Part shown: piece after piece, positions 1 through 64,000 of the stretch | Layout of the letters: every line of letters starts with the position of its first letter | How positions within the stretch are numbered: the stretch's first letter is position 1 | Source: Diacronema lutheri | Lineage: Eukaryota > Haptophyta > Pavlovophyceae > Pavlovales > Pavlovaceae | Assembly (NCBI GenBank): GCA_019448385.1 | Contig: JAGTXO010000008.1 | Location: forward strand, 930,001-994,000 | Length of the DNA stretch: 64,000 bases | Reading direction: 5' to 3' | Program-made: the position numbers and the translations under genes | Notes under the pieces: generated by a model | What the model saw: the letters and a program-made list of their open reading frames with translations, nothing else | Database searches by the model: none | Told to the model about the DNA's origin: nothing

Positions 1-1229
1 GATCCACGCCGCGCGCGCGTTCGTGCACGAAGCGTCCGCCGCGGGCAAGCTGCCGCGCGAGCTTGTGGCGGAGGCGCGCGCGGACAAGGACGAGGGCGAC
101 GCGGCGATGGGCGGCAACCTGCTCCGCACCCTCGCCGTCCGCCGCGCGCCCGTCCACGCCACGCTCGAGGCCGCGCCGTCCGCCGCCGTCGCGTTTTGCA
201 TCCTCGTCGCTTGCGCGTTCGCCCGCTCCGCGCCCTTCGCGCCGTGCACGCTCGCCGCGGCCGTGCTCGTGTCCGGCGCGCTGCACTGCGCCGCGCACTA
301 CCTCGCCGCCGTGCGCGTGCGGCTCATGCTCGGCGGCTGGGCGGCGTACGTTGACGAAATCCTTGGACGCCCGTCGCCTCACCTCATGCTCCCCCTCCTT
401 CAGCTGCACGCAGGCATTGCGCACGCGCCGATGCTGGGCGTCGAGCGGCTGGCGAGCGCGCAGCGCACGGCGCAGCTCGCGACCGCGCTCGCGGCGTCGC
501 CGTGGATCACCGCCGTCGGCGTCGGCGGCGTCTGGCTGCCGCTGCCGCGCGCGGTCCGGCCGGGTGGGCCGGACGGCGCGAAGCTGGCCGACCTGGGGCT
601 GCGCGACGTGCACGCGCGCCTCTGCGCGGCTGTGCTCGCGGCGTCGGCGTGCACCGAGCAGGGGCTCGATTTGCGCGTCCTGTCGCTCGCGCGCAACCGC
701 ATCGCCGACAGCGGCGCCGCCGCGCTCGCCGCGCTGCTCGCCGCGCGCAACTGCCGGCTTGTGGCGCTGGACCTTTCCGACAACCGCGTGTCGGACATCG
801 GCGCCGGCGCGCTCGCCGCGGGCGTGCAGCGCGGCAACACGCTCGCGACGCTGCTCTTAAGCAACAACCGCGTTGGCGCGGAGGGCGCCGCCGCGCTCGC
901 CACCGCGTGCTTTCCGCGCGGCGCGCTCCGCGCGCTGTCGCTCAAGGGCAACCGGCTGGGCGACGCGGGCGTCAACGCGTTCGCGACCGCCGTCGAAGAC
1001 GGCATTCTCCTCTCTGAGCTTGACCTCAGGTACGCGCGCCGCGCGCCGCGCGTTGCGCGCCGCGCGGCCGAGACCGACTCGTCGGATTCTGATCGCTGCG
1101 CGCGCGCCATCGCTCGTCGCTGCGCCCGTGCATCGCAGCGACAACGGCGCGAGCGTGCACGCCATCGACGATGTGCGCAAGTCATGGCGGCGCCACCGCG
1201 CGCAGGCGCTGCTGTCGTTGCAAGCGTGA
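1..1229 (+). CDS. Membrane-anchored leucine-rich-repeat protein, 5' truncated by window edge
   Basis: The frame is open from the first bases, so the N terminus lies outside the window. Two hydrophobic helices (about nt 170-310) precede a run of ribonuclease-inhibitor-type LRRs with repeats of the form LRVLSLARNRIADSGAAAL, LVALDLSDNRVSDIGAGAL and LRALSLKGNRLGDAGVNAF. A 109-nt intron at 1030-1138 (GTACG...CAG) joins ELDL to SDNG, completing the last LRR, and the protein then ends at the TGA at 1227-1229. Without this splice the frame runs on for 150 further residues of basic non-LRR sequence. LRR proteins of this kind are scaffolds; ligand and pathway cannot be read from the sequence. It is convergent with the exchanger gene, whose stop lies 168 bp away. 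Confidence 0.75.
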
Positions 1230-1261
1230 TGAGCGCCCGGAGTGAGCGGGATCCGAAAGAC

Positions 1262-1274
1262 ACTAACGACGCTT
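1262..1274 (+). repeat. ACTAACGACGCTT short dispersed motif
   Basis: ACTAACGACGCTT lies between the 3' ends of the LRR and exchanger genes. The same core occurs at 5763-5778 (opposite strand) and twice at 29905-29985, always outside genes. Confidence 0.5.
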
Positions 1275-1396
1275 CCGACGGGTCAGGATTCAGGAAGTGC
1301 GGGATCAGGAAGTGCGCAGCGAGGCGCCAGGCGGATCAGGGGACCGGGAGCCGACGCACACAAAAAAGGTGCCCTTCTAGTGCGCCAAAAGGGAGC

Positions 1397-3742
1397 TCAG
1401 ATTGCGCCAAAGAGGCGGAGTGTCACGACGGCGATGTACGACAGCCAGAGCGAGAACAACAACGCGGCCGACGCGTACTTTGCGCAGCGCGGCCCGCCAA
1501 GCTCGGCGCCGAGCGTGAAGCGGCGCATGAGAATGATGAGCACGCCGAGCAGACAGCACGCCCAAAAGAGGATGACCGAGAAGCCCAGGTCGCCGCCGAC
1601 GAGCACGTACACCGCTCGGCCGGGCGGCTGCTGCGCGGCGACGTCCGGGTAGCGCGCGGCCCAGTCGGCCGTGGGCCCGGTCAGCCGCCAGTAAAATGAC
1701 GCGAAGAGCCACGGGAGGCCAAGCCCGATGAAGACGTTCACCGAGTTGGAGCCCGTCACGTTTGTGATCGACGCGTCGGCGGTCGGCTCGTTTATCGCCG
1801 CGATGCGCGACGCGAACGTGTCGGGCACCGAGGTGCCGACCGCGACGAGCGTGATGGCGGTGACGGGGTCGGGAATACCGACAATGCAGCCGAGGATGGA
1901 CGCCAGGTCGGAGATGAGCGCGGTCAAGAGGCCGACGAGCGCGAGCGTCATGCCGAAGCACGGCACGCCGCCGCGCCAGCTCGCGGGCGGGCAGACGAGT
2001 GCCGTGAGGAGCTTCCATGGCAGCGAGACGACGTGCAGGGCGACGTCGACGCGCGTTGGCGGCATCGCCAGCCCCGTGTCCACGTCGGCCGCGCCGTGCG
2101 GCAGCACCGCGTCCACGACGTGCTGCCGCCACAGCCGCCAGACCGGCTCGTCCTCGGCGTGCGAGTCGCCGTCGAGCGCGAGCTGCAAGCGCACGACCGG
2201 CGCGCCGTCCGCGCCGCGTCCGGCGCGCGCGTCGTCAGAGCGGTGCTCGACGTGCGCGAGAAGGCGCCGGTCGGTGGCGACGCGCAGCACGTTGCGCAGG
2301 TCGTGCGATGGGCGACGTGTCTCCTCCTCGCGTGGCGGCTCGCTCGCGGCAACCGCGGGCGGCGCGCGCGCGGCGTCGCCGCCGCAGCAGATGAGAGAGA
2401 CACGCTTGCTTGTCTGATGGACGGTGTGGCCCACTTTCTCCGCAACGCGCGAAGCCGTCTTTTGCAACGTCGCCTCCTTGTCGCGCGCGCGCGTCGTGCC
2501 GCGCCTCAGCTTCTGCGGCACGATGAACAAGATCTCCGCCCCCGCGCCGCCGCCCGCGCCGCCCGCGCCGCCCTCACCGCCGTCTGCAGCCGCACCGCCG
2601 CTCGCGCCGGCGCGCTGGTCAGCCACCTCCGCGTCGCTCACCAGCTCGTTCCGCTTGGCGCCGTACGTCGAGCGCGACAAGTGCACGCGGTAGTAGGCGC
2701 GCGACTTGATGTGCGAGAGGCCAAGATCCGCGGCGGCGAGCTGCGCGAGCTGCTGCACGGTCAGGCGGCCGTTTCGCCCGCTCTTCTCCTCCCTCGACTT
2801 GAGCCACTCCATGTGGCTCGCCATCGCGAGGCGCATCGACTCGGGATCAAAGCTCTCCTGTGGTGTGCGGCGCGGCGCGGCGACGCGCGACGCGGAGCGT
2901 GGTCGCACGTGCGTGTCAGCCCGGCGCACGTCGGTGGCGCGCAGCCAGTCGACGCTCGACCGCCGAGCGCGCGGCGCGCGGCGCGTGGCGCGCACGAGCA
3001 TCATCGTGCGCTCGCGCAGCGCGATCCCTGTCCGCTCCTCCATGTCCTCGTCGACCTCGGCCTCGTCGTTATAGCCGAAAGTGCCAATGTCGGCGTGGTA
3101 GCCGGCGAGCACAAGGAGCGGGAGGCAGAGGAAGGTGACGGCGGCCTCGCCGATCGTGATCACGTTGGGCGAGCTGACCGACACCGCGACGTACATCCAG
3201 CCGTACGCGAGCAGCGACGTGACCGTCGTGACGACAAACGTGGCGAACGATCGGATCCGCCGCTCTTCGCCGTCCGGCACGGCCACGATGCAGACCGCGA
3301 TGATGACGAGGAAGTTGAATGCGGCGCTGCCGACGATGGTCGACGGGCCAAGCTCGCCCGCGTGAAAGCCCTTGCCGACCACCTCGACCACGTTGAGCAG
3401 GATCTCGGGCGCCGACGTACCGAGCGCCATGAGCGAGAGGTTGGCGACCGTCGCGTTCCAGATGAGCACCTTTTGGCGCGACTTGGCCTTGGTGACGGGA
3501 TCGACGACGTCGACCCAATGCGTCTGGCTCGTGATGACGTCGATTGATTCCATGAAAATGTCGCTCACGATGCTCACGCCGAAGAAGGCGTAGAGGAGGC
3601 CGAGCGCGTACAGCAGCGCGCGCACCCACGGATGCCAGCCGAGCTCGAGCTCATTGCCAAAGAGGGGCAGGAAGAAGCCGCCCTGGCGCGCGAAGGGATG
3701 TGCGATGCAGAGGCTTGGCGCGGGAGGCGCGGAAGGGGACAT
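1397..3742 (-). CDS. SLC8/NCX-type Na+/Ca2+ exchanger
   Basis: A 781-aa single-exon membrane antiporter predicted to exchange Na+ for Ca2+. The alpha-1 repeat (about residues 105-143) carries ALGTSAPEIL followed by GPSTIVGSAAFN. The alpha-2 repeat (about 612-680) carries VGTSVPDTFAS and NVTGSNSVNVF. These are the ion-coordinating signatures of the SLC8 family rather than NCKX or CAX. Several hydrophobic helices flank each repeat. The first helix, with GVSIVSDIFMESIDVITS, starts close to the N terminus, so the cleaved signal segment of animal NCX is missing or unmodelled. The central loop (about residues 250-570) is long, basic and alanine-rich, and I see no Calx-beta Ca2+-sensor domain. It is divergent from the glycosyltransferase gene across an AT-rich spacer. 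Confidence 0.9.
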   Translation of the reverse strand: MSPSAPPAPSLCIAHPFARQGGFFLPLFGNELELGWHPWVRALLYALGLLYAFFGVSIVSDIFMESIDVITSQTHWVDVVDPVTKAKSRQKVLIWNATVANLSLMALGTSAPEILLNVVEVVGKGFHAGELGPSTIVGSAAFNFLVIIAVCIVAVPDGEERRIRSFATFVVTTVTSLLAYGWMYVAVSVSSPNVITIGEAAVTFLCLPLLVLAGYHADIGTFGYNDEAEVDEDMEERTGIALRERTMMLVRATRRAPRARRSSVDWLRATDVRRADTHVRPRSASRVAAPRRTPQESFDPESMRLAMASHMEWLKSREEKSGRNGRLTVQQLAQLAAADLGLSHIKSRAYYRVHLSRSTYGAKRNELVSDAEVADQRAGASGGAAADGGEGGAGGAGGGAGAEILFIVPQKLRRGTTRARDKEATLQKTASRVAEKVGHTVHQTSKRVSLICCGGDAARAPPAVAASEPPREEETRRPSHDLRNVLRVATDRRLLAHVEHRSDDARAGRGADGAPVVRLQLALDGDSHAEDEPVWRLWRQHVVDAVLPHGAADVDTGLAMPPTRVDVALHVVSLPWKLLTALVCPPASWRGGVPCFGMTLALVGLLTALISDLASILGCIVGIPDPVTAITLVAVGTSVPDTFASRIAAINEPTADASITNVTGSNSVNVFIGLGLPWLFASFYWRLTGPTADWAARYPDVAAQQPPGRAVYVLVGGDLGFSVILFWACCLLGVLIILMRRFTLGAELGGPRCAKYASAALLFSLWLSYIAVVTLRLFGAI

Positions 3743-3962
3743 CGTTCACATGGGCGCGGCTGCTCACCTCGCCTCCCGCGTGGCAAATTGCCGACGCGTC
3801 TTCCACCATCGGAAGGGGAATTATTCTATGAAAATTCACTCAAAATTGAGCGCGAAAAAATGCTATGAAAGTGCGACAACGTTATTACTTATTTCCCCTA
3901 GGAAGTTGGCAGCGAGGAGAGAGCACCCGGTGCACCAACCCTCTTGGTGCGGCGTGCGGGCG
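3743..3962. promoter_or_regulatory. AT-rich bidirectional promoter region
   Basis: This 220-bp spacer separates two divergent starts. Positions 3820-3900 are strikingly AT-rich (TATGAAAATTCACTCAAAAT, TTATTACTTATTT) in otherwise about 70% GC sequence, as expected for a shared nucleosome-poor promoter. No TATA box assignment is possible. Confidence 0.45.
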
Positions 3963-5708
3963 ATGCGACGCGGCCGCGGGGCGCGCGCACTCGCGCTGCT
4001 CGCGCTGATCAGCTGGCGCAATGCGGACGCGCTCGTGTACCGCATCTCCGAATTCCTCCCAGACGTTTGCGCGCTTGCGAGCCGCAAGCCAGCCAAAAGT
4101 CGCGGGACGACTGCCAGCGCGGCCGCGGCGGCGCAGCGCGCGGCCGAGCAGCCGCGCATGCCGTCAGAGCTTGCTGCGCACCTGCACGCGTCAAACGGCA
4201 CGCTACCGTCACTCACGCAGCTCGCGCCATATGTGCTATCGATGGAGGCCATCTACGGGTCCGGTACCCTCTGCCCCGGCTCGCGCACCGACGACCTCCC
4301 GTACCTCGCCGTGGATGAGGCGCCTGTGCACTTCTGCGTCGACCTGCCCCAGCTCGCGACGTCAATGGGCTCGACCGCGGCCTACTTTGATCAGTTTGCG
4401 ACGGAGCGTGTGATGCTCTCGCGCTGGATGCAGATCGCGCCCTCCTGCGGCCCTACGCGCCCGCCGGAAGCCGCCGCCGCCGATGGCTGCGCGAGCTGCG
4501 CCGCGCCGCCCGCCGCCGCGCGCGCGTGTGAGGCTGATGTTGTCGTCGTGCCGTCGCTGGCGCTGCACTGCCACCTGCGGCACGGTTTTCGCTGGGCCTT
4601 CCACACGTGGCTCAAACGGCGCGAGGAGCAAATCGGCTACTGGTCCGCGATTCGCGCGCTGTACCACGACGGCCGCCGTAGGCCGCCGACGATTGTCGTG
4701 CACGACTCGTTCGTGTTTTCGGCCTACGAGGAGCACCCAAACCTGCAGGCGCTTGCGCACCAGCCGGCGGCGTTTGCCGCGCGCGTCATCCGCGCGTCCA
4801 TCGAGTCCAACCTCGCCGTACCGAGCGCAGACGGGCTGCTGAGGCAATGGTATTTATACCGATACCCGCGAACATTTGTCGATGGCGCCGAGCCCGAGCT
4901 CGCGCGCCGGCGCGCCGAGCTTGCGCGCGGAGAGTTCTTCAGCTACGCGATGAACGTCCCAATCCTCGTCACGCTTCCCGTGCCAACGGGCGCGCGCCGC
5001 GCCGTGCGGTGGCACGGCGGCGGCGGCGGCGGACGCGGCGGCGGCAGCGACCGAGCAGCGCCGCGCGACATTGCCATCCTCCTCTCGGGCGAGCGCGGGC
5101 GCAACGTGAACGCGCTCGATCGGCTCGCGGCTTTCGACGCGCTCGAGGCTGCCGGGGCGAGCTGCACGAGCAAGGGCTGCGTGCTGTGCATGCCCGGCGC
5201 GGAAGGGTGCGAGGCGCGAAGCGCGCACATGTATGCGCAGGTCGCCGCGTCCGTTTTCTGCATCGAGCCGAGCGGCGACACGCTCACACGCTCCCATTTT
5301 TACGTCGCGCTTCTCGCCGGCTGTGTGCCCGTCATCTTTGACGGCGTGCACCGCGCATTCGCGGATTCCAACTTCTCGGCGCAGACATGGTGGCCGTGGC
5401 GTGCGGGCGCGGCGCGAGACCGCTCGCCTCCCCACGGACTCGACTACCGCAAGTTCGCCGTCGTGCTCAGCGCCCAAGATCTTGGCTCGCGTGGCTGGGT
5501 TGACGAGCTTGTGCGCGCCGCCGCGTCGGGCCGCGCGCGCCACCTGCAGCTCGAGCTCGACCGCGTCTCGCACCTCTTCGCGTACGCGCGCGCGCCGTGC
5601 GGCGGCGTGGGTGGGGCAAGCCTCGTGTGTGACGCCTTCTCGCAGTTTCTTGCGTTCATCGGCCGTGCGCACGCGGTGGGCGAGCGCGTCGGCGCCCTGC
5701 TCGCGTGA
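3963..5708 (+). CDS. Exostosin-like (GT47-type) glycosyltransferase
   Basis: A 581-aa protein. The chosen start (MRRGRG at 3963) gives a short basic N terminus and a hydrophobic stretch, fitting a signal anchor. The frame upstream is open for another 103 codons but has no conserved content. The C-terminal half has the exostosin signature FCIEPSGDTLTRSHFYVALLAGCVPVIF (given here only as a motif; about residues 432-460), where the acidic and arginine residues bind the nucleotide sugar in family GT47. The N-terminal part has VVVVPSLALHC and an HDSFVFSAYEEHPN segment typical of algal exostosin-like proteins. A glycine-rich insert lies near residue 350. It probably acts in Golgi polysaccharide or glycoprotein synthesis; donor and acceptor are unknown. 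TTL follows 120 bp downstream on the same strand. Confidence 0.82.
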   Translation: MRRGRGARALALLALISWRNADALVYRISEFLPDVCALASRKPAKSRGTTASAAAAAQRAAEQPRMPSELAAHLHASNGTLPSLTQLAPYVLSMEAIYGSGTLCPGSRTDDLPYLAVDEAPVHFCVDLPQLATSMGSTAAYFDQFATERVMLSRWMQIAPSCGPTRPPEAAAADGCASCAAPPAAARACEADVVVVPSLALHCHLRHGFRWAFHTWLKRREEQIGYWSAIRALYHDGRRRPPTIVVHDSFVFSAYEEHPNLQALAHQPAAFAARVIRASIESNLAVPSADGLLRQWYLYRYPRTFVDGAEPELARRRAELARGEFFSYAMNVPILVTLPVPTGARRAVRWHGGGGGGRGGGSDRAAPRDIAILLSGERGRNVNALDRLAAFDALEAAGASCTSKGCVLCMPGAEGCEARSAHMYAQVAASVFCIEPSGDTLTRSHFYVALLAGCVPVIFDGVHRAFADSNFSAQTWWPWRAGAARDRSPPHGLDYRKFAVVLSAQDLGSRGWVDELVRAAASGRARHLQLELDRVSHLFAYARAPCGGVGGASLVCDAFSQFLAFIGRAHAVGERVGALLA

Positions 5709-5762
5709 CGAGTGAGGCGGCGGCAGTGTGAGGCGGCGGCGGGTTTGGACACTGATATCGGA

Positions 5763-5778
5763 AAGCGTCGTTAGTATA
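5763..5778 (-). repeat. TATACTAACGACGCTT dispersed motif, reverse orientation
   Basis: The reverse complement of this 16-mer is identical to 29905-29920. It sits in the 120-bp gap between the glycosyltransferase stop and the TTL start. Confidence 0.6.
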
Positions 5779-5828
5779 TCGACTCAGAACAGTCTACGCC
5801 CCGCCGTTCTCCGAGTTCAAAATTGTCA

Positions 5829-6876
5829 ATGGCCGTCATCGCGGTCGCGGACGTGGAGCAGCGCCATGAGCCGGAGCGCGCCGTGCGCTCGTTTGTGAAC
5901 CGCGACATGGAAGGCAGCACGTCGAACGCGCTCGCCGCAATTCTTGCCGCCCACGACCTCAAGCCGATGGGGCCCGATGCGCCCGTGTCGGCCGCCGCGG
6001 GCGCGGCCGTCTACCTCGCAGCGCCGCGGGACGCCATCCCATGGGCGCAGCTCGAGGAGGGCCCGCAGCTCACGCTCGTGAACAAGCTGCGCGGGCACGA
6101 GATTCTTACGCGCAAGAGCAAGCTCGCGCGCCTACTCCGCGACCACCCCGCCCAGCCTCACCCGCAGACGTTTGTCATCGTGCCCGAGCCGCTGCGCGCG
6201 GCCATGCCCGGCCTCAGCGCGATCCAGGCGGACAAGCGGCGCGCGCTGGCCGCCAACGACGCGCAAGAGCGGTACGTACGCGTGTCGCGCGCCGCGCGCG
6301 CGCGACCCGCGCCGAGCCGCGCCACCCGCGCCGAGTGGCGCAGGCCTGGCACGATCCAGCCCGGGTCACGGGTCGGGCTCGCCGTATCTGCGCCACGCCG
6401 AGTGGCGCACGTGCCGTGCCGCCGCGCGCGCAGCGCGGCTCTTGTCGCCGCAGACACCGCGAGCCCATCGTGCTGGATTGCCAAGGATGCGCAGGGTGCC
6501 AAGGGCGACAACATCGCGGTCTGCGCGTCCGCCGCGGCTGCCATCGACGAGGCTGAGTCTGGTCGGCACGCGACCGCCGTCGTCGTGCAAAGGCGCGTCG
6601 GCGACATGCGCGGCGCGGCGCGCGCGTCCTCGTCTGCCGCCTCACACGCGCAGCGCGGCGCGCGTGCGCCGCCTCACGCGCGCAGCGCGGCGCGCGTGCG
6701 CCGCCTTACACGCGCAGCGCGGCGCGCGTGCGCCGCCTCACACGCGCAGCGCGGCGCGCGTGCGCCGCCATCGCGCCGTGCCCTCAGGTACGTGCGCGCG
6801 CCGCTCCTCCTCCCCGGCGGTCGCAAGTTTGACATCCGACTGTGGGTTCTCTTCGACGCGGACTACCGCGTATATA
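5829..6876 (+). pseudogene. TTL: Tubulin--tyrosine ligase, 5' part, split by a mobile element
   Basis: TTL adds tyrosine back to the C terminus of alpha-tubulin, using an ATP-grasp fold. Exons: 5829-6271, 6464-6592 and 6788-6876 (continuing at 23807). They encode an N-terminal region, SCWIAKDAQGAKGDN (ATP-grasp lysine loop) and GGRKFDIRLWVLF. Intron 1 has a GTACGT donor. Intron 2 has an apparent GC donor (AAAG/GCGCGT) and contains four copies of a ~30-bp CACGCGCAGCGCGGCGCGCG-type repeat. The third exon is interrupted after TATATA. Joining base 6876 to 23807 restores one open frame of 406 residues whose spacing (YRVYMHREGV) matches animal TTL (YNIYLYREGV from memory) residue for residue. This allele would be inactive unless the 17 kb is removed or spliced out. 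Confidence 0.85.
6871..6876. other. Target-site duplication, left copy (TATATA)
   Basis: TATATA ends the left TTL coding segment and recurs at 23801-23806 before the TTL frame resumes. Counting it once restores the frame. Confidence 0.75.
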
Positions 6877-7299
6877 CGGCGCGGTCCGGGCTGGTCCGGC
6901 CAGTGTAAGGCTGAGAGTACGACCCGGGTCGTACAATCAAGGGTTAAAAGCCAGCCAATGAGCGCTCGAGGGGTCGGGGCGAGGCTTATGACGAGCCTAG
7001 GACCGAGACACCCTCCTGACCGGCCGATTTGGAGTAGAATTCGGGGTCGAGCGGGCGCGGCGGACGGAGGGCCCGAGCCGGGCCGACGGAGGGTCCGACC
7101 CCGGAATGCGGGCGACCGGAAGGGCTTGGGTGATTTACGCCTAGTAGAATAGAATGGCGGATTCCGGGGGGGCTCGCAACTGGCATCGCGCAAGCTGAGG
7201 CCCCCTGACTGACCGGACCGCGCCGAGTGCGCGTGCACCCCGTGGAGGGCGCGGCCAGTCGGACACTCTTCGCGACTGAGCTCGCCGCGGCATACCGTG
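6877..7299 (+). repeat. 423-bp left-end repeat, copy 1
   Basis: It is nearly identical and equal in length to 51816-52238. It begins CGGCGCGGTCCGGGCTGGTC, contains a perfect 18-bp palindrome GTACGACCCGGGTCGTAC (6917-6934) and ends CATACCGTG. Both copies start immediately after an AT-rich hexamer. Confidence 0.9.
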
Positions 7300-8559
7300 C
7301 GCTGCGCCGGCGCGCTACTTGCCGTTGGCCGAGCTGCGGGTGTTGCGCACCGCCGTGTTGCGCAGCCAGCGGCTGGATGCGCCGGTGGCCGGAACCTTGG
7401 CGCGCTTTGGCTAAGCGACCTCGGCCTGCACAGACTCGAACGCGTGCGTAAACTCGAGGCGTTGCAGGTGGCGAGCACGTGAGTTCGCGTAGGAGGTCTT
7501 GTACTCGGTGGCCTGACTGTCGACCGACGAGAGCTTGGGCGAGTTCGGCGGCACGTTGGCTCACTTGGGCTCGGTGCGCGGCTCTGCCGGCGCGGGCGCG
7601 TGCGCGGGCGCGGGCGCGACGCTTCGGACTCGCTGCCCGGCTCTGCCTGTGCGGGCGCGATGCACTCGGACTCGATGCCCGGCTCTGCCTTCGTGGGCGC
7701 GGTCGCGGGCACGGGCGCGCCCTCGACCCCGTCGCGGTTGAAGACATCGAACTCGACGCACACGCCGTGGTCCTTGAAGTCGGTGGCCTCGCTGTCGTTC
7801 GCGTAAGCCTCGGGCGAACTCGCAACGAGCGACGACATCTCGGCGTGGAGCCAGCACATCTCATGCTGCACCGCGTGTTCAGGTTCTCGAGCGCTCCGTT
7901 GAAAGAGTCACTCTCACCGAGGCGCTCGCTGCACCACACCAGATAGCCATCGAGCTTGTGAGCGTGCTCGTGCGCCCGTGCGAGGTCCTTGGAGAGCGCG
8001 TCGGCGCGCGCGCACATGCCGTCGCATGACTTGGCCGGTGTCATGCTGTGCTTCCAAGGCCTGGTGCTCGGCGTTGAGCGTGTCGTGATCCACGCGAACG
8101 AGCTGCAACCAGCTGCAGCAGCCGCGCGACGCCGCTGTCGCCGACGATGCGCTGGAGCATGTGGCCCATGAGGTGTGCGCGGCACGTGGCGAGCGCCACA
8201 TTTTTGCGCAGCAGCGCGAGGATCCGGGCGCCGCGGACGAGCCGGCCCATGCACTTGAGCGCGTAGATTCGGCCGCACATGCACGCGCCGACGACCGAGT
8301 CGGCGGGCCCGCCGTCGAGCCAAAAGTTGGCCTCGGCCGCATCGCGGCGGCGGGCGACGCGCTGAAGGATGCGCACGCGGTAGTGCCGGTCGACGAGCAG
8401 CTCGTCGCCGAAGATCTCGTCGGGCAGCAGCTCGGAGACGTTCTGGGGGTACATGCTGTGCGAGCGTGCACGCGACGAGATCTCGTCGGGCGTGCCGTCC
8501 GTTCGTTCAGAGCAGAGCGCGTCGGACCGGCAGACAGACGATGCAGCGCGCGAAGGCAC
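7300..8559 (-). pseudogene. Degenerate hypothetical ORF with possible coiled coil
   Basis: I do not recognise this protein. The best stretch (8559 down to about 8120, minus strand) reads SELLPDEIFGDELLVDRHYR, then FWLDGGPADSVVGACMCGRI and LMGHMLQRIVGD. Protein-like sequence then moves through other frames (VRVDHDTLNAEHQALEAQHD, LARAHEHAHKLDGYLVWCSE), suggesting a helical or coiled-coil C-terminal part broken by frameshifts or unmodelled introns. It lies just inside the left end of the insertion element and could be a remnant of element coding capacity, but nothing identifies it as a transposase. Confidence 0.3.
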
Positions 8560-8883
8560 CTGCGGCGCGCGGCGTGGCCTCGCGTGCCGTCACGAAGCCG
8601 CCTGCGCGCACTGCGGAGGCGGCGAGCGCGACGAGGGCGGGCGCGGACGAGGTGCTGAGCGGCGTCACGTACGCGCCCTCGCTCGCCGAGCTCGACGCCG
8701 CGGCGCTGACGATGCGCGCGGCGTACCACACCGACCGCCCCTGAGACGATGCGCGGCGCCCGCGGAGGACTGGTCCGTTGGCGCGCAAACCGTGGGCGAA
8801 AGGGCGCGAAGCCAACGGCCGTCCGCGCACGTTCAAACGCGCGCATCCGGGTGGCATCCTCCCACCTTCGGCGCCGCTTTCTA

Positions 8884-9172
8884 AAAGGGTGTAGGGTGTA
8901 GGGTGTAGGATGCAAAACAAGCCCTCCCTACATTTGGGCCCGACGTCATTCCTTCATCGAAGCCGTGACGTTACTCACATACGAGTACTTTTACTTAGTG
9001 TAGGATGTATCTATTCTCTAAGTATTTACATGGTGTAGGGTGTAGGATAAGTACGGTTATGAAAGTCCCATGGGGGGAGAAGGAATGACGCCGTGACGAA
9101 AGAAGGAATGACGTCGGGCCCAAATGTGGGGAGGGCTTGTTTTGCATCCTACACCCTACACCCTACACCCTT
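8884..9172 (+). mobile_element. MITE copy 1 with ~80-bp TIRs and TGTAGGG repeats
   Basis: The left end AAAAGGGTGTAGGGTGTAGG plus GATGCAAAACAAGCCCTCCC is mirrored at the right end, giving ~80-bp terminal inverted repeats. The interior is AT-rich and non-coding, with a further GTGTAGGGTGTAGG block. No TSD could be assigned. Confidence 0.75.
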
Positions 9173-9436
9173 TTGGAAAGCGGCGGCGCCTCGGAGCATG
9201 GCGGCTCGACAGCATGGCGCCTCGACAGCATGGCGTCGTCCAGCGTGGCGTCCAGGATGGCGACTGCGCCCGGGCCGTGACGCCGCGACGTCGTTCGGCT
9301 GCGTCACGGAGGAGCGCCATCCGTGCGCCACGGAGGAGCGGCAGGACCACGACGCGGCGTGACGCTGGACGACGCCATGCTGTATAGGCGCCATGCTGTC
9401 GAGCCGCCATGCTCTGAGGCGCCGCCGCTTTTCAAA

Positions 9437-9727
9437 AGGGTGTAGGGTGTAGGGTGTAGGATGCAAAACAAGCCCTCCCCACATCTGGGCCCGACGTCAT
9501 TCCTTCTTTCGTCACAGCGTCATTCCTTCACTCCCTGTAGGACTTTCGTAACCGTACTTATCCTACACCCTACACTATGCAAATACTTAGAGAATAGATA
9601 CATCCTACACTAAGTAAAAGTACTCGTATGTGAGTAACGTCACGGCTTCGAAGAAGGAATGACGTCGGGCCCAAATGTGGGGAGGGCTTGTTTTGCATCC
9701 TACACCCTACACCCTACACCCTTTTAG
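9437..9727 (-). mobile_element. MITE copy 2, inverted relative to copy 1
   Basis: The reverse complement aligns with 8884-9172 over the full length with scattered differences, including the distinctive interior (ACATACGAGTACTTTTACTT). Same TIRs and TGTAGGG blocks. Confidence 0.75.
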
Positions 9728-9835
9728 AAAGCGGCGGCGCCTCAGAGCATGGCGCCCGCCCGCTCGAGCCGGACCTCCGCGCAGCCGGACTCGCCCCGCC
9801 CCGGGCTGCTCTGGCTGGGCGACGTCGTGCGCGCC

Positions 9836-10414
9836 TCAGAACGCCGCGCTCGCCACGCGCACGTAGCCCTCGTCCGGGTCCGGCTCGGGCGCCGCGTCGC
9901 GCACCGAGCGCGACGCGGCCTCGACGCCCGGCGTTTCGGCACGCGAGGCGACGGATGCCTCGTCCGGCCGGCCCCACGGCAGCTGCAGCTCGAGCTGGCG
10001 CTGGATGATGCGCGGCGTCGCCACGCGCCCGTGCTGCACCTCGCGACGTCGCGCGCGCACGTAGAGCACGATCGCCACCGAGCCGCTGAGGCCCATCATC
10101 GCGCCGAGCAGCACCGAGATTGTGGTCTCATTGTCTGCTTGGGCGCGAACGGAAAACGCGCGAAGGGTGGCGACGAAGATCGTTGGGTTGGGTTGGGCCA
10201 CCGGCTCCCGAGGATTGCTTGTGGCGCTCGACTGACCGTTGGCCCAGCTTTTTTTTTTCTCGAACCTACTGTGGAGCCGCCTGCAGCGTGATCTCCCGCG
10301 CACAACGACCATGGCCGCCATCGACCTGCGCGCCTTCGACGCGGCGCTCGTCAACTGCGAGATCGTGAGCACGCGGCCGGTCAAGCCGAGCGAGCAGGCG
10401 CGCACGGTCGACAA
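9836..10414 (-). CDS. Hypothetical single-pass membrane protein exon
   Basis: This minus-strand ORF of up to 192 aa is unrecognised. It has one convincing transmembrane helix (TISVLLGAMMGLSGSVAIVL) followed by a stop-transfer basic patch (RARRR) and an acidic tail ending DEGYVRVASAAF, like the last exon of a type I membrane protein. Its first ~60 codons overlap the helicase start on the other strand and may not be coding, so the true exon start is uncertain. It could be a captured host-gene fragment inside the insertion. Confidence 0.35.
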   Translation of the reverse strand: MSTVRACSLGLTGRVLTISQLTSAASKARRSMAAMVVVRGRSRCRRLHSRFEKKKSWANGQSSATSNPREPVAQPNPTIFVATLRAFSVRAQADNETTISVLLGAMMGLSGSVAIVLYVRARRREVQHGRVATPRIIQRQLELQLPWGRPDEASVASRAETPGVEAASRSVRDAAPEPDPDEGYVRVASAAF

Positions 10415-12700
10415 GCTGAGCTACGGGCCGTCGCGCCGCGCGCTCGCCTTCGTCACGCCGCCCTGCGTCGTCGACTGGCCCGAGCTCACGGGCGACGGCA
10501 ACTTTGGCACCATGTACGGGCCGACGGACGTCGACAAGGCGGCGTACACGGCCGGCGTGACCGACAAGGAGCTGCCGATTGAAGGCGCGCCGCTCGCGCA
10601 GATGGACGCCTACTTTGGCGCCCTGCGCGCCATCGACGATCAGCGCGTCGAGACGGTGCACGCGCGCCAGAAGGAGCTGCTCAACACGCGCGGCCTCTCG
10701 AAGGAGGAGGTGCGCGGCAAGCTCTCGCCCGCCGTCAAGCCCAAGTACGAGGACGACACGCTCGCGCACACGCGGCTGAACATGTCGACGCGCACGTTCA
10801 CGTGGGCGGGCTCCGAGCGCGTCGTGCCGCTCGTCGACGCGCGGCGCGAACCGGTCGACGAGATCCGGCACGAGGACGTCTGCGCCATCGCCACGCAGCT
10901 CGACTGCGTCTACACGGGGCTCACGGGCTCGATGTTTGGCACCAAGTGGAACGTGTGCGGGGTCATGCTCCTGAAGCGCGCCGAGCAGCGGCCGCAGCCC
11001 GGCTCGGACGCCTTCGCCTCGTACGGCGTGCCCGCCTGGGCCGACACGTTCGACTCCACGGGGCTGTACGTGCCCGACGAGCGCGAGCGCGCGGCGGCGC
11101 TCGCGGCGGTGGCCGGTCTGCGCACGGCGCGCGCGCCGGCCGGGCCGGGCGGGCGCGAGCTCGCGCGCGCGCAGGGCTACCATCGCGCCGAGCGGGCTGC
11201 GAGCGCGGCGGCGGCGCGCGCGGCGATGGCCGAGGGCGGCCAGCAGTGCGCGCTCCACGGCGCGGTCGTCAAATCGGCGCTGCGCGGCGTGGGCAACCGG
11301 CTGCATCTTTGCGACGCGCCGGGCGGCACGGGCAAGACGTTTGTCGAGCGCGCCATCATCGCCGCCGTGCGCGCGGATGGGCACGCGGTCGTCGTGGGCG
11401 CGTCCTCGGGCGTCGCCGCCACGCTGCTGCCCGACGGCCGCACCTTCCACTCGACCTTCAAGGTGCCCGGCGGTGCCGACTCAGACGGGCAAGCCGTTCA
11501 ATGGCGTGCCGCGCTCCGAGCGCGGGCGCTCCCTGGCCGCCGCGGCGGCTGGTCGTGTGGGACGAGGCGCCGATGCAGACGCGGTGCCACCTCGACTCGC
11601 CTGATCGGTGTTGGCGCGACGTGACGGGCGTCGACGAGCGCTTTGGCGGCGAGACGTTGCTGCTCGCCGGCGACTTTCGCCAGTTCTTGCTGGTGGTGCG
11701 GCGCGGCTCGCGCGCGCAGATCGTGCGCTCCTGCCTCAAGTACTCGGCGCCGTGGCAGCACGATCGGCAGCACGCCTTGGTCGAGAACTTTCGCGCCTCG
11801 AGCGCGGCGCGCGACACGGGCGACGCGCTCGGCGCGGGCGAGTGGGAGAAGCTGCTGCGCAGCCCCGGCGACGGCGCCTTTCCCGCGGCGGTGCCGGCTG
11901 CCGGGGCCATGCCCGGCGCATTCCCGCTCGATGCCGTGCAGCTGCCCGAGGCCGTCGGCGGCGTCCCCATCCGCGAGGGCTCGGCCTTCCCGACGGAGCT
12001 CGTGACGACTTTGTCCACGGCGCGGCGTGTCGGACCGACGACGGCTCGCTGTGCGACCGCGCGGTGCTCTGCGCCAAGCACACGGACGTGGCGCGGATCA
12101 ACGAGCTGGTGATCGGCCGCTTCCCGGGCGCGGCGGCGAGGTGCGAGTCGGCGGACGAGCTGGCGCGACGACGGGGCGGGCAAGCAGATTGCGCTGGCGT
12201 CGGTCGAATTCCTCGACTCGCTCGAGCACGCGCAGATGCCGCACCGCGTCCTCGACCTGAAGCCCGGGATGGTGGTGATGCTGCTGCGCAACCTCTCGCC
12301 CGGCGAGGGGCTGTGCAGCGGCACGCGGCTGATCGTGCGCGGCGTGCGCGCCGGCGGCCGGCCGCTCGAGTGCGCACGCCCCGGCGCGGCCGCCGGGCGC
12401 GACAGCACCGTGCTCATCGCGCGTGTCGACCACCACTCGCCCGACGACGGCACGTTCGCGTTTGCATGGATGCGCCGCCAGTTCCCGGTGCGGCCGGCGT
12501 TTGCGAGGACGATCAGCAAGGCGCGGGGGCAGACGCTCGGGTGCGCGGGCGTGTGTGGCTCGCCGAGCCGTGCTTCATGCACGGCCAGCTCCACATGGCC
12601 GCTTCGCGCGTCGGGCACGCGTCGCGCATCCGCTTTGCGCTCGGCCCGGGCCTCGTGACACGCAACGTCGTCTTCACGGAGGTGCTCCGCGCGGTCAGCG
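10311..12700 (+). pseudogene. PIF1-like helicase behind a virus-like N-terminal domain, frameshifted
   Basis: The ORF from ATG 10311 has an N-terminal ~230-residue domain (LTGDGNFGTMYGP, NMSTRTFTWAGS, TGLTGSMFGTKWNVCGVMLL) that resembles a family of unknown function in large algal viruses (DUF5871-like, from memory). It is followed by a PIF1/Helitron-type superfamily 1 helicase: Walker A GGTGKT, Walker B VVWDEAPM, GDFRQFL, and C-terminal RQFPVRPAFARTISKARGQT and HGQLHMAASRV. The helicase needs frame changes near 11545, 12000, 12160 and 12540, so as written it is broken. No Rep nuclease domain (HUH) is seen, arguing against a complete Helitron. Downstream (12700-13340) the sequence continues as alanine/proline/arginine-rich low complexity with a PASKRQRR-like basic patch. 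Confidence 0.65.
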
Positions 12701-13352
12701 GTGGCGAGGCTGCGGCGGCGGCGGGCGCGGCGGGCGCCGTGCGGACGGCGCGGACGGCGCCGGCGGTGGGCGGCGCGCTGGCGGCGGGCGCGCCGCCGGC
12801 TGCGGGCGTGGCGGGCACGCCTCCGCCGGCGCGACGCCCGCCGCGCCGCTCGCGGCCGACGCGGAGCCGGCGGGTGCTGGCCAGCGCCGCGCGCCGCGCG
12901 GACCGACCCGCGTACCTGCGCGCCCTTCCGGGGCGCGCAGGGCGGCGCCGACGCGGCCGGCGCGCAAAGGCCTCGAGGTGGCGCACTGCCCGCCGCCGCG
13001 TGGGTCGCCGCCGCGCGCGTGCCGTCGGCGCTGCCGCTGGCCGGCGTCGCGCTCGTGCCGCTGCCGCAACCGCAGCCGCCGCCGTCGCCGCCGCCTGCCG
13101 GCAAGCTGGGCAAGCGCGCAGCGGCGGCGACGGCGGTGCGCGGCCCGGCGAGCAAGCGGCAGCGGCGCGCCGCCGAGCCGGGGACGGGCTCCGCGGGCGA
13201 CGCGGCTCGCCCGCCACTCGCACCACTCGCGCGCCGGGCGCGCACAACGCGCGGTGGTCCGCTGCGTGGCCGGACGAAGACGCGGTTTTGGCTGCGGGGC
13301 GGCTCCGACAGGGAGGCCGTTACATCGACATGGATTTTGTACGCAATCCATA

Positions 13353-13670
13353 CCCCCCCCCCCCCCCCCCCCCCATCCCATATGGGGGTATGTTCTCCCT
13401 TCGCTGCGCTGGCGTCAGGGAAGCGTCGCAACGATGGCCGCGCGTGACGATGCGACGCGACGATCATCACCGTCGCGGCGTCGCGTGACGGTGACGAGGG
13501 TCGCGAAGATCGTCGCGACGATGAGCCAACACACTGGCAACCATGTCGCCAGTAGCCGCGAGCTCGTCGCCGTAGGCGCCGCCTTCCCGGGGAGACGCCT
13601 ACGGCGACGCCCCCCCCCCCCCCCCCCCCCCGGGCGCGCGCGCGCGCGCGCCCATTCGCCGACGCGCGCG
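13353..13670 (+). repeat. C22 tracts, hairpin and CG-dinucleotide repeat
   Basis: Two 22-nt poly-C runs (13353-13374 and 13610-13631) flank a perfect 13-bp-stem hairpin, GTCGCCGTAGGCG...CGCCTACGGCGAC (about 13568-13608). A (CG)n stretch follows. No coding signal is seen between 13380 and 13800. Confidence 0.85.
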
Positions 13671-13803
13671 CGCGCGCTCGTTCGCGCAGGTCCAGCCGAA
13701 GCGCGCGAATCCCGCTCGCTGCGCCGTCTCTGCTTCCTTCATACGTCCAGCTTCTTCGTGCGCCTACGCCTGCGCGCACCTCGGCGGCGAGGAGAAGGTC
13801 CAC

Positions 13804-16234
13804 GTGCACTTCCACCTCACGCCGTGCGGCAAATTCGCGACAACCGAGCGCGCGGGCTGGCCCGAGCGCATCATCGCGCCCATGGAGAAGCGCTTCTTCT
13901 ACAAGGAGAACCAGCGTCGGAAGCGCTTCCAGCAGAAAGACGAGACCGCGCGGGACGAGATCGCCTACCCCTTCGGCCCCGACGTGCAGATGGACTTGCC
14001 GGTCGTCGGCTTCGGCGGCGGCGGCGCCGCCACCTCCGCCGCCGACGCGCCGATACCTGCGCCGCCGAGGCGAGTCGTCGAGCAGTCGAGTCTCACCAAC
14101 GCGCAGCGCGTGCTCCCCGTGCAGAAGAGGGTCGCTGCGTTGCAGCGGCGACAAGCGCACTTCGGCGGAAGGGTAGGCGGTCAAGTGGCGTCGCAGCCCG
14201 CGCAGCTGCCGGAGCAGCACTCGCAGTCGACCGGAGACGGGAGCGCCGCATGTACTGCCGAGCACCACGCCGCCACGCGCGCGCCGCTTCCGCGCGTGAC
14301 GCTCGCGCAGCCGGCTGCGCAGTCAGCCTCGCACGCGGCGAGCGGCTGCGGCTCGGCAATGCCGGCGCTCTCCCCGCCTGCGCTCGAATTGCCGCCACCC
14401 GCGCGCGCCGCAGCAACCGTGCCGGCGGGCTGCGCGCCGGCAGCGGACGCGGGTGGGACGTTCGCGGGCGTGCCGCCTGCCGCCTCTGCGGGCATGCCGC
14501 CCGCGCCGGCGAGCGCGCAGCCGGCGCTCGCTCCACCGAGGCGGCTCGCCGCCTGGCCGCTGACGGCACCGCCCACTGCCGTCCCTCGCGCTGCCGACTC
14601 GACGCGCGAGCTTGACGCCAAGCGTCTGCTCTTCTCGCACGACGGAGAGCGGCAGCTGGCGAGCCTGGTGCTCGATACGTTCCGCCTCAAAGTCGGCGGC
14701 AAATTGCCATTCGTCGAGCTTCGCGGCTCTGCTGGCGTGCGGCGCGGAGAGCTTGTCCTCGAGCAGAGCGGCGGCGAACTGATTGGGGAGGCTGTGCGTG
14801 CCATGCTGGCGCAGACTATGCCCGAGTGCCCATACTACACGCCGCCGGCGCCCGCCGTCATGGCGCTGCTGCGCAAGCCGCCGGGCGGGTGGACAGCAGA
14901 GACGCGAGCTGAGGCGCGCGATGCGTTCGCCATGCCGCCGCACATGAGGTGCGTCATTGTCGCGCCGCACGTCTACTTCCGTGCCGAATGCGCCGCGGAC
15001 CCGCGCTTCCGCGTCGATGGCGACCCGCAGCTGATCATCTGCCCGTGCCCCAAGTGCATGAGCAACGAGTCGATCTGCCGCACGCCGATGACGGCCGCCC
15101 GCTTTGTCTACGACTTTGGCAGCACGATATGCGTGTTCAGCGAGGTGATCCACTGCAAGGCGTGCGGCGCGCAGGCAGCGCCGAGCTCGCTCCTCGACAA
15201 GCCCGACTACATGCCTCTTGCCGTCCGCCATAAGTACGCCGAGATCATGCTCATGGCCGTCGGCGCCGTCACGATGCGACTCGCACAACACTTTTTCATC
15301 TCGACATGTGCAATGTCGAAGCTTGCAGAGCAGCTGTCGGCGTCGATCCTCCTCAGCCGGCCTCTTGCGGAGGGCGAGTACCTGCGCTTCGTCGAGCAAG
15401 AGCAGCATGCCGAGCGCTCACGGCGCGCGCAGCATCGGCAGACGACGCTCCACGACTTTCTGCCGAGCTCGGTGCCGCTCGTAGTCGGGGCCGACCGCAG
15501 CGAGTGGCCTCCCTTCATGCGCGTCGATGCGCCCAACTCGCCCATCACACCGGACAACATCCGCACAGTTGTTATGCACGTCGGAGGGAGAGCTTCTCGC
15601 CGCGCTCCTCCGGCTACGCGCGCGCTTCGAGCGCATGGGCACGTTGGCGGGCGTCACGGTGTGGTACCCAGACTTGTGCTGCCTTAGGTGCACGCAGGCG
15701 CAGCTGAGCCAGCACGTCCTGGTCGACCTCTTCGACAACGTCACGCGGCGCCCTTTGCTCCACCCCTTCCACGCTTGCAAGCGCACCGGTGACACGCTCC
15801 ACGTCGCCAACCAAGAGTACGCGACCGCCTTCAAGCGGGACCTCGCCGCCGCGCTATTCGAAGCGCAGATGCCGGACGTCGATGCCGTCGCGCAGCACGT
15901 GGCTCTGCAGGCGCGCAGCGACGTGGCAACGGCGAAGGCGTCTGTGCTGTCCAACCTTTGCAAGTACAGAAGGAACGGTGCGGTCCGGATGCCGACTGAG
16001 GCTGCGGCGCAGCTGCACGCGCTCGAGCTCAAGTGGACGATCTTCACGGAGAAGCAGCCCACTTTGTCGCCTGTGCGCCCCTCCAAGGGAAAGGGGTCTG
16101 GCCGTGTTCTCGACACCTTCGAGTCGCTCGCCTCTTTGAGGTCATGCGTCTCGCGCGGCTGCTTGCACGACCCGTTCCCGCCGCCTGCGGTCATGGCAAT
16201 GGACGGCCTCGCGTACGCCTTCAATGAGCTTTAA
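13804..16234 (+). pseudogene. Cysteine-cluster (DUF6729-like) ORF, frameshifted
   Basis: A long ORF (to about 15590) continues after one frame change as the ORF ending at the TAA at 16232-16234. An N-terminal basic region (MEKRFFYKENQRRKRFQQKD) and a ~250-aa Ala/Pro linker precede a conserved-looking core: CPCPKCMSNESIC, VIHCKACGAQ, then a helical block (AVRHKYAEIMLMAVGAVTMR, STCAMSKLAEQL). Two CxxC pairs around a long loop, followed by this helical block, recall the DUF6729 domain found in protist transposase-associated proteins; this is from memory and moderate at best. After the frameshift, GTLAGVTVWYPDLCCLRCTQ and LFDNVTRRPLLHPFHACKRT add more cysteines. No DDE residues can be assigned. 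It lies inside the insertion element, downstream of the helicase. Confidence 0.4.
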
Positions 16235-17400
16235 GTGGCGTCTTTTGCCGATCCTGCGGGTGGCATTGGCGCGGACCACGCCCACTACGAGCCGGTGGGC
16301 TGGAAGTACGAGCCGGACAATCGTGCGGCGCGGCGCGAGTTTGACGAGCTCGTGGAGGCGCGGGCGCACATGAGGCTTGCGGCGTTGCAGGCATCGCCGC
16401 TCTCATCCGAATCGCCGCAGCCGCCCTCGCAGCAGCAGAGCCCGTTCTCGCAGCAGTCGCCGCCGCCCTCGCAGCAGCCGCGCGCCGGCAAGCAGAGCCT
16501 GCACGCAAAAGCCGCGCAGGGCCACCTCTTCCAATCCAGTACCAACGCTGTCGAGCCGCGATATCCGTCGCGAGCGGAGCGCGCGCTTGCGGTGGAATGC
16601 CTGGCGACCGCAATCTACACCTGTGGATCGACGAACGAGGGCGCCGTGTTCAAGGCGGCGCAGGCGCACTACACCTCCGCGTTGTTGCAGCGTTACTCAC
16701 AGCCCGCTGGCGCTGGCGTGCCGCCGGAAATCAGCATCCCGTCGGCCGGTGCCTTCCGCAGCATCTCGCGCGCGGCCTCGGAGCAGCATGCTGCTGCGTC
16801 CATCGACGCGGCCGTGACGGGCAGGTCATCACGCGAAGCGGCGCGGGCAGGTGCGGGCACACGCCGCTGCGAGCACTCCTGCCACACGCTGCTCACCAGC
16901 GCGCCCCCTCGCCTTGTGCTCCCGCGTTTGCCGTGTGCAGAATCAGAGGAGGGCGCGCCGGCCGCGGCCGGGCCCGCGTCCCTACTCGCGCTCGAGTTTC
17001 AGCGCCAGCACCTGACGCCTGTCCTCGCGCGCTCTGTGCGTCCTCCCACAGCAGGTACGCTCGAACGCCGTCGCTTCTCCAGTTCACGCGCGCCTTTTGC
17101 GCCTCGAGCGCGAGGGGGCCTTGCCCTGACCGCGCCGCCCCAATCCCCTCCCGTCGCGAAACGAGTGCAGGCTGCGCACACGCATGTGCCTTTGCGCAGC
17201 CGCCCTACTACGCTTCCGCGCCCCGGCTCTTTCCAGGAGCCATGCACGGCGTCTCCGCGCTGCCTACCGCTGCGGTGCCAGCTGCAGCAGCCCGCGCTCC
17301 CACCGTCAGCGCACGAACCGACGAGCTGCTGCAGCTTGCGAAAGAGGGCGGAGCTGTGCATGTGCGGGGGCTCAATAAGGCAAACACGCGCAAGCTCGCT
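16235..17400 (+). pseudogene. Possible continuation of the cysteine-cluster ORF
   Basis: The same frame as the preceding segment resumes directly after its TAA and runs with plausible protein sequence (HYEPVGWKYEPDNRAARREF, AERALAVECLATAIYTC) and a Gln/Pro-rich stretch (16417-16500). This suggests an in-frame nonsense change rather than a new gene. After about 16850 the composition becomes unstructured. Function unknown. Confidence 0.25.
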
Positions 17401-17504
17401 CGCTCGACCAGATCAAGGACGGTGGTGTCGCGGCGCTTGGCAGCGCGCGGCCGAGCGATGAGGAGCTCGGTGCGTCTCGACCGGAGAAGCGCGCGCGCAA
17501 GGAA

Positions 17505-17506
<2 letters not shown>

Positions 17507-17537
<31 letters not shown>

Positions 17538-17554
17538 AGGGGGGGGGGGGGGGG
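17507..17554 (+). repeat. Poly-G tract (G30-AA-G16)
   Basis: An uninterrupted G run of 30, two A, then 16 G. Such tracts are rare in single-copy DNA and prone to assembly error. Confidence 0.95.
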
Positions 17555-19062
17555 TGGCCCGCGGAATTCGTAAAGGCCGGGCGCTCGCCTGCTATGACGA
17601 CGTAAGCGGCCGGCGTGTGGTCGGTGCCGGGCGCTCAAATCGGAATCGGCGGCCGTGGAGGCGCACATCGACGCACTCGACGCGGAAGTTGCAGCACACG
17701 CGATGCGACCGCGCACATCGTGGGCCGCCGCGCCGGCGGGGCGCGCGCGAGGGCTCGCCATCGCGCTCGGCGATAGCAAGCCTTCGCGTGGCGAGTCAGC
17801 CGATAGCAAGCCCTCGCGTGGGAGGGGTGGATGCCGAAGGCGTCAACGCCGAGCCCTGCGATGCGGTTCAGCGGACGACGCCGGGCTACGGCGTCGCGAA
17901 AGCTGCTCTTGTCCGTCGCGCCTGGCGAGGACCTACCCCAACCCACTCGCCGTGCGAGTGGCGGGAGGGTGGCGTGCCAGCGACGCTGCCACGCCTGTGA
18001 CGCACCGGGGCGCAAAGAGGGTCGAGCACACGTGCGCGAGCGGGTCAAAGTTCGCGTTCCAGCACGTTGCCACGTCAGCCGGCGGCAACCGTGCCGACTT
18101 CTCATGCCGTACAGCTGCCTGCCGTAATTTGACGAGAGCATGAGCTTGCCGATGTGCGCGCGCACCATGTGGATCCGCTTGCGACCCTCGGCGTTGAGGT
18201 GCGCGTTCCTCGTCTGCTATCTCGCCGTCAATCTGCGCCTGCGTTCAGGAGCTGATGTTTCTGGGCGGGAAAGGCCACGAGGATGGCGGCCGCCGGCGCC
18301 GGAGGCCAAGACGACGCGGGGCATGAAGTGCGGGCGTACGCGCTGCGACACCGTGGCACGCTTGAGGGCGTGCCGCCTCCTCAACGTCTACACACCGCCG
18401 AGCAGGGAGGACGGTGGTGGGGTCGGGATGGCGCTGGCCGATCCGGCCACGTTCCGTGTAGTTCCGCCGAGGTCCCGAGCTTGCACAGCGTCGCGTGCGG
18501 CCTCAGCCCGAAGCATTGCCAGCTCAGCACGGCGACCATCCAGGCCATGCACCACCCTCGGACGGGTGAGATGAAGCTCATCAAGCTGGGCGTCTCGCTC
18601 CTCACCGGCAGGCACACCAATGGGCGCGTCGCAAAGCACATACACCGGTGCCCACGAGTTCGGCCTGCGTCTGGGCCCGGACATTGCCCCGTCCAAACTC
18701 CTGGGCCCAGACGCAATGTTCGGCCTGCGTCTGGGCCCGGACATTGCCCCGTCCGGCTAACGTACGACTCGGGCGCGGCCGCATACTCGTACGAGTGTGC
18801 GTCCACGCCCGAGTCGGTAGGCAGCACAGAGACCATGCCCGGGCGCTCGGCGCGCGTGCGCGGTCGACCGCATCGTGAGTATCACCGCGCGGACGCGCTT
18901 TCGGCAAGCGGGGCAGCGGCACGCTCCACTGTTCCGACTCGACGCACACTCGAACCGGCCTCGTACATTCGCCGGACGCACACTCAAACCGTCCGGACTT
19001 GCGGCGCGCTGTGTGTTCGACCCGCCGCCGCCGCCATCCACCCAGTTCGGCGGCGCTCGACC
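17555..19062. other. Region upstream of Fanzor; no convincing gene
   Basis: Open frames exist on both strands but none has recognisable domains. Visible features are two near-repeats of CGATAGCAAGCC(T/C)TCGCGTG (about 17770-17820) and a 36-bp direct repeat, 18659-18694 and 18719-18754 (CGGCCTGCGTCTGGGCCCGG...), spaced exactly 60 bp. It may hold Fanzor 5' exons or promoter. Confidence 0.4.
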
Positions 19063-22000
19063 ATGACGGCGCGGCTCGTGCCCATCACGCTCGCCATCGC
19101 CGCCTGCTTTGGCGCGGCGCGCGGCACAGGGCTGCTCGACACCGCGCCGCTCGCCCTCTCCGCGTCTTCGTCTTCGGCCTCGCCTCTCGCCGACGCCGTC
19201 TCAGTCGTCGCGCTGCGGCCCGCCGACATGTTCGCCGGCGGCACCGTCGTTCCGAGCCTGCGCAACGTCGGCGGCATCGTGGCGCGCTCCGCATCCTCCG
19301 CTCTGCTCGCCGACGCCAAGGACGGCCGCACGTACGCGCCGCCCGACGGCGGCGCGCGCCGCACGGCGCAGGCGTCGCGGCCGCCGCCGTCGCCGTTCGC
19401 GTCGATCGTGCACGAGCGCCGACGCAGCCGGCGGGAGCGCCGGCAGGAGGCGCTCGCAGCGCGGCGGTGGCCGAGGCGGCTCTGCCGCCGCCGGCTCTGC
19501 ACGAGCGCGCGCGTGCCGCTGCGCGCGCGAGCGGCGCGCGGCGCGCGCGCCGCTGCGCTCGCGCTGTGCTGCGCAGGGCTGGCGTGCTCAGCCGCGTGCA
19601 TGGCCGGCCGCTGCGCGACCGTCGCGCTCCCGCCCATCGCCGCCGAGCTCGCCGTGCTTGCCAAGCTGAGCGCGCGCGCCGCGTGCGAGTGGGCGCTCGC
19701 TGGAGGCGTTTTACGCGACGGCGCGATCGCGGCTGCCAGCGCGTTGGCGCAGGTGTGGGCGACGACGCGGCTGCACACCGCCGCGCTCGCGATGCTCGGC
19801 GGCGGCCGCCGCCGCCGCCACGAGCCTGCGCGCGGCGCGCGCGCTACAGCGCTCGCGCTGTGCCGCGCAGGGCTGGCGTGCTCAAGCGCGTGCATGGCCG
19901 GCCGCTGCGCGGCCGTCGCGCTCCCGCCCATCGCCGCCGGGCTCGCCGTGCTTGCCAAGCTGAGCGCGCGCGCCGCGTGCGAGTGGGCGCTCGCTGGAGG
20001 CGTTTCACGCGACGGCGCGATCGCGGCTGCCAGCGCGTTGGCGCAGGTGTGGGCGACGACGCGGCTGCACACCGCCGCCCTCGCGATGCTCGGCGGCGGC
20101 CGCCGCCGCCACGAGCCTGCGCGCGGCGCGGACGCTTGCGCGCGAGCGAGCGACGAGGCGTCCGCGCCCGCGCCCGAGCCGTGCGCGCAGTACGGCGCGT
20201 GCGAGCCTCGACACGCCGCCGGCGGACGCGGGTCGCGCTGCGATTCGCGCTCGCGCGTGCCGCCGCGCGAGCAACCGCCGCGCGTTTGGCCGCCGTTCCT
20301 CCTCTCCGAGCCGCGATGCGACTTTCGGCGCTACCTCTACCAAGGCGGGATCGAGCGGCTGGAGCATTACGTCGGCGCGCACAGGACCGACATGGTGATG
20401 GCCCACCTCGCCGAGCAGGACAAGTTGTACGCCAAGAACTGCGACGAGATGGGCCAGCCACGCATGCGCACTGCCGTGCAGCTCGCGGCGGCGGCAGCTG
20501 CGCGCGCTTCCGACGCTGCGCGCAGCGCCGCCGCCGCGCTGCCCGCGCCCGCCGCGCCGCTGCCGGCCGCCGCGCCGCCTGCCGCCGAGCCCGCGCCGCA
20601 CGCCGAGGCCGAAGTGTGTGGCGAGTGCGAGCCGGGCGCGCCACGAGCGTGCGCCGATGGCGGCGAGGCGGAGGCGCGCGCCGGCGCAGCTCGCGCCGAC
20701 CGCTCGCCGCTGCCGCCCGCCGCTGCTGCCGACGCACGCGCAACGGCGGGCGCGCGTGCGCCGCGCATGCCGTCGCGCCGCGCGTGCGGTGCGCGCTGCG
20801 CGCACGGCTGCGCTGCCACGGGCGGCGATGAGCGCGCGAGCCGTGCAGCCACCGGTGCGACCAGCTGCGCTGACGCCTCCTCTGACGCCTCCTCCTCGGG
20901 CGAATCCCTCTACGCGGGCTCGGACTCTGACTCCGACAGCGGCGACGGCGGTGGCGGGCGCGGCGGCGGGCGCGGCGGCGGGCGTGGCGGGCGCGGCGGG
21001 CGTGGCGGACGCGGCGGACGCGGCGGACGCGGCGGACGCGGCGGACGCGGCGGACGCGGCGGACGCGGCGCCGGTGGCGGCGGTGGCGGCGCCGGCGGCG
21101 GCGGTGGCGGGCGTGGCGGTGGCGGGCCACCGCGGAAGCGGCGGCGGCACGTGCGCGCCACGCAGCGGACGAACGCGCTCGACGACGCGGACCGCGCCCA
21201 GTCCATCAAGCTGCAGCTGAAGACCATCGTGCGCCCCGCCTACCTACAGCACCTGCAGGACTTTGCGGTCAAATTTGACCGCATCGCCGCGCTCGCGATC
21301 GAGGTCGGCGTCGACTTTGCCGAGCGCGCGCTGCGCTCCGGCGAGGAGCTGCCCGCCGTGTGGACGGAGTCCTACTGGAGGGCGGTCATCTGGGCCGTGA
21401 CGCGGAGGGCAAACGCGGCAGGCGCGACTCCGCAGCACGGCCAGCTCGGCGCTGACCTCGCGGACTTTGCCGGCGCGCACCACGCCGTGCTCGCGGCGGG
21501 CGGGCCGATCGAGGTCGCGTACATGGGCAAGCCGCTTGGCTTCCTCGCCGCGCAGCTCACGACCAACTACGTGAACCACGTGCGCACGTCGGGCCTGTAC
21601 GGCGCGCTCGAGGCGCTCGTCAAGGTGCACCTCGCGAGGGCCACGCGCGCCGAGCAGGTTGCTGCGGCTGGGACCGCCGCGCCGCCGGCCGGCAACGGCG
21701 CGCTGTCCGCACAGACGATGCGGCACGCGCGCCGCCGCTGCACGCGGCTCATCTGGCGCGGCCAGATCGACGACGCGTCGCTGCCCGCGGCGCTGCGCGA
21801 CGACGACGACCTGCTGCGCGAAGTGCTGCCCGCTTGGGAGCTCTTTGACGCCGACTACGATGGCGACCACAACATGGGTTGGTACCTCAATCGCCCGCCG
21901 GGCGAGAGCAACAACGTGGGCGACGGGTACAGGGCGATGCTCCGCGTGCTCGACGCCGCGCGGCAGGCCAACGGCGACAAGCCGATCGGCCCGAAGCGCC

Positions 22001-23154
22001 TTCCGGGCAAGAAGAGCCTCATCGTCGGCCACTTCCTCCGCATCGACGCCGAATTCCTCCAGGCTTGGCTGCGCTGCACCGAGGACTTTGTGCGGGAGTT
22101 CGGCAGAGGCTGCGACGCGGGGCGGCCGATCACCGCAGGCAACAACCGCACGCGCATCTTCAACGTGGTGTTCAAGATGGACGTGTCGCGCGCGCTCCGG
22201 CGCGCCAACCGCGCGGGTGGCCACGTCTCGTCGATCCAGACGGACGGCAAGGCCGCGTCCGTCCTGCGCACGTGCGACGCGCCGCTCGCGAGTCGCCTTG
22301 GCGGGCGCGACGAGCTCGGGCGCACCGACTACCTCGACCGCGAGACGCTGCGCCGCTACACGCCCGAGCAGATCGTCGTGTTCGACCCGGGCAAGAACAA
22401 GCTCTTCTTCGCGTGGGCGTGCGCGCTGTTCGGCGCGACGCGTCCGCGCACGCTCAGCTGGTCGGCGGCGCGGCACCGGCGGCTCGCCGGCGAGCGCCGC
22501 GCGACGGAGCGGATGCTGCGGCGCAAGAAGATGACGGTCGTGCGCGGCGACCCGCAGCGCCGCTCGATCGCGCAGCTCGAGGAGGCGCTCGCGGGCCGCG
22601 ACGGCCACGGCGCGCCGCTGCTCAACGAGGACGAGCGCCGCGAGGCGCGCGAGCTGCTGCGAGGCGCGTACGGGCACGAGTGGTTCCGCACGCGCCGCAT
22701 GCACGCCTACTCCAACCACCAGCGCGCGCACAGCAGGATGGTCGACGCGTTCGCGGCGACGTACGGCGGGCCGGGCGAGGTCGTGATCGCGGTCGGCGAC
22801 TGGAGTCTGCAGCTGCACTACCCCAAGTTTGGCAAGTGGCACGAGCGCGGCAAGATGCCGTCGCAGACGATGGGCATCGTCGACGCCTTCCGCGCGCGCG
22901 GCTACACGATCGGCTTCATCGACGAGAGCTACACGTCGCAGGACTGCAGCAAGTGCGACGGCAAGAGCTGCTGCGACTTCTTCACCAAGACGCGCCGGCA
23001 GGTCCGCGTGCGCAAGCACGACCCGTCGAGCCCGATGACCAACCGCGTCGTCAAGACGCTCGTGCGCTGCGCGTGGTGCCGAACCATCTTTGACCGCGAC
23101 TTCAACGCCGCGCGCAACATCTACAAGAAGGCGCTCGAGCTGCGCGGGCCGTGA
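19063..23154 (+). CDS. Fanzor: eukaryotic TnpB-like RNA-guided nuclease
   Basis: A 1363-aa ORF from ATG 19063; the frame is open upstream to 18283, so the true start is uncertain. The C-terminal ~670 residues (from nt 21140) are the Fanzor core. RuvC-I is VVFDPGKNKLFFAW (D1108). A segment VVIAVGDWS (D1246) sits where TnpB has RuvC-II. Then IDESYTSQDCSKC supplies the relocated glutamate typical of Fanzor (E1288). The zinc ribbon is C1295/C1298 and C1336/C1339, and RuvC-III is FDRDFNAARNIY (D1346). All four zinc cysteines and the acidic residues are intact. The N-terminal ~690 residues are unusual: a hydrophobic leader, a 98-aa tandem duplication, an acidic serine stretch, an RGG tract and a PPRKRRRH nuclear-localisation-like patch. 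It is predicted to cut DNA guided by an RNA made from its 3' flank. Compared with other ORFs in the insertion it is undamaged. Confidence 0.9.
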   Translation: MTARLVPITLAIAACFGAARGTGLLDTAPLALSASSSSASPLADAVSVVALRPADMFAGGTVVPSLRNVGGIVARSASSALLADAKDGRTYAPPDGGARRTAQASRPPPSPFASIVHERRRSRRERRQEALAARRWPRRLCRRRLCTSARVPLRARAARGARAAALALCCAGLACSAACMAGRCATVALPPIAAELAVLAKLSARAACEWALAGGVLRDGAIAAASALAQVWATTRLHTAALAMLGGGRRRRHEPARGARATALALCRAGLACSSACMAGRCAAVALPPIAAGLAVLAKLSARAACEWALAGGVSRDGAIAAASALAQVWATTRLHTAALAMLGGGRRRHEPARGADACARASDEASAPAPEPCAQYGACEPRHAAGGRGSRCDSRSRVPPREQPPRVWPPFLLSEPRCDFRRYLYQGGIERLEHYVGAHRTDMVMAHLAEQDKLYAKNCDEMGQPRMRTAVQLAAAAAARASDAARSAAAALPAPAAPLPAAAPPAAEPAPHAEAEVCGECEPGAPRACADGGEAEARAGAARADRSPLPPAAAADARATAGARAPRMPSRRACGARCAHGCAATGGDERASRAATGATSCADASSDASSSGESLYAGSDSDSDSGDGGGGRGGGRGGGRGGRGGRGGRGGRGGRGGRGGRGGRGGRGAGGGGGGAGGGGGGRGGGGPPRKRRRHVRATQRTNALDDADRAQSIKLQLKTIVRPAYLQHLQDFAVKFDRIAALAIEVGVDFAERALRSGEELPAVWTESYWRAVIWAVTRRANAAGATPQHGQLGADLADFAGAHHAVLAAGGPIEVAYMGKPLGFLAAQLTTNYVNHVRTSGLYGALEALVKVHLARATRAEQVAAAGTAAPPAGNGALSAQTMRHARRRCTRLIWRGQIDDASLPAALRDDDDLLREVLPAWELFDADYDGDHNMGWYLNRPPGESNNVGDGYRAMLRVLDAARQANGDKPIGPKRLPGKKSLIVGHFLRIDAEFLQAWLRCTEDFVREFGRGCDAGRPITAGNNRTRIFNVVFKMDVSRALRRANRAGGHVSSIQTDGKAASVLRTCDAPLASRLGGRDELGRTDYLDRETLRRYTPEQIVVFDPGKNKLFFAWACALFGATRPRTLSWSAARHRRLAGERRATERMLRRKKMTVVRGDPQRRSIAQLEEALAGRDGHGAPLLNEDERREARELLRGAYGHEWFRTRRMHAYSNHQRAHSRMVDAFAATYGGPGEVVIAVGDWSLQLHYPKFGKWHERGKMPSQTMGIVDAFRARGYTIGFIDESYTSQDCSKCDGKSCCDFFTKTRRQVRVRKHDPSSPMTNRVVKTLVRCAWCRTIFDRDFNAARNIYKKALELRGP
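19535..20120 (+). repeat. 294-bp tandem duplication inside Fanzor N-terminal extension
   Basis: Two adjacent copies encode near-identical 98-aa units (ALALC(C/R)AGLACS, RAACEWALAGGV, ALAQVWATTRLHTAALAMLG). GCTCGCGCTG at 19557 recurs at 19851. Few substitutions indicate recent duplication. Confidence 0.9.
20945..21125 (+). repeat. RGG/glycine-rich coding tract in Fanzor
   Basis: Repeats of GGACGCGGC encode RGG triplets (GRGGRGGRGG...) and then glycine runs, directly before the basic PPRKRRRH. RGG boxes commonly bind RNA. Confidence 0.9.
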
Positions 23155-23800
23155 GCGACGGGGCTGCCGCCGGACACGAGCGCGCGCGCGCGCGCACCGC
23201 GCGCTCGTGTCCGGCGGCGCAGCCCCCTCGCCGCTCGCTCGCGCCCGAGCTGACGCGCGCGGCCGCGCGCGTGGCGAGCTCCTCCGCTCGCCACGCACCG
23301 CGGTTGCCGACGCGCGCTCGCGCAAGCACCAGCACCACGCCGCAAGGCGCACAGACCTGCACGCTCCGTACGGCGGCGCTGCTGTCGGAGGCAAGTTGCT
23401 TGCCCCCAGCAGCAGGCCGTCGGGCCGATCCGCCCCGTGCGTGTGCACGGGGCGGTCGGGCACTTGGGTTACCGCGTCCGCGGATCGCGCGCGCACAGGC
23501 GCGCGCGGCTGCGTTCGCGCACAGGCCGCTACTAGGTGTGCGGTCCCCTCTGCTCGGAGTTTGCGCCGATGGCACAGGCCGCCGGCGTCACGCAAACGAG
23601 GTCACATCGTCTGCCGCAGTTTGGGCTCGCCCATTTTGGGCGAGCCCAGCTGTGGGCCCCCGGCCGCGCTGGCCGGGGGCGCGTTGCTTTCTGGACGCGG
23701 CGGCCCCAGAGAGCGCGCCCCTGCCCCTGCGGTCGGCGCGCGTGCGCGCGCCGACCGCAGGGGCCAGGGTTGCGATCATGTATGGGGCGCACAGGCGCCC
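23155..23800 (+). ncRNA. Candidate Fanzor guide-RNA (omegaRNA) scaffold: hairpin array to element right end
   Basis: There is no ORF of interest here, but many perfect or near-perfect hairpins lie between the Fanzor stop and the element end. 23160-23224: ~27-bp stem with a 2-nt bulge. 23267-23294: 10-bp stem. 23430-23454: 11-bp stem with a GTGT loop. A GCGCGC-ACAG-GCGCGC hairpin lies near 23490-23510. 23623-23647: 10-bp stem with an ATTTT loop. 23656-23680: 10-bp stem. 23723-23764: perfect 20-bp stem with a 2-nt loop. 23785-23800: 6-bp stem with an ACAG loop, ending exactly at TATATA. In TnpB and Fanzor systems the guide RNA derives from the 3' flank and ends at the transposon right end, with the guide coming from flanking DNA. 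Position and structure fit; transcription and binding are not shown. Confidence 0.55.
23723..23764 (+). other. Perfect 20-bp-stem hairpin, part of the array
   Basis: GCCCCTGCGGTCGGCGCGCG, loop TG, then its exact reverse complement. It is the most stable single element of the array and could alternatively be a transcription-terminating or protein-binding site. Confidence 0.85.
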
Positions 23801-24366
23801 TATATATGCACCGGGAAGGGGTCTGCCGGACATCGTCATCGCGGTACGACCCGGACGCGCTCGACGACACGCTCGCGCACATCACGAACCACTGCGTGCA
23901 GGAGCGCGGCGCCCACTTTTCAAAGCACGAGCCGGGGAACGAGCTCTTCTTCGAAGAGTTTGACCGCGTGCTGCGCGAGAGCGCGCGCATGTCGTTCTCG
24001 GAGAACGTGTGGCCGCAGCTTCGCCGGATCGTCCGGCACGTCGCGGCCGCGGCGCGCGACGCGCTCGCGCCCGCGACGGTCGAGCGAGGCGGCGGCGGCG
24101 GTGTCGGCGGCGGCGGCGGCGGGGCGCTCGGTTGGCAGCTCTTCGGTTTCGACTTCCTGCTCGACGCCGAGCAGCGTGCGCATCTGCTCGAAGTGAACGG
24201 CTCGCCCGCGATTGCCGACGCGCTCCGCGCCAAGATCACGACCGACCTGGCGCGGGCCCTGCTCGCGCGGCTCGGCGGCGTGTCGCAGCCGGCCACGCAC
24301 GCCGACGCCGACGCGCGCGCGCAGGCGGTGGCCGGCGACTTTGTCCTCGTGTACAGCCCGACCTGA
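23801..24366 (+). pseudogene. TTL: Tubulin--tyrosine ligase, 3' part
   Basis: It begins with the second TATATA (23801-23806). The coding frame then resumes at 23807 with HREGVCRTSS and continues with ALDDTLAHITNHCVQ, HEPGNELFFEEF, LFGFDFLLD and LLEVNGSPA to the TGA at 24364-24366. These blocks match the C-terminal ATP-grasp half of TTL in order and spacing, including the NHC motif and the Glu-x-Asn Mg-binding motif (LEVNGSP). A poly-glycine insert (24087-24122) is specific to this copy. It has no start codon or promoter of its own and needs 5829-6876 to be complete. Identical composition on both sides and no further lesion suggest that the interruption is recent. Confidence 0.87.
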
Positions 24367-24810
24367 GGCGGCACTTGCCGTGGAGCAGCGAGCAGCAAGC
24401 CTTGTCGGTCATCGCCAAATCGGGCGTGGCGGAGTGCCAGGTGCCCATCATTGGCGGCGTGGCTTGGCGGCATGGCTGCATGGCGATGCTCGCGCAAAGC
24501 TCGGCGGCGAGGTCGTCCATGCGGAACAGCCGGCATCCTGTCCCTCCTCGTCGAGGCGGCCGTTCTGTGCAAGATTGACCCTGATGATCTCTTGAATCGG
24601 CAAAAGAAATGGTGAGCGCAACGGTGAGTTGGCGTTCTGGCCTCAGCTCGTGCGGGCGCGCAGCTCGTCGTCGCGCACGAGCGCGCGCCTGTGGACGATA
24701 CGCTTCTCGACCTGCGCGGCGCCAACGGCCGGGCCACACGGGCTCGTCAAGTGAGCAAGCAAGCCAAGCGCGAGCGCACAGCGGTGGCAAAAGTCAGCGA
24801 GGTCAAGCGG
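24367..24810. other. Gap between TTL and CCDC47 3' ends
   Basis: I see no domain-bearing ORF on either strand. The minus strand from about 24885 to 24645 keeps short open stretches rich in basic residues and could hold a missed 3' exon of CCDC47. Confidence 0.35.
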
Positions 24811-26229
24811 TCAGCGCCAGGTCGCGCCGGCGCGGGGGAGGCGGTGGCGGCATGCAGGCTCGGGCTTGGCTTTGGCGCGCGGGCGGAGACGCTTGCTGCA
24901 GGACACTTGCCAAGCACCGGGGCGAAGGCCGCGGGCGGGGAAAGGGTGCGTCGGGCGGGTGCGCGCCATCGCGCGCACCGCCGCATCGAGCTCGCACTCG
25001 GCCGCGCCTTCGAAGGCAGCGAGAGCCGCGAGCAGGCACTGGCTCGCGACGGACGGCGCGTGGTAGGATACGCCGATGTGCCCGTCGGACTCGTCGCGCG
25101 GCTGCGGTAGGACGGCGGAGAGGCGCGCGACGCGCGTCGCGCCCGCCCAGTGCGTGCGCGCCGACTGATCGTCGAGGCTGTCAGTGACATGCAGCCACTC
25201 AACCGACTCAGCGAGGTCGCGGAGCGCGCGGACAACAAGCGGCCCGAGCACCGCGCGCGCTACCTCCTCCGCCTCCGCGTACACGGCGAAGCTGCGCGGC
25301 AGCTCGGGCACGTCAAGGGCGATCGAGTCGAACCGCGCGCAGAAGCGGCCAACGTCGTCCGAGGACGGCGCGTGCGCGAGCCACTCCTTCTCGGCGGAGA
25401 GGCGGACGATGGCAACAATCGTGGGCGCCGAGTGCGTGCGCGCGCGCGCCGCGCCCGCGCCGCGGCGCGTGCCGCCCATTGCAGCTGGCTGCGTGGACAC
25501 GGGGCCGCGCCATCGTGGGTCGGGTGCCCAGCCGAGCTCGACGACGACTCTGTCTTCGGTTGGGCGCGCGAGCGCGGGCAGCAGCCGCCGACAGGCCTCG
25601 AGGGGTGCATGGCGCGGCGCAAGGCGCAGCGTGACGAGCGCGTAATCGCACCGCTCGCGCCCCGTCATGTGGAGCGTGTAACGGTCAGATGCGACGCGCG
25701 TCCACACCTCGCGCGCACGCGCTCGCCCGCTGCGGCCGTTGCCGCGCGGCGCACGTGGCAGCTGGTGCGGCCAGTGGCGCCCGTCTGTCGCGGCCATGCG
25801 TACTGCCTCCTCGCACCCCACTGCTGCGAACAGCCTGCGCGCCGGCTCGGCGAGCTCCGCCTCGACCGCGTCGAAGACGATCGCGTTGGCCGCGTTGCCG
25901 CGCACGTACAGTCCGACGACGGCGAGAACGCACGCGAGGCCGACGAGTTCGAGGACGTGCACCTGCATCGCACGGCTGCCGCGCACACGCCGTATGATCT
26001 CGGCCGGGCTCGGACGGATCGGCCGCCGCCGCGCTCCCGCGCGCACGTCGCCATCCGCGCACCCGTCGTCCACGCACAGACGATCGGCAGGCTCGCACGC
26101 CCGTCGCCACGCCCCGCGCCCGTCCCCGCGCGCCCCGCGCGCCAACGGCACGTCGCACCGCGCGTCTGCGGTCGTGGGAACGGTCCGCAACACGAGTGCG
26201 ACGAGCGCCCACGCACCACGAGCGCCCAT
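24811..26229 (-). CDS. CCDC47: CCDC47-like ER membrane protein (PAT complex subunit, DUF1682)
   Basis: CCDC47 is an ER protein of the PAT chaperone complex that helps insert multipass membrane proteins. Here an N-terminal signal peptide (MGARGAWALVALVLRTV) and a transmembrane helix (VLELVGLACVLAVVGLYVRG) precede the DUF1682 region: YTLHMTGRERCDYALVTLRL, LLPALARPTEDRVVVEL, IVAIVRLSAEKEWLAHA, LVVRALRDLAESVEWLHVTD and SLDDQ. These align in order with the animal protein. The long Lys/Glu-rich C-terminal tail is not evident. The ORF ends in a short basic tail, and a GTGCGCG...CAG intron at about 24990-24880 could lead to a different last exon, so the 3' end is uncertain. Its start lies only 38 bp from the IQUB start. 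Confidence 0.8.
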   Translation of the reverse strand: MGARGAWALVALVLRTVPTTADARCDVPLARGARGDGRGAWRRACEPADRLCVDDGCADGDVRAGARRRPIRPSPAEIIRRVRGSRAMQVHVLELVGLACVLAVVGLYVRGNAANAIVFDAVEAELAEPARRLFAAVGCEEAVRMAATDGRHWPHQLPRAPRGNGRSGRARAREVWTRVASDRYTLHMTGRERCDYALVTLRLAPRHAPLEACRRLLPALARPTEDRVVVELGWAPDPRWRGPVSTQPAAMGGTRRGAGAARARTHSAPTIVAIVRLSAEKEWLAHAPSSDDVGRFCARFDSIALDVPELPRSFAVYAEAEEVARAVLGPLVVRALRDLAESVEWLHVTDSLDDQSARTHWAGATRVARLSAVLPQPRDESDGHIGVSYHAPSVASQCLLAALAAFEGAAECELDAAVRAMARTRPTHPFPARGLRPGAWQVSCSKRLRPRAKAKPEPACRHRLPRAGATWR

Positions 26230-26267
26230 CGTGGATGGCGGTTACTCACCAGAGGGGCGAAGGCACG
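26230..26267. promoter_or_regulatory. 38-bp divergent spacer between CCDC47 and IQUB start codons
   Basis: The two start codons face away from each other with only 38 bp between them. The promoters must overlap the opposite gene's 5' sequence. No TATA-like motif is visible. Confidence 0.5.
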
Positions 26268-28930
26268 ATGGACGAGGCGCCGGAGACGACGGGAGCGCCT
26301 GGGCCGGAGGAGGTGCCTGCACAGGCCGAGGCCGAGGCCGCGTCGGTGGATGCGGCGGCGCGGGTGGATACCGATGCACCGCCCGCGCCGACGGTGGATT
26401 CCACCGCGACCGCTGAGCCCGCCCTCACCGGCGAGGTGCCGCCGCCGCTGCAGCTCGCCGTCGATGCCGCGCCCCCCGCGCCCGAGCTCCCGCGCGCGCG
26501 CATACCCGCGCCAGCGGCGCCCGCCGCCGAGTTCGCGGCCGCGCCTGTTAAGCGGCCACAGCTTTCGCCGTCTGCAACCCAACCAGCTGCCGACGAGCCG
26601 GCCGAGCTGCCGTTCGACGCGCCGCGCGCCGGGCTGTACCAAATCACGTTCACGCTGCAGCCCGACGGGTACGCCGCTTCGCGCCACGCGCGTGCGCGCC
26701 CGCTTCGCCCCGCCGCGCGATGTCCGACCGCGCCACCGCGTTGTACCACCGCCGCGCCGCGCAGCTACACGCACAAGGGCGAGTACGCCCCGAACATGAC
26801 GCTTGGCGAGGTCGCTGTCGCGCTCGACAATGAGCTGCACATACCTGCGCAGTCGCTCGTCTTCTCGCTCCACGGGCGGCAGCTGCCGCATTCGACGCGC
26901 CTGTCCGATCATGGCCTCTCGCTTGACGTGCCCAACGCCCTCTCGATGGCCGTCCAGGTCGGCGTGCAGAAGCCCGCGCCAACCGACTACGTCATGCCCG
27001 ATGTCATCACGGTGGAAGTCACCTTTGAGGACGCACCGCCGAGGGTCATTCACGTGCGTGCGCCGAGCGCTACGCCACACGTGCCGTCTGCCGCTCGCGC
27101 GCTGCCCTCGCGCGCCGTCATTGCGCCGCCGCTGACGCCGCCGCCGCCGCCGCCGCCGCCGTCTCCGCCGTGCAGGTGCCCGTCGAGCGCGACCTGCCGA
27201 TGCGCGGCAAGCCGTTCCTCGGCGGCTTCAGGCACAAGCAGACGGGCGTCGAGTTTCACCACGCCTCGTCGCAGTCGATGCCCGCGCCAAAGCGCGTCGA
27301 CGACGGCGCGCCGCCGCCGATCGTGCGAAACCACCGTGACACGCAGACCGCTGTCGTTGTGACGCGCTCGCAGCAGGCGGTGCGAGAACAGGGCACGCAG
27401 ATGACCAAGCTCGGCGTCGAGGTGGACCCGGCTGCGGACCGGCTGCTCCGGCCGATGCCCTATTTCTCCTCCGACGATTACGACCTGCTCCGCCTCGAGA
27501 AGGCGATCGACCTGCAGCGCTACACGCGCGGCTTCTTCGCGCGCAGCCGCGCCGCCGAGCTCATTGCCCTCGCCGCGCGCCGCGAGGTCGAGCTGCGCGC
27601 GGCGGACGACGCGCGCCGCGCCGAAGCAGAGGCGCGCCACCGACGCGAGGTCGAGCGACGGATGAACCCACGCACGTGCGCGCATCGCGCGGGCGAGCGC
27701 CGCGCGGGCGCGCGCGCGCGGCGCGCGCCCGCGTTGCCCGCGCGACCCCGGTTGCCTGCGGCCAGCCTGACTCGCGCTCGTTCGTGCACCCCCTCTCTCG
27801 CCGGCCGCGCGCTGCTCTGGCTGGCAGGTATGATGATTTTGAGACGTTATTTAACGAACTCGAGGCATGGCGGCTTTCCGAGAGCGCAAAGATCAACGAC
27901 CCAGCGACGGGCCTGGACGAGGCCGAGCGCTCCGCCGCGCGCGCGCAGCTGCTGCAGCGCGAGCAGAAGCTGCTGCAGACCATTGATCGGTTGCGACTGC
28001 AGGCGGCCGAGGCGAACCGCAACAGGACGATCAGCGGCACGCTCGCGCGCATGGCTGCGCCCAAGCGATGGCAACTGTCGGACGGCGAGCTCGTCGAGGT
28101 GAGCGCGCGCGCGCGCGCGCGGCGCGCCACTCGGCCGTGCGAGCAGCGCGCGCGGTGGCCCCGCGGTGCGCGTTGGCCGCCCAACGCGCACGCACCGGGC
28201 TCGTCTGCGCGCGCGCCACCCGCGCGTGAACGCAGGTGCACACGCCGTACACGACTCGCGCCAAAGAGCTCCACGAGTTGTACAACGGGCTGCGCCTGCC
28301 GCTCCTCTCGATCGACGAGCGTCTGGACGTGCTGCTTCACGTGCGGCGCGCGCGCGCGTGCGGCGCGGGAGAGCGCGCATTGCGCGCGTGGTTCTATTCT
28401 ACAATGGCGGCCGTCGGCAGTGGGCCTTGCGGCGCGCGCGCTCGCCGCCAAGCCGCACTGCGCGCTGCGCGCCGCGCGCGCGCTGCGCGCCACCTTCACT
28501 GCCGTCATTCACGCGCTCGCTCCCGCCGGGCGCTCGTGTCGTGCGGCTCGCGCGGCTCGCAGGTCAAGTGGACAGTGAAGGAGTTTGACTGTAACTTGAC
28601 TCGCGACATTGTCGACCTGATCGACCGCGAGGCGGACATGCTCAACCGTGGGCGGAGCGAGGAGTCGCTCGAGGGCCTGCGCAAGCGACTCGCAAACTTG
28701 TTCCTCCAGTTTGTGCACACGCCGGAATTCAATCCCGAGGCTGCGCGCTTCCAGCAGGTGCGCGCTGGCGCTGATGGGCGTGCCCGCGCGCGACGCCGCG
28801 CGCGCTCTGCGCGAGCCGCGTTTGACGCGCGCTGCGCTGCCTGGCCTTGCGCCTGCGCCGCGCCGCAAAGGTGCCGCTCGAGTTGACAACGCTGCATCCC
28901 GCAATGGGCGGCTCGGGCATCGCCGCGTGA
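26268..28930 (+). CDS. IQUB: IQUB-like flagellar protein (IQ and ubiquitin-like domains)
   Basis: Seven exons: 26268-26668, 26765-27053, 27176-27675, 27828-28098, 28236-28340, 28563-28757 and 28871-28930. Joined, they give 606 aa with no frame conflict. An acidic Ala/Pro N-terminal region precedes a ubiquitin-like domain (MTLGEVAVALDNELHIPAQS, SLHGRQLPHSTRLSDHGL). Then come FLGGFRHKQTGVEFHHA, GTQMTKLGV, an IQ motif (IDLQRYTRGFFARSR), and the IQUB core KELHELYNGLRLP, SIDERLDVLLHV, DLIDREADMLNRGR, LEGLRKRLANLFLQF and TPEFNPEAARFQQ. The order matches animal IQUB, a radial-spoke-associated axonemal protein. The C-terminal ~250 residues of the animal protein are absent; it ends after PLELTTLHPAMGGSGIAA. 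Most introns start GTGCG and end CAG. Confidence 0.88.
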
Positions 28931-28954
28931 GCCCATGCGTCTAGAGTCCCAGGG

Positions 28955-29897
28955 TACGAGTGAAAATTTCACTAGTGAAAATTTTCACATGAAAATTTCA
29001 GTGAAAGTGAAAATGTCTCCAGAAAAGCAGAAATTTTCACGTGAAAATTTTCAGTCCGGGAGTGGCAGTCCGGGAGTGGCAGGCCCAGTTTGTCACTAAA
29101 ATTAATGCCGGCGACGACCAAGCGGCCGCCTTGGCCGGAGCCAGCGTACGCGTCAGCCGCCTGACGAGCGAAGCCCTCCAGCTCCATGCCTGGCGGCAGT
29201 GAGGAGAGCAGGGCCCATTCTTTGCCGCCGGTGGTGCCGTAGAGCTGCATCTGCGCGGCGACTTGCGCCACCTCCGTTGGCGTGTTCTATGCCCCCCTTG
29301 CGCGGCGGCGGCGGCGGCCGCAGCAGGTGCACGGACTGCGAGGGCGCGAGCGACTTTAAGCTGGCTGTCGCGGCAGGGGTGTGCAAGCAAAGAAGGAGGG
29401 CCGCGAGAGCGGCACCATGCGGAGCGCACCCTCTGGCCCCTCCTGCGCGGCCTCCTCCGCAGCGGCATCGTTGCGATAAACTCGTCGCGGTGCGGGCGGT
29501 CGTCGGCGCAAACCAAGCAATTGCGCTGTTTCCACCGTGTGGAGTTGCAGTGTTCGACGACGAAGCCGCACATCATGCACACCGCTGCCTTGTCTTGCGC
29601 AGTCGGCACGCGCTTGATACCTTTCCGGTCGAGGGCGCTTGCGAGCGTCGCGCGTGCGCGCGCACGCGTAGCTGTCTTGCCCGCCTTGAGGCAGGCCATG
29701 CCACCGAGATCCAAGAAGATCGCCTCAAGACCAGAGTCATCCATACTGATGAGGGACGTCTTGTGCTTGTCGACCACGGCGCGCAGGCACGCCGACCAGA
29801 CGGGCGACCCGTTGCGCGCAGGGTTCGAGATTTTCAGTGAAAATGCTTTTTGACGTTTTCACCTGAAAATTTTCACCAGAAATTTTCACTGAAACAC
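28955..29897 (-). mobile_element. ~0.94-kb element with GTGAAAATTTTCAC-type terminal repeats
   Basis: Both ends carry clusters of GTGAAAATTTTCAC palindromes. Left (28960-29060): AGTGAAAATTTCACTAGTGA. Right (29830-29897), reverse complemented: CAGTGAAAATTTCTGGTGAA. These act as imperfect TIRs around a GC-rich core. The AT-rich ends contrast sharply with the surroundings. No clear TSD and no recognised transposase, so class unknown. Confidence 0.5.
29037..29825 (-). CDS. Hypothetical ORF with CxxC clusters inside the TIR element
   Basis: Unrecognised. The minus strand reads VVDKHKTSLISMDDSGLEAI, then a cysteine/histidine cluster (VCMMCGFVVEHC, RNCLVCADDRPH). In a second frame nearer the left end it reads VAAQMQLYGTTGGKEWALLS, with a frame change near 29290. 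Both halves end at the TIR arrays, so it is probably the residue of an element-encoded protein. The paired cysteines suggest a zinc finger. No catalytic motif is visible. Confidence 0.35.
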   Translation of the reverse strand, partial: NPARNGSPVWSACLRAVVDKHKTSLISMDDSGLEAIFLDLGGMACLKAGKTATRARARATLASALDRKGIKRVPTAQDKAAVCMMCGFVVEHCNSTRWKQRNCLVCADDRPHRDEFIATMPLRRRPRRRGQRVRSAWCRSRGPPSLLAHPCRDSQLKVARALAVRAPAAAAAAAAQGGHRTRQRRWRKSPRRCSSTAPPAAKNGPCSPHCRQAWSWRASLVRRLTRTLAPAKAAAWSSPALILVTNWACHSRTATPGLKIFT

Positions 29898-29904
29898 GTG
29901 AAGG

Positions 29905-29992
29905 TATACTAACGACGCTTACAGGCGGGTCAGCAGGAGGGGCGCGCACGGGGCCGAGGCTGAAGGTATACACTAACGACGCTTACAGGCGG
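29905..29992 (+). repeat. Two direct copies of AAGGTATA(CA)CTAACGACGCTTACAGGCGGG
   Basis: Copies at 29902-29928 and 29963-29992. Each contains GT, TACTAAC or ACTAAC, and TTACAG within ~22 nt, the three splice-signal words in order. The same core recurs at 5763-5778 and 1262-1274. Confidence 0.75.
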
Positions 29993-30458
29993 GGCGTCGA
30001 CCCTGTGCACGCCGGCAGCGGGAACGGCCGGGACGGCAAGGACGTGGCAGGACGCGTCATGGGCGGACACCCACACACGCCTAGCCACCCCTCACCGGCC
30101 CCCGCCGGCCGCCGCCGCCGTCGCCGCGCCGGAAGCAGAGGCCGTCCACACCGCCGCAGGCGTCCACATCCGCCTGGACGCCGTGAGCCGCGTGGCGGTG
30201 CGGCGGCGCCTGTCCGCGCGCCATCTGCGCGCGCGCGAGCAGGAGCTGCGCGTGCCCACGCACGACGCACGCGGCGAGCTGGAGGCGCATGTGGCGCTCG
30301 AGGGCCGCGCGGGCGACGTCGCGCGAGGGCGCGCCCATGCGCGCCATCCACGCGTCCGCGCCCATGTGCGAGAAGGTGGCGAGCAGGTCGGCGAGGCCGG
30401 CCGACCACTCGCCGAACGAGCCGATGACCAGCGCGCGGATCGGAGGGAACGAGTTGAG
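29990..30458 (-). pseudogene. LINE-like C-terminal fragment, copy A
   Basis: The minus strand reads NSFPPIRALVIGSFGEWSAG, LADLLATFSHMGADAWMARM, LERHMRLQLAACVVRGHAQL and DVDACGGVDG. The same blocks occur at 30605-31430 and 62680-63074. In algal genomes such segments sit at the C terminus of LINE-type retroelement proteins (from memory). Truncated on both sides. Confidence 0.5.
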
Positions 30459-30604
30459 GTACTGAAGGTATGGTATGTCAGGACAGCGGGGTCAGCACCA
30501 GCTGCGGGGGAATCGAGTAGCCACCAATGTCGTCGATTCCCGCGCATCCCGGTCACCAGCGAGCGGGCAGCGAGGCCCGACGGGCCCAAAGGGCCCGCAC
30601 GTGC

Positions 30605-31430
30605 CTAACCGCCGCGCGCTGCCGGTCGCGTGCCGCCGCCCGCGTGCAGGCGATACACGCCGTCCAAACCACCGCACGCGTCAGCGCCCGCTTCCGCCGC
30701 CTGGTCGGCCGCACGACGCGGCGCGGCCCCCGCGCGCACCATGCGCGCGCGCGCGAGCAGCAGCTGCGCGTGCCCGCGCACCACACACGCGGCGAGCTGG
30801 TGGCGCATGACGCGCTCGAGCGACGCCTGGGCGGCGCCGCGAGTCGGCGCGCGCATGCGCGCCATCCACGCGTCCGCGCCCATGTGCGAGAGCGTCTTGA
30901 GGAGGGCAGCCAGCCCGGCCGACCATTCGCCAAAACTGCCGACGACGACCGCCTGCAGCGGCGGGAACTCGTGGAGGCGCCGCTGCATCGGGCCCACGTG
31001 GCCCTCTGGCGCCGCGAAGACCTCCCGGTCGAGCGCGACGCACTCGCGCAGCCGCTCCCTCGGCACCTCGCGCGCGCGCAGCTCCACTGCCCCGCAGCGT
31101 CGGGCGTCCGCCCACGGCTTGTAGCGCGTCGGGCAGAAGGCGAGCGTCTTGAGCTCGAAGAGGTTCAGCTGGCTGCGAAGCGCGATGACGAAGTCGACTG
31201 TCGGCACGCGCCGGCGACCGAGCGCACGGCGGCCCGCGGCCGGCACGCCGGCGAGCACGGAGCCGAAGATGTCACTGTCCTCGAGGCGCACGTAGGCGCC
31301 CGCCATGCGGGCGAGCGACGCGACCGCGGCGAGAACCGGGTCATGCCGAAGCTTGGCGAAGTGGTCGTGCGCGACGCCGGGCGCCGCAGCGATCGAGTCG
31401 CCGTAAGCGTCGACGGGCACCGGCCGCTGC
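30605..31430 (-). pseudogene. LINE-like C-terminal domain with possible PD-(D/E)xK nuclease, copy B
   Basis: This ORF of about 270 aa starts PVDAYGDSIAAAPG. It contains VDFVIALRSQLNLFELKTLA, an arrangement of Asp...Glu-x-Lys resembling a restriction-like endonuclease core, and then CPTRYKPWADARRCGAVELR. It ends with the same VVVGSFGEWSAG...MGADAWMARM...LAACVVRGHAQLLLAR region as copies A and C. The reverse transcriptase is not present nearby, so it is a 5'-truncated copy. Nuclease identity is inference from motif spacing only. Confidence 0.5.
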
Positions 31431-31608
31431 GCGCCGCTGCGCGGGAGGCGCGCGCCCGCCGCCGCGAGCGGCGCGCATGCCGGGCTCGGCAGGCCAAAGT
31501 AGCGCGCCGTGGCCCCATAGTCAAATCAAAAGACAGTACTACTCACAGGTCCATTTTGGCGCGAGAGCCCGCGTCACGGTGTGCCCCGACCGACTCATCG
31601 TCGGCGCG

Positions 31609-33340
31609 ATGAACCGGCTGGACGTCGACAGCTACTGGAAGGACAGGCGCAAGCGCGACGAGTCTTTGCGCGAGCGCGACTTTGAGCGCGGGCGCGGTTG
31701 CGAGCGCAGCCGCAGCCGCGAGCGCGCAAGCGGCCGCGGCAGCCGCGAGCGCCGGTCCTACCGCAGCCGCAGCCGCAGCCGCAGCCGCGGCCGCAGCCGA
31801 AGCCGCAGCTGCAGCCGCAGCCGCGACCGGCAGCACTGTCGCGAGCGCAGCCGCGAGCGCGCGGCGCGTCTCCAAGATCGCGCCGATCCGCGCCGCATGA
31901 CCGACCTGCGCCGGCGGCTGGGCGAGCGCGGGCGCGCGCATGACGGCGACGCGGCGGTCGCCGATAGCCGTGCGCGCGACCTTCGCACCGACCGTGGCGA
32001 CGAGGCCGTCGTGCGCGGCGCGCGCCTGCTCGAGACGGACGACGACCCGCGGCGCGGCCGCAAGCCAGCGCCGACGCGCAAGGGCCGCAACACGGAATCG
32101 TTCGATCCGGCGAGCACGCTCGGGCGGCCCGACCTGCGCGTGCGCGTGGGTGCGCCGCACGGCCGGTACGCGCATCCGCTCCGCCACGACGATCTGATCA
32201 TCGTGCCAGGCTTCTTTGGCGACGAGAGCGATTGGTCGACCTACCACGCGCTGATTCGCGAGACGCGCGCCGCGCACGCCGAGCTCGCCGCGCGCGGGCA
32301 GCGTGGCGAGCAGTGCGACTGGATGGCGTGGCACGAGGGCTGCCACCTGATCTCGCGCGCGGTGAGCGACTGCCCTACGTTCCAGAAGGTGCTCCGTAGG
32401 ATGGCCGACTATTTTGGCGTCGAGCCCAGTGCAAAGGTGTGCGGCGCGCGCGCGGAATCGCAACATGGCCGCGCGGAATGGAACCGAGAGGGCATGGGCC
32501 GAGTGCGCGTGAGGCGTGAGGCGAGCAATGCGGGGAGGAAGTGGCGTGCACATGTGCCGCGCGGTTTCGAGCAGCCGTCCGCACGCTCGACTCCCCACGG
32601 CGCCTAGGCGCGCGCCCGCGCGGCGCCTGCCAACCCACGCGTCACCGCGCGCCTTGTGATTTGATAATCGCCGGCCGATGCGCACGCGTCGTGTCTCCCC
32701 GCCTCGCGCCGCGCGTCGTGTCGGCGCCACCGCTGCCACGAGCAGGCCAGCCGTTTCAACTGGTACAAGGATGCGTCCGATTGGAAACCGTTGCACCACG
32801 ACTCGGCCGCCTTCAACCCAGAGCGCGCGCGCACGCAGAACCTGACGATCGGCATCTCGTTTGGCGCCGAGCGCGAGCTCGCCTTCCTGCACGCGACGAG
32901 CGGCACGCGCGTGTCGCTCCCGTGCCCCAACGGGTCGCTTTACGCTTTCGGACGAGATGTCAACGTGCGTGCGCGCCGCGCGCAACGCGCGCGACCGGCG
33001 CCCTCGCCTCCGCGCGCGCGCATGGGCGCCGGTTGTGCTCCGCGGCGCGCCATGTTTGCAATGGCCCGTCGCGGAGCACGAGCTCATACGGCGCTCGTAT
33101 TCCCGCGACGTGCGTGGTCGCACCTTGTGCTTGCAGATCAACTGGAAGCACGGCGTGAACGCGCTGCCGCCCGCCGAGCACGACGGCCCGGGGCGCGTGT
33201 CCATCATTCTGTGGGGCAACGCCAAGCAGGCGATCGAGGAGGCGGGCTCCCCTCCGCTCGTTGTCAACAACCACGGGCCATCGCAGCATGGCGCGCCGCA
33301 CGGCGGCGGCGGTGGCCACGGCGGCCGCGGCGCGCGCTGA
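31609..33340 (+). CDS. SR-rich AlkB-family 2-oxoglutarate/Fe(II) oxygenase
   Basis: Three exons: 31609-32436, 32746-32964 and 33137-33340, giving 416 aa in frame. The N-terminal ~100 residues form an arginine/serine (RS) domain (SRSRERASGRGSRERR, YRSRSRSRSRGRSRSRSC), as in splicing factors. The C-terminal half is an AlkB-type double-stranded beta helix: VPGFFGDESDWSTYHALIRE, then the Fe ligands H293-x-D295 (WKPLHHDSAAF), NLTIGISFGAERELAF, LPCPNGSLYAFGRDVN, H354 (NWKHGVNALP) and the oxoglutarate arginine R369 (GRVSIILWG). All ligands are present. The family demethylates or hydroxylates nucleic acids or proteins; the RS domain suggests an RNA-processing location. It ends in a Gly/His tail. Confidence 0.85.
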
Positions 33341-33482
33341 GCGGCAGTGCGCGCTGATGGGCGCATAAGGTGTCGGGGACAGAGGGCACGAGGCGGAGCC
33401 TGCACTCGTGCACATAGCGCGCCTGCATGGCGCAGTCATGCTGCATGCATGGTCGATGCAATTCAAGCGTCGACGCTGGATG

Positions 33483-34703
33483 TCACGCCTCAGGGTCGCC
33501 GCCTTCCCGCCAGCTCGCCACCGGCTTGTTCTCGCAGCCCATGAGCAGCGGCTTCTGGAACTCTCGCATGTGCAGCCACAGGTTCGACGCGTACTTCTCG
33601 CCGCGGATCACCGGCATCGCCTCGTGCTCTGTGCGCATGTCGGCGAGCAGCACGTTGTGGTCGTACACGCTCGGCCAGATGAGCGCGCGGCCGATGCGTG
33701 GCTCGACGGTGATATTCAAATTCGGGAAGCGCGTGCCACCGCCTTCCTCCACGTCCGAGAGGTAGAAGAAGAACGTGTAGACGCGCGGGCCCCACACCGA
33801 CTTTGGGTCCGCATTCTGATCGTGGTGCACCTTGTAGAATTGGCCCGGCTCGTAACGCAGGGTCTGCAGGTGCTCCGAGTTGCCCTCGGGCATGCGCAGC
33901 ACCTCAAGCGCGCGCCGCTTCACCTCCTTAATCAGCGGCTCGCGCTCGCACACGGGCACATTGCACCACGACGTCGACGACGTTCGGACGGCGGTCACGC
34001 CGTCGCCGGCGAGCGAGCGCTGGAAGTCGTGGCCGCCGATGCGGCGCACCTCGGCGGCCTCTTCAGGCGTGAGGAACGCATCAAACACGAGGACCCACGG
34101 GTCCATCGAGAGCACTCGGGGCCCGTACTGCGAGAGCGCCGCGGCGCGTCGGAACGTTTCGCCAATGTCGCCCTCTCCGACGGCGTTGGGTCCGTCCGCG
34201 TCGCACACGGGCTCGAGGAGCGTGTCACACGTGCCGCAGGCGGGTGCGCAGTTGCGCACCATAAAGCCCGGGTTATTCTCGCACTCGCCCACGCGCGCCC
34301 ACGCCTCGCAATCCGCGTTCTTGTTCTCGCAGCCCGGGCGCGCACCGTTTGGCGCGCCCGGCGAGCCCGGCGCGCCCGGCGCGTTCGTCGTCACGTGCGC
34401 CGTGCCGTCGCCCGCCGTGAGATTGAGCGCAATCTCGGCCTCTGCGGTTGTGGACGCAAACGCGCGTGCGCTCGAAGCCCTCGCGTCCGCTTCTGCGCGC
34501 GCCGCGCTCGCCGCATCGCGCTCCATGGCGTCGGACGGGCGAGGCGGCTCCAGGCTGCCGCCGCGCCCGAGCAGCGCAGCCGCAACCGCCAGGCCGGCAA
34601 CGCCCGTCGCGACGAGGAAGAGCCGCACTGAACCCCGCTTTTGGGGCGTGGGAGGCGTCCTGCTCGCACCCGTCGCCCTCTTCGCGCCGCCGCGTCGAGG
34701 CAT
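33483..34703 (-). CDS. Prolyl 4-hydroxylase with ShK domain
   Basis: A 406-aa single-exon gene, start chosen at MPRRGGAK (34703). A short basic cytosolic tail and one membrane anchor (LFLVATGVAGLAVAAALL) make it a type II ER/Golgi protein. A Gly-Ala-Pro linker leads to a ShK-type six-cysteine module (CENKNADCEAWARVGEC, NNPGFMVRNCAPACGTC). Then comes the P4H catalytic domain with HHDQN (Fe ligands His and Asp), FFFYLSDVEEGGGTRFPNL, and the distal His and Lys region TEHEAMPVIRGEKYASNLWLH. It would hydroxylate prolines in secreted or wall glycoproteins. Algal P4Hs often carry ShK modules. It is convergent with the AlkB gene. Confidence 0.9.
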   Translation of the reverse strand: MPRRGGAKRATGASRTPPTPQKRGSVRLFLVATGVAGLAVAAALLGRGGSLEPPRPSDAMERDAASAARAEADARASSARAFASTTAEAEIALNLTAGDGTAHVTTNAPGAPGSPGAPNGARPGCENKNADCEAWARVGECENNPGFMVRNCAPACGTCDTLLEPVCDADGPNAVGEGDIGETFRRAAALSQYGPRVLSMDPWVLVFDAFLTPEEAAEVRRIGGHDFQRSLAGDGVTAVRTSSTSWCNVPVCEREPLIKEVKRRALEVLRMPEGNSEHLQTLRYEPGQFYKVHHDQNADPKSVWGPRVYTFFFYLSDVEEGGGTRFPNLNITVEPRIGRALIWPSVYDHNVLLADMRTEHEAMPVIRGEKYASNLWLHMREFQKPLLMGCENKPVASWREGGDPEA

Positions 34704-35100
34704 CGGCCGCCGATGCCTCGAACTACCCAACGGCCCAGAAAATTTTGCTGTGGGTCGTGACTCGTGAGTCTCCGATGTGAGTACAATTATGGGAATGCAA
34801 GGGCCTCTCGCGGCTCGCGCGCGCAGACTGGCGCATGGCGCCACGCGTCAGTCTCACATGGGCAAAGGCGCCTCCTCGCTGGGGTCCAACCCTACAGGCG
34901 CGGAGAGCCGTCCGTGCGAGCGAAAACCGGAAACATCAAAGCTACCTCGCGGGCTCGCCGCGTCTGCGAACCGCATGGGCGCGGCTCCTCGTGCGCGCAG
35001 CCACCCAGCTGCGCGCGGCGGGCGGCCAGCGCACACCGAGGCGACTGACGGCGAGCTGCATCACCCGCATAGGTCGTGCGCGTGCCGTGACTGCTCGGCA
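34704..35100. other. Intergenic gap between two minus-strand genes
   Basis: About 400 bp with no convincing coding region. A CTCACATGGGCAAAGGCGCC-type stretch and ordinary GC-rich sequence only. It must hold the P4H promoter. Confidence 0.5.
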
Positions 35101-35610
35101 TCAGCCGATGATCTCGCCAGCGACGTCGATCCCGACGCCAGTCGCCACGCGCGGGCTGCCAAAATTTTGGTTGAAGCCCGTCACGCCGACGCCAGTGGCC
35201 ACGACGGGAGAGCCGGCAGAGAAGCTGAACATGCCGATCGCCCCCGCATTTACGATGCGCGGCGCGGCGATGTTCGCGTTGAACATGCCGATGCCCGCGC
35301 CCGATGCGATGTATCCCTGCGCGATGCGCACGTTGCCAAGCGACAGGCCGTTGAACGGGACGACGGCGAGCGAGGCCCCAGAGAGCGTCAGCGCTTGTAT
35401 ACCATTCAGCTGGAAGATCGACAAGTTCGCCGCGCCTGCCGTCAAGCCCTTTGCGCCGCACACCGACACGCCGGTAAATCCCTGCGTGCCAGCCTTGAGG
35501 CCGCATACGCCGCGCACGACGACCAGGTTGGTCTGTGCCGGCAACGGCGGCAATTCGTCGCCAAAGTCAAAGTCGTCCGGTCCCAAGAGGATATCGATAT
35601 CGTCGTCCAT
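35101..35610 (-). CDS. Small hypothetical protein with beta-strand-like repeats
   Basis: 169 aa from MDDDIDILLG. The N terminus is acidic (DDFDFGDELPP). The rest is a regular alternation of short hydrophobic strands and glycines (GLSLGNVRIAQGYIASGAGI, GMFNANIAAPRIVNAGAIG, SPVVATGVGVTGFN), suggesting a beta-solenoid or adhesin-like fold. No signal peptide and no known family recognised. It is divergent from the HAD gene, start to start 118 bp. Confidence 0.55.
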   Translation of the reverse strand: MDDDIDILLGPDDFDFGDELPPLPAQTNLVVVRGVCGLKAGTQGFTGVSVCGAKGLTAGAANLSIFQLNGIQALTLSGASLAVVPFNGLSLGNVRIAQGYIASGAGIGMFNANIAAPRIVNAGAIGMFSFSAGSPVVATGVGVTGFNQNFGSPRVATGVGIDVAGEIIG

Positions 35611-35706
35611 CTGCTCGACGGCTGCCCGAGCGCAAGCACTGGCCGGCCCGCCCGCCGCGTGCCCACGGTGCTGTAACACCTACCTCCGCAGCTCAACTTC
35701 TAGATA

Positions 35707-35712
35707 TTTAAA
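35707..35712 (+). promoter_or_regulatory. TTTAAA element upstream of the HAD gene
   Basis: GATATTTAAAAGCGG, 17 bp before the ATG at 35729, between divergent starts. The same hexamer occurs upstream of AROM (36566) and AFG1 (49721). Confidence 0.35.
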
Positions 35713-35728
35713 AGCGGTCCGAATCACG

Positions 35729-36445
35729 ATGGCGGACGCCGAGGTGATCGACCGACACGATTCCGTCGGGGGGAGCAGTCGCGATTTCGCCGCGGGGATC
35801 GACCGCGACAGCGGCGCGGGCATTGGCCGCGCGCCCGTCATCTTCCTTGACGTGGACGGCGTGCTCAATCGCACGGTCACCGCCACGCACATCCGGCTTG
35901 ACGCCGATCTCGTCGCGCGGCTCAAAGTGATCACCGACCAGTCGGGCGCGTGCCTCGTCCTGAGCACCTTTTGGCGCGAGTTTGGCCCGTACATATCGTA
36001 CGTGCTGAGGCGGCACAGCGTCCATGCCCGCGTGGTGGGCCGCACGCCCGGCCTGGCCTCGTCGCCGCTCGCCGACGGCGACGTCCTCTACGCCACGCGC
36101 TCGGACGAGATCACCGCCTGGCTCGCGCATAACGCGCCGCCGGGCTTTGCGCACTACCTCGTGCTCGACGACCGTGAGGACGCGGCGCTCGGCCCGCTCG
36201 GCGCGCACTTTGTGCGCACGGACCCGGCGGTGGGCCTCACCGACGCGGACGTGGAGCGGGCGCTGCGCATCCTCGCTTCACCGCCGTCCGCGCCCGCCGA
36301 CGCGCCCGGTGAGCTGCTCGCGCGCACGGCCACGCACGTGGCCGCCGCAGGCGAGCACGCTGCGGCGGCCGGCAAGGCGGCGCGCGCCGTTGCGGATGGC
36401 CACGAGCCGCGCGCGGCGAGCGTTCGGCTGGGCTCGCGCGAGTAG
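35729..36445 (+). CDS. HAD-fold protein (Swiss-army-knife RNA-repair type)
   Basis: A 238-aa single exon. HAD motif I is FLDVDGVLNRT (nucleophile Asp plus DxDG), motif II is the threonine in LVLSTFWREFG, and the C-terminal acidic motif is YLVLDDREDAAL. The pattern FLDVDGVLN, LSSxWR and VxxVLDD is typical of the HAD domain found in SAK-type RNA-repair proteins and related small phosphatases. No ligase domain is attached. The last ~60 residues are a simple Ala-rich tail. Substrate unknown. AROM follows on the same strand 170 bp downstream. Confidence 0.7.
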   Translation: MADAEVIDRHDSVGGSSRDFAAGIDRDSGAGIGRAPVIFLDVDGVLNRTVTATHIRLDADLVARLKVITDQSGACLVLSTFWREFGPYISYVLRRHSVHARVVGRTPGLASSPLADGDVLYATRSDEITAWLAHNAPPGFAHYLVLDDREDAALGPLGAHFVRTDPAVGLTDADVERALRILASPPSAPADAPGELLARTATHVAAAGEHAAAAGKAARAVADGHEPRAASVRLGSRE

Positions 36446-36565
36446 AGCCCGCGTGTACTTCGTTGCCTTGATTCTGCAAACACGACAGGTCCAGACCCCG
36501 CCACGCCCCAGCCCCCAAGGGCGAGAGCCGAGAGGGAGTGGGCGCGAAGCAAGCAGCCGCTCTGT

Positions 36566-36571
36566 TTTAAA
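36566..36571 (+). promoter_or_regulatory. TTTAAA core-promoter candidate of AROM
   Basis: CTGTTTTAAACCTTC lies 45 bp before the AROM ATG (36616), almost the same distance as TTTAAA before AFG1. Confidence 0.4.
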
Positions 36572-36615
36572 CCTTCACCTTGGACCACGCGGCGGCTTTA
36601 CGAAAGGAGAATTTA

Positions 36616-44808
<8,193 letters not shown>

Positions 44809-44931
44809 CAGGGAGCCAGAGGCGAGAGGCGTGCGCCAGAATGAGCTTACACGCGCAAGAGCGCCCGCCGCCGCAGACCGCGCGCGTCGGCGGGCACCCG
44901 CGCTGCGTTGAGCAGCTTCATTTTATCGTCT

Positions 44932-47900
44932 TCACTTTGGCGCGACGACAAAGTTGATAATCTTGCCGGGCCTGTAGATGAACTTCTTCACCGCCATCCC
45001 GTCGACAAACTTGCTCACCGACTCCACCTTCTCCGCAAGCGCGCGCGCCTCCGCTTCGGGCGTGTCCGGGCTGAGCGTCAGCTCGCCACGCGTTTTGCCG
45101 TTCACCTGAATCCCGAGCGTGACGGTGTTGGAGACGGTGAGCGCCTCATCGTACTGCGGCCACGGCTCGTACGCCAGCGAGCGCTCGTGTCCGAGCCGCT
45201 GCCACATCTCTTCGCCGAGGTGAGGCGCAAAAGGCGACACGAGCTTTGCGAGCACCTGTGCGCGGGGCAAGCGACCGGACGAGCCAAGCAGCCGGACGAG
45301 CCAAGCAGCCGCATGGCGTAGGCGTGGGTGGGCGTGGCGGTGAAATCGAGGCCAGCACGGCGCGGCGCGCACGGGCGCGTGCGACGGCCGGGCAGCAGCG
45401 GCAGGCGGCGGGCGCGTCGCGAGCGCACAGGGGAGCAGCAATGGGGTAGCGCACAGGGGAGCAGCAATGGGGTAGCGCACAGGGGAGCAGCAATGGGGTA
45501 GCGCACAGGGGAGCAGCAATGGGGTAGCGCACAGGGGAGCAGCAATGGGGTAGCGCACAGGGGAGCAGCAATGGGGTAGCGCACAGGGGAGCAGCAATGG
45601 GGTAGCGCACAGGGGAGCAGCAATGGGCCAGCGCACAGCCGCGCGTGCGAACGGCCGGCCGGTGCGCACCTCGGCTGGCTCGCGCGGCACGGCGGTCTCG
45701 AGGGCGCCGAGGTGGTTTGAGAAGACCATCATCGCCGAGATGGCCGTGTTGAAACCGAGCGCGTCCACGTTCTGCGTCACCTTTTTAATTGTGAGATGCA
45801 TGAGGCGCTCCGTGTCGTCCGCCATGCGCGCTTCGGACGACGGGTCAACGCGCGAGACGACGGACGCGACGCGGTCGCGGAAGCGGACGACGCCGGAGAT
45901 TTGCGAGGTCTGCCAAGGCTTGACGGCGTCGAGCGGCCCCATGAACATCTCATACCTGCGCGTGGATGCGTTGTGCGGCCCGCGGCGCGCGCGTGAGGCG
46001 GCTGGGTGTAGCGGATGGGTGTGGGGCAGGTTGAGGGTGAAGGGAAGGGAAGGGGGGGGGGGGGGGGGGGCAGCACAGACGCAGGCAGCGCACGAGTCCA
46101 GGCGCAACAATGGCCGCGGCGGCGCTCGTGCTGTGCAACGTCCGCAAGAGCGCGCAAGCCGACGCTCGCGAGCGCGTGCCACGTGCCGGCAGCGCGGGCG
46201 CATGTACGCCAGAGGGAGCTGAAATGTCAGGGTGCCACGGCGTGGGAAAAGGGGCTGTGCGGCAGGGCGTTCGGATGCTGCGCGCACATGCGCATGGCGT
46301 CGGCCCCGTACTCGCCGACAATGTCGTCCGGGTTCACAACGTTGCCGCGGCTTTTCGACATCTTCTCGCCGTCGGCGCCGAGGATCATGCCCTGAAGCGA
46401 GCGCAGAGCGGGCGTGCGGCCAGCAAGCGCGCGAGCGGGGAGCGGACGCGCGCATTGTGGGGCGGGCGCGCGCATTGTGAGGCGGGGCGGATGGGGGCGT
46501 GCGCAGTGGATGGGGGCGTGCGCAGCGGATGGGGGCGTGCGCAGTGGATGGGGGCGTGCGCAGCGGATGGGGGCGTGCGCAGCAGGATGAGGGCGTGCGC
46601 AGCGGATGGGGGCGTGCGCAGCGGATGGGGGCGTGCGCAGCAGGATGAGGGCGTGCGCAGCGGATGGGGGCGTGCGCAGCAGGATGGGGGCGTGCGCAGC
46701 GGATGGGGGCGTGCGCAGCGGATGGGGGCGTGCGCAGCGGATGGGGGCGTGCCCAGCGGATGGGGGCGTGCGCAGCGGATGGGGGCGTGCGCAGCAGGAT
46801 GGGGGCGTGCGCAGCGGATGGGGGCGTGCGCAGCGGATGGGGGCGTGCCCAGCAGGATGGGGGCGTGCGCAGCGGATGGGGGCGTGCGCAGCGGATGGGG
46901 GCGTGCGCAGCGGATGGGGGCGTGCGCAGCGGATGGGGGCGTGCGCAGCAGGATGAGGGCGTGCCCAGCGGATGGGGGCGTGTGCAGCAGGATGGGGGCG
47001 TGCGCAGCAGGATGGGCTTATTCGCCTCATCGGGTCGCGCTGCACCTGGTGCACGAGGCGCGCAAACGGCTCGGGAGCGGCGACGAGCCCCGCGTCGAAG
47101 AGGGCCTTGTGCCAAAAGCGCGCGTACAGCAAATGTAGCACGGCGTGCTCAGCGCCACCGACGTAGAGGTCGACGGGCAGCCATGCGTCCGCCGCTTCCT
47201 TGGACCACGCCGCTTTTGTATTTGCGGGGTCCATGAAGCGCAAATAGTACCAACACGAGCCCGCCCACTGCGGCATCGTGTTCGTCTCGCGCGCGTACCA
47301 CTTGCCGTCGCGCTGGAAGTAGCGCCAGTCCGTCGCGCGCGCGAGGCAGCCCTCGGGGTTGTCGCCGGGCGAAAAGTCGTCGAGCTCGGGCAGCGCAATC
47401 GGCAGCTCAGTTTCGTCAACGGCGATGGGCGTCTCGTAACAGATTCGGTGCGGCTGCGTGCGCGGGTCGCCGCTCGCGGCGTCGCCACCACCGGCCGTCG
47501 GCGTCAGCTCGACGGGGAAATAAATGGGGATTGGTTCACCCCAATACCTTTGCCTCGAAAAGACCCAATCGCGCAGCTTGTAGTTGACGCGCGCGCCACC
47601 GGCGCCCTTGGCCTCAAGCGCGGCGGTGAGCGCGCTGCGCGCCTCCGCGCTCGGCATGCCGTCGTATTCGCCAGAGTTGACGAGCACGCCATCCTCTGTC
47701 AGCGCCTGGGCGAGCGCGCCGCCGTCCAAAGCACCGCCCGCTTCGCCGTCCGCGCCTGCGCCCGCCGGCCGCGCGATCACCTGCTTGACGGGCAGACCAA
47801 AGGCCTGCGCGAACGCAAAGTCGCGCTCGTCGTGCGCGGGCACCGCCATCACAGCGCCCGTCCCGTACCCACCAATCACGTAGTCCGACACCCATACGGG

Positions 47901-49651
47901 TAACGGTTCGCCGGTGAGCGGGTGCGCGACGCTCGCGCCCGTGCGCGCGCCCGTCTTCGCCGCGCCCGCCGCGACGCGATCGAGCTCAGACTTGGCCTTC
48001 GCCGCAACGACGTACGCGTCGACGTCCGTGCGGCACGCCTCGGCCGTCAGAGCGCCGAGCAGCGGGTGCTCGGGCGCGACGACGACGTACGTGACGCCGA
48101 GCAGCGTGTCGGGGCGCGTCGTGAAGACCTCCAAGCGCGGGCGCTCGCCCGCGGCGTCCGCTGAGCGCGCAGCGTCGCCGAGTATGTCGAATACGATGGC
48201 TGCGCCTTCAGACCGACCAATCCACTGCCGCTGCGCCGTGCGCGTCCCCTCGGGCCACGCGAGGCCCTCGAGGCCGTCCGCGAGCTTGTCCGCGTACCTG
48301 GCGGGTTCAACAACGCCCATGTCGGTCACATTCGCGGGTTCGCCGCGGTGCGGTCACAGACGCGGCGGGCGGCAAGGCGACGCGCACGGACGCGAGGGCG
48401 CGCGAGGCGGGAGCGGAGGGGCGATAAGGCGGGTAGCGGCGGCGGGCGCGGCGGGGCACGGCCGCTGCTGCTGCGTGTCAGCGCCGCGCGAGGGCGCGGC
48501 GGCCACGGCGCAAGCCACCGCGCCGAGCGCTCGCTGCGCGAGGGCGCGGCGGGCACGCCCATCCCAGCCCGGGCCGCGCGCGCGCCGAATGGCTCAAGCT
48601 GCGCGCACTCCGTGATCTTCAGGACCCATTGCCTGAGCGGCAGTCGGACGACCGGGAAATCCCCGCGTTCCGATTTGCCGTCGATCACCTCCTCGTTGGC
48701 GAGCACCGTGCCGAGGCCAGCACACCAGTTCACGGGCACCTGCGTCGTGGGGACGCACCGCGGCGCGCGCGCGTGCGATGTGAACACGTAGGCGATGCTA
48801 GGCCGCGGCTGCCGCGGCACGTGCGCGCGGTGAGCGTGGCGGAGGGACGGGCGCGCGCGCTCCGCGGCGCGTGCCTCCGACTGCACGGCGAGCCCCTTTT
48901 GAAACAGCTGCAGGAAAATCCATTGCGTCCATTTGACGTATTCAATATCGGTCGTCGCGAGCTCGCGGCCCCAGTCGTACCTGCGGCCAAGGCGGCGCCG
49001 AATCCCACGCGGGCGGCGCGCGCGTGCGCGTGTGGGGTCGGTCCGGCGCGATCGTGGCGCGGTGCGACTGGGGCGCAGCACGGTGCGGCGCGGTGCGGCG
49101 CGGCGCGGCTCGGCGCGGCGCGGCGCGGCGCACGAGAAGCCGAGCGATTTGAGCTGGCGCTTGAAATTTGCGATGTTGGCGGCGGTGGTGGTGCGCGGGT
49201 GCGTGCCCGTCTGTACCGCGTGCTGCTCGGCCGGCAGCCCGAACGAGTCCCAGCCCATCGGGTGCAGCACATCATACCCGCACATCCGCCAGTAGCGCGC
49301 CATAATGTCGGACGCCGTGTAGCCCTCTGGGTGGCCGACGTGCAGGCCAGCGCCGGACGGGTACGGAAACATGTCGAGCACGTACTTCTTGGGCGCATCC
49401 GGACGGCGCACTGTCTTGAACGTCTCGTGCTCATCCCAGTAGGCCTGCCACTTGGCCTCGACCGCGCGCGCGTCGTACTTCGCGCCGGACGCGTCGCTCG
49501 CCGACGGGCGCGCGCGCGAGAGGACGCGCGACGAGCGCGCGAGCGCGCCGCCGCGCGCGTGCGCGCCGCCGCGTGCCTGCGCGAGATGCGCCGCCGCGGC
49601 GCGGCACCCCTGCAGCGCGAACGCCGAGCACGCCAGCAGGATCGAGCGCAT
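44932..49651 (-). CDS. leuS: Leucyl-tRNA synthetase, bacterial/organellar type
   Basis: Seven exons, minus strand: 49651-49134, 48980-48875, 48739-48609, 48297-47046, 46391-46288, 45955-45670 and 45255-44932. They encode 906 aa in one frame. The start at MRSILLAC gives a ~50-residue Ala/Arg-rich presequence fitting organelle import. It has the class I signature HVGH (104-107, [16 protein letters not shown]), the editing (CP1) domain with [14 protein letters not shown] and [16 protein letters not shown], the catalytic-core [16 protein letters not shown] (679-683), the anticodon-binding [14 protein letters not shown] and [12 protein letters not shown], and the C-terminal [10 protein letters not shown] domain. 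It charges tRNA-Leu in plastid and/or mitochondrion. Intron 2 appears to use a GC donor (GAG/GCACGC). Introns 4, 5 and 6 hold long minisatellites or poly-C (sense). Convergent with AROM. Confidence 0.95.
45420..45625. repeat. 25-bp minisatellite in LeuRS intron 6
   Basis: About 8 nearly perfect units of GGGTAGCGCACAGGGGAGCA-GCAAT. Confidence 0.95.
46052..46070. repeat. G19 (sense-strand C19) tract in LeuRS intron 5
   Basis: 19 consecutive G on +, which is poly-C in the LeuRS transcript. Confidence 0.95.
46480..47012. repeat. 19-bp minisatellite in LeuRS intron 4
   Basis: Nearly 30 units of GGATGGGGGCGTGCGCAGC with AGGATGAGG and CCCAGC variants, occupying most of the 654-nt intron. Confidence 0.95.
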
Positions 49652-49770
49652 CCCGCCCGCGCGCCGCGTCCTCCCAGGCCACGGGCTTCCCTCGAAGGAG
49701 CCCACTGATGACGCCCACGTTTTAAATCGGTGCGGGGCTCCTCGGCGCGCTCGGCGCTGCTGCTGGCGGG
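49652..49770. promoter_or_regulatory. Divergent promoter between LeuRS and AFG1
   Basis: 119 bp between start codons. TTTAAA at 49721-49726 is 45 bp before the AFG1 ATG and is its only AT-rich word. Confidence 0.45.
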
Positions 49771-51602
49771 ATGCTGTGGGTGCGGCGCGCGGGCGGGCAC
49801 GGGCTCGCGCGCGGCCGCGTGGGCCGGCGCGCGCTCAGCCTCGAGGTGCGCACGATCGCCAAGCACGGCGTCCCGCCAAGCGAGTGCTACGAGGACGCCG
49901 CGCGCATGGGCGTGCTCAAGCGCGACGGCATGCAGATTGCGGCGCTTGCGCAGCTTGACCGGCTGCACGACACGCTGCGCGGGTACACGCGCGCGCCCGC
50001 GGTGGAGGCGCGCGCGCGCGCGCCCGTCCCAATCTTTGGCGGCTGGCTCTCCTCGGCGCTCGGCCTCGCGGGCGACGCGAGCAGCAGGCTGGCGCCTCGC
50101 CCGACCGAGCCGCCGCCCGTGCGCGGCCTCTATTTGCATGGCGGCGTGGGCTGCGGCAAGACGTTTGTGATGGACCTCTTCTTCGCGTGCTCCACCGTCG
50201 CCGACGCCGAGAAACGCCGCGTCCACTTCCACGCCTTCATGCTTGACGTGCATAAGGCGATGCACGCGCGGCGAGCGGACGCCGACCCGCTCGGCGAGGT
50301 CGCGGCAGAGATCGGTCGCTCGACGAAGCTGCTCTGCTTCGACGAGTTCCAGGTGACGGACATCGCCGATGCGCTCGTGATGGCTCGGTTATTCTCCGCG
50401 CTCTTCGACGCCGGCACCGTCGTTGTCGCGACGTCCAACCGGCCGCCGCGTGACCTCTATTTAAACGGGCTCCAGCGCGACCTTTTCGTCCCCTTCATCG
50501 GCGAGCTGGAGCGGTGCTGCGCGGTGCACGACCTGGATTCGCCAACGGATTACCGCCTGCTCCAGGACTCGACGCTCCAAGCCATGCGCACCTACATATT
50601 CCCGCTCGGCCCTGAGGCGGATGCGCTTGTCCGGAAGCTCTGGCGTCGGCTCGCAAAGGGCGACGAGACGGTCGATATGGTGCGGCCACGCTGCGCTGTG
50701 GGCGGGCGATCGGGCGGGTCGCCGGGTGTGCGCGGTCCTTCCCACCCGCCCCCACCCCCCTCTCCTCTTCCTCTCCACTATCCACTATTGACCAACCCGT
50801 CCGCCCGTCCCCTCGTCCACCTGCCTCCGCCCGGTCGCACCCCGCCGACTTCGGCCACACCCCGTGCGTGCCCAACCAGGTGATGCAGCTGCGCGGGCGC
50901 GAGCTGCACGTGCCGCGCGCGTCTCCGCACGCCGCAGTTGCTCGCTTCGACTTTGACGAGCTCTGCGCGCGGCCACTTGGCGCCGAGGACTTTTTGGCGC
51001 TCGCGGCAGCCTTTCACACACTTTTTGTCTCGGGCGTGCCGCGCATGACATCGGCTGACGTGAACCGCGCGCGCCGTTTCATCACGCTGATCGACGCCTT
51101 GTACGAGCGGCGCGTGAAGCTGGTCGTCACCGCGGCTGCGCCACCCGACGAGCTGTACACGGCCGGCCCGAACTCCTCCGACGAGGCCTTTGCGTTCGAC
51201 CGCGCCGCCTCGCGCCTCAACGAGATGCAGTCGCGCGACTACTTGACCGCCGCAACGCGCCAGGCGAGCTTGACGCACGGCGTCGAGCGCGAGGCCGCGC
51301 TGCTCTTCGAGCAGCGGCGCGGGCTGCAAAAGGCGCAGGTGCAGAAATTGTGGGACCGTTACGACGTGGACGGCGACGGCGTGATCGGCGCGCCTGAGCT
51401 CCTGCTTCTCATGGAGGATCTGCGCGAGCGCGCGTCCGGACACCGCAACGTGTTGCCCGAGGAGCTGAAATCGATGATGGCGCGGCTCGACCGCGATGGC
51501 TCGGGCACAATCGAGGAGCGCGAATTCTTCGACTACTTCGAGGGTCGCTCAATGGGCAAGGTGGCGCGCCGCTGGCTCGGGCGCGAGCAAGACACGACTT
51601 GA
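49771..51602 (+). CDS. AFG1: AFG1-type mitochondrial ATPase fused to two EF-hands
   Basis: Two exons, 49771-50679 and 50880-51602 (intron GTGCG...CAG), 543 aa. The basic N terminus [20 protein letters not shown] fits mitochondrial import. The AFG1/ZapE ATPase fold shows Walker A GGVGCGKT (124-131), [11 protein letters not shown], Walker [16 protein letters not shown], sensor [24 protein letters not shown], and the C-terminal [20 protein letters not shown] and [20 protein letters not shown]. In yeast and humans AFG1 helps degrade unassembled respiratory subunits. Unusually, residues 465-476 ([12 protein letters not shown]) and 507-518 ([12 protein letters not shown]) are two canonical EF-hand loops, reached in the same exon with no break, so the fusion is genomic. 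It suggests Ca2+ control of the ATPase. Confidence 0.9.
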
Positions 51603-51665
51603 ATTTTCAGCCTCTGCCCGCGCGCCCTGGTTGCGTGTGACCGAGGACCGGAAGGGGGACCGGGA

Positions 51666-51693
51666 GGGGGGGGGGGGGGGGGGGGGGGGGGAT

Positions 51694-51729
<36 letters not shown>
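51666..51729 (+). repeat. Poly-G tracts (G26, G33)
   Basis: G26, ATGGA, G33, directly downstream of AFG1 and just before the MULE left end. Possible assembly-sensitive junction. Confidence 0.95.
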
Positions 51730-51760
51730 CTAGGACCATGGAAGGCCCCCCAATAATAAT

Positions 51761-51809
51761 AGGGAGTGTGAAATCGATTTCTGGGTGACCCGTTTCCCGG
51801 TGAGATTTA
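51761..51809 (+). repeat. MULE left TIR
   Basis: AGGGAGTGTGAAATCGATTT, then CTGGGTGACCCGTTTCCCGG; the inverse of 60811-60860. Confidence 0.8.
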
Positions 51810-51815
51810 AATATA

Positions 51816-52238
51816 CGGCGCGGTCCGGGCTGGTCCGGCCAGTGTAAGGCTGAGAGTACGACCCGGGTCGTACAATCAAGGGTTTAAAGCCAGCCAATGA
51901 GCGCTCGAAGGGTCGGGCGCGGTTAAGGACGAGCCTAGGACCGAGACCCCCCTCCTGACCGGCCGATTTGAGTAGAATTCGGGGTCGAGCGGGCGCGGCG
52001 GACGGAGGGCCCGAGCCGGGCCGACGGAGGGTCCGACCCCGGAATGCGGGCGACCGGAAGGGCTCGGGTGATTGACGCCCAGTAGAATAGAATGGCGGAT
52101 TCCCGGGGGGGATCGCAACTGGCATCGCGCAAGCTGAGGCCCTCTGACTGACCGGACCGCGCCGAGTGCGCGTGCACCCCGTGGAGGGTGCGGCCAGTCG
52201 GACACCCTTCGCTACGGAGCTAGCCGCGGCATACCGTG
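51816..52238 (+). repeat. 423-bp left-end repeat, copy 2
   Basis: Near-identical to 6877-7299, with the same start CGGCGCGGTCC and end CATACCGTG. It directly follows AATATA (51810-51815) inside the MULE terminal region. Its right part has been replaced by copia sequence, so no matching right end is seen. Confidence 0.9.
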
Positions 52239-52800
52239 TGCTAGACTTCCCGATCAACTTGTCGACGCAGTAGCTCACTCCGACTCCCTGTCCCCGATGG
52301 GCGGACCAGGCGAGTCGAGCGCCACCTAGTGCTCGGCCTGGCCGAGCGCGGTCTTCGTTTCTTTCCGTCTTCGTTCAGACACCGAATCGCCCAAAAGGCG
52401 CGAGCGAAACGTGTCGCTGGCCACCAGTGGGATCCGTCGTGTGTGTCACACGGACATGCTGTCACACTCACACATGCAGCACAGACACAATGCCAGCACC
52501 CCCCCTCGACGCGCACCGTGCGTGCGGCGCGCGCGCGCGCAGAACGCACTCAGCGGCGGGCAACCATGAAGCTCGTAACGTGGCGAGCGAACGTGGCGTT
52601 GTCTGTGGCCTTCGTCATGATGTCGGCGTGGTTGAGCGAGGTGTGCACCTTGCTCACAACGATCCGACCCTTCTCCTGCGCGTCGCGCACGTAGTGGTAC
52701 TTGACCTCGACGTGCTTCGTGCGCCGGTGGTGCACCGGGTTGTTGACGAGATCGATCGTCCCCTGGTTGTCTTCAAAGATCTCCGTCGGCGACTCCGACG
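52239..52800 (-). repeat. 562-bp direct repeat spanning the copia 3' end, copy 1
   Basis: TGCTAGACTTCCCGATC... to ...GGCGACTCCGACG, repeated at 54721-55282 with only a handful of substitutions. It includes the last ~85 codons of the copia RNase H. Confidence 0.95.
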
Positions 52801-54719
52801 GCTGGTGGAGGAAGTCGATGATGCTCCGGAGGTAGTCGACCTCTCGGCAGCACTCGCTCAATGCGACATACTCCGCCTCGCAGCTGCTGAGCGAGATCGT
52901 GCTCTGCAAGCCGCTGTGCCACGAGATCGGCGCACCGTTGAAAAAACACGATGTAGCCGGTCGTGGACTTGCGCTGCACGGGGTCGTTGGCCCAGTCCGC
53001 GTCGGCGAACGCGCGCAGCGTCGCGCATTCGGCGTGCTCTCCGTACTTGAAGAGCAAGCCGAGCTGCTCGGTGCCGCGCAGGTACTGCAGCACGCGACGT
53101 GCGGCGCGCAGGTCGACGGCCCTCGGCCTCGACATCCGCCGCGCCAGCATGTTCACCGCGTGCGCAAGATCGGGCCGGCGCGTCACCATCGCGAACATCA
53201 GCCCTCCCGTGATGGACTGGTACATGAGCTTGTCCTCCGTCGAGAGCAGCTCGTCGTCGTCGTCGTCTGACGACACGAGCGATCGCGCCTCGACCTCCGG
53301 CGTCGGCGCCGGTTGTCCTGTCGTCGCTCCGAAGCGTTCGAGCAGCCCGGTGACGTACGGTCCGAGGTGCATGTAAATGCCGTCCGACCACGTCTCAAAG
53401 ATGGCACCGAGGAACTTGTCGAGCCTCGCCGACAGCTTGATCTCGTAGTGCGGCCGCAGGCTCGCGGCCAGCTCCTCGATCGCGCGCGCCGAGCGCGTCA
53501 GGTTGAGGAAGATGAGGTCGTCCACGAACCCTCCTGCGATGAGGTACTCGCCCGGTGCCGTCTCCTTGACGTAGATGCACGGGGCAGACGGCGCCTCGGC
53601 GAAGCCGAGCGCCAGCAGCGACGATCGGTGCAGCCGATGCCACGCGCGCCCCGACTGCCGAAGGCCTGGGTGCGCCTTGAGACTCCGCCCGACCACCTTG
53701 TAGCCGGACGGCGCGACCGTCTTGGTCACGTAGCCTTGGGGCAAACTGTGCAGCGGCCGCTCGTCCTCGTCGAGCGACGAGTTGAGGTACGCGTCCTTGA
53801 CATCGCCCTTGGTGATGACGGCGAACGAGCCGATGGTCGCGTCCTTGAATCGCTGCGCCTTGCCCGTCTGCATCTTGGCCCCGAGCGCGATGAGCAGACG
53901 AACTTGCTCGGGCCGAATCGTCGGCGAGAAGACCTCCTGGAAGTCCACGCCGGGCCTCTGAAAGTTGCCCATCAGGACCGAGCGCGCCTTGAAGCGCTCG
54001 ACCTTGCCGTCCGGGTCGGCCTTGAGGGCAAAGACCCACTGGCTCGGGAGCGCCCACGTGCCGAGCGGCACGAGCACCTCCGCAAAGGTGCCGAGCTGCT
54101 CATGCCCGGCGAGATGCTCCTGGACGGCGGCTTGCCACTGCTCCGCCTGCTGCGAGCGCATCGCCTGCTTGTAGTTCTTCGGGATGACGACGTCCTGCGC
54201 CTTCCAGACAGCGACGCAGGTTGCAGCCAGAACGCGAGGGAACAGCTGCGGGTTGGACCGAGAAGTGCGATCACGGCGGTCCACGTCGTGCGACAGGTCG
54301 AGCTGCTGCTGCGACTCGTCCAGCACGTCATAGTTGGCGCCCGACTCGTCGCCCGACACGTCCTCGTGCGGCTTCGCAATCGGACTGAGCACGGGGTAAG
54401 CAACGCCCGCCTCGTCGCGCGGCAGCTCGCGACCACGTTGGGGTGAGGTCACGTCCGCGCCCTGCGCGTGACCATCAGGTGAGGTCACGCCCTCGTCGTC
54501 GTCCGCGCCGATCAGGCCGGAAGGCGACTCGTACGGCAGCTCGCGCGTCGGCGAAGTCCCGTACCACGGCAGCTCGCGCGTCGGCGCAGCCGCACTCTCG
54601 GGCAGCTCGCGCGTCGGCGCAGCCGCACTCTCGGGCAGCTCGCGCGTTTGCGCAGCCGCTCTCTCGGGCAGCTCGCGCGTCGGCGCAGCCGCTCTCTCGG
54701 GCACCCCGCGCCTCGGCAA
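52550..54719 (-). pseudogene. Ty1/copia reverse transcriptase-RNase H fragment
   Basis: The minus-strand ORF starts in an ELPESAAAPTR repeat and runs through a copia RT (QWVFALKADPDGKVERFKAR, LHSLPQGYV, the catalytic FVDDLIFL) into RNase H (RVLQYLRGTEQ, ADADWANDP, KSTTGYIVFF). A one-base excess in a T6 run (A6 on +, near 52945) shifts frame. The correct continuation is in the next frame: ISLSSCEAEYVALSECCREV, RTKHVEVKYHYVRDAQEKGR and NHADIMTKA, ending at 52550. Gag, protease and integrase are absent. A second copy of only the terminal RNase H part lies at 55032-55282. Dead, partial element nested in the MULE. Confidence 0.9.
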
Positions 54720-54720
54720 A

Positions 54721-55282
54721 TGCTAGACTTCCCGATCAACTTGTCGACGCAGTAGCTCACTCCGACTCCCTGTCCCCGATGGGCGGACCAGGCGAGTCGA
54801 GCGCCACCTAGTGCTCGGCCTGGCCGAGCGCGGTCTTCGTTTCTCTCCGTCTTCGTTCAGACACCGAATCGCCCAAAAGGCGCGAGCGAAACGTTTCGCT
54901 GGCCACCAGTGGGATCCGTCGTGTGTGTCACACGGACATGCTGTCACACTCACACATGCAGCACAGACACAATGCCAACACCCCCCCTCGACGCGCACCG
55001 TGCGTGCAGCGCGCGCGCGCGCAGAACGCACTCAGCGGCGGGCAACCATGAAGCTCGTAACGTGGCGAGCGAACGTGGCGTTGTCTGTGGCCTTCGTCAT
55101 GATGTCGGCGTGGTTGAGCGAGGTGTGCACCTTGCTCACAACGATCCGACCCTTCTCCTGCGCGTCGCGCACGTAGTGGTACTTGACCTCGACGTGCTTC
55201 GTGCGCCGGTGGTGCACCGGGTTGTTGACGAGATCGATCGTCCCCTGGTTGTCTTCAAAGATCTCCGTCGGCGACTCCGACG
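54721..55282 (-). repeat. 562-bp direct repeat of copia 3' end, copy 2
   Basis: Near-identical to 52239-52800; lies 5' of the RT ORF (minus-strand sense), where the missing gag-integrase should be. Confidence 0.95.
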
Positions 55283-55554
55283 TGGCGCGAGTTCGAATCT
55301 GGGTGAACGCATGTCTTTGGGATCAGTCCGGCGGGGCGGGACCGGTGCTTTCCCGGGAGATAGGAAAGCATGGCGTCTCACATTCTTAGTGTGGGACGCG
55401 TGGCCGCGCAGGTGACTGGTGCACACAGTACCTGGCGGTGACGAACGTGCCGAGTGCTAGGTAGCTCGGGCGTCTCGGGTGACATGCTATCATGCTGTGC
55501 CCGAGCGGAGAGAGCCAACTCCGTCACAAACTTCCCAGATCGAACTCGGGTTAT
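55283..55554. other. Non-coding stretch between copia copy and palindrome
   Basis: No ORF of interest. It contains GAGTTCGAATCTGGG, which looks like a tRNA T-arm but lacks a flanking cloverleaf. Probably internal or flanking retroelement sequence. Confidence 0.4.
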
Positions 55555-55638
55555 GTTGGGATAAAGTAGCAGACTATACGAGTCAGCTACTCCGACGTCG
55601 GAGTAGCTGACTCGTATAGTCTGCTACTTTATCCCAAC
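55555..55638. repeat. Perfect 84-bp palindrome
   Basis: The 42-nt arm GTTGGGATAAAGTAGCAGAC...CTACTCCGAC is followed with no spacer by its exact reverse complement, ending ATCCCAAC. Confidence 0.98.
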
Positions 55639-55640
55639 AC

Positions 55641-56760
55641 TGCCCAATCTCCATCTCGGCCGCGTTTGCGGCCGAGGGCGTCACCGTCTCGCCGAGCGAC
55701 GTCCGCATCAAGATGATCGAGGGCATCAAGATGTACAAGGGCGAGACGATCGCTGGCCAGATCTGGGCGAACACCATACTGAACGAGGAGCGCGACGGCA
55801 AGAATTCGCGCAAGCGAAAGAGGTTCAAGCAGACCGACTGGTGCGCCAACATGGGGAAGCGCAAGGTCTCCGGCCTGGTCAACGAATATTGCGACAGGAA
55901 GCTCAAGCCGACCGAGTGGTGCGGCGAGAGCGACATCACGATGGTCGCGATCACTTTGGGCGTGAAAATTCACATCTACATGCGCACGGCCAAGGACGGC
56001 TCGTGCTGGGCACTCACGCTCGGCACCGACGAGCAGCGGCGCGCGTTCGGCCTCCAGTCGCTCGCGGATGGTCACCTCACGCTTTGGCTGGCCTTCGACG
56101 GCGGCCACTATGCGCCGCTCCTTCACGTCGACGTTTTGGACCGCGGCTTCCCCGACGTGACGTCCGACCCGTCTCGCGAGGTGGAATCCGGAAAGCTCGG
56201 CCAGCCCTACCTGAATCCGTTCACGACCGCCGCCTCCGTGCGCGCCCTCGGCGAGCCTGTGGCATCGGCGAGAACCGCCACCGCAGCCACCACCACCGCC
56301 GAGCCTGACGAGCTCGCCACTGAGACAGCCGCCTCGCGCGCCGCCGTGCCCGCGACCAAGCCCACCGACAAGCGCGCCGTCGCCGAGCCCGTCGCCGAGC
56401 CCGTCGCCGAGCCCGCCGCCAAGCCCGCCGCCAAGCCCGCCGCCGGCGAGCGCGCCACGGAGCGTGCCACCTCGTCAGTCGCTGCCTCTGGCGGCGTGGC
56501 CGACGTGGCCGACGACGCGACGTCGGCGTCGATCGCGCACGCAATGGCAGCTGCTGCTGGAGCCGCGCGAAGCGCGCTGAACTTGTACGGTGCCGACAAG
56601 GCGCGCGCAGACCCCTTCAAATTCACGCGCTACGCGCACCTCATGATTCAAGCTGAGATAACGCGTTTGGACTTTGTCGACCTCCAGCTTCCACAAGATG
56701 CTCTCTACGAGATCGTGAGGCGAGAGCTCAGAACGAGCCCGGTTGCAGGTGTGCTTACCG
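55641..56760 (+). CDS. OTU-like cysteine protease ORF of the MULE
   Basis: The frame is open from the palindrome edge; the N terminus is lost or lies beyond it. CPISISAAFAAEGVT could hold the catalytic Cys. SDVRIKMIEGIKMYKGE, then WCGESDITMVAITLGVKIHI and LTLWLAFDGGHYAPLLHVD match the OTU pattern (WGGE-x-E-x-x-AL...V-I-x-V...GHY with catalytic His). A ~130-residue Ala/Thr/Pro low-complexity stretch follows, then YAHLMIQAEITRLDFVDLQL and LYEIVRREL. OTU proteases cleave ubiquitin chains and are known passengers of plant MULEs. The ORF may splice on to the transposase as one polyprotein. Confidence 0.6.
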
Positions 56761-56849
56761 CGCGCCGCGCCGGCCACGCGACCGCCATAGCTCCCCGTCG
56801 CGCATGCATGCTGTGCTGTGCGCGGCTCGTTCACTGACTCCCTCAAACC

Positions 56850-59800
56850 CACATTCGCCAAGACAGTCGCGCCGACCAGCAGTGACGACGATCCCTTCGA
56901 GTGCGACGGTGAGCTGGCGCGCGCACGCACGCACACCCACCCGCAGCGCAACCGACGCACTCATCTTTGTCTCATGTGAGTGTGCCGAGCTCACACGCTG
57001 TTTTGCAATACGCGTTATGACCGTGTGCTGCGCCTCACGCTGTCCCAGTGGGGGTAGACGACTTGGTCGGCGCGAACGACATTGTGAATGGCTCAGAGCC
57101 AGATGGTAAGCTTGCTGCCCCGAGCGCGCGTCAGCGCGCCAGCCTTTCCCACAGCGCCTAACCCTCAATCATGCGAGCTCGCCCACCCGTCACGCGCCGC
57201 AGGCGTTTGTGCTCAAGCGCTTCCGGCATACTCGGGCAGGGACGGCGATGAGACGTGGAATCTTGCTCCCTACCAGAGATCTGCTGATGAGCAGCCGCCT
57301 TCTCCTCCTGAGTCCAGCGATGATGATGAATCTGCTGATGACGAGGATGACGAGCGCGCTACCGCACGACCGCGTCTTCTCCTCGAGTATGACGGCCCCG
57401 AGAAGGAGAAGAAGAGGTCAAAAGCAAAGAACGAGATTCTCGTCTCTCCAAGGACCATCGCGGAACTCGGCAAGCTCACGCCTCCTGAGATCATCACCCA
57501 GGGGTCGACTTTTCCGTCGGCCGAGCACTGCATGCTCGCGATCAAGGAGCTCGCGGTCAGGGTCAAGGCGCCGCGCCCCAAGGTGAACATCAGACGCGGC
57601 AATCACGATGAGTACGTTTCTTTGAACTGCACGTGCACTGCGGCCACATGTGCGTTTGCGGTGCTCGCAGGCACGACGCGGCGGCGCGCAGGCTGCCGAC
57701 GCGATGATCAACCCGCACAATGGGTAGTGCGCACATACGTGGGGCACACTTGCCCGCGCGAAGTGCCGGCGGCTACGGCTGGCGACAACGACGCGCAGCC
57801 AAAACACGTGAGTGCAGCGCGCATAGCCTGTCTGCCATCTCCGCGACGCGCATGCTTTAGTCCCCTCCTCACACGCTCTTACTTCTCGCGCGCGCCTGCT
57901 TTTGGCACTTCCCCGTCGTTGCTACACGCGTGTGCCCTTTACGCTGGCGTGTGTGTGCGCATGCTACTGGCTTGTTGCGCAGCGAGGCCAAGGCCAGAGT
58001 CAATATGCCTACACCGACTTGGTGCCCCTCGCTTTGGACGCTTTGAATACCAACCCAAGTGCGTAGCAGCTTGCGCGCTGCAGCAGCCTGCCACGCATCG
58101 CCGGCTGATCCACCTGCATGTGTTGGCCGCAGCGTGAAAGGACTAACGTACCCCACCCCGTATTGCTGTGCGTGCTCACACGCTGCACACATGCTCGCCA
58201 GACTTTACCGCTGCGGCCTTCAAGGTCCTTTTGAAGGGCTACGTGCCCGGCGGCTTTGATGTCAACTCAAGTGTGCCTGACCACGCCCTCAAGGCAGCGC
58301 GGTTTCGGCTTGCTGGCGACCCGGAGAAGCGGGTGCATTGGATGCCAAATCTGATCGACCATCTGAACAAGGCTGGGCATGTCGCAGAGCTGCTCACGTG
58401 CAACGCGGACACGATGAAGTCGCGGCTCGTGCACATCGCCAAGCTGCGCCACGAGCGCAGTAACCGCGAATTGGGCGATGCTGCGCCAGCATTTAACGAG
58501 AACGACTGGGTCTTCCCGACCCTTGACCCGGCCAAGACGTACGTCGTTGGCTTCAACTTTATCCCCAAGCACGTGAAGGAGGTTTACGATGAGCACTTTG
58601 CGCAAGCGGGCTTTGAAGTAATCTTTGTTGATGCTGCGCACTTCGGCGGGGCCCTGGCCACGGTTACAAAGGAGGTGTGTGCTGCGTGCCTTCGCCTGTG
58701 GGGCAAGCCAGCCACTCAATCCCATCTGCGTGTCCGCTGCGCGCGCGCTCAACTCGTAGGGACTATCTTTGTGATCACCACGGTCAATGCCAACCGGAAC
58801 ATTGTCGCGCTGGCTTACTCGTTCAGGTTTGACACGGAGAACCAGGGCGCGTGGGAGGACATGTTCGCTTTCGCCAAGACGCACTACCCCACGCTTAACA
58901 CGCCGAAGGGGGTAAGCCTCTCTGACGGTGACAAGGGCATCTCGAACGCGCACCGCAAGGTCTTTCCGTGGCGGGGTAAGTTCCGGTGCTACGAGCACAA
59001 GAAGCTGAACATCTTGCAGCACTCGAGCTTGACTTCCAGGGTGCGTGGAGAGGCGCTGCGGGCATACAGGCTCTGCATCGAGGCAAAGACCGACCGTGAC
59101 TTTGATGCGGCATGGGCCTGCATGCCAGACGAGGCGCGCGGCCACTTTCCGCAGGCGCAGTGGCCAGAGTTCTTCCCGATCATGTGCAAGCACAGCCTGC
59201 ACGGATGGTTCACGTCTTCGGTCGCGGAGTCCGAGAACAATGCGCTGGCGACAGCGCGCTCGCAGGATCCGTTCAACGCCCTCCTCACGATCGTCGAGCA
59301 ATCCGCCGAACGCCTGGCCAAGCAGCAAACTTTGGCGATCGATCATGCAGCAGAGCGCGACCTCGTCATGCCTGGACTTCCGCCCGCAGTGGTCAAGCTG
59401 CTCGAACCGGTCACGCGGCTTGCGGACTCGATATCGACGGCCAGGACACAGAAGGTGGACGGAGCGAACCACGTCTACAACGTCGGTCGGCTGAGCCAGG
59501 CCGATGAGGTACGTGCAGTCGTGCACGTTCCGGGCATGTGGCGGACGCGCGTTATGTGTGTGTGCGCGCGCGCACGCGCGTTGTGTGTGCGCGCGCGCGC
59601 GCACACACGTATCTGGTTCGCTCACCTGTGGTGCGACGACGCCCCTCTCCTGCTGTTCTCTCTTGGCTGTGCTGCGCTGCCTGATCAGTTTCGGACGGTT
59701 GCGCTCAGGGCGTACGCGTGCTGTCCCCTCCTCAAGCTCAAGGTGTACCCGTGCCACCACGTTTGCCACGTGTGCAGCGTTGCTAAGCTGAGGGTGTGCG

Positions 59801-60780
59801 ACTTCGCGCCGCTATGCCACACCGAGGCAACCTGGCGCAAGCAGCTCGGCTTGTCGGCGCTACCGGCACCTGCCGCGGGTGGCGGGCAGCGCGAGCTCGC
59901 CGACAACGTGCGAAAGCAGCGCTGCCCACTGCCTGACGTGGCTGCGGTGCTCTCGGAGTCTCCGAAGGGGGCGCACCTGCAGCTCGTGATCGCCGTCCGT
60001 CCCGGCACGTGCAGCGCATGCGCGCGCGCCCTCCGCGCGAGCGAGCTCTCAGCGCGCTGCGCGCCATCTCACGGGCTACGGCCTCCGTCTGATCTGCTGG
60101 TGCCGCCTCCCTCCCTGTGTCGTGCATCCCTGTGCTCTCTACAGTCGCCGGACGACCACCCGCGGGTGCCGACGCGCGCTTCCGCAGAGGCACGGAGCGC
60201 CCGCCGACCGCCAAACCACTTCCCTCGCACGAGCGACGCCCGGCGTACGCGCCTGGCCGTGGCGGGCGACCGCGCGCGCGCCCCTCCGGCCCGATTGGTG
60301 GGCTGGACGCAAACTTTCCCGGGCACGATGCTGCTGCTGCGCTCCGAGCTGCGGCGACTCCTGCGCAAAGGTTTGCGCAGGAATGCGCGTCGTTTAAGCC
60401 AGGTGACAACTCGCTCGCCATGATCGACGGCTACAACCAACGGGACGCGTCTACGCCCCCCGGGCACAAGTGGTGCTGCGCGTGCTATGCTGGAGCGCGT
60501 GCGAAGGACGGCGCGAGCGACGCAGACGTGGCAGCTGTGGAGAAGTCCAAGGTGTCTGGATGGCACCTGTGCCGGGGATGCCGCTGCCCTATCCACACGG
60601 CCATCTTCTGCGACAAGGTCTGCAACGGCGAGGGCGACGGCGACTACCTGTGCGGCCACTGCTTTGCTGTGGCCGGCTTGCCGGCGCCGCCGCCCCCTCC
60701 GGCGGGCGGCAAGGAGGACTGGGAGGACTACGATGATTCGTCTGAAGACGTTCCCAAAAAGCGCCGGAAGACAAGCATGG
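56850..60780 (+). CDS. MULE transposase, multi-exon (DNA-binding, DDE, SWIM, C-terminal zinc finger)
   Basis: Exons are recognised by content. About 56830-56910: SLKPTFAKTVAPTSSDDDPF. 57050-57100: VDDLVGANDIVNGSEPD. 57235-57800: an acidic linker, then a Mutator-type zinc DNA-binding domain (LNCTCTAATCAF...WVVRTYVGHTCP). About 57990-58060: SQYAYTDLVPLALDALN. 58200-59510: the MULE core, with DDE residues in FVDAAHFGG, SLSDGDKGI and VAESENNALA; this core is interrupted by an intron after ATVTKE (about 58675-58760). 59680-60000: a SWIM-like CHHVCHVC. 60460-60780: a C-terminal cysteine finger (WCCACYAG...LCRGCRCPIHTAIFCDKVC...LCGHC) and the NLS KKRRK. The catalytic residues and finger cysteines look intact, so the transposase may be functional if correctly spliced. 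Exon edges are approximate. Confidence 0.8.
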
Positions 60781-60810
60781 GGGTGACATTAAACAAAGGC
60801 GCGCCTATTT

Positions 60811-60860
60811 TGCAAATCTCGCCCAGAAACGGCCACCCAGAAATCGATTTCATACTCCCT
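60811..60860 (-). repeat. MULE right TIR
   Basis: Reverse complement begins AGGGAGTATGAAATCGATTT; the inverse of the left TIR. Confidence 0.8.
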
Positions 60861-60936
60861 AATGTCGTAATGCACAACTTTACAGTTGAGACCACAGACC
60901 GGCCCGAATCCGCCTGTGTGCAGTGCAGTGAGCCAC

Positions 60937-61419
60937 TCAGCCCTGCTGCTCAGTCGATCCCTTCACGAGCGCAATACCAACCAGTGCAAGTCCAAAAGCA
61001 AGCACGCAGATGAGGACGCTGTACTTGAAATCGAGCTGCGCGAACTGCGCAGAGAGCTGCACAACCTCCTTGTTCGTAGCGGCGAACTGCGCAGCAGTCT
61101 CCTTGTTCATAGTGGCGAACTGCGCAGAGAGCTGCACAAGCTCCTTGTTCGTAGCGGCGAACTGCGCAGCGGTCTCCTTACTCATAGCGGCGAACTGCGT
61201 GGTCGTCTCCTTGTTCATAGCGGCGAACTGCGCAGCAGTCTCCTTGCTCGCAGCGTCGAACCGGTTGTCAATGAAGATGTACGCGCCCAGCAGGGTAGCT
61301 GAGAATGTCGCCAATGTGGCCAGGGTGGACGCGATGATGTTCAGCCACTGGAGCTCGCCCGGTGGCGGCGGCGGCTGCGGCTGCGGTGATGGCGGCGGCG
61401 TCGGTGGGGCCGCCACCAT
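60937..61419 (-). CDS. Small membrane protein with KETAAQFAA repeats
   Basis: A 160-aa ORF from MVAAPPTPPP (61419). A proline-rich start precedes a transmembrane helix (IIASTLATLATFSATLLGAY). Then come about eight 9-15-residue repeats of the type SKETAAQFAAMNKE and NKELVQLSAQFA, strongly predicted helical or coiled coil. A second helix (YSVLICVLAFGLALVGIALV) and a short tail follow. The layout (TM, coiled coil, TM) resembles MCU-regulator-like or DUF1640-type proteins, though no family can be assigned with confidence. The frame stays open upstream to 62271, so 5' exons may exist. It begins 77 bp past the MULE right end. Confidence 0.55.
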   Translation of the reverse strand: MVAAPPTPPPSPQPQPPPPPGELQWLNIIASTLATLATFSATLLGAYIFIDNRFDAASKETAAQFAAMNKETTTQFAAMSKETAAQFAATNKELVQLSAQFATMNKETAAQFAATNKEVVQLSAQFAQLDFKYSVLICVLAFGLALVGIALVKGSTEQQG

Positions 61420-62459
61420 CCTCAAATGCCGATACGTGCGCTCTGGCGCGCGAGACAGGAGCGGCGACGCACGAGAGCCACACGGTCCAAAGATGCACGA
61501 ATGCGTGCCCGGCTGCCACATGACGGCACCATGGAGAGGCGTACTGAGCCAGACGAAGAGGACGCACGCTGCGTACAACGAGGGGAGCGACAGACAGAAA
61601 GCGGCACGCGATAAGCACGAAAAGCGTGGATGCGCGCCGCATGTCGCGATCGCGAGCGGCGCGGAGGCGTCTCGGCGAGCGACCGCGCGAGCGAACGCGC
61701 ATGGCGCACCCTGCATCGCGAGGCAAGCGCAAGGACGATGCTGAGGAGCAGCGCGGCGAAGGATGCTGGGCATGACGCAAGCGGCAGCGCGCCAGAAAGC
61801 CGTCGCAGGAGGGCGGGCGGCTCGGATGCGAGCAATGGCCGCCTTTCCGCAAGCAAGATGGCGGCCGGCGCTTTGAATCCCAACTCTGCTCAGAGCAAAC
61901 TCATCGGCGAGCAAGTCGGCGGCGTCGCGGGCCGCTGAGCATGGGCCAGCGGCGCCCGCGACGCGCAGGCATCCGTCGAGCAGGCGCTCCTTCGCTTCGC
62001 GCACAACGCGCCGCGGCGGCGGGCAAGGCGAGCATGGCGGGCGCGCGGAGCACGCCGGCCAAGTGGACCACGGCGGGCGGTGCTCGCTGCGGGGGCTAGG
62101 AGCCCACCGTCGTCGGTGGCGTGCTGAGAAGAGCGCGGGCTCTTCGTCGTCCATGTTGTCTCGCCTCGGCACACACGATGCGCCGTTCGCCGGTGTGCGG
62201 AGCGTCGGCGGGGGCGTCGGCGGCGCTGGGCGGCAGCGGCAGCGGCGAAGCGAGCAAGGCCGGCGTGGCATCGATGTGGCTGCAGCAGCTCAACATGTCC
62301 GGGCATTTGCAAACCCCGGACACGTTGACGCTCGCGCCGAGCGCCAGCGGTAAGCGCCTAGCCTTATTGGGTCTTCCTCTCTTCCTTCTGCATGCACGTG
62401 CGCGGCCCCGGGTCGCGGTGCGGCGCACGGCAATAAGGCGCGAAGGTGGCCCCTGGGCC
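61420..62459. other. Region with fragmentary coding signal only
   Basis: The minus strand has VVREAKERLLDGCLRVAGAA and ARDAADLLADEFALS (about 61890-62020). The plus strand has SMWLQQLNMSGHLQTPDTLT followed by a GTAAGC donor-like site (62352). Either could be an exon; neither can be tied to a gene. Confidence 0.3.
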
Positions 62460-63074
62460 CGCTATTTCGACATGCTGAATAGCGAGAACGTCGGGCGAGA
62501 AGAGCCCTGGCTGGACGCGCGTACTGCCCCTCGCGCTTCGACCAGTCGGACAGCCGGCGCTGCCAAGGCCGCTAAGCGGCGGACGGCTGCCGTCGGCGGC
62601 GAGCGGCGGCGCGCGTGCGCCCAGCTCGACGAGGAAGGCTTTGGCGTGCAGCAGAACCAGATGGGCCTGATGCAGGCATGCGACAACTCGTTCCCGCCGA
62701 TCCGCGCGCTCGTCATCGGCTCGTTTGGCGAGTGGTCGGCCGGCCTCGCCGACCTGCTCGCGACCTTCTCGCACATGGGCGCGGACGCGTGGATGGCGCG
62801 CATGAGCGCGCCCTTGCGCGGCGTCGCCCAGGCGGCGCTCGAGCGGCACATGCGCCTCCAGCTCGCCGCGTGTGTCGTGCCTGGGCACGCGCAGCTCCTG
62901 CTCGTGCGCGCGCAGATGGCGCGCGGACAGACGCCACCGCAGCGCCGGGCGGGCCATGGCGCGCAGGCCGATGTGGATGCCTGCGGCGGTGTGGACGGCG
63001 CTTGCTGCCGCCGGCGCGGTGGCGGCAGCGGTGGTGGCGAAGGCGACGGGCGGGCTCCGGCACGGGATCACTAG
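62460..63074 (+). pseudogene. LINE-like C-terminal fragment, copy C
   Basis: NSFPPIRALVIGSFGEWSAG, LADLLATFSHMGADAWMARM and LAACVVPGHAQLLLVRAQMA are almost identical to copy A (29990-30458), in the opposite genomic orientation. The 5' flank (YFDMLNSENVGREEPW) differs from copy A. Truncated; no reverse transcriptase present. Confidence 0.5.
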
Positions 63075-63140
63075 GCGCGTGAGTGGGGGGGTGACTCCTC
63101 CGTGTTCCCCGCCCGTGCCGCGCCCTTGCCGTCGCTGTCG

Positions 63141-64000
63141 TCACCGCTGCCGGCGTGCACAGGGTTGTCGCCCTGACCTCGGACCTACGCCTTTCGCTCG
63201 ATACGTTCGCCGCGCCTCGGCCGCGCGAACGTCCCAGCGTAACCGTGCGCGAGCGGCGCCGTACGCATCAACCGGGATGGGGGTGAGGAAGAAGAGGAGG
63301 GCGTGCTCAGCGTTGAGCATGTCGAAACGGCAGCGCTCGCGGTCGCCAGTGATGTCGGCCAAGAGGCTAAGCCGGCGGCCGGTGGGCGGAAGTGGCGGGC
63401 GCGACCGAGCCCAGCGGCAGGCGGAGGACTCGCACCTCCGTGTCGCCCTGCCCGCCACCAAGCTCGGCCTGTATGGCGCGCCAGGCGGAGTCGAGCTCGC
63501 GCCCGAGGCGCGAGTCCGAGGCGCGGAACGAGCGCCACCCGTGCGCGCCCATGTCGGCGAAGGCGCCGCGCCCGACGCGCGCCGCGAGGGCAGGCCGATC
63601 GACGACGACGCCTGCCTCCAGCACCGAGCCATCCGCTGCGCGCGTGTCGAGCAGGTGCACCAAGGCGAGCCACGCGGCACTCCAGAGCAGGGTGGGCGCT
63701 ACGTCGACCTGCTTGCGCAGGCCGGCGCTATGCATCGCGATGGGGAGCGGCAGCCGACGGCAAGCGATGGCACCCGTCGAGTGGGAGAAAGGAAGAGCGA
63801 CAGTAGCCTGTCGGGCGACGATGTCGTCGAAGGCAGCCGCGGCAGGCAGGGAGTCCGACACGTACGAATGGCAGATCCGAGCGTTGTGATCAGCTTGTTC
63901 GAGATGCCAGCGATCTCGTCGGTCGTGGTCGCGAGGGTCGTGCCCACGTAGCCGGGCGAGCCCGCCGGCATGCCGTAGACGTTGAGGCCGTAGTAAAGGG
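63141..64000 (-). pseudogene. LINE-like central fragment running off the window
   Basis: Minus strand: ATVALPFSHSTGAIACRRLP, RKQVDVAPTLLWSAAWLALV, AGVVVDRPALAARVGRGAFA and LDSAWRAIQAELGGGQ. After a frame change it reads FDMLNAEHALLFFLTPIPVDAYG, whose end matches the start of copy B (PVDAYG). So it is the segment just upstream of the nuclease-like domain in the same element family. Its 5' part lies beyond 64000. Confidence 0.45.

Follow-up and report, generated by a model that had tools for sequence, protein, structure and literature searches.

A hairpin-rich 3' end of a multicopy, TATATA-targeting Fanzor transposon in Diacronema lutheri as a candidate omegaRNA locus

The non-coding, hairpin-rich region that follows a Fanzor reading frame in a 64-kb stretch of Diacronema lutheri DNA (the window, in whose numbering all positions are given) is probably the 3' end of a one-ended, TATATA-targeting, multicopy Fanzor transposon, itself probably of the Fanzor1 type, and the last 75-200 nt of this region probably encode an omegaRNA. 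The region occupies 23155..23800 on the plus strand, as delimited by a hairpin scan, by folding and by comparison with other copies in the genome.

The reading frame itself (18283..23154, plus strand, 1623 aa in the list of open reading frames) ends in a match to PF07282, the Cas12f1-like TNB/zinc-ribbon domain (E 5.7e-10, 39.7 bits, cut-off 26.3); its core lies at about 21160-23151, and its N-terminal part is low-complexity and internally repeated. The published Fanzor signature consists of DPG in RuvC-I, a rearranged glutamate near the zinc finger and RD in RuvC-III (PMC10711439, PMC3627910), and in the translation we read VVFDPGKNK, FIDESYTSQDCSKC and DRDFNAARN, with the glutamate placed six residues ahead of the CxxC zinc finger and the RD ahead of NAARN. 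As judged from its translation, the frame carries the published Fanzor hallmarks, and RNA-guided cleavage may be predicted for its product. The solved Fanzor SpuFz1 (8gkh) aligns over the same C-terminal residues at a level that is not significant (phmmer E 0.21), and the phmmer search of solved structures gave no match at E 0.001 for the Fanzor; nor did the 8000 candidates scored include a protein homologue of the core at E 0.001, or one scan of viral contigs a relative. A single-sequence AlphaFold model was of low confidence (pLDDT 41.8). Assignment to the Fanzor1 type is a presumption, drawn from the non-IS607 host element and from divergence from TnpB models.

At least 13 full-length matches to this Fanzor were found in the genome, 11 of the 13 without a stop (67 of 306 candidates scored), and the 664-aa core is open in 11 of 12 copies compared. 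Given that dN/dS for the core is 1.04 over the 66 pairs of these 12 copies, there is no sign of selection after insertion. A 294-bp tandem repeat, present as two copies of 95% identity, lies inside the frame at 19534-20130, and overlaps between BLAST matches suggest that some other copies of the element carry a different number of these repeats.

The right end of the element could be placed by comparison across the genome searched (43,492,796 bp in 103 contigs), the GC content of which has been given as 73.25% for strain NIVA-4/92 (PMC8379373). At least 20 copies, counting that of the window, span 636 or more of the 646 bases, with many partial copies besides (40 of 51 candidates scored). A 25-base pattern taken from the end occurs, with up to three mismatches, at 29 genomic places, and its reversed control at none; 29 loci carry the terminal hairpin together with a target like TATATATG. 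Past 23800 eight positions are conserved as TATATATG or a close variant (1.1-2.3 bits in 27 distinct ends), and flank positions 9-16 are near background in the same ends (at most 0.25 bits). This count drew on 36 loci and left out nine, eight of them without a recognisable end at the threshold and one with a duplicate flank. Outside it, locus L045 passes a looser end threshold with the flank CCATATATG, and the flanks of L066, L067, L068 and L069 read TATATATG, TATATCTG, TATATATG and TAAATATG.

Because the element in the window interrupts a tubulin-tyrosine-ligase (TTL) gene, both sides of the insertion can be read, and TATATA can be recognised as the target sequence. The 5' half of the interrupted gene (5823..6870, plus strand) matches PF03133 at 7.1e-11, the segment 5823-6905 covering profile positions 104-142 with about the last ten matched residues beyond the insertion point, and the 3' half (23801..24366, plus strand) continues in the same profile from 133-139 to 281; the ligase frame reads on unbroken when 6870 is joined to 23801. 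TATATA occurs only twice in the 64-kb window, at 6871 and 23801, as the left (6871..6876) and right (23801..23806) target duplication. The insertion of two fused elements, A and B, thus splits the TTL gene with a TATATA duplication. An empty TTL paralogue was sought in the genome and none was found, the only long match of the 3' half there being its own locus. The same 6-bp duplication is present at another site, locus L014, with GTTAGTATATA at the left and TATATATGAAG at the right, and the family inserts at TATATA(TG). Another Fanzor family of the genome (L058, L059) ends in a 9-bp hairpin followed by TATATACG, the same target. The motif AAGCGTCGTTAGTAT was also seen upstream of the TTL gene (5763-5780) and at the L014 and L069 insertion sites; it looks promoter-like, and the TATATA target may therefore lead the element into promoters.

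Element B, the Fanzor element proper, extends over 13610..23800 on the plus strand by copy comparison; its 5' part is missing in this copy, which begins at a C-run at 13610, and it is longer in other copies, the longest read being about 12 kb. An upstream reading frame within it (13804-15684) had no homologue at E 0.001 among 7998 candidates scored. Element A (6877..13609, plus strand), fused to B, is recognised by its left-end pattern TATATACGGCGCGG..., which is found at 231 genomic places (up to three mismatches, control 0), and holds a PIF1 helicase at about 10239-12655. At least four further loci (C71b, C9, C4b and L020) also have A and B next to each other with the same polarity, although the missing parts differ. 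The element A helicase shows about 99% identity among the 40 copies scored; five of these lie near 25.8 kb from the start of their contig, which suggests a subtelomeric arrangement. A 434-bp fragment of the left end of A was noted at 51811-52242. On contig C4, two Fanzor-element copies (C4:1222236 and C4:1240391) face in opposite directions, with about 18 kb between them.

Copies of element B have a common 3' end, and their starts are scattered over distances of 31 bp to 12 kb from it; among 29 left junctions read by script, that of L014 alone shows a target duplication of at least 5 bp. By likeness, a shared 3' end with many 5' cut points is what one-ended, Helitron2-like transposition would give, the term one-ended Helitron transposition having been applied by Bao and Jurka to Fanzor1 elements of Chlamydomonas in which the 5' end is truncated to varying degrees and the 3' end kept intact (PMC3627910). 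Helitron2 traits present in B are the 3' hairpin, the fixed 3' end with 5'-truncated copies and the AT target. For the asymmetric terminal inverted repeat of Helitron2 one candidate was used, namely the 12 bases preceding the hairpin in reverse complement, and it gave no such repeat, matching besides itself two places in the window with two mismatches each, at chance level and neither at the left end; no Rep domain was found in the reading frames scanned in the window, the PIF1 helicase being in the fused element A. Since neither the asymmetric repeat nor a Rep domain was found, we liken the element to Helitron2 and do not file it there. Spread by LINE-like target-primed reverse transcription, with the terminal hairpin as the recognition site of the reverse transcriptase, would also produce a fixed 3' end, graded 5' truncation, a short target duplication and an AT target. 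We consider it unlikely, given that the 19 distinct reading frames scanned in the window (those of the longer copy L029 lying outside the scan) include no reverse transcriptase domain, that neither an A-tail nor a 3' repeat is seen at the element end, that a similar pattern has been published for Helitron2 Fanzor1 elements (PMC3627910), and that the fused partner carries a PIF1 helicase. The lack of a duplication at most left junctions is a clean fit to neither the LINE-like nor the rolling-circle model.

The preliminary description of this DNA had counted at least seven perfect stems of 6-20 bp in the region, the 20-bp one with a 2-nt loop, plus one of about 27 bp, with the last stem ending at the exact right boundary, and all of these were recovered. 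A script set to perfect, non-overlapping stems of at least 8 bp with loops of up to 12 nt found seven hairpins in 23155-23800, with stems of 9-21 bp and a summed stem of 94 bp, far above what 300 dinucleotide shuffles of the same sequence gave (1.0 +- 0.9 hairpins, maximum 4; summed stem 8.5 +- 8.0, maximum 35; longest stem 12). The region is the top 646-bp window by summed stem in the 64 kb (step 50), the next different place scoring 60; that place holds a perfect 43-bp palindrome without a loop (55554-55639), which could be biological or an assembly artefact. The earlier argument that random DNA would not give a 20-bp perfect stem is sound as far as chance is concerned, and holds no pointer to selection on an RNA.

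All features of the array are given on the plus strand. Stem 1 (23155..23231), the most conserved, has a 21-bp perfect core at 23166-23218 that the fold extends with small interruptions, and it corresponds to the stem of about 27 bp. The hairpin scan then places 11-bp hairpins at 23269..23296 and 23430..23455 and a 9-bp hairpin at 23486..23507, and the scan and alignment together place a 12-bp hairpin, the inner two bases of which vary among copies, at 23622..23648, a 10-bp hairpin at 23656..23680, and the 20-bp stem with its 2-nt loop at 23718..23769 (perfect hairpin 23723-23764). The last element-internal stem, GGGCGC/GCGCCC, stops at 23800, a boundary that is exact across the genome copies, and belongs to a terminal 14-bp hairpin (23777..23808) made up of the arm CATGTATGGGGCGC, the loop ACAG and GCGCCC, and closed by the target TATATATG; with the target included, its folding energy is -22.7 kcal/mol (z -5.9).

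Folded as RNA, 23155-23800 has a minimum free energy of -462.4 kcal/mol (z -13.4, 20 shuffles), as against z +1.2 for Fanzor coding sequence of equal length just upstream. Because the complementary strand folds nearly as well (z -11.2), structure alone does not give the strand of the array. Rfam returned no match in the 64-kb window at gathering thresholds. A coding reading of the region was ruled out, given that copies differ by 1- and 2-base indels, and is also disfavoured by the fact that all three plus-strand reading frames of at least 200 aa there run past the element end.

Conservation of this structure was assessed in an alignment of 22 copies with 215 local pairs, in which 96.5% of cells pair. 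Changes on both sides of a pair were seen at 14 of the 215 pairs, where shuffles gave 3.9 (none of 500 reached 14) and slid controls 3-6; these shuffles, like those below, ignore the kinship of the copies, and related copies can exceed them without structure. The excess persists when two helices with switch-like changes are set aside (7 of 182 pairs versus 1.5; 0 of 500; slid 1-3) and in the last third of the region alone (9 of 64 versus 3.3; 0 of 500; slid 1-5). The number of further pair types is not in excess, being reached by 203, 348 and 88 of 500 shuffles for all pairs, the reduced set and the last third, respectively. One pair of the 10-bp hairpin at 23656..23680 is G-C in 15 copies, G-U in three, A-U in three and unpaired in one. 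The covariation term of RNAalifold is unfavourable (+3.6), with 10 of 213 predicted pairs changing on both sides, and stems (32 of 430 sites variable) and sequence outside them (16 of 216; Fisher p 1.0) vary equally among the 16 least diverged copies. The comparison of the 3' flanks of related copies that had been proposed at the outset thus gives a divided answer, favourable in the count of both-sided changes and unfavourable in pair types and the RNAalifold term, and we read it as pointing to a 3' region that is conserved in the family with modest covariation. Six older copies fold at z -4.1 to -10.8 and the window copy at -14.6, with six control stretches at -2.9 to +0.4 (10 shuffles each).

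Stem 1 stands out in this comparison, 27 of its 31 pairs never varying in the 22 copies (gaps set aside). Alignment columns 1-108, just past the stop, look best conserved, even in a copy of 68% identity, and the decayed relative L063 still shows the outer part of stem 1. Both observations would suit a functional RNA made of the whole 646 nt, or of stem 1 by the stop codon, whether a very long omegaRNA with a 3' guide or a separate structured RNA or 3' UTR element. We hold this to be very unlikely: the 646-nt array as a whole lies well outside the 75-150 nt of known omegaRNAs, and internal deletions occur in copies that persisted (L027, L050 and L037), though these are possibly dead copies.

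Several features of the array bear instead on how palindromes arise in DNA. The three inner pairs of the 20-bp stem form in 12 and fail in eight of the 20 copies with letters there, and the three bases of the left arm change together, with no intermediates among the copies. The core of the 12-bp stem is flipped between TC (paired) in eight copies and GA (unpaired) in 12, the two most diverged copies being different again. In L037 (locus 1330-1400) an internal deletion is filled by a 16-base exact inverted copy of its own right junction, AGGGTATATATAGGGC. Template switching leaves concerted, palindrome-building changes and inverted fillers of this kind; the 20-bp stem looks as if it was perfected in this way, and palindrome-building copying errors may be the source of part of the array. 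Since template switches can also change both sides of a pair, they count against the covariation as evidence for an RNA.

A rival proposal is that the array is DNA architecture and not an RNA gene, with a terminal hairpin needed for single-strand transposition, other palindromes left by template switching, and any omegaRNA short and confined to the last hairpin, or absent. Besides the concerted switches in the 20-bp and 12-bp stems and the L037 filler, the equal variability of stems and loops in the least diverged copies argues for this proposal, as do L066-L069, in which little or nothing of the element can be recognised apart from a terminal hairpin and the target. On the other hand, the most diverged copies retain stem 1 and several further stems, the both-sided excess survives removal of the two switch-prone helices, and the location matches that of published guide-RNA genes (PMC10432273, PMC10711439); on this evidence we regard the proposal as doubtful.

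Other Fanzor loci of the genome provide a further comparison. The Fanzor protein search matched at least 48 genomic stretches (67 of 306 candidates scored), and in each of the 11 other loci read the 646 nt that follow the first in-frame stop contain between zero and two hairpins of at least 8 bp, near chance, a weak comparison in that the frames run 3-238 residues past the aligned part and the stops and most of the element ends are uncertain. The stretches at L052, L054 and L058 fold at z -3.6, -3.2 and -2.2 (10 shuffles each), hardly beyond controls, and L056 has the look of a relic of the window element's own family. Related Fanzors with unstructured 3' flanks had been named beforehand as the observation that would speak against an omegaRNA; none of the 11 loci has an array, which goes part of the way, with the uncertainty of stops and ends and the likely same-family origin of L056 limiting what it says. 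Long open frames of other Fanzor-like families, at 44% and 29% identity, were noted at G000:C86:1017819-1019789, C74:351577-352284 and C82:1476843-1477550, of which the C74 and C82 loci belong to the family of L058 and L059 that ends at TATATACG.

The favoured reading, a transposon 3' end with an omegaRNA encoded in its last 75-200 nt, draws first on location. Structured DNA lies between the Fanzor stop and the right end and is followed by a variable flank, as a guide-RNA gene would have it at the DNA level, and the earlier statement that known guide RNAs come from this position agrees with the literature, in which Fanzor guide RNAs map between stop and right end (PMC10432273, PMC10711439) and run from the element 3' end into the flank (PMC10432273). 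The proposal that the array is an omegaRNA can be kept in part: the Fanzor hallmarks, the stop-to-end location and the conserved 3' region with its excess of both-sided changes are in line with it, and its extension to all 646 nt is at odds with the 75, 90 and 150 nt published for Fanzor1 guide RNAs of three species (PMC11423790).

Plus-strand RNA from the last 75-200 nt would, on this reading, be the scaffold of the Fanzor omegaRNA. Given that the element arm CATGTAT pairs with the target TATATATG, the final hairpin would form only after insertion. Arm and target pair at seven or eight of eight positions in 26 of the 27 ends and at two in L028, a count that rests on one nearly constant target; arm/flank co-variation was looked for in the 27 ends, and because the arms differ in just three (L028, L039 and L044) we make no claim of it. 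The preliminary description had the guide begin at 23801, and here we depart from it: the eight bases in question are target-derived and common to nearly all copies, and in the ascovirus Fanzor1 system terminal repeats and target duplication are predicted to lie in the scaffold, the RNA reaching about 15 nt past the duplication (PMC10711439). Since the duplicated target completes the final hairpin, leaving number 9 (23809) as the first free base, the guide would start near 23807-23809, and we predict a guide segment at 23809..23823 (plus strand), the flank being near background from position 9 and the length set by analogy. Were the flank past the completed hairpin the guide, each new insertion would program the nuclease against its own empty site; the nuclease would cut that site, and the element-bearing copy would then be used for repair. 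The same terminal hairpin may also act as a DNA-level end signal, and the upstream hairpins would be a conserved 3' region of putative function in which template switching perfected some of the palindromes. Tentatively, one may go further and imagine a long multi-hairpin guide RNA, the last stem of which is completed by the target (the CATGTAT arm and terminal hairpin with TATATATG) and which is functional only after correct insertion, a single palindrome then serving transposition as the DNA end and the RNA as its guide-proximal stem.

In IS200/IS605 elements with TnpB the scaffold ends at the transposon boundary and no target duplication is known, unlike here. A guide RNA encoded at the 3' end and hairpin ends are common to those elements and the present one (PMC10711439). 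As far as the available parts of the cited papers go, the closest parallels include CRe-1, CRe-2 and CRe-3 of Chlamydomonas, Fanzor1 genes on non-autonomous Helitron2 elements, which share with the present element an algal Fanzor, 5'-truncated copies with an intact 3' end, a 3' hairpin, an AT-type target and target duplications at some truncated copies (PMC3627910). They differ in target (TTTT, as against TATATA(TG) here) and in the duplication, which is about 7-19 bp as against 6 bp here and is carried by many truncated CRe copies as against one of 29 left junctions (PMC3627910); unlike them, the present element has a long hairpin array, no asymmetric terminal repeat that we could find and no verified RepHel relative. 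The Fanzor1 of the ascovirus SfAV and its reRNA have the DPG and rearranged glutamate in common with ours, on an element with clear terminal inverted repeats; there RNA was sequenced, whereas here DNA alone was read, and, unlike here, the accessible text of that report mentions no long hairpin array (PMC10711439). SpuFz1 of SPu-1, an RNA-guided Fanzor1, has its omegaRNA in the same location, between stop codon and right end (PMC10432273), in an 80-nt region giving an RNA of 88-90 nt as against 646 nt here (PMC10432273, PMC11423790); unlike ours, that element has inverted terminal repeats (PMC10432273), and the protein similarity is the non-significant one given above. A Fanzor1 element with its target duplication inside the guide scaffold is thus of an already published kind, to which the present element would add a further case. 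In the open literature, subscription journals being mostly outside the search, no paper joining Fanzor and Diacronema was found, and for Fanzor1 and Emiliania huxleyi, Bao and Jurka alone.

The length of the array and its target-completed stem would make this a variant of the known kind, provided that both turn out to be part of the RNA. The array also carries a warning, namely that in GC-rich genomes palindrome arrays and compensatory-looking changes can stem from template switching. If the RNA is made, D. lutheri would offer a haptophyte Fanzor system with 27 distinct natural right flanks, an exact end and a known target. Small-RNA data could then reveal both the guide boundary and the target-adjacent motif directly, and the system would serve as a test case for the adaptation of guide RNAs to a transposon that duplicates its own target.
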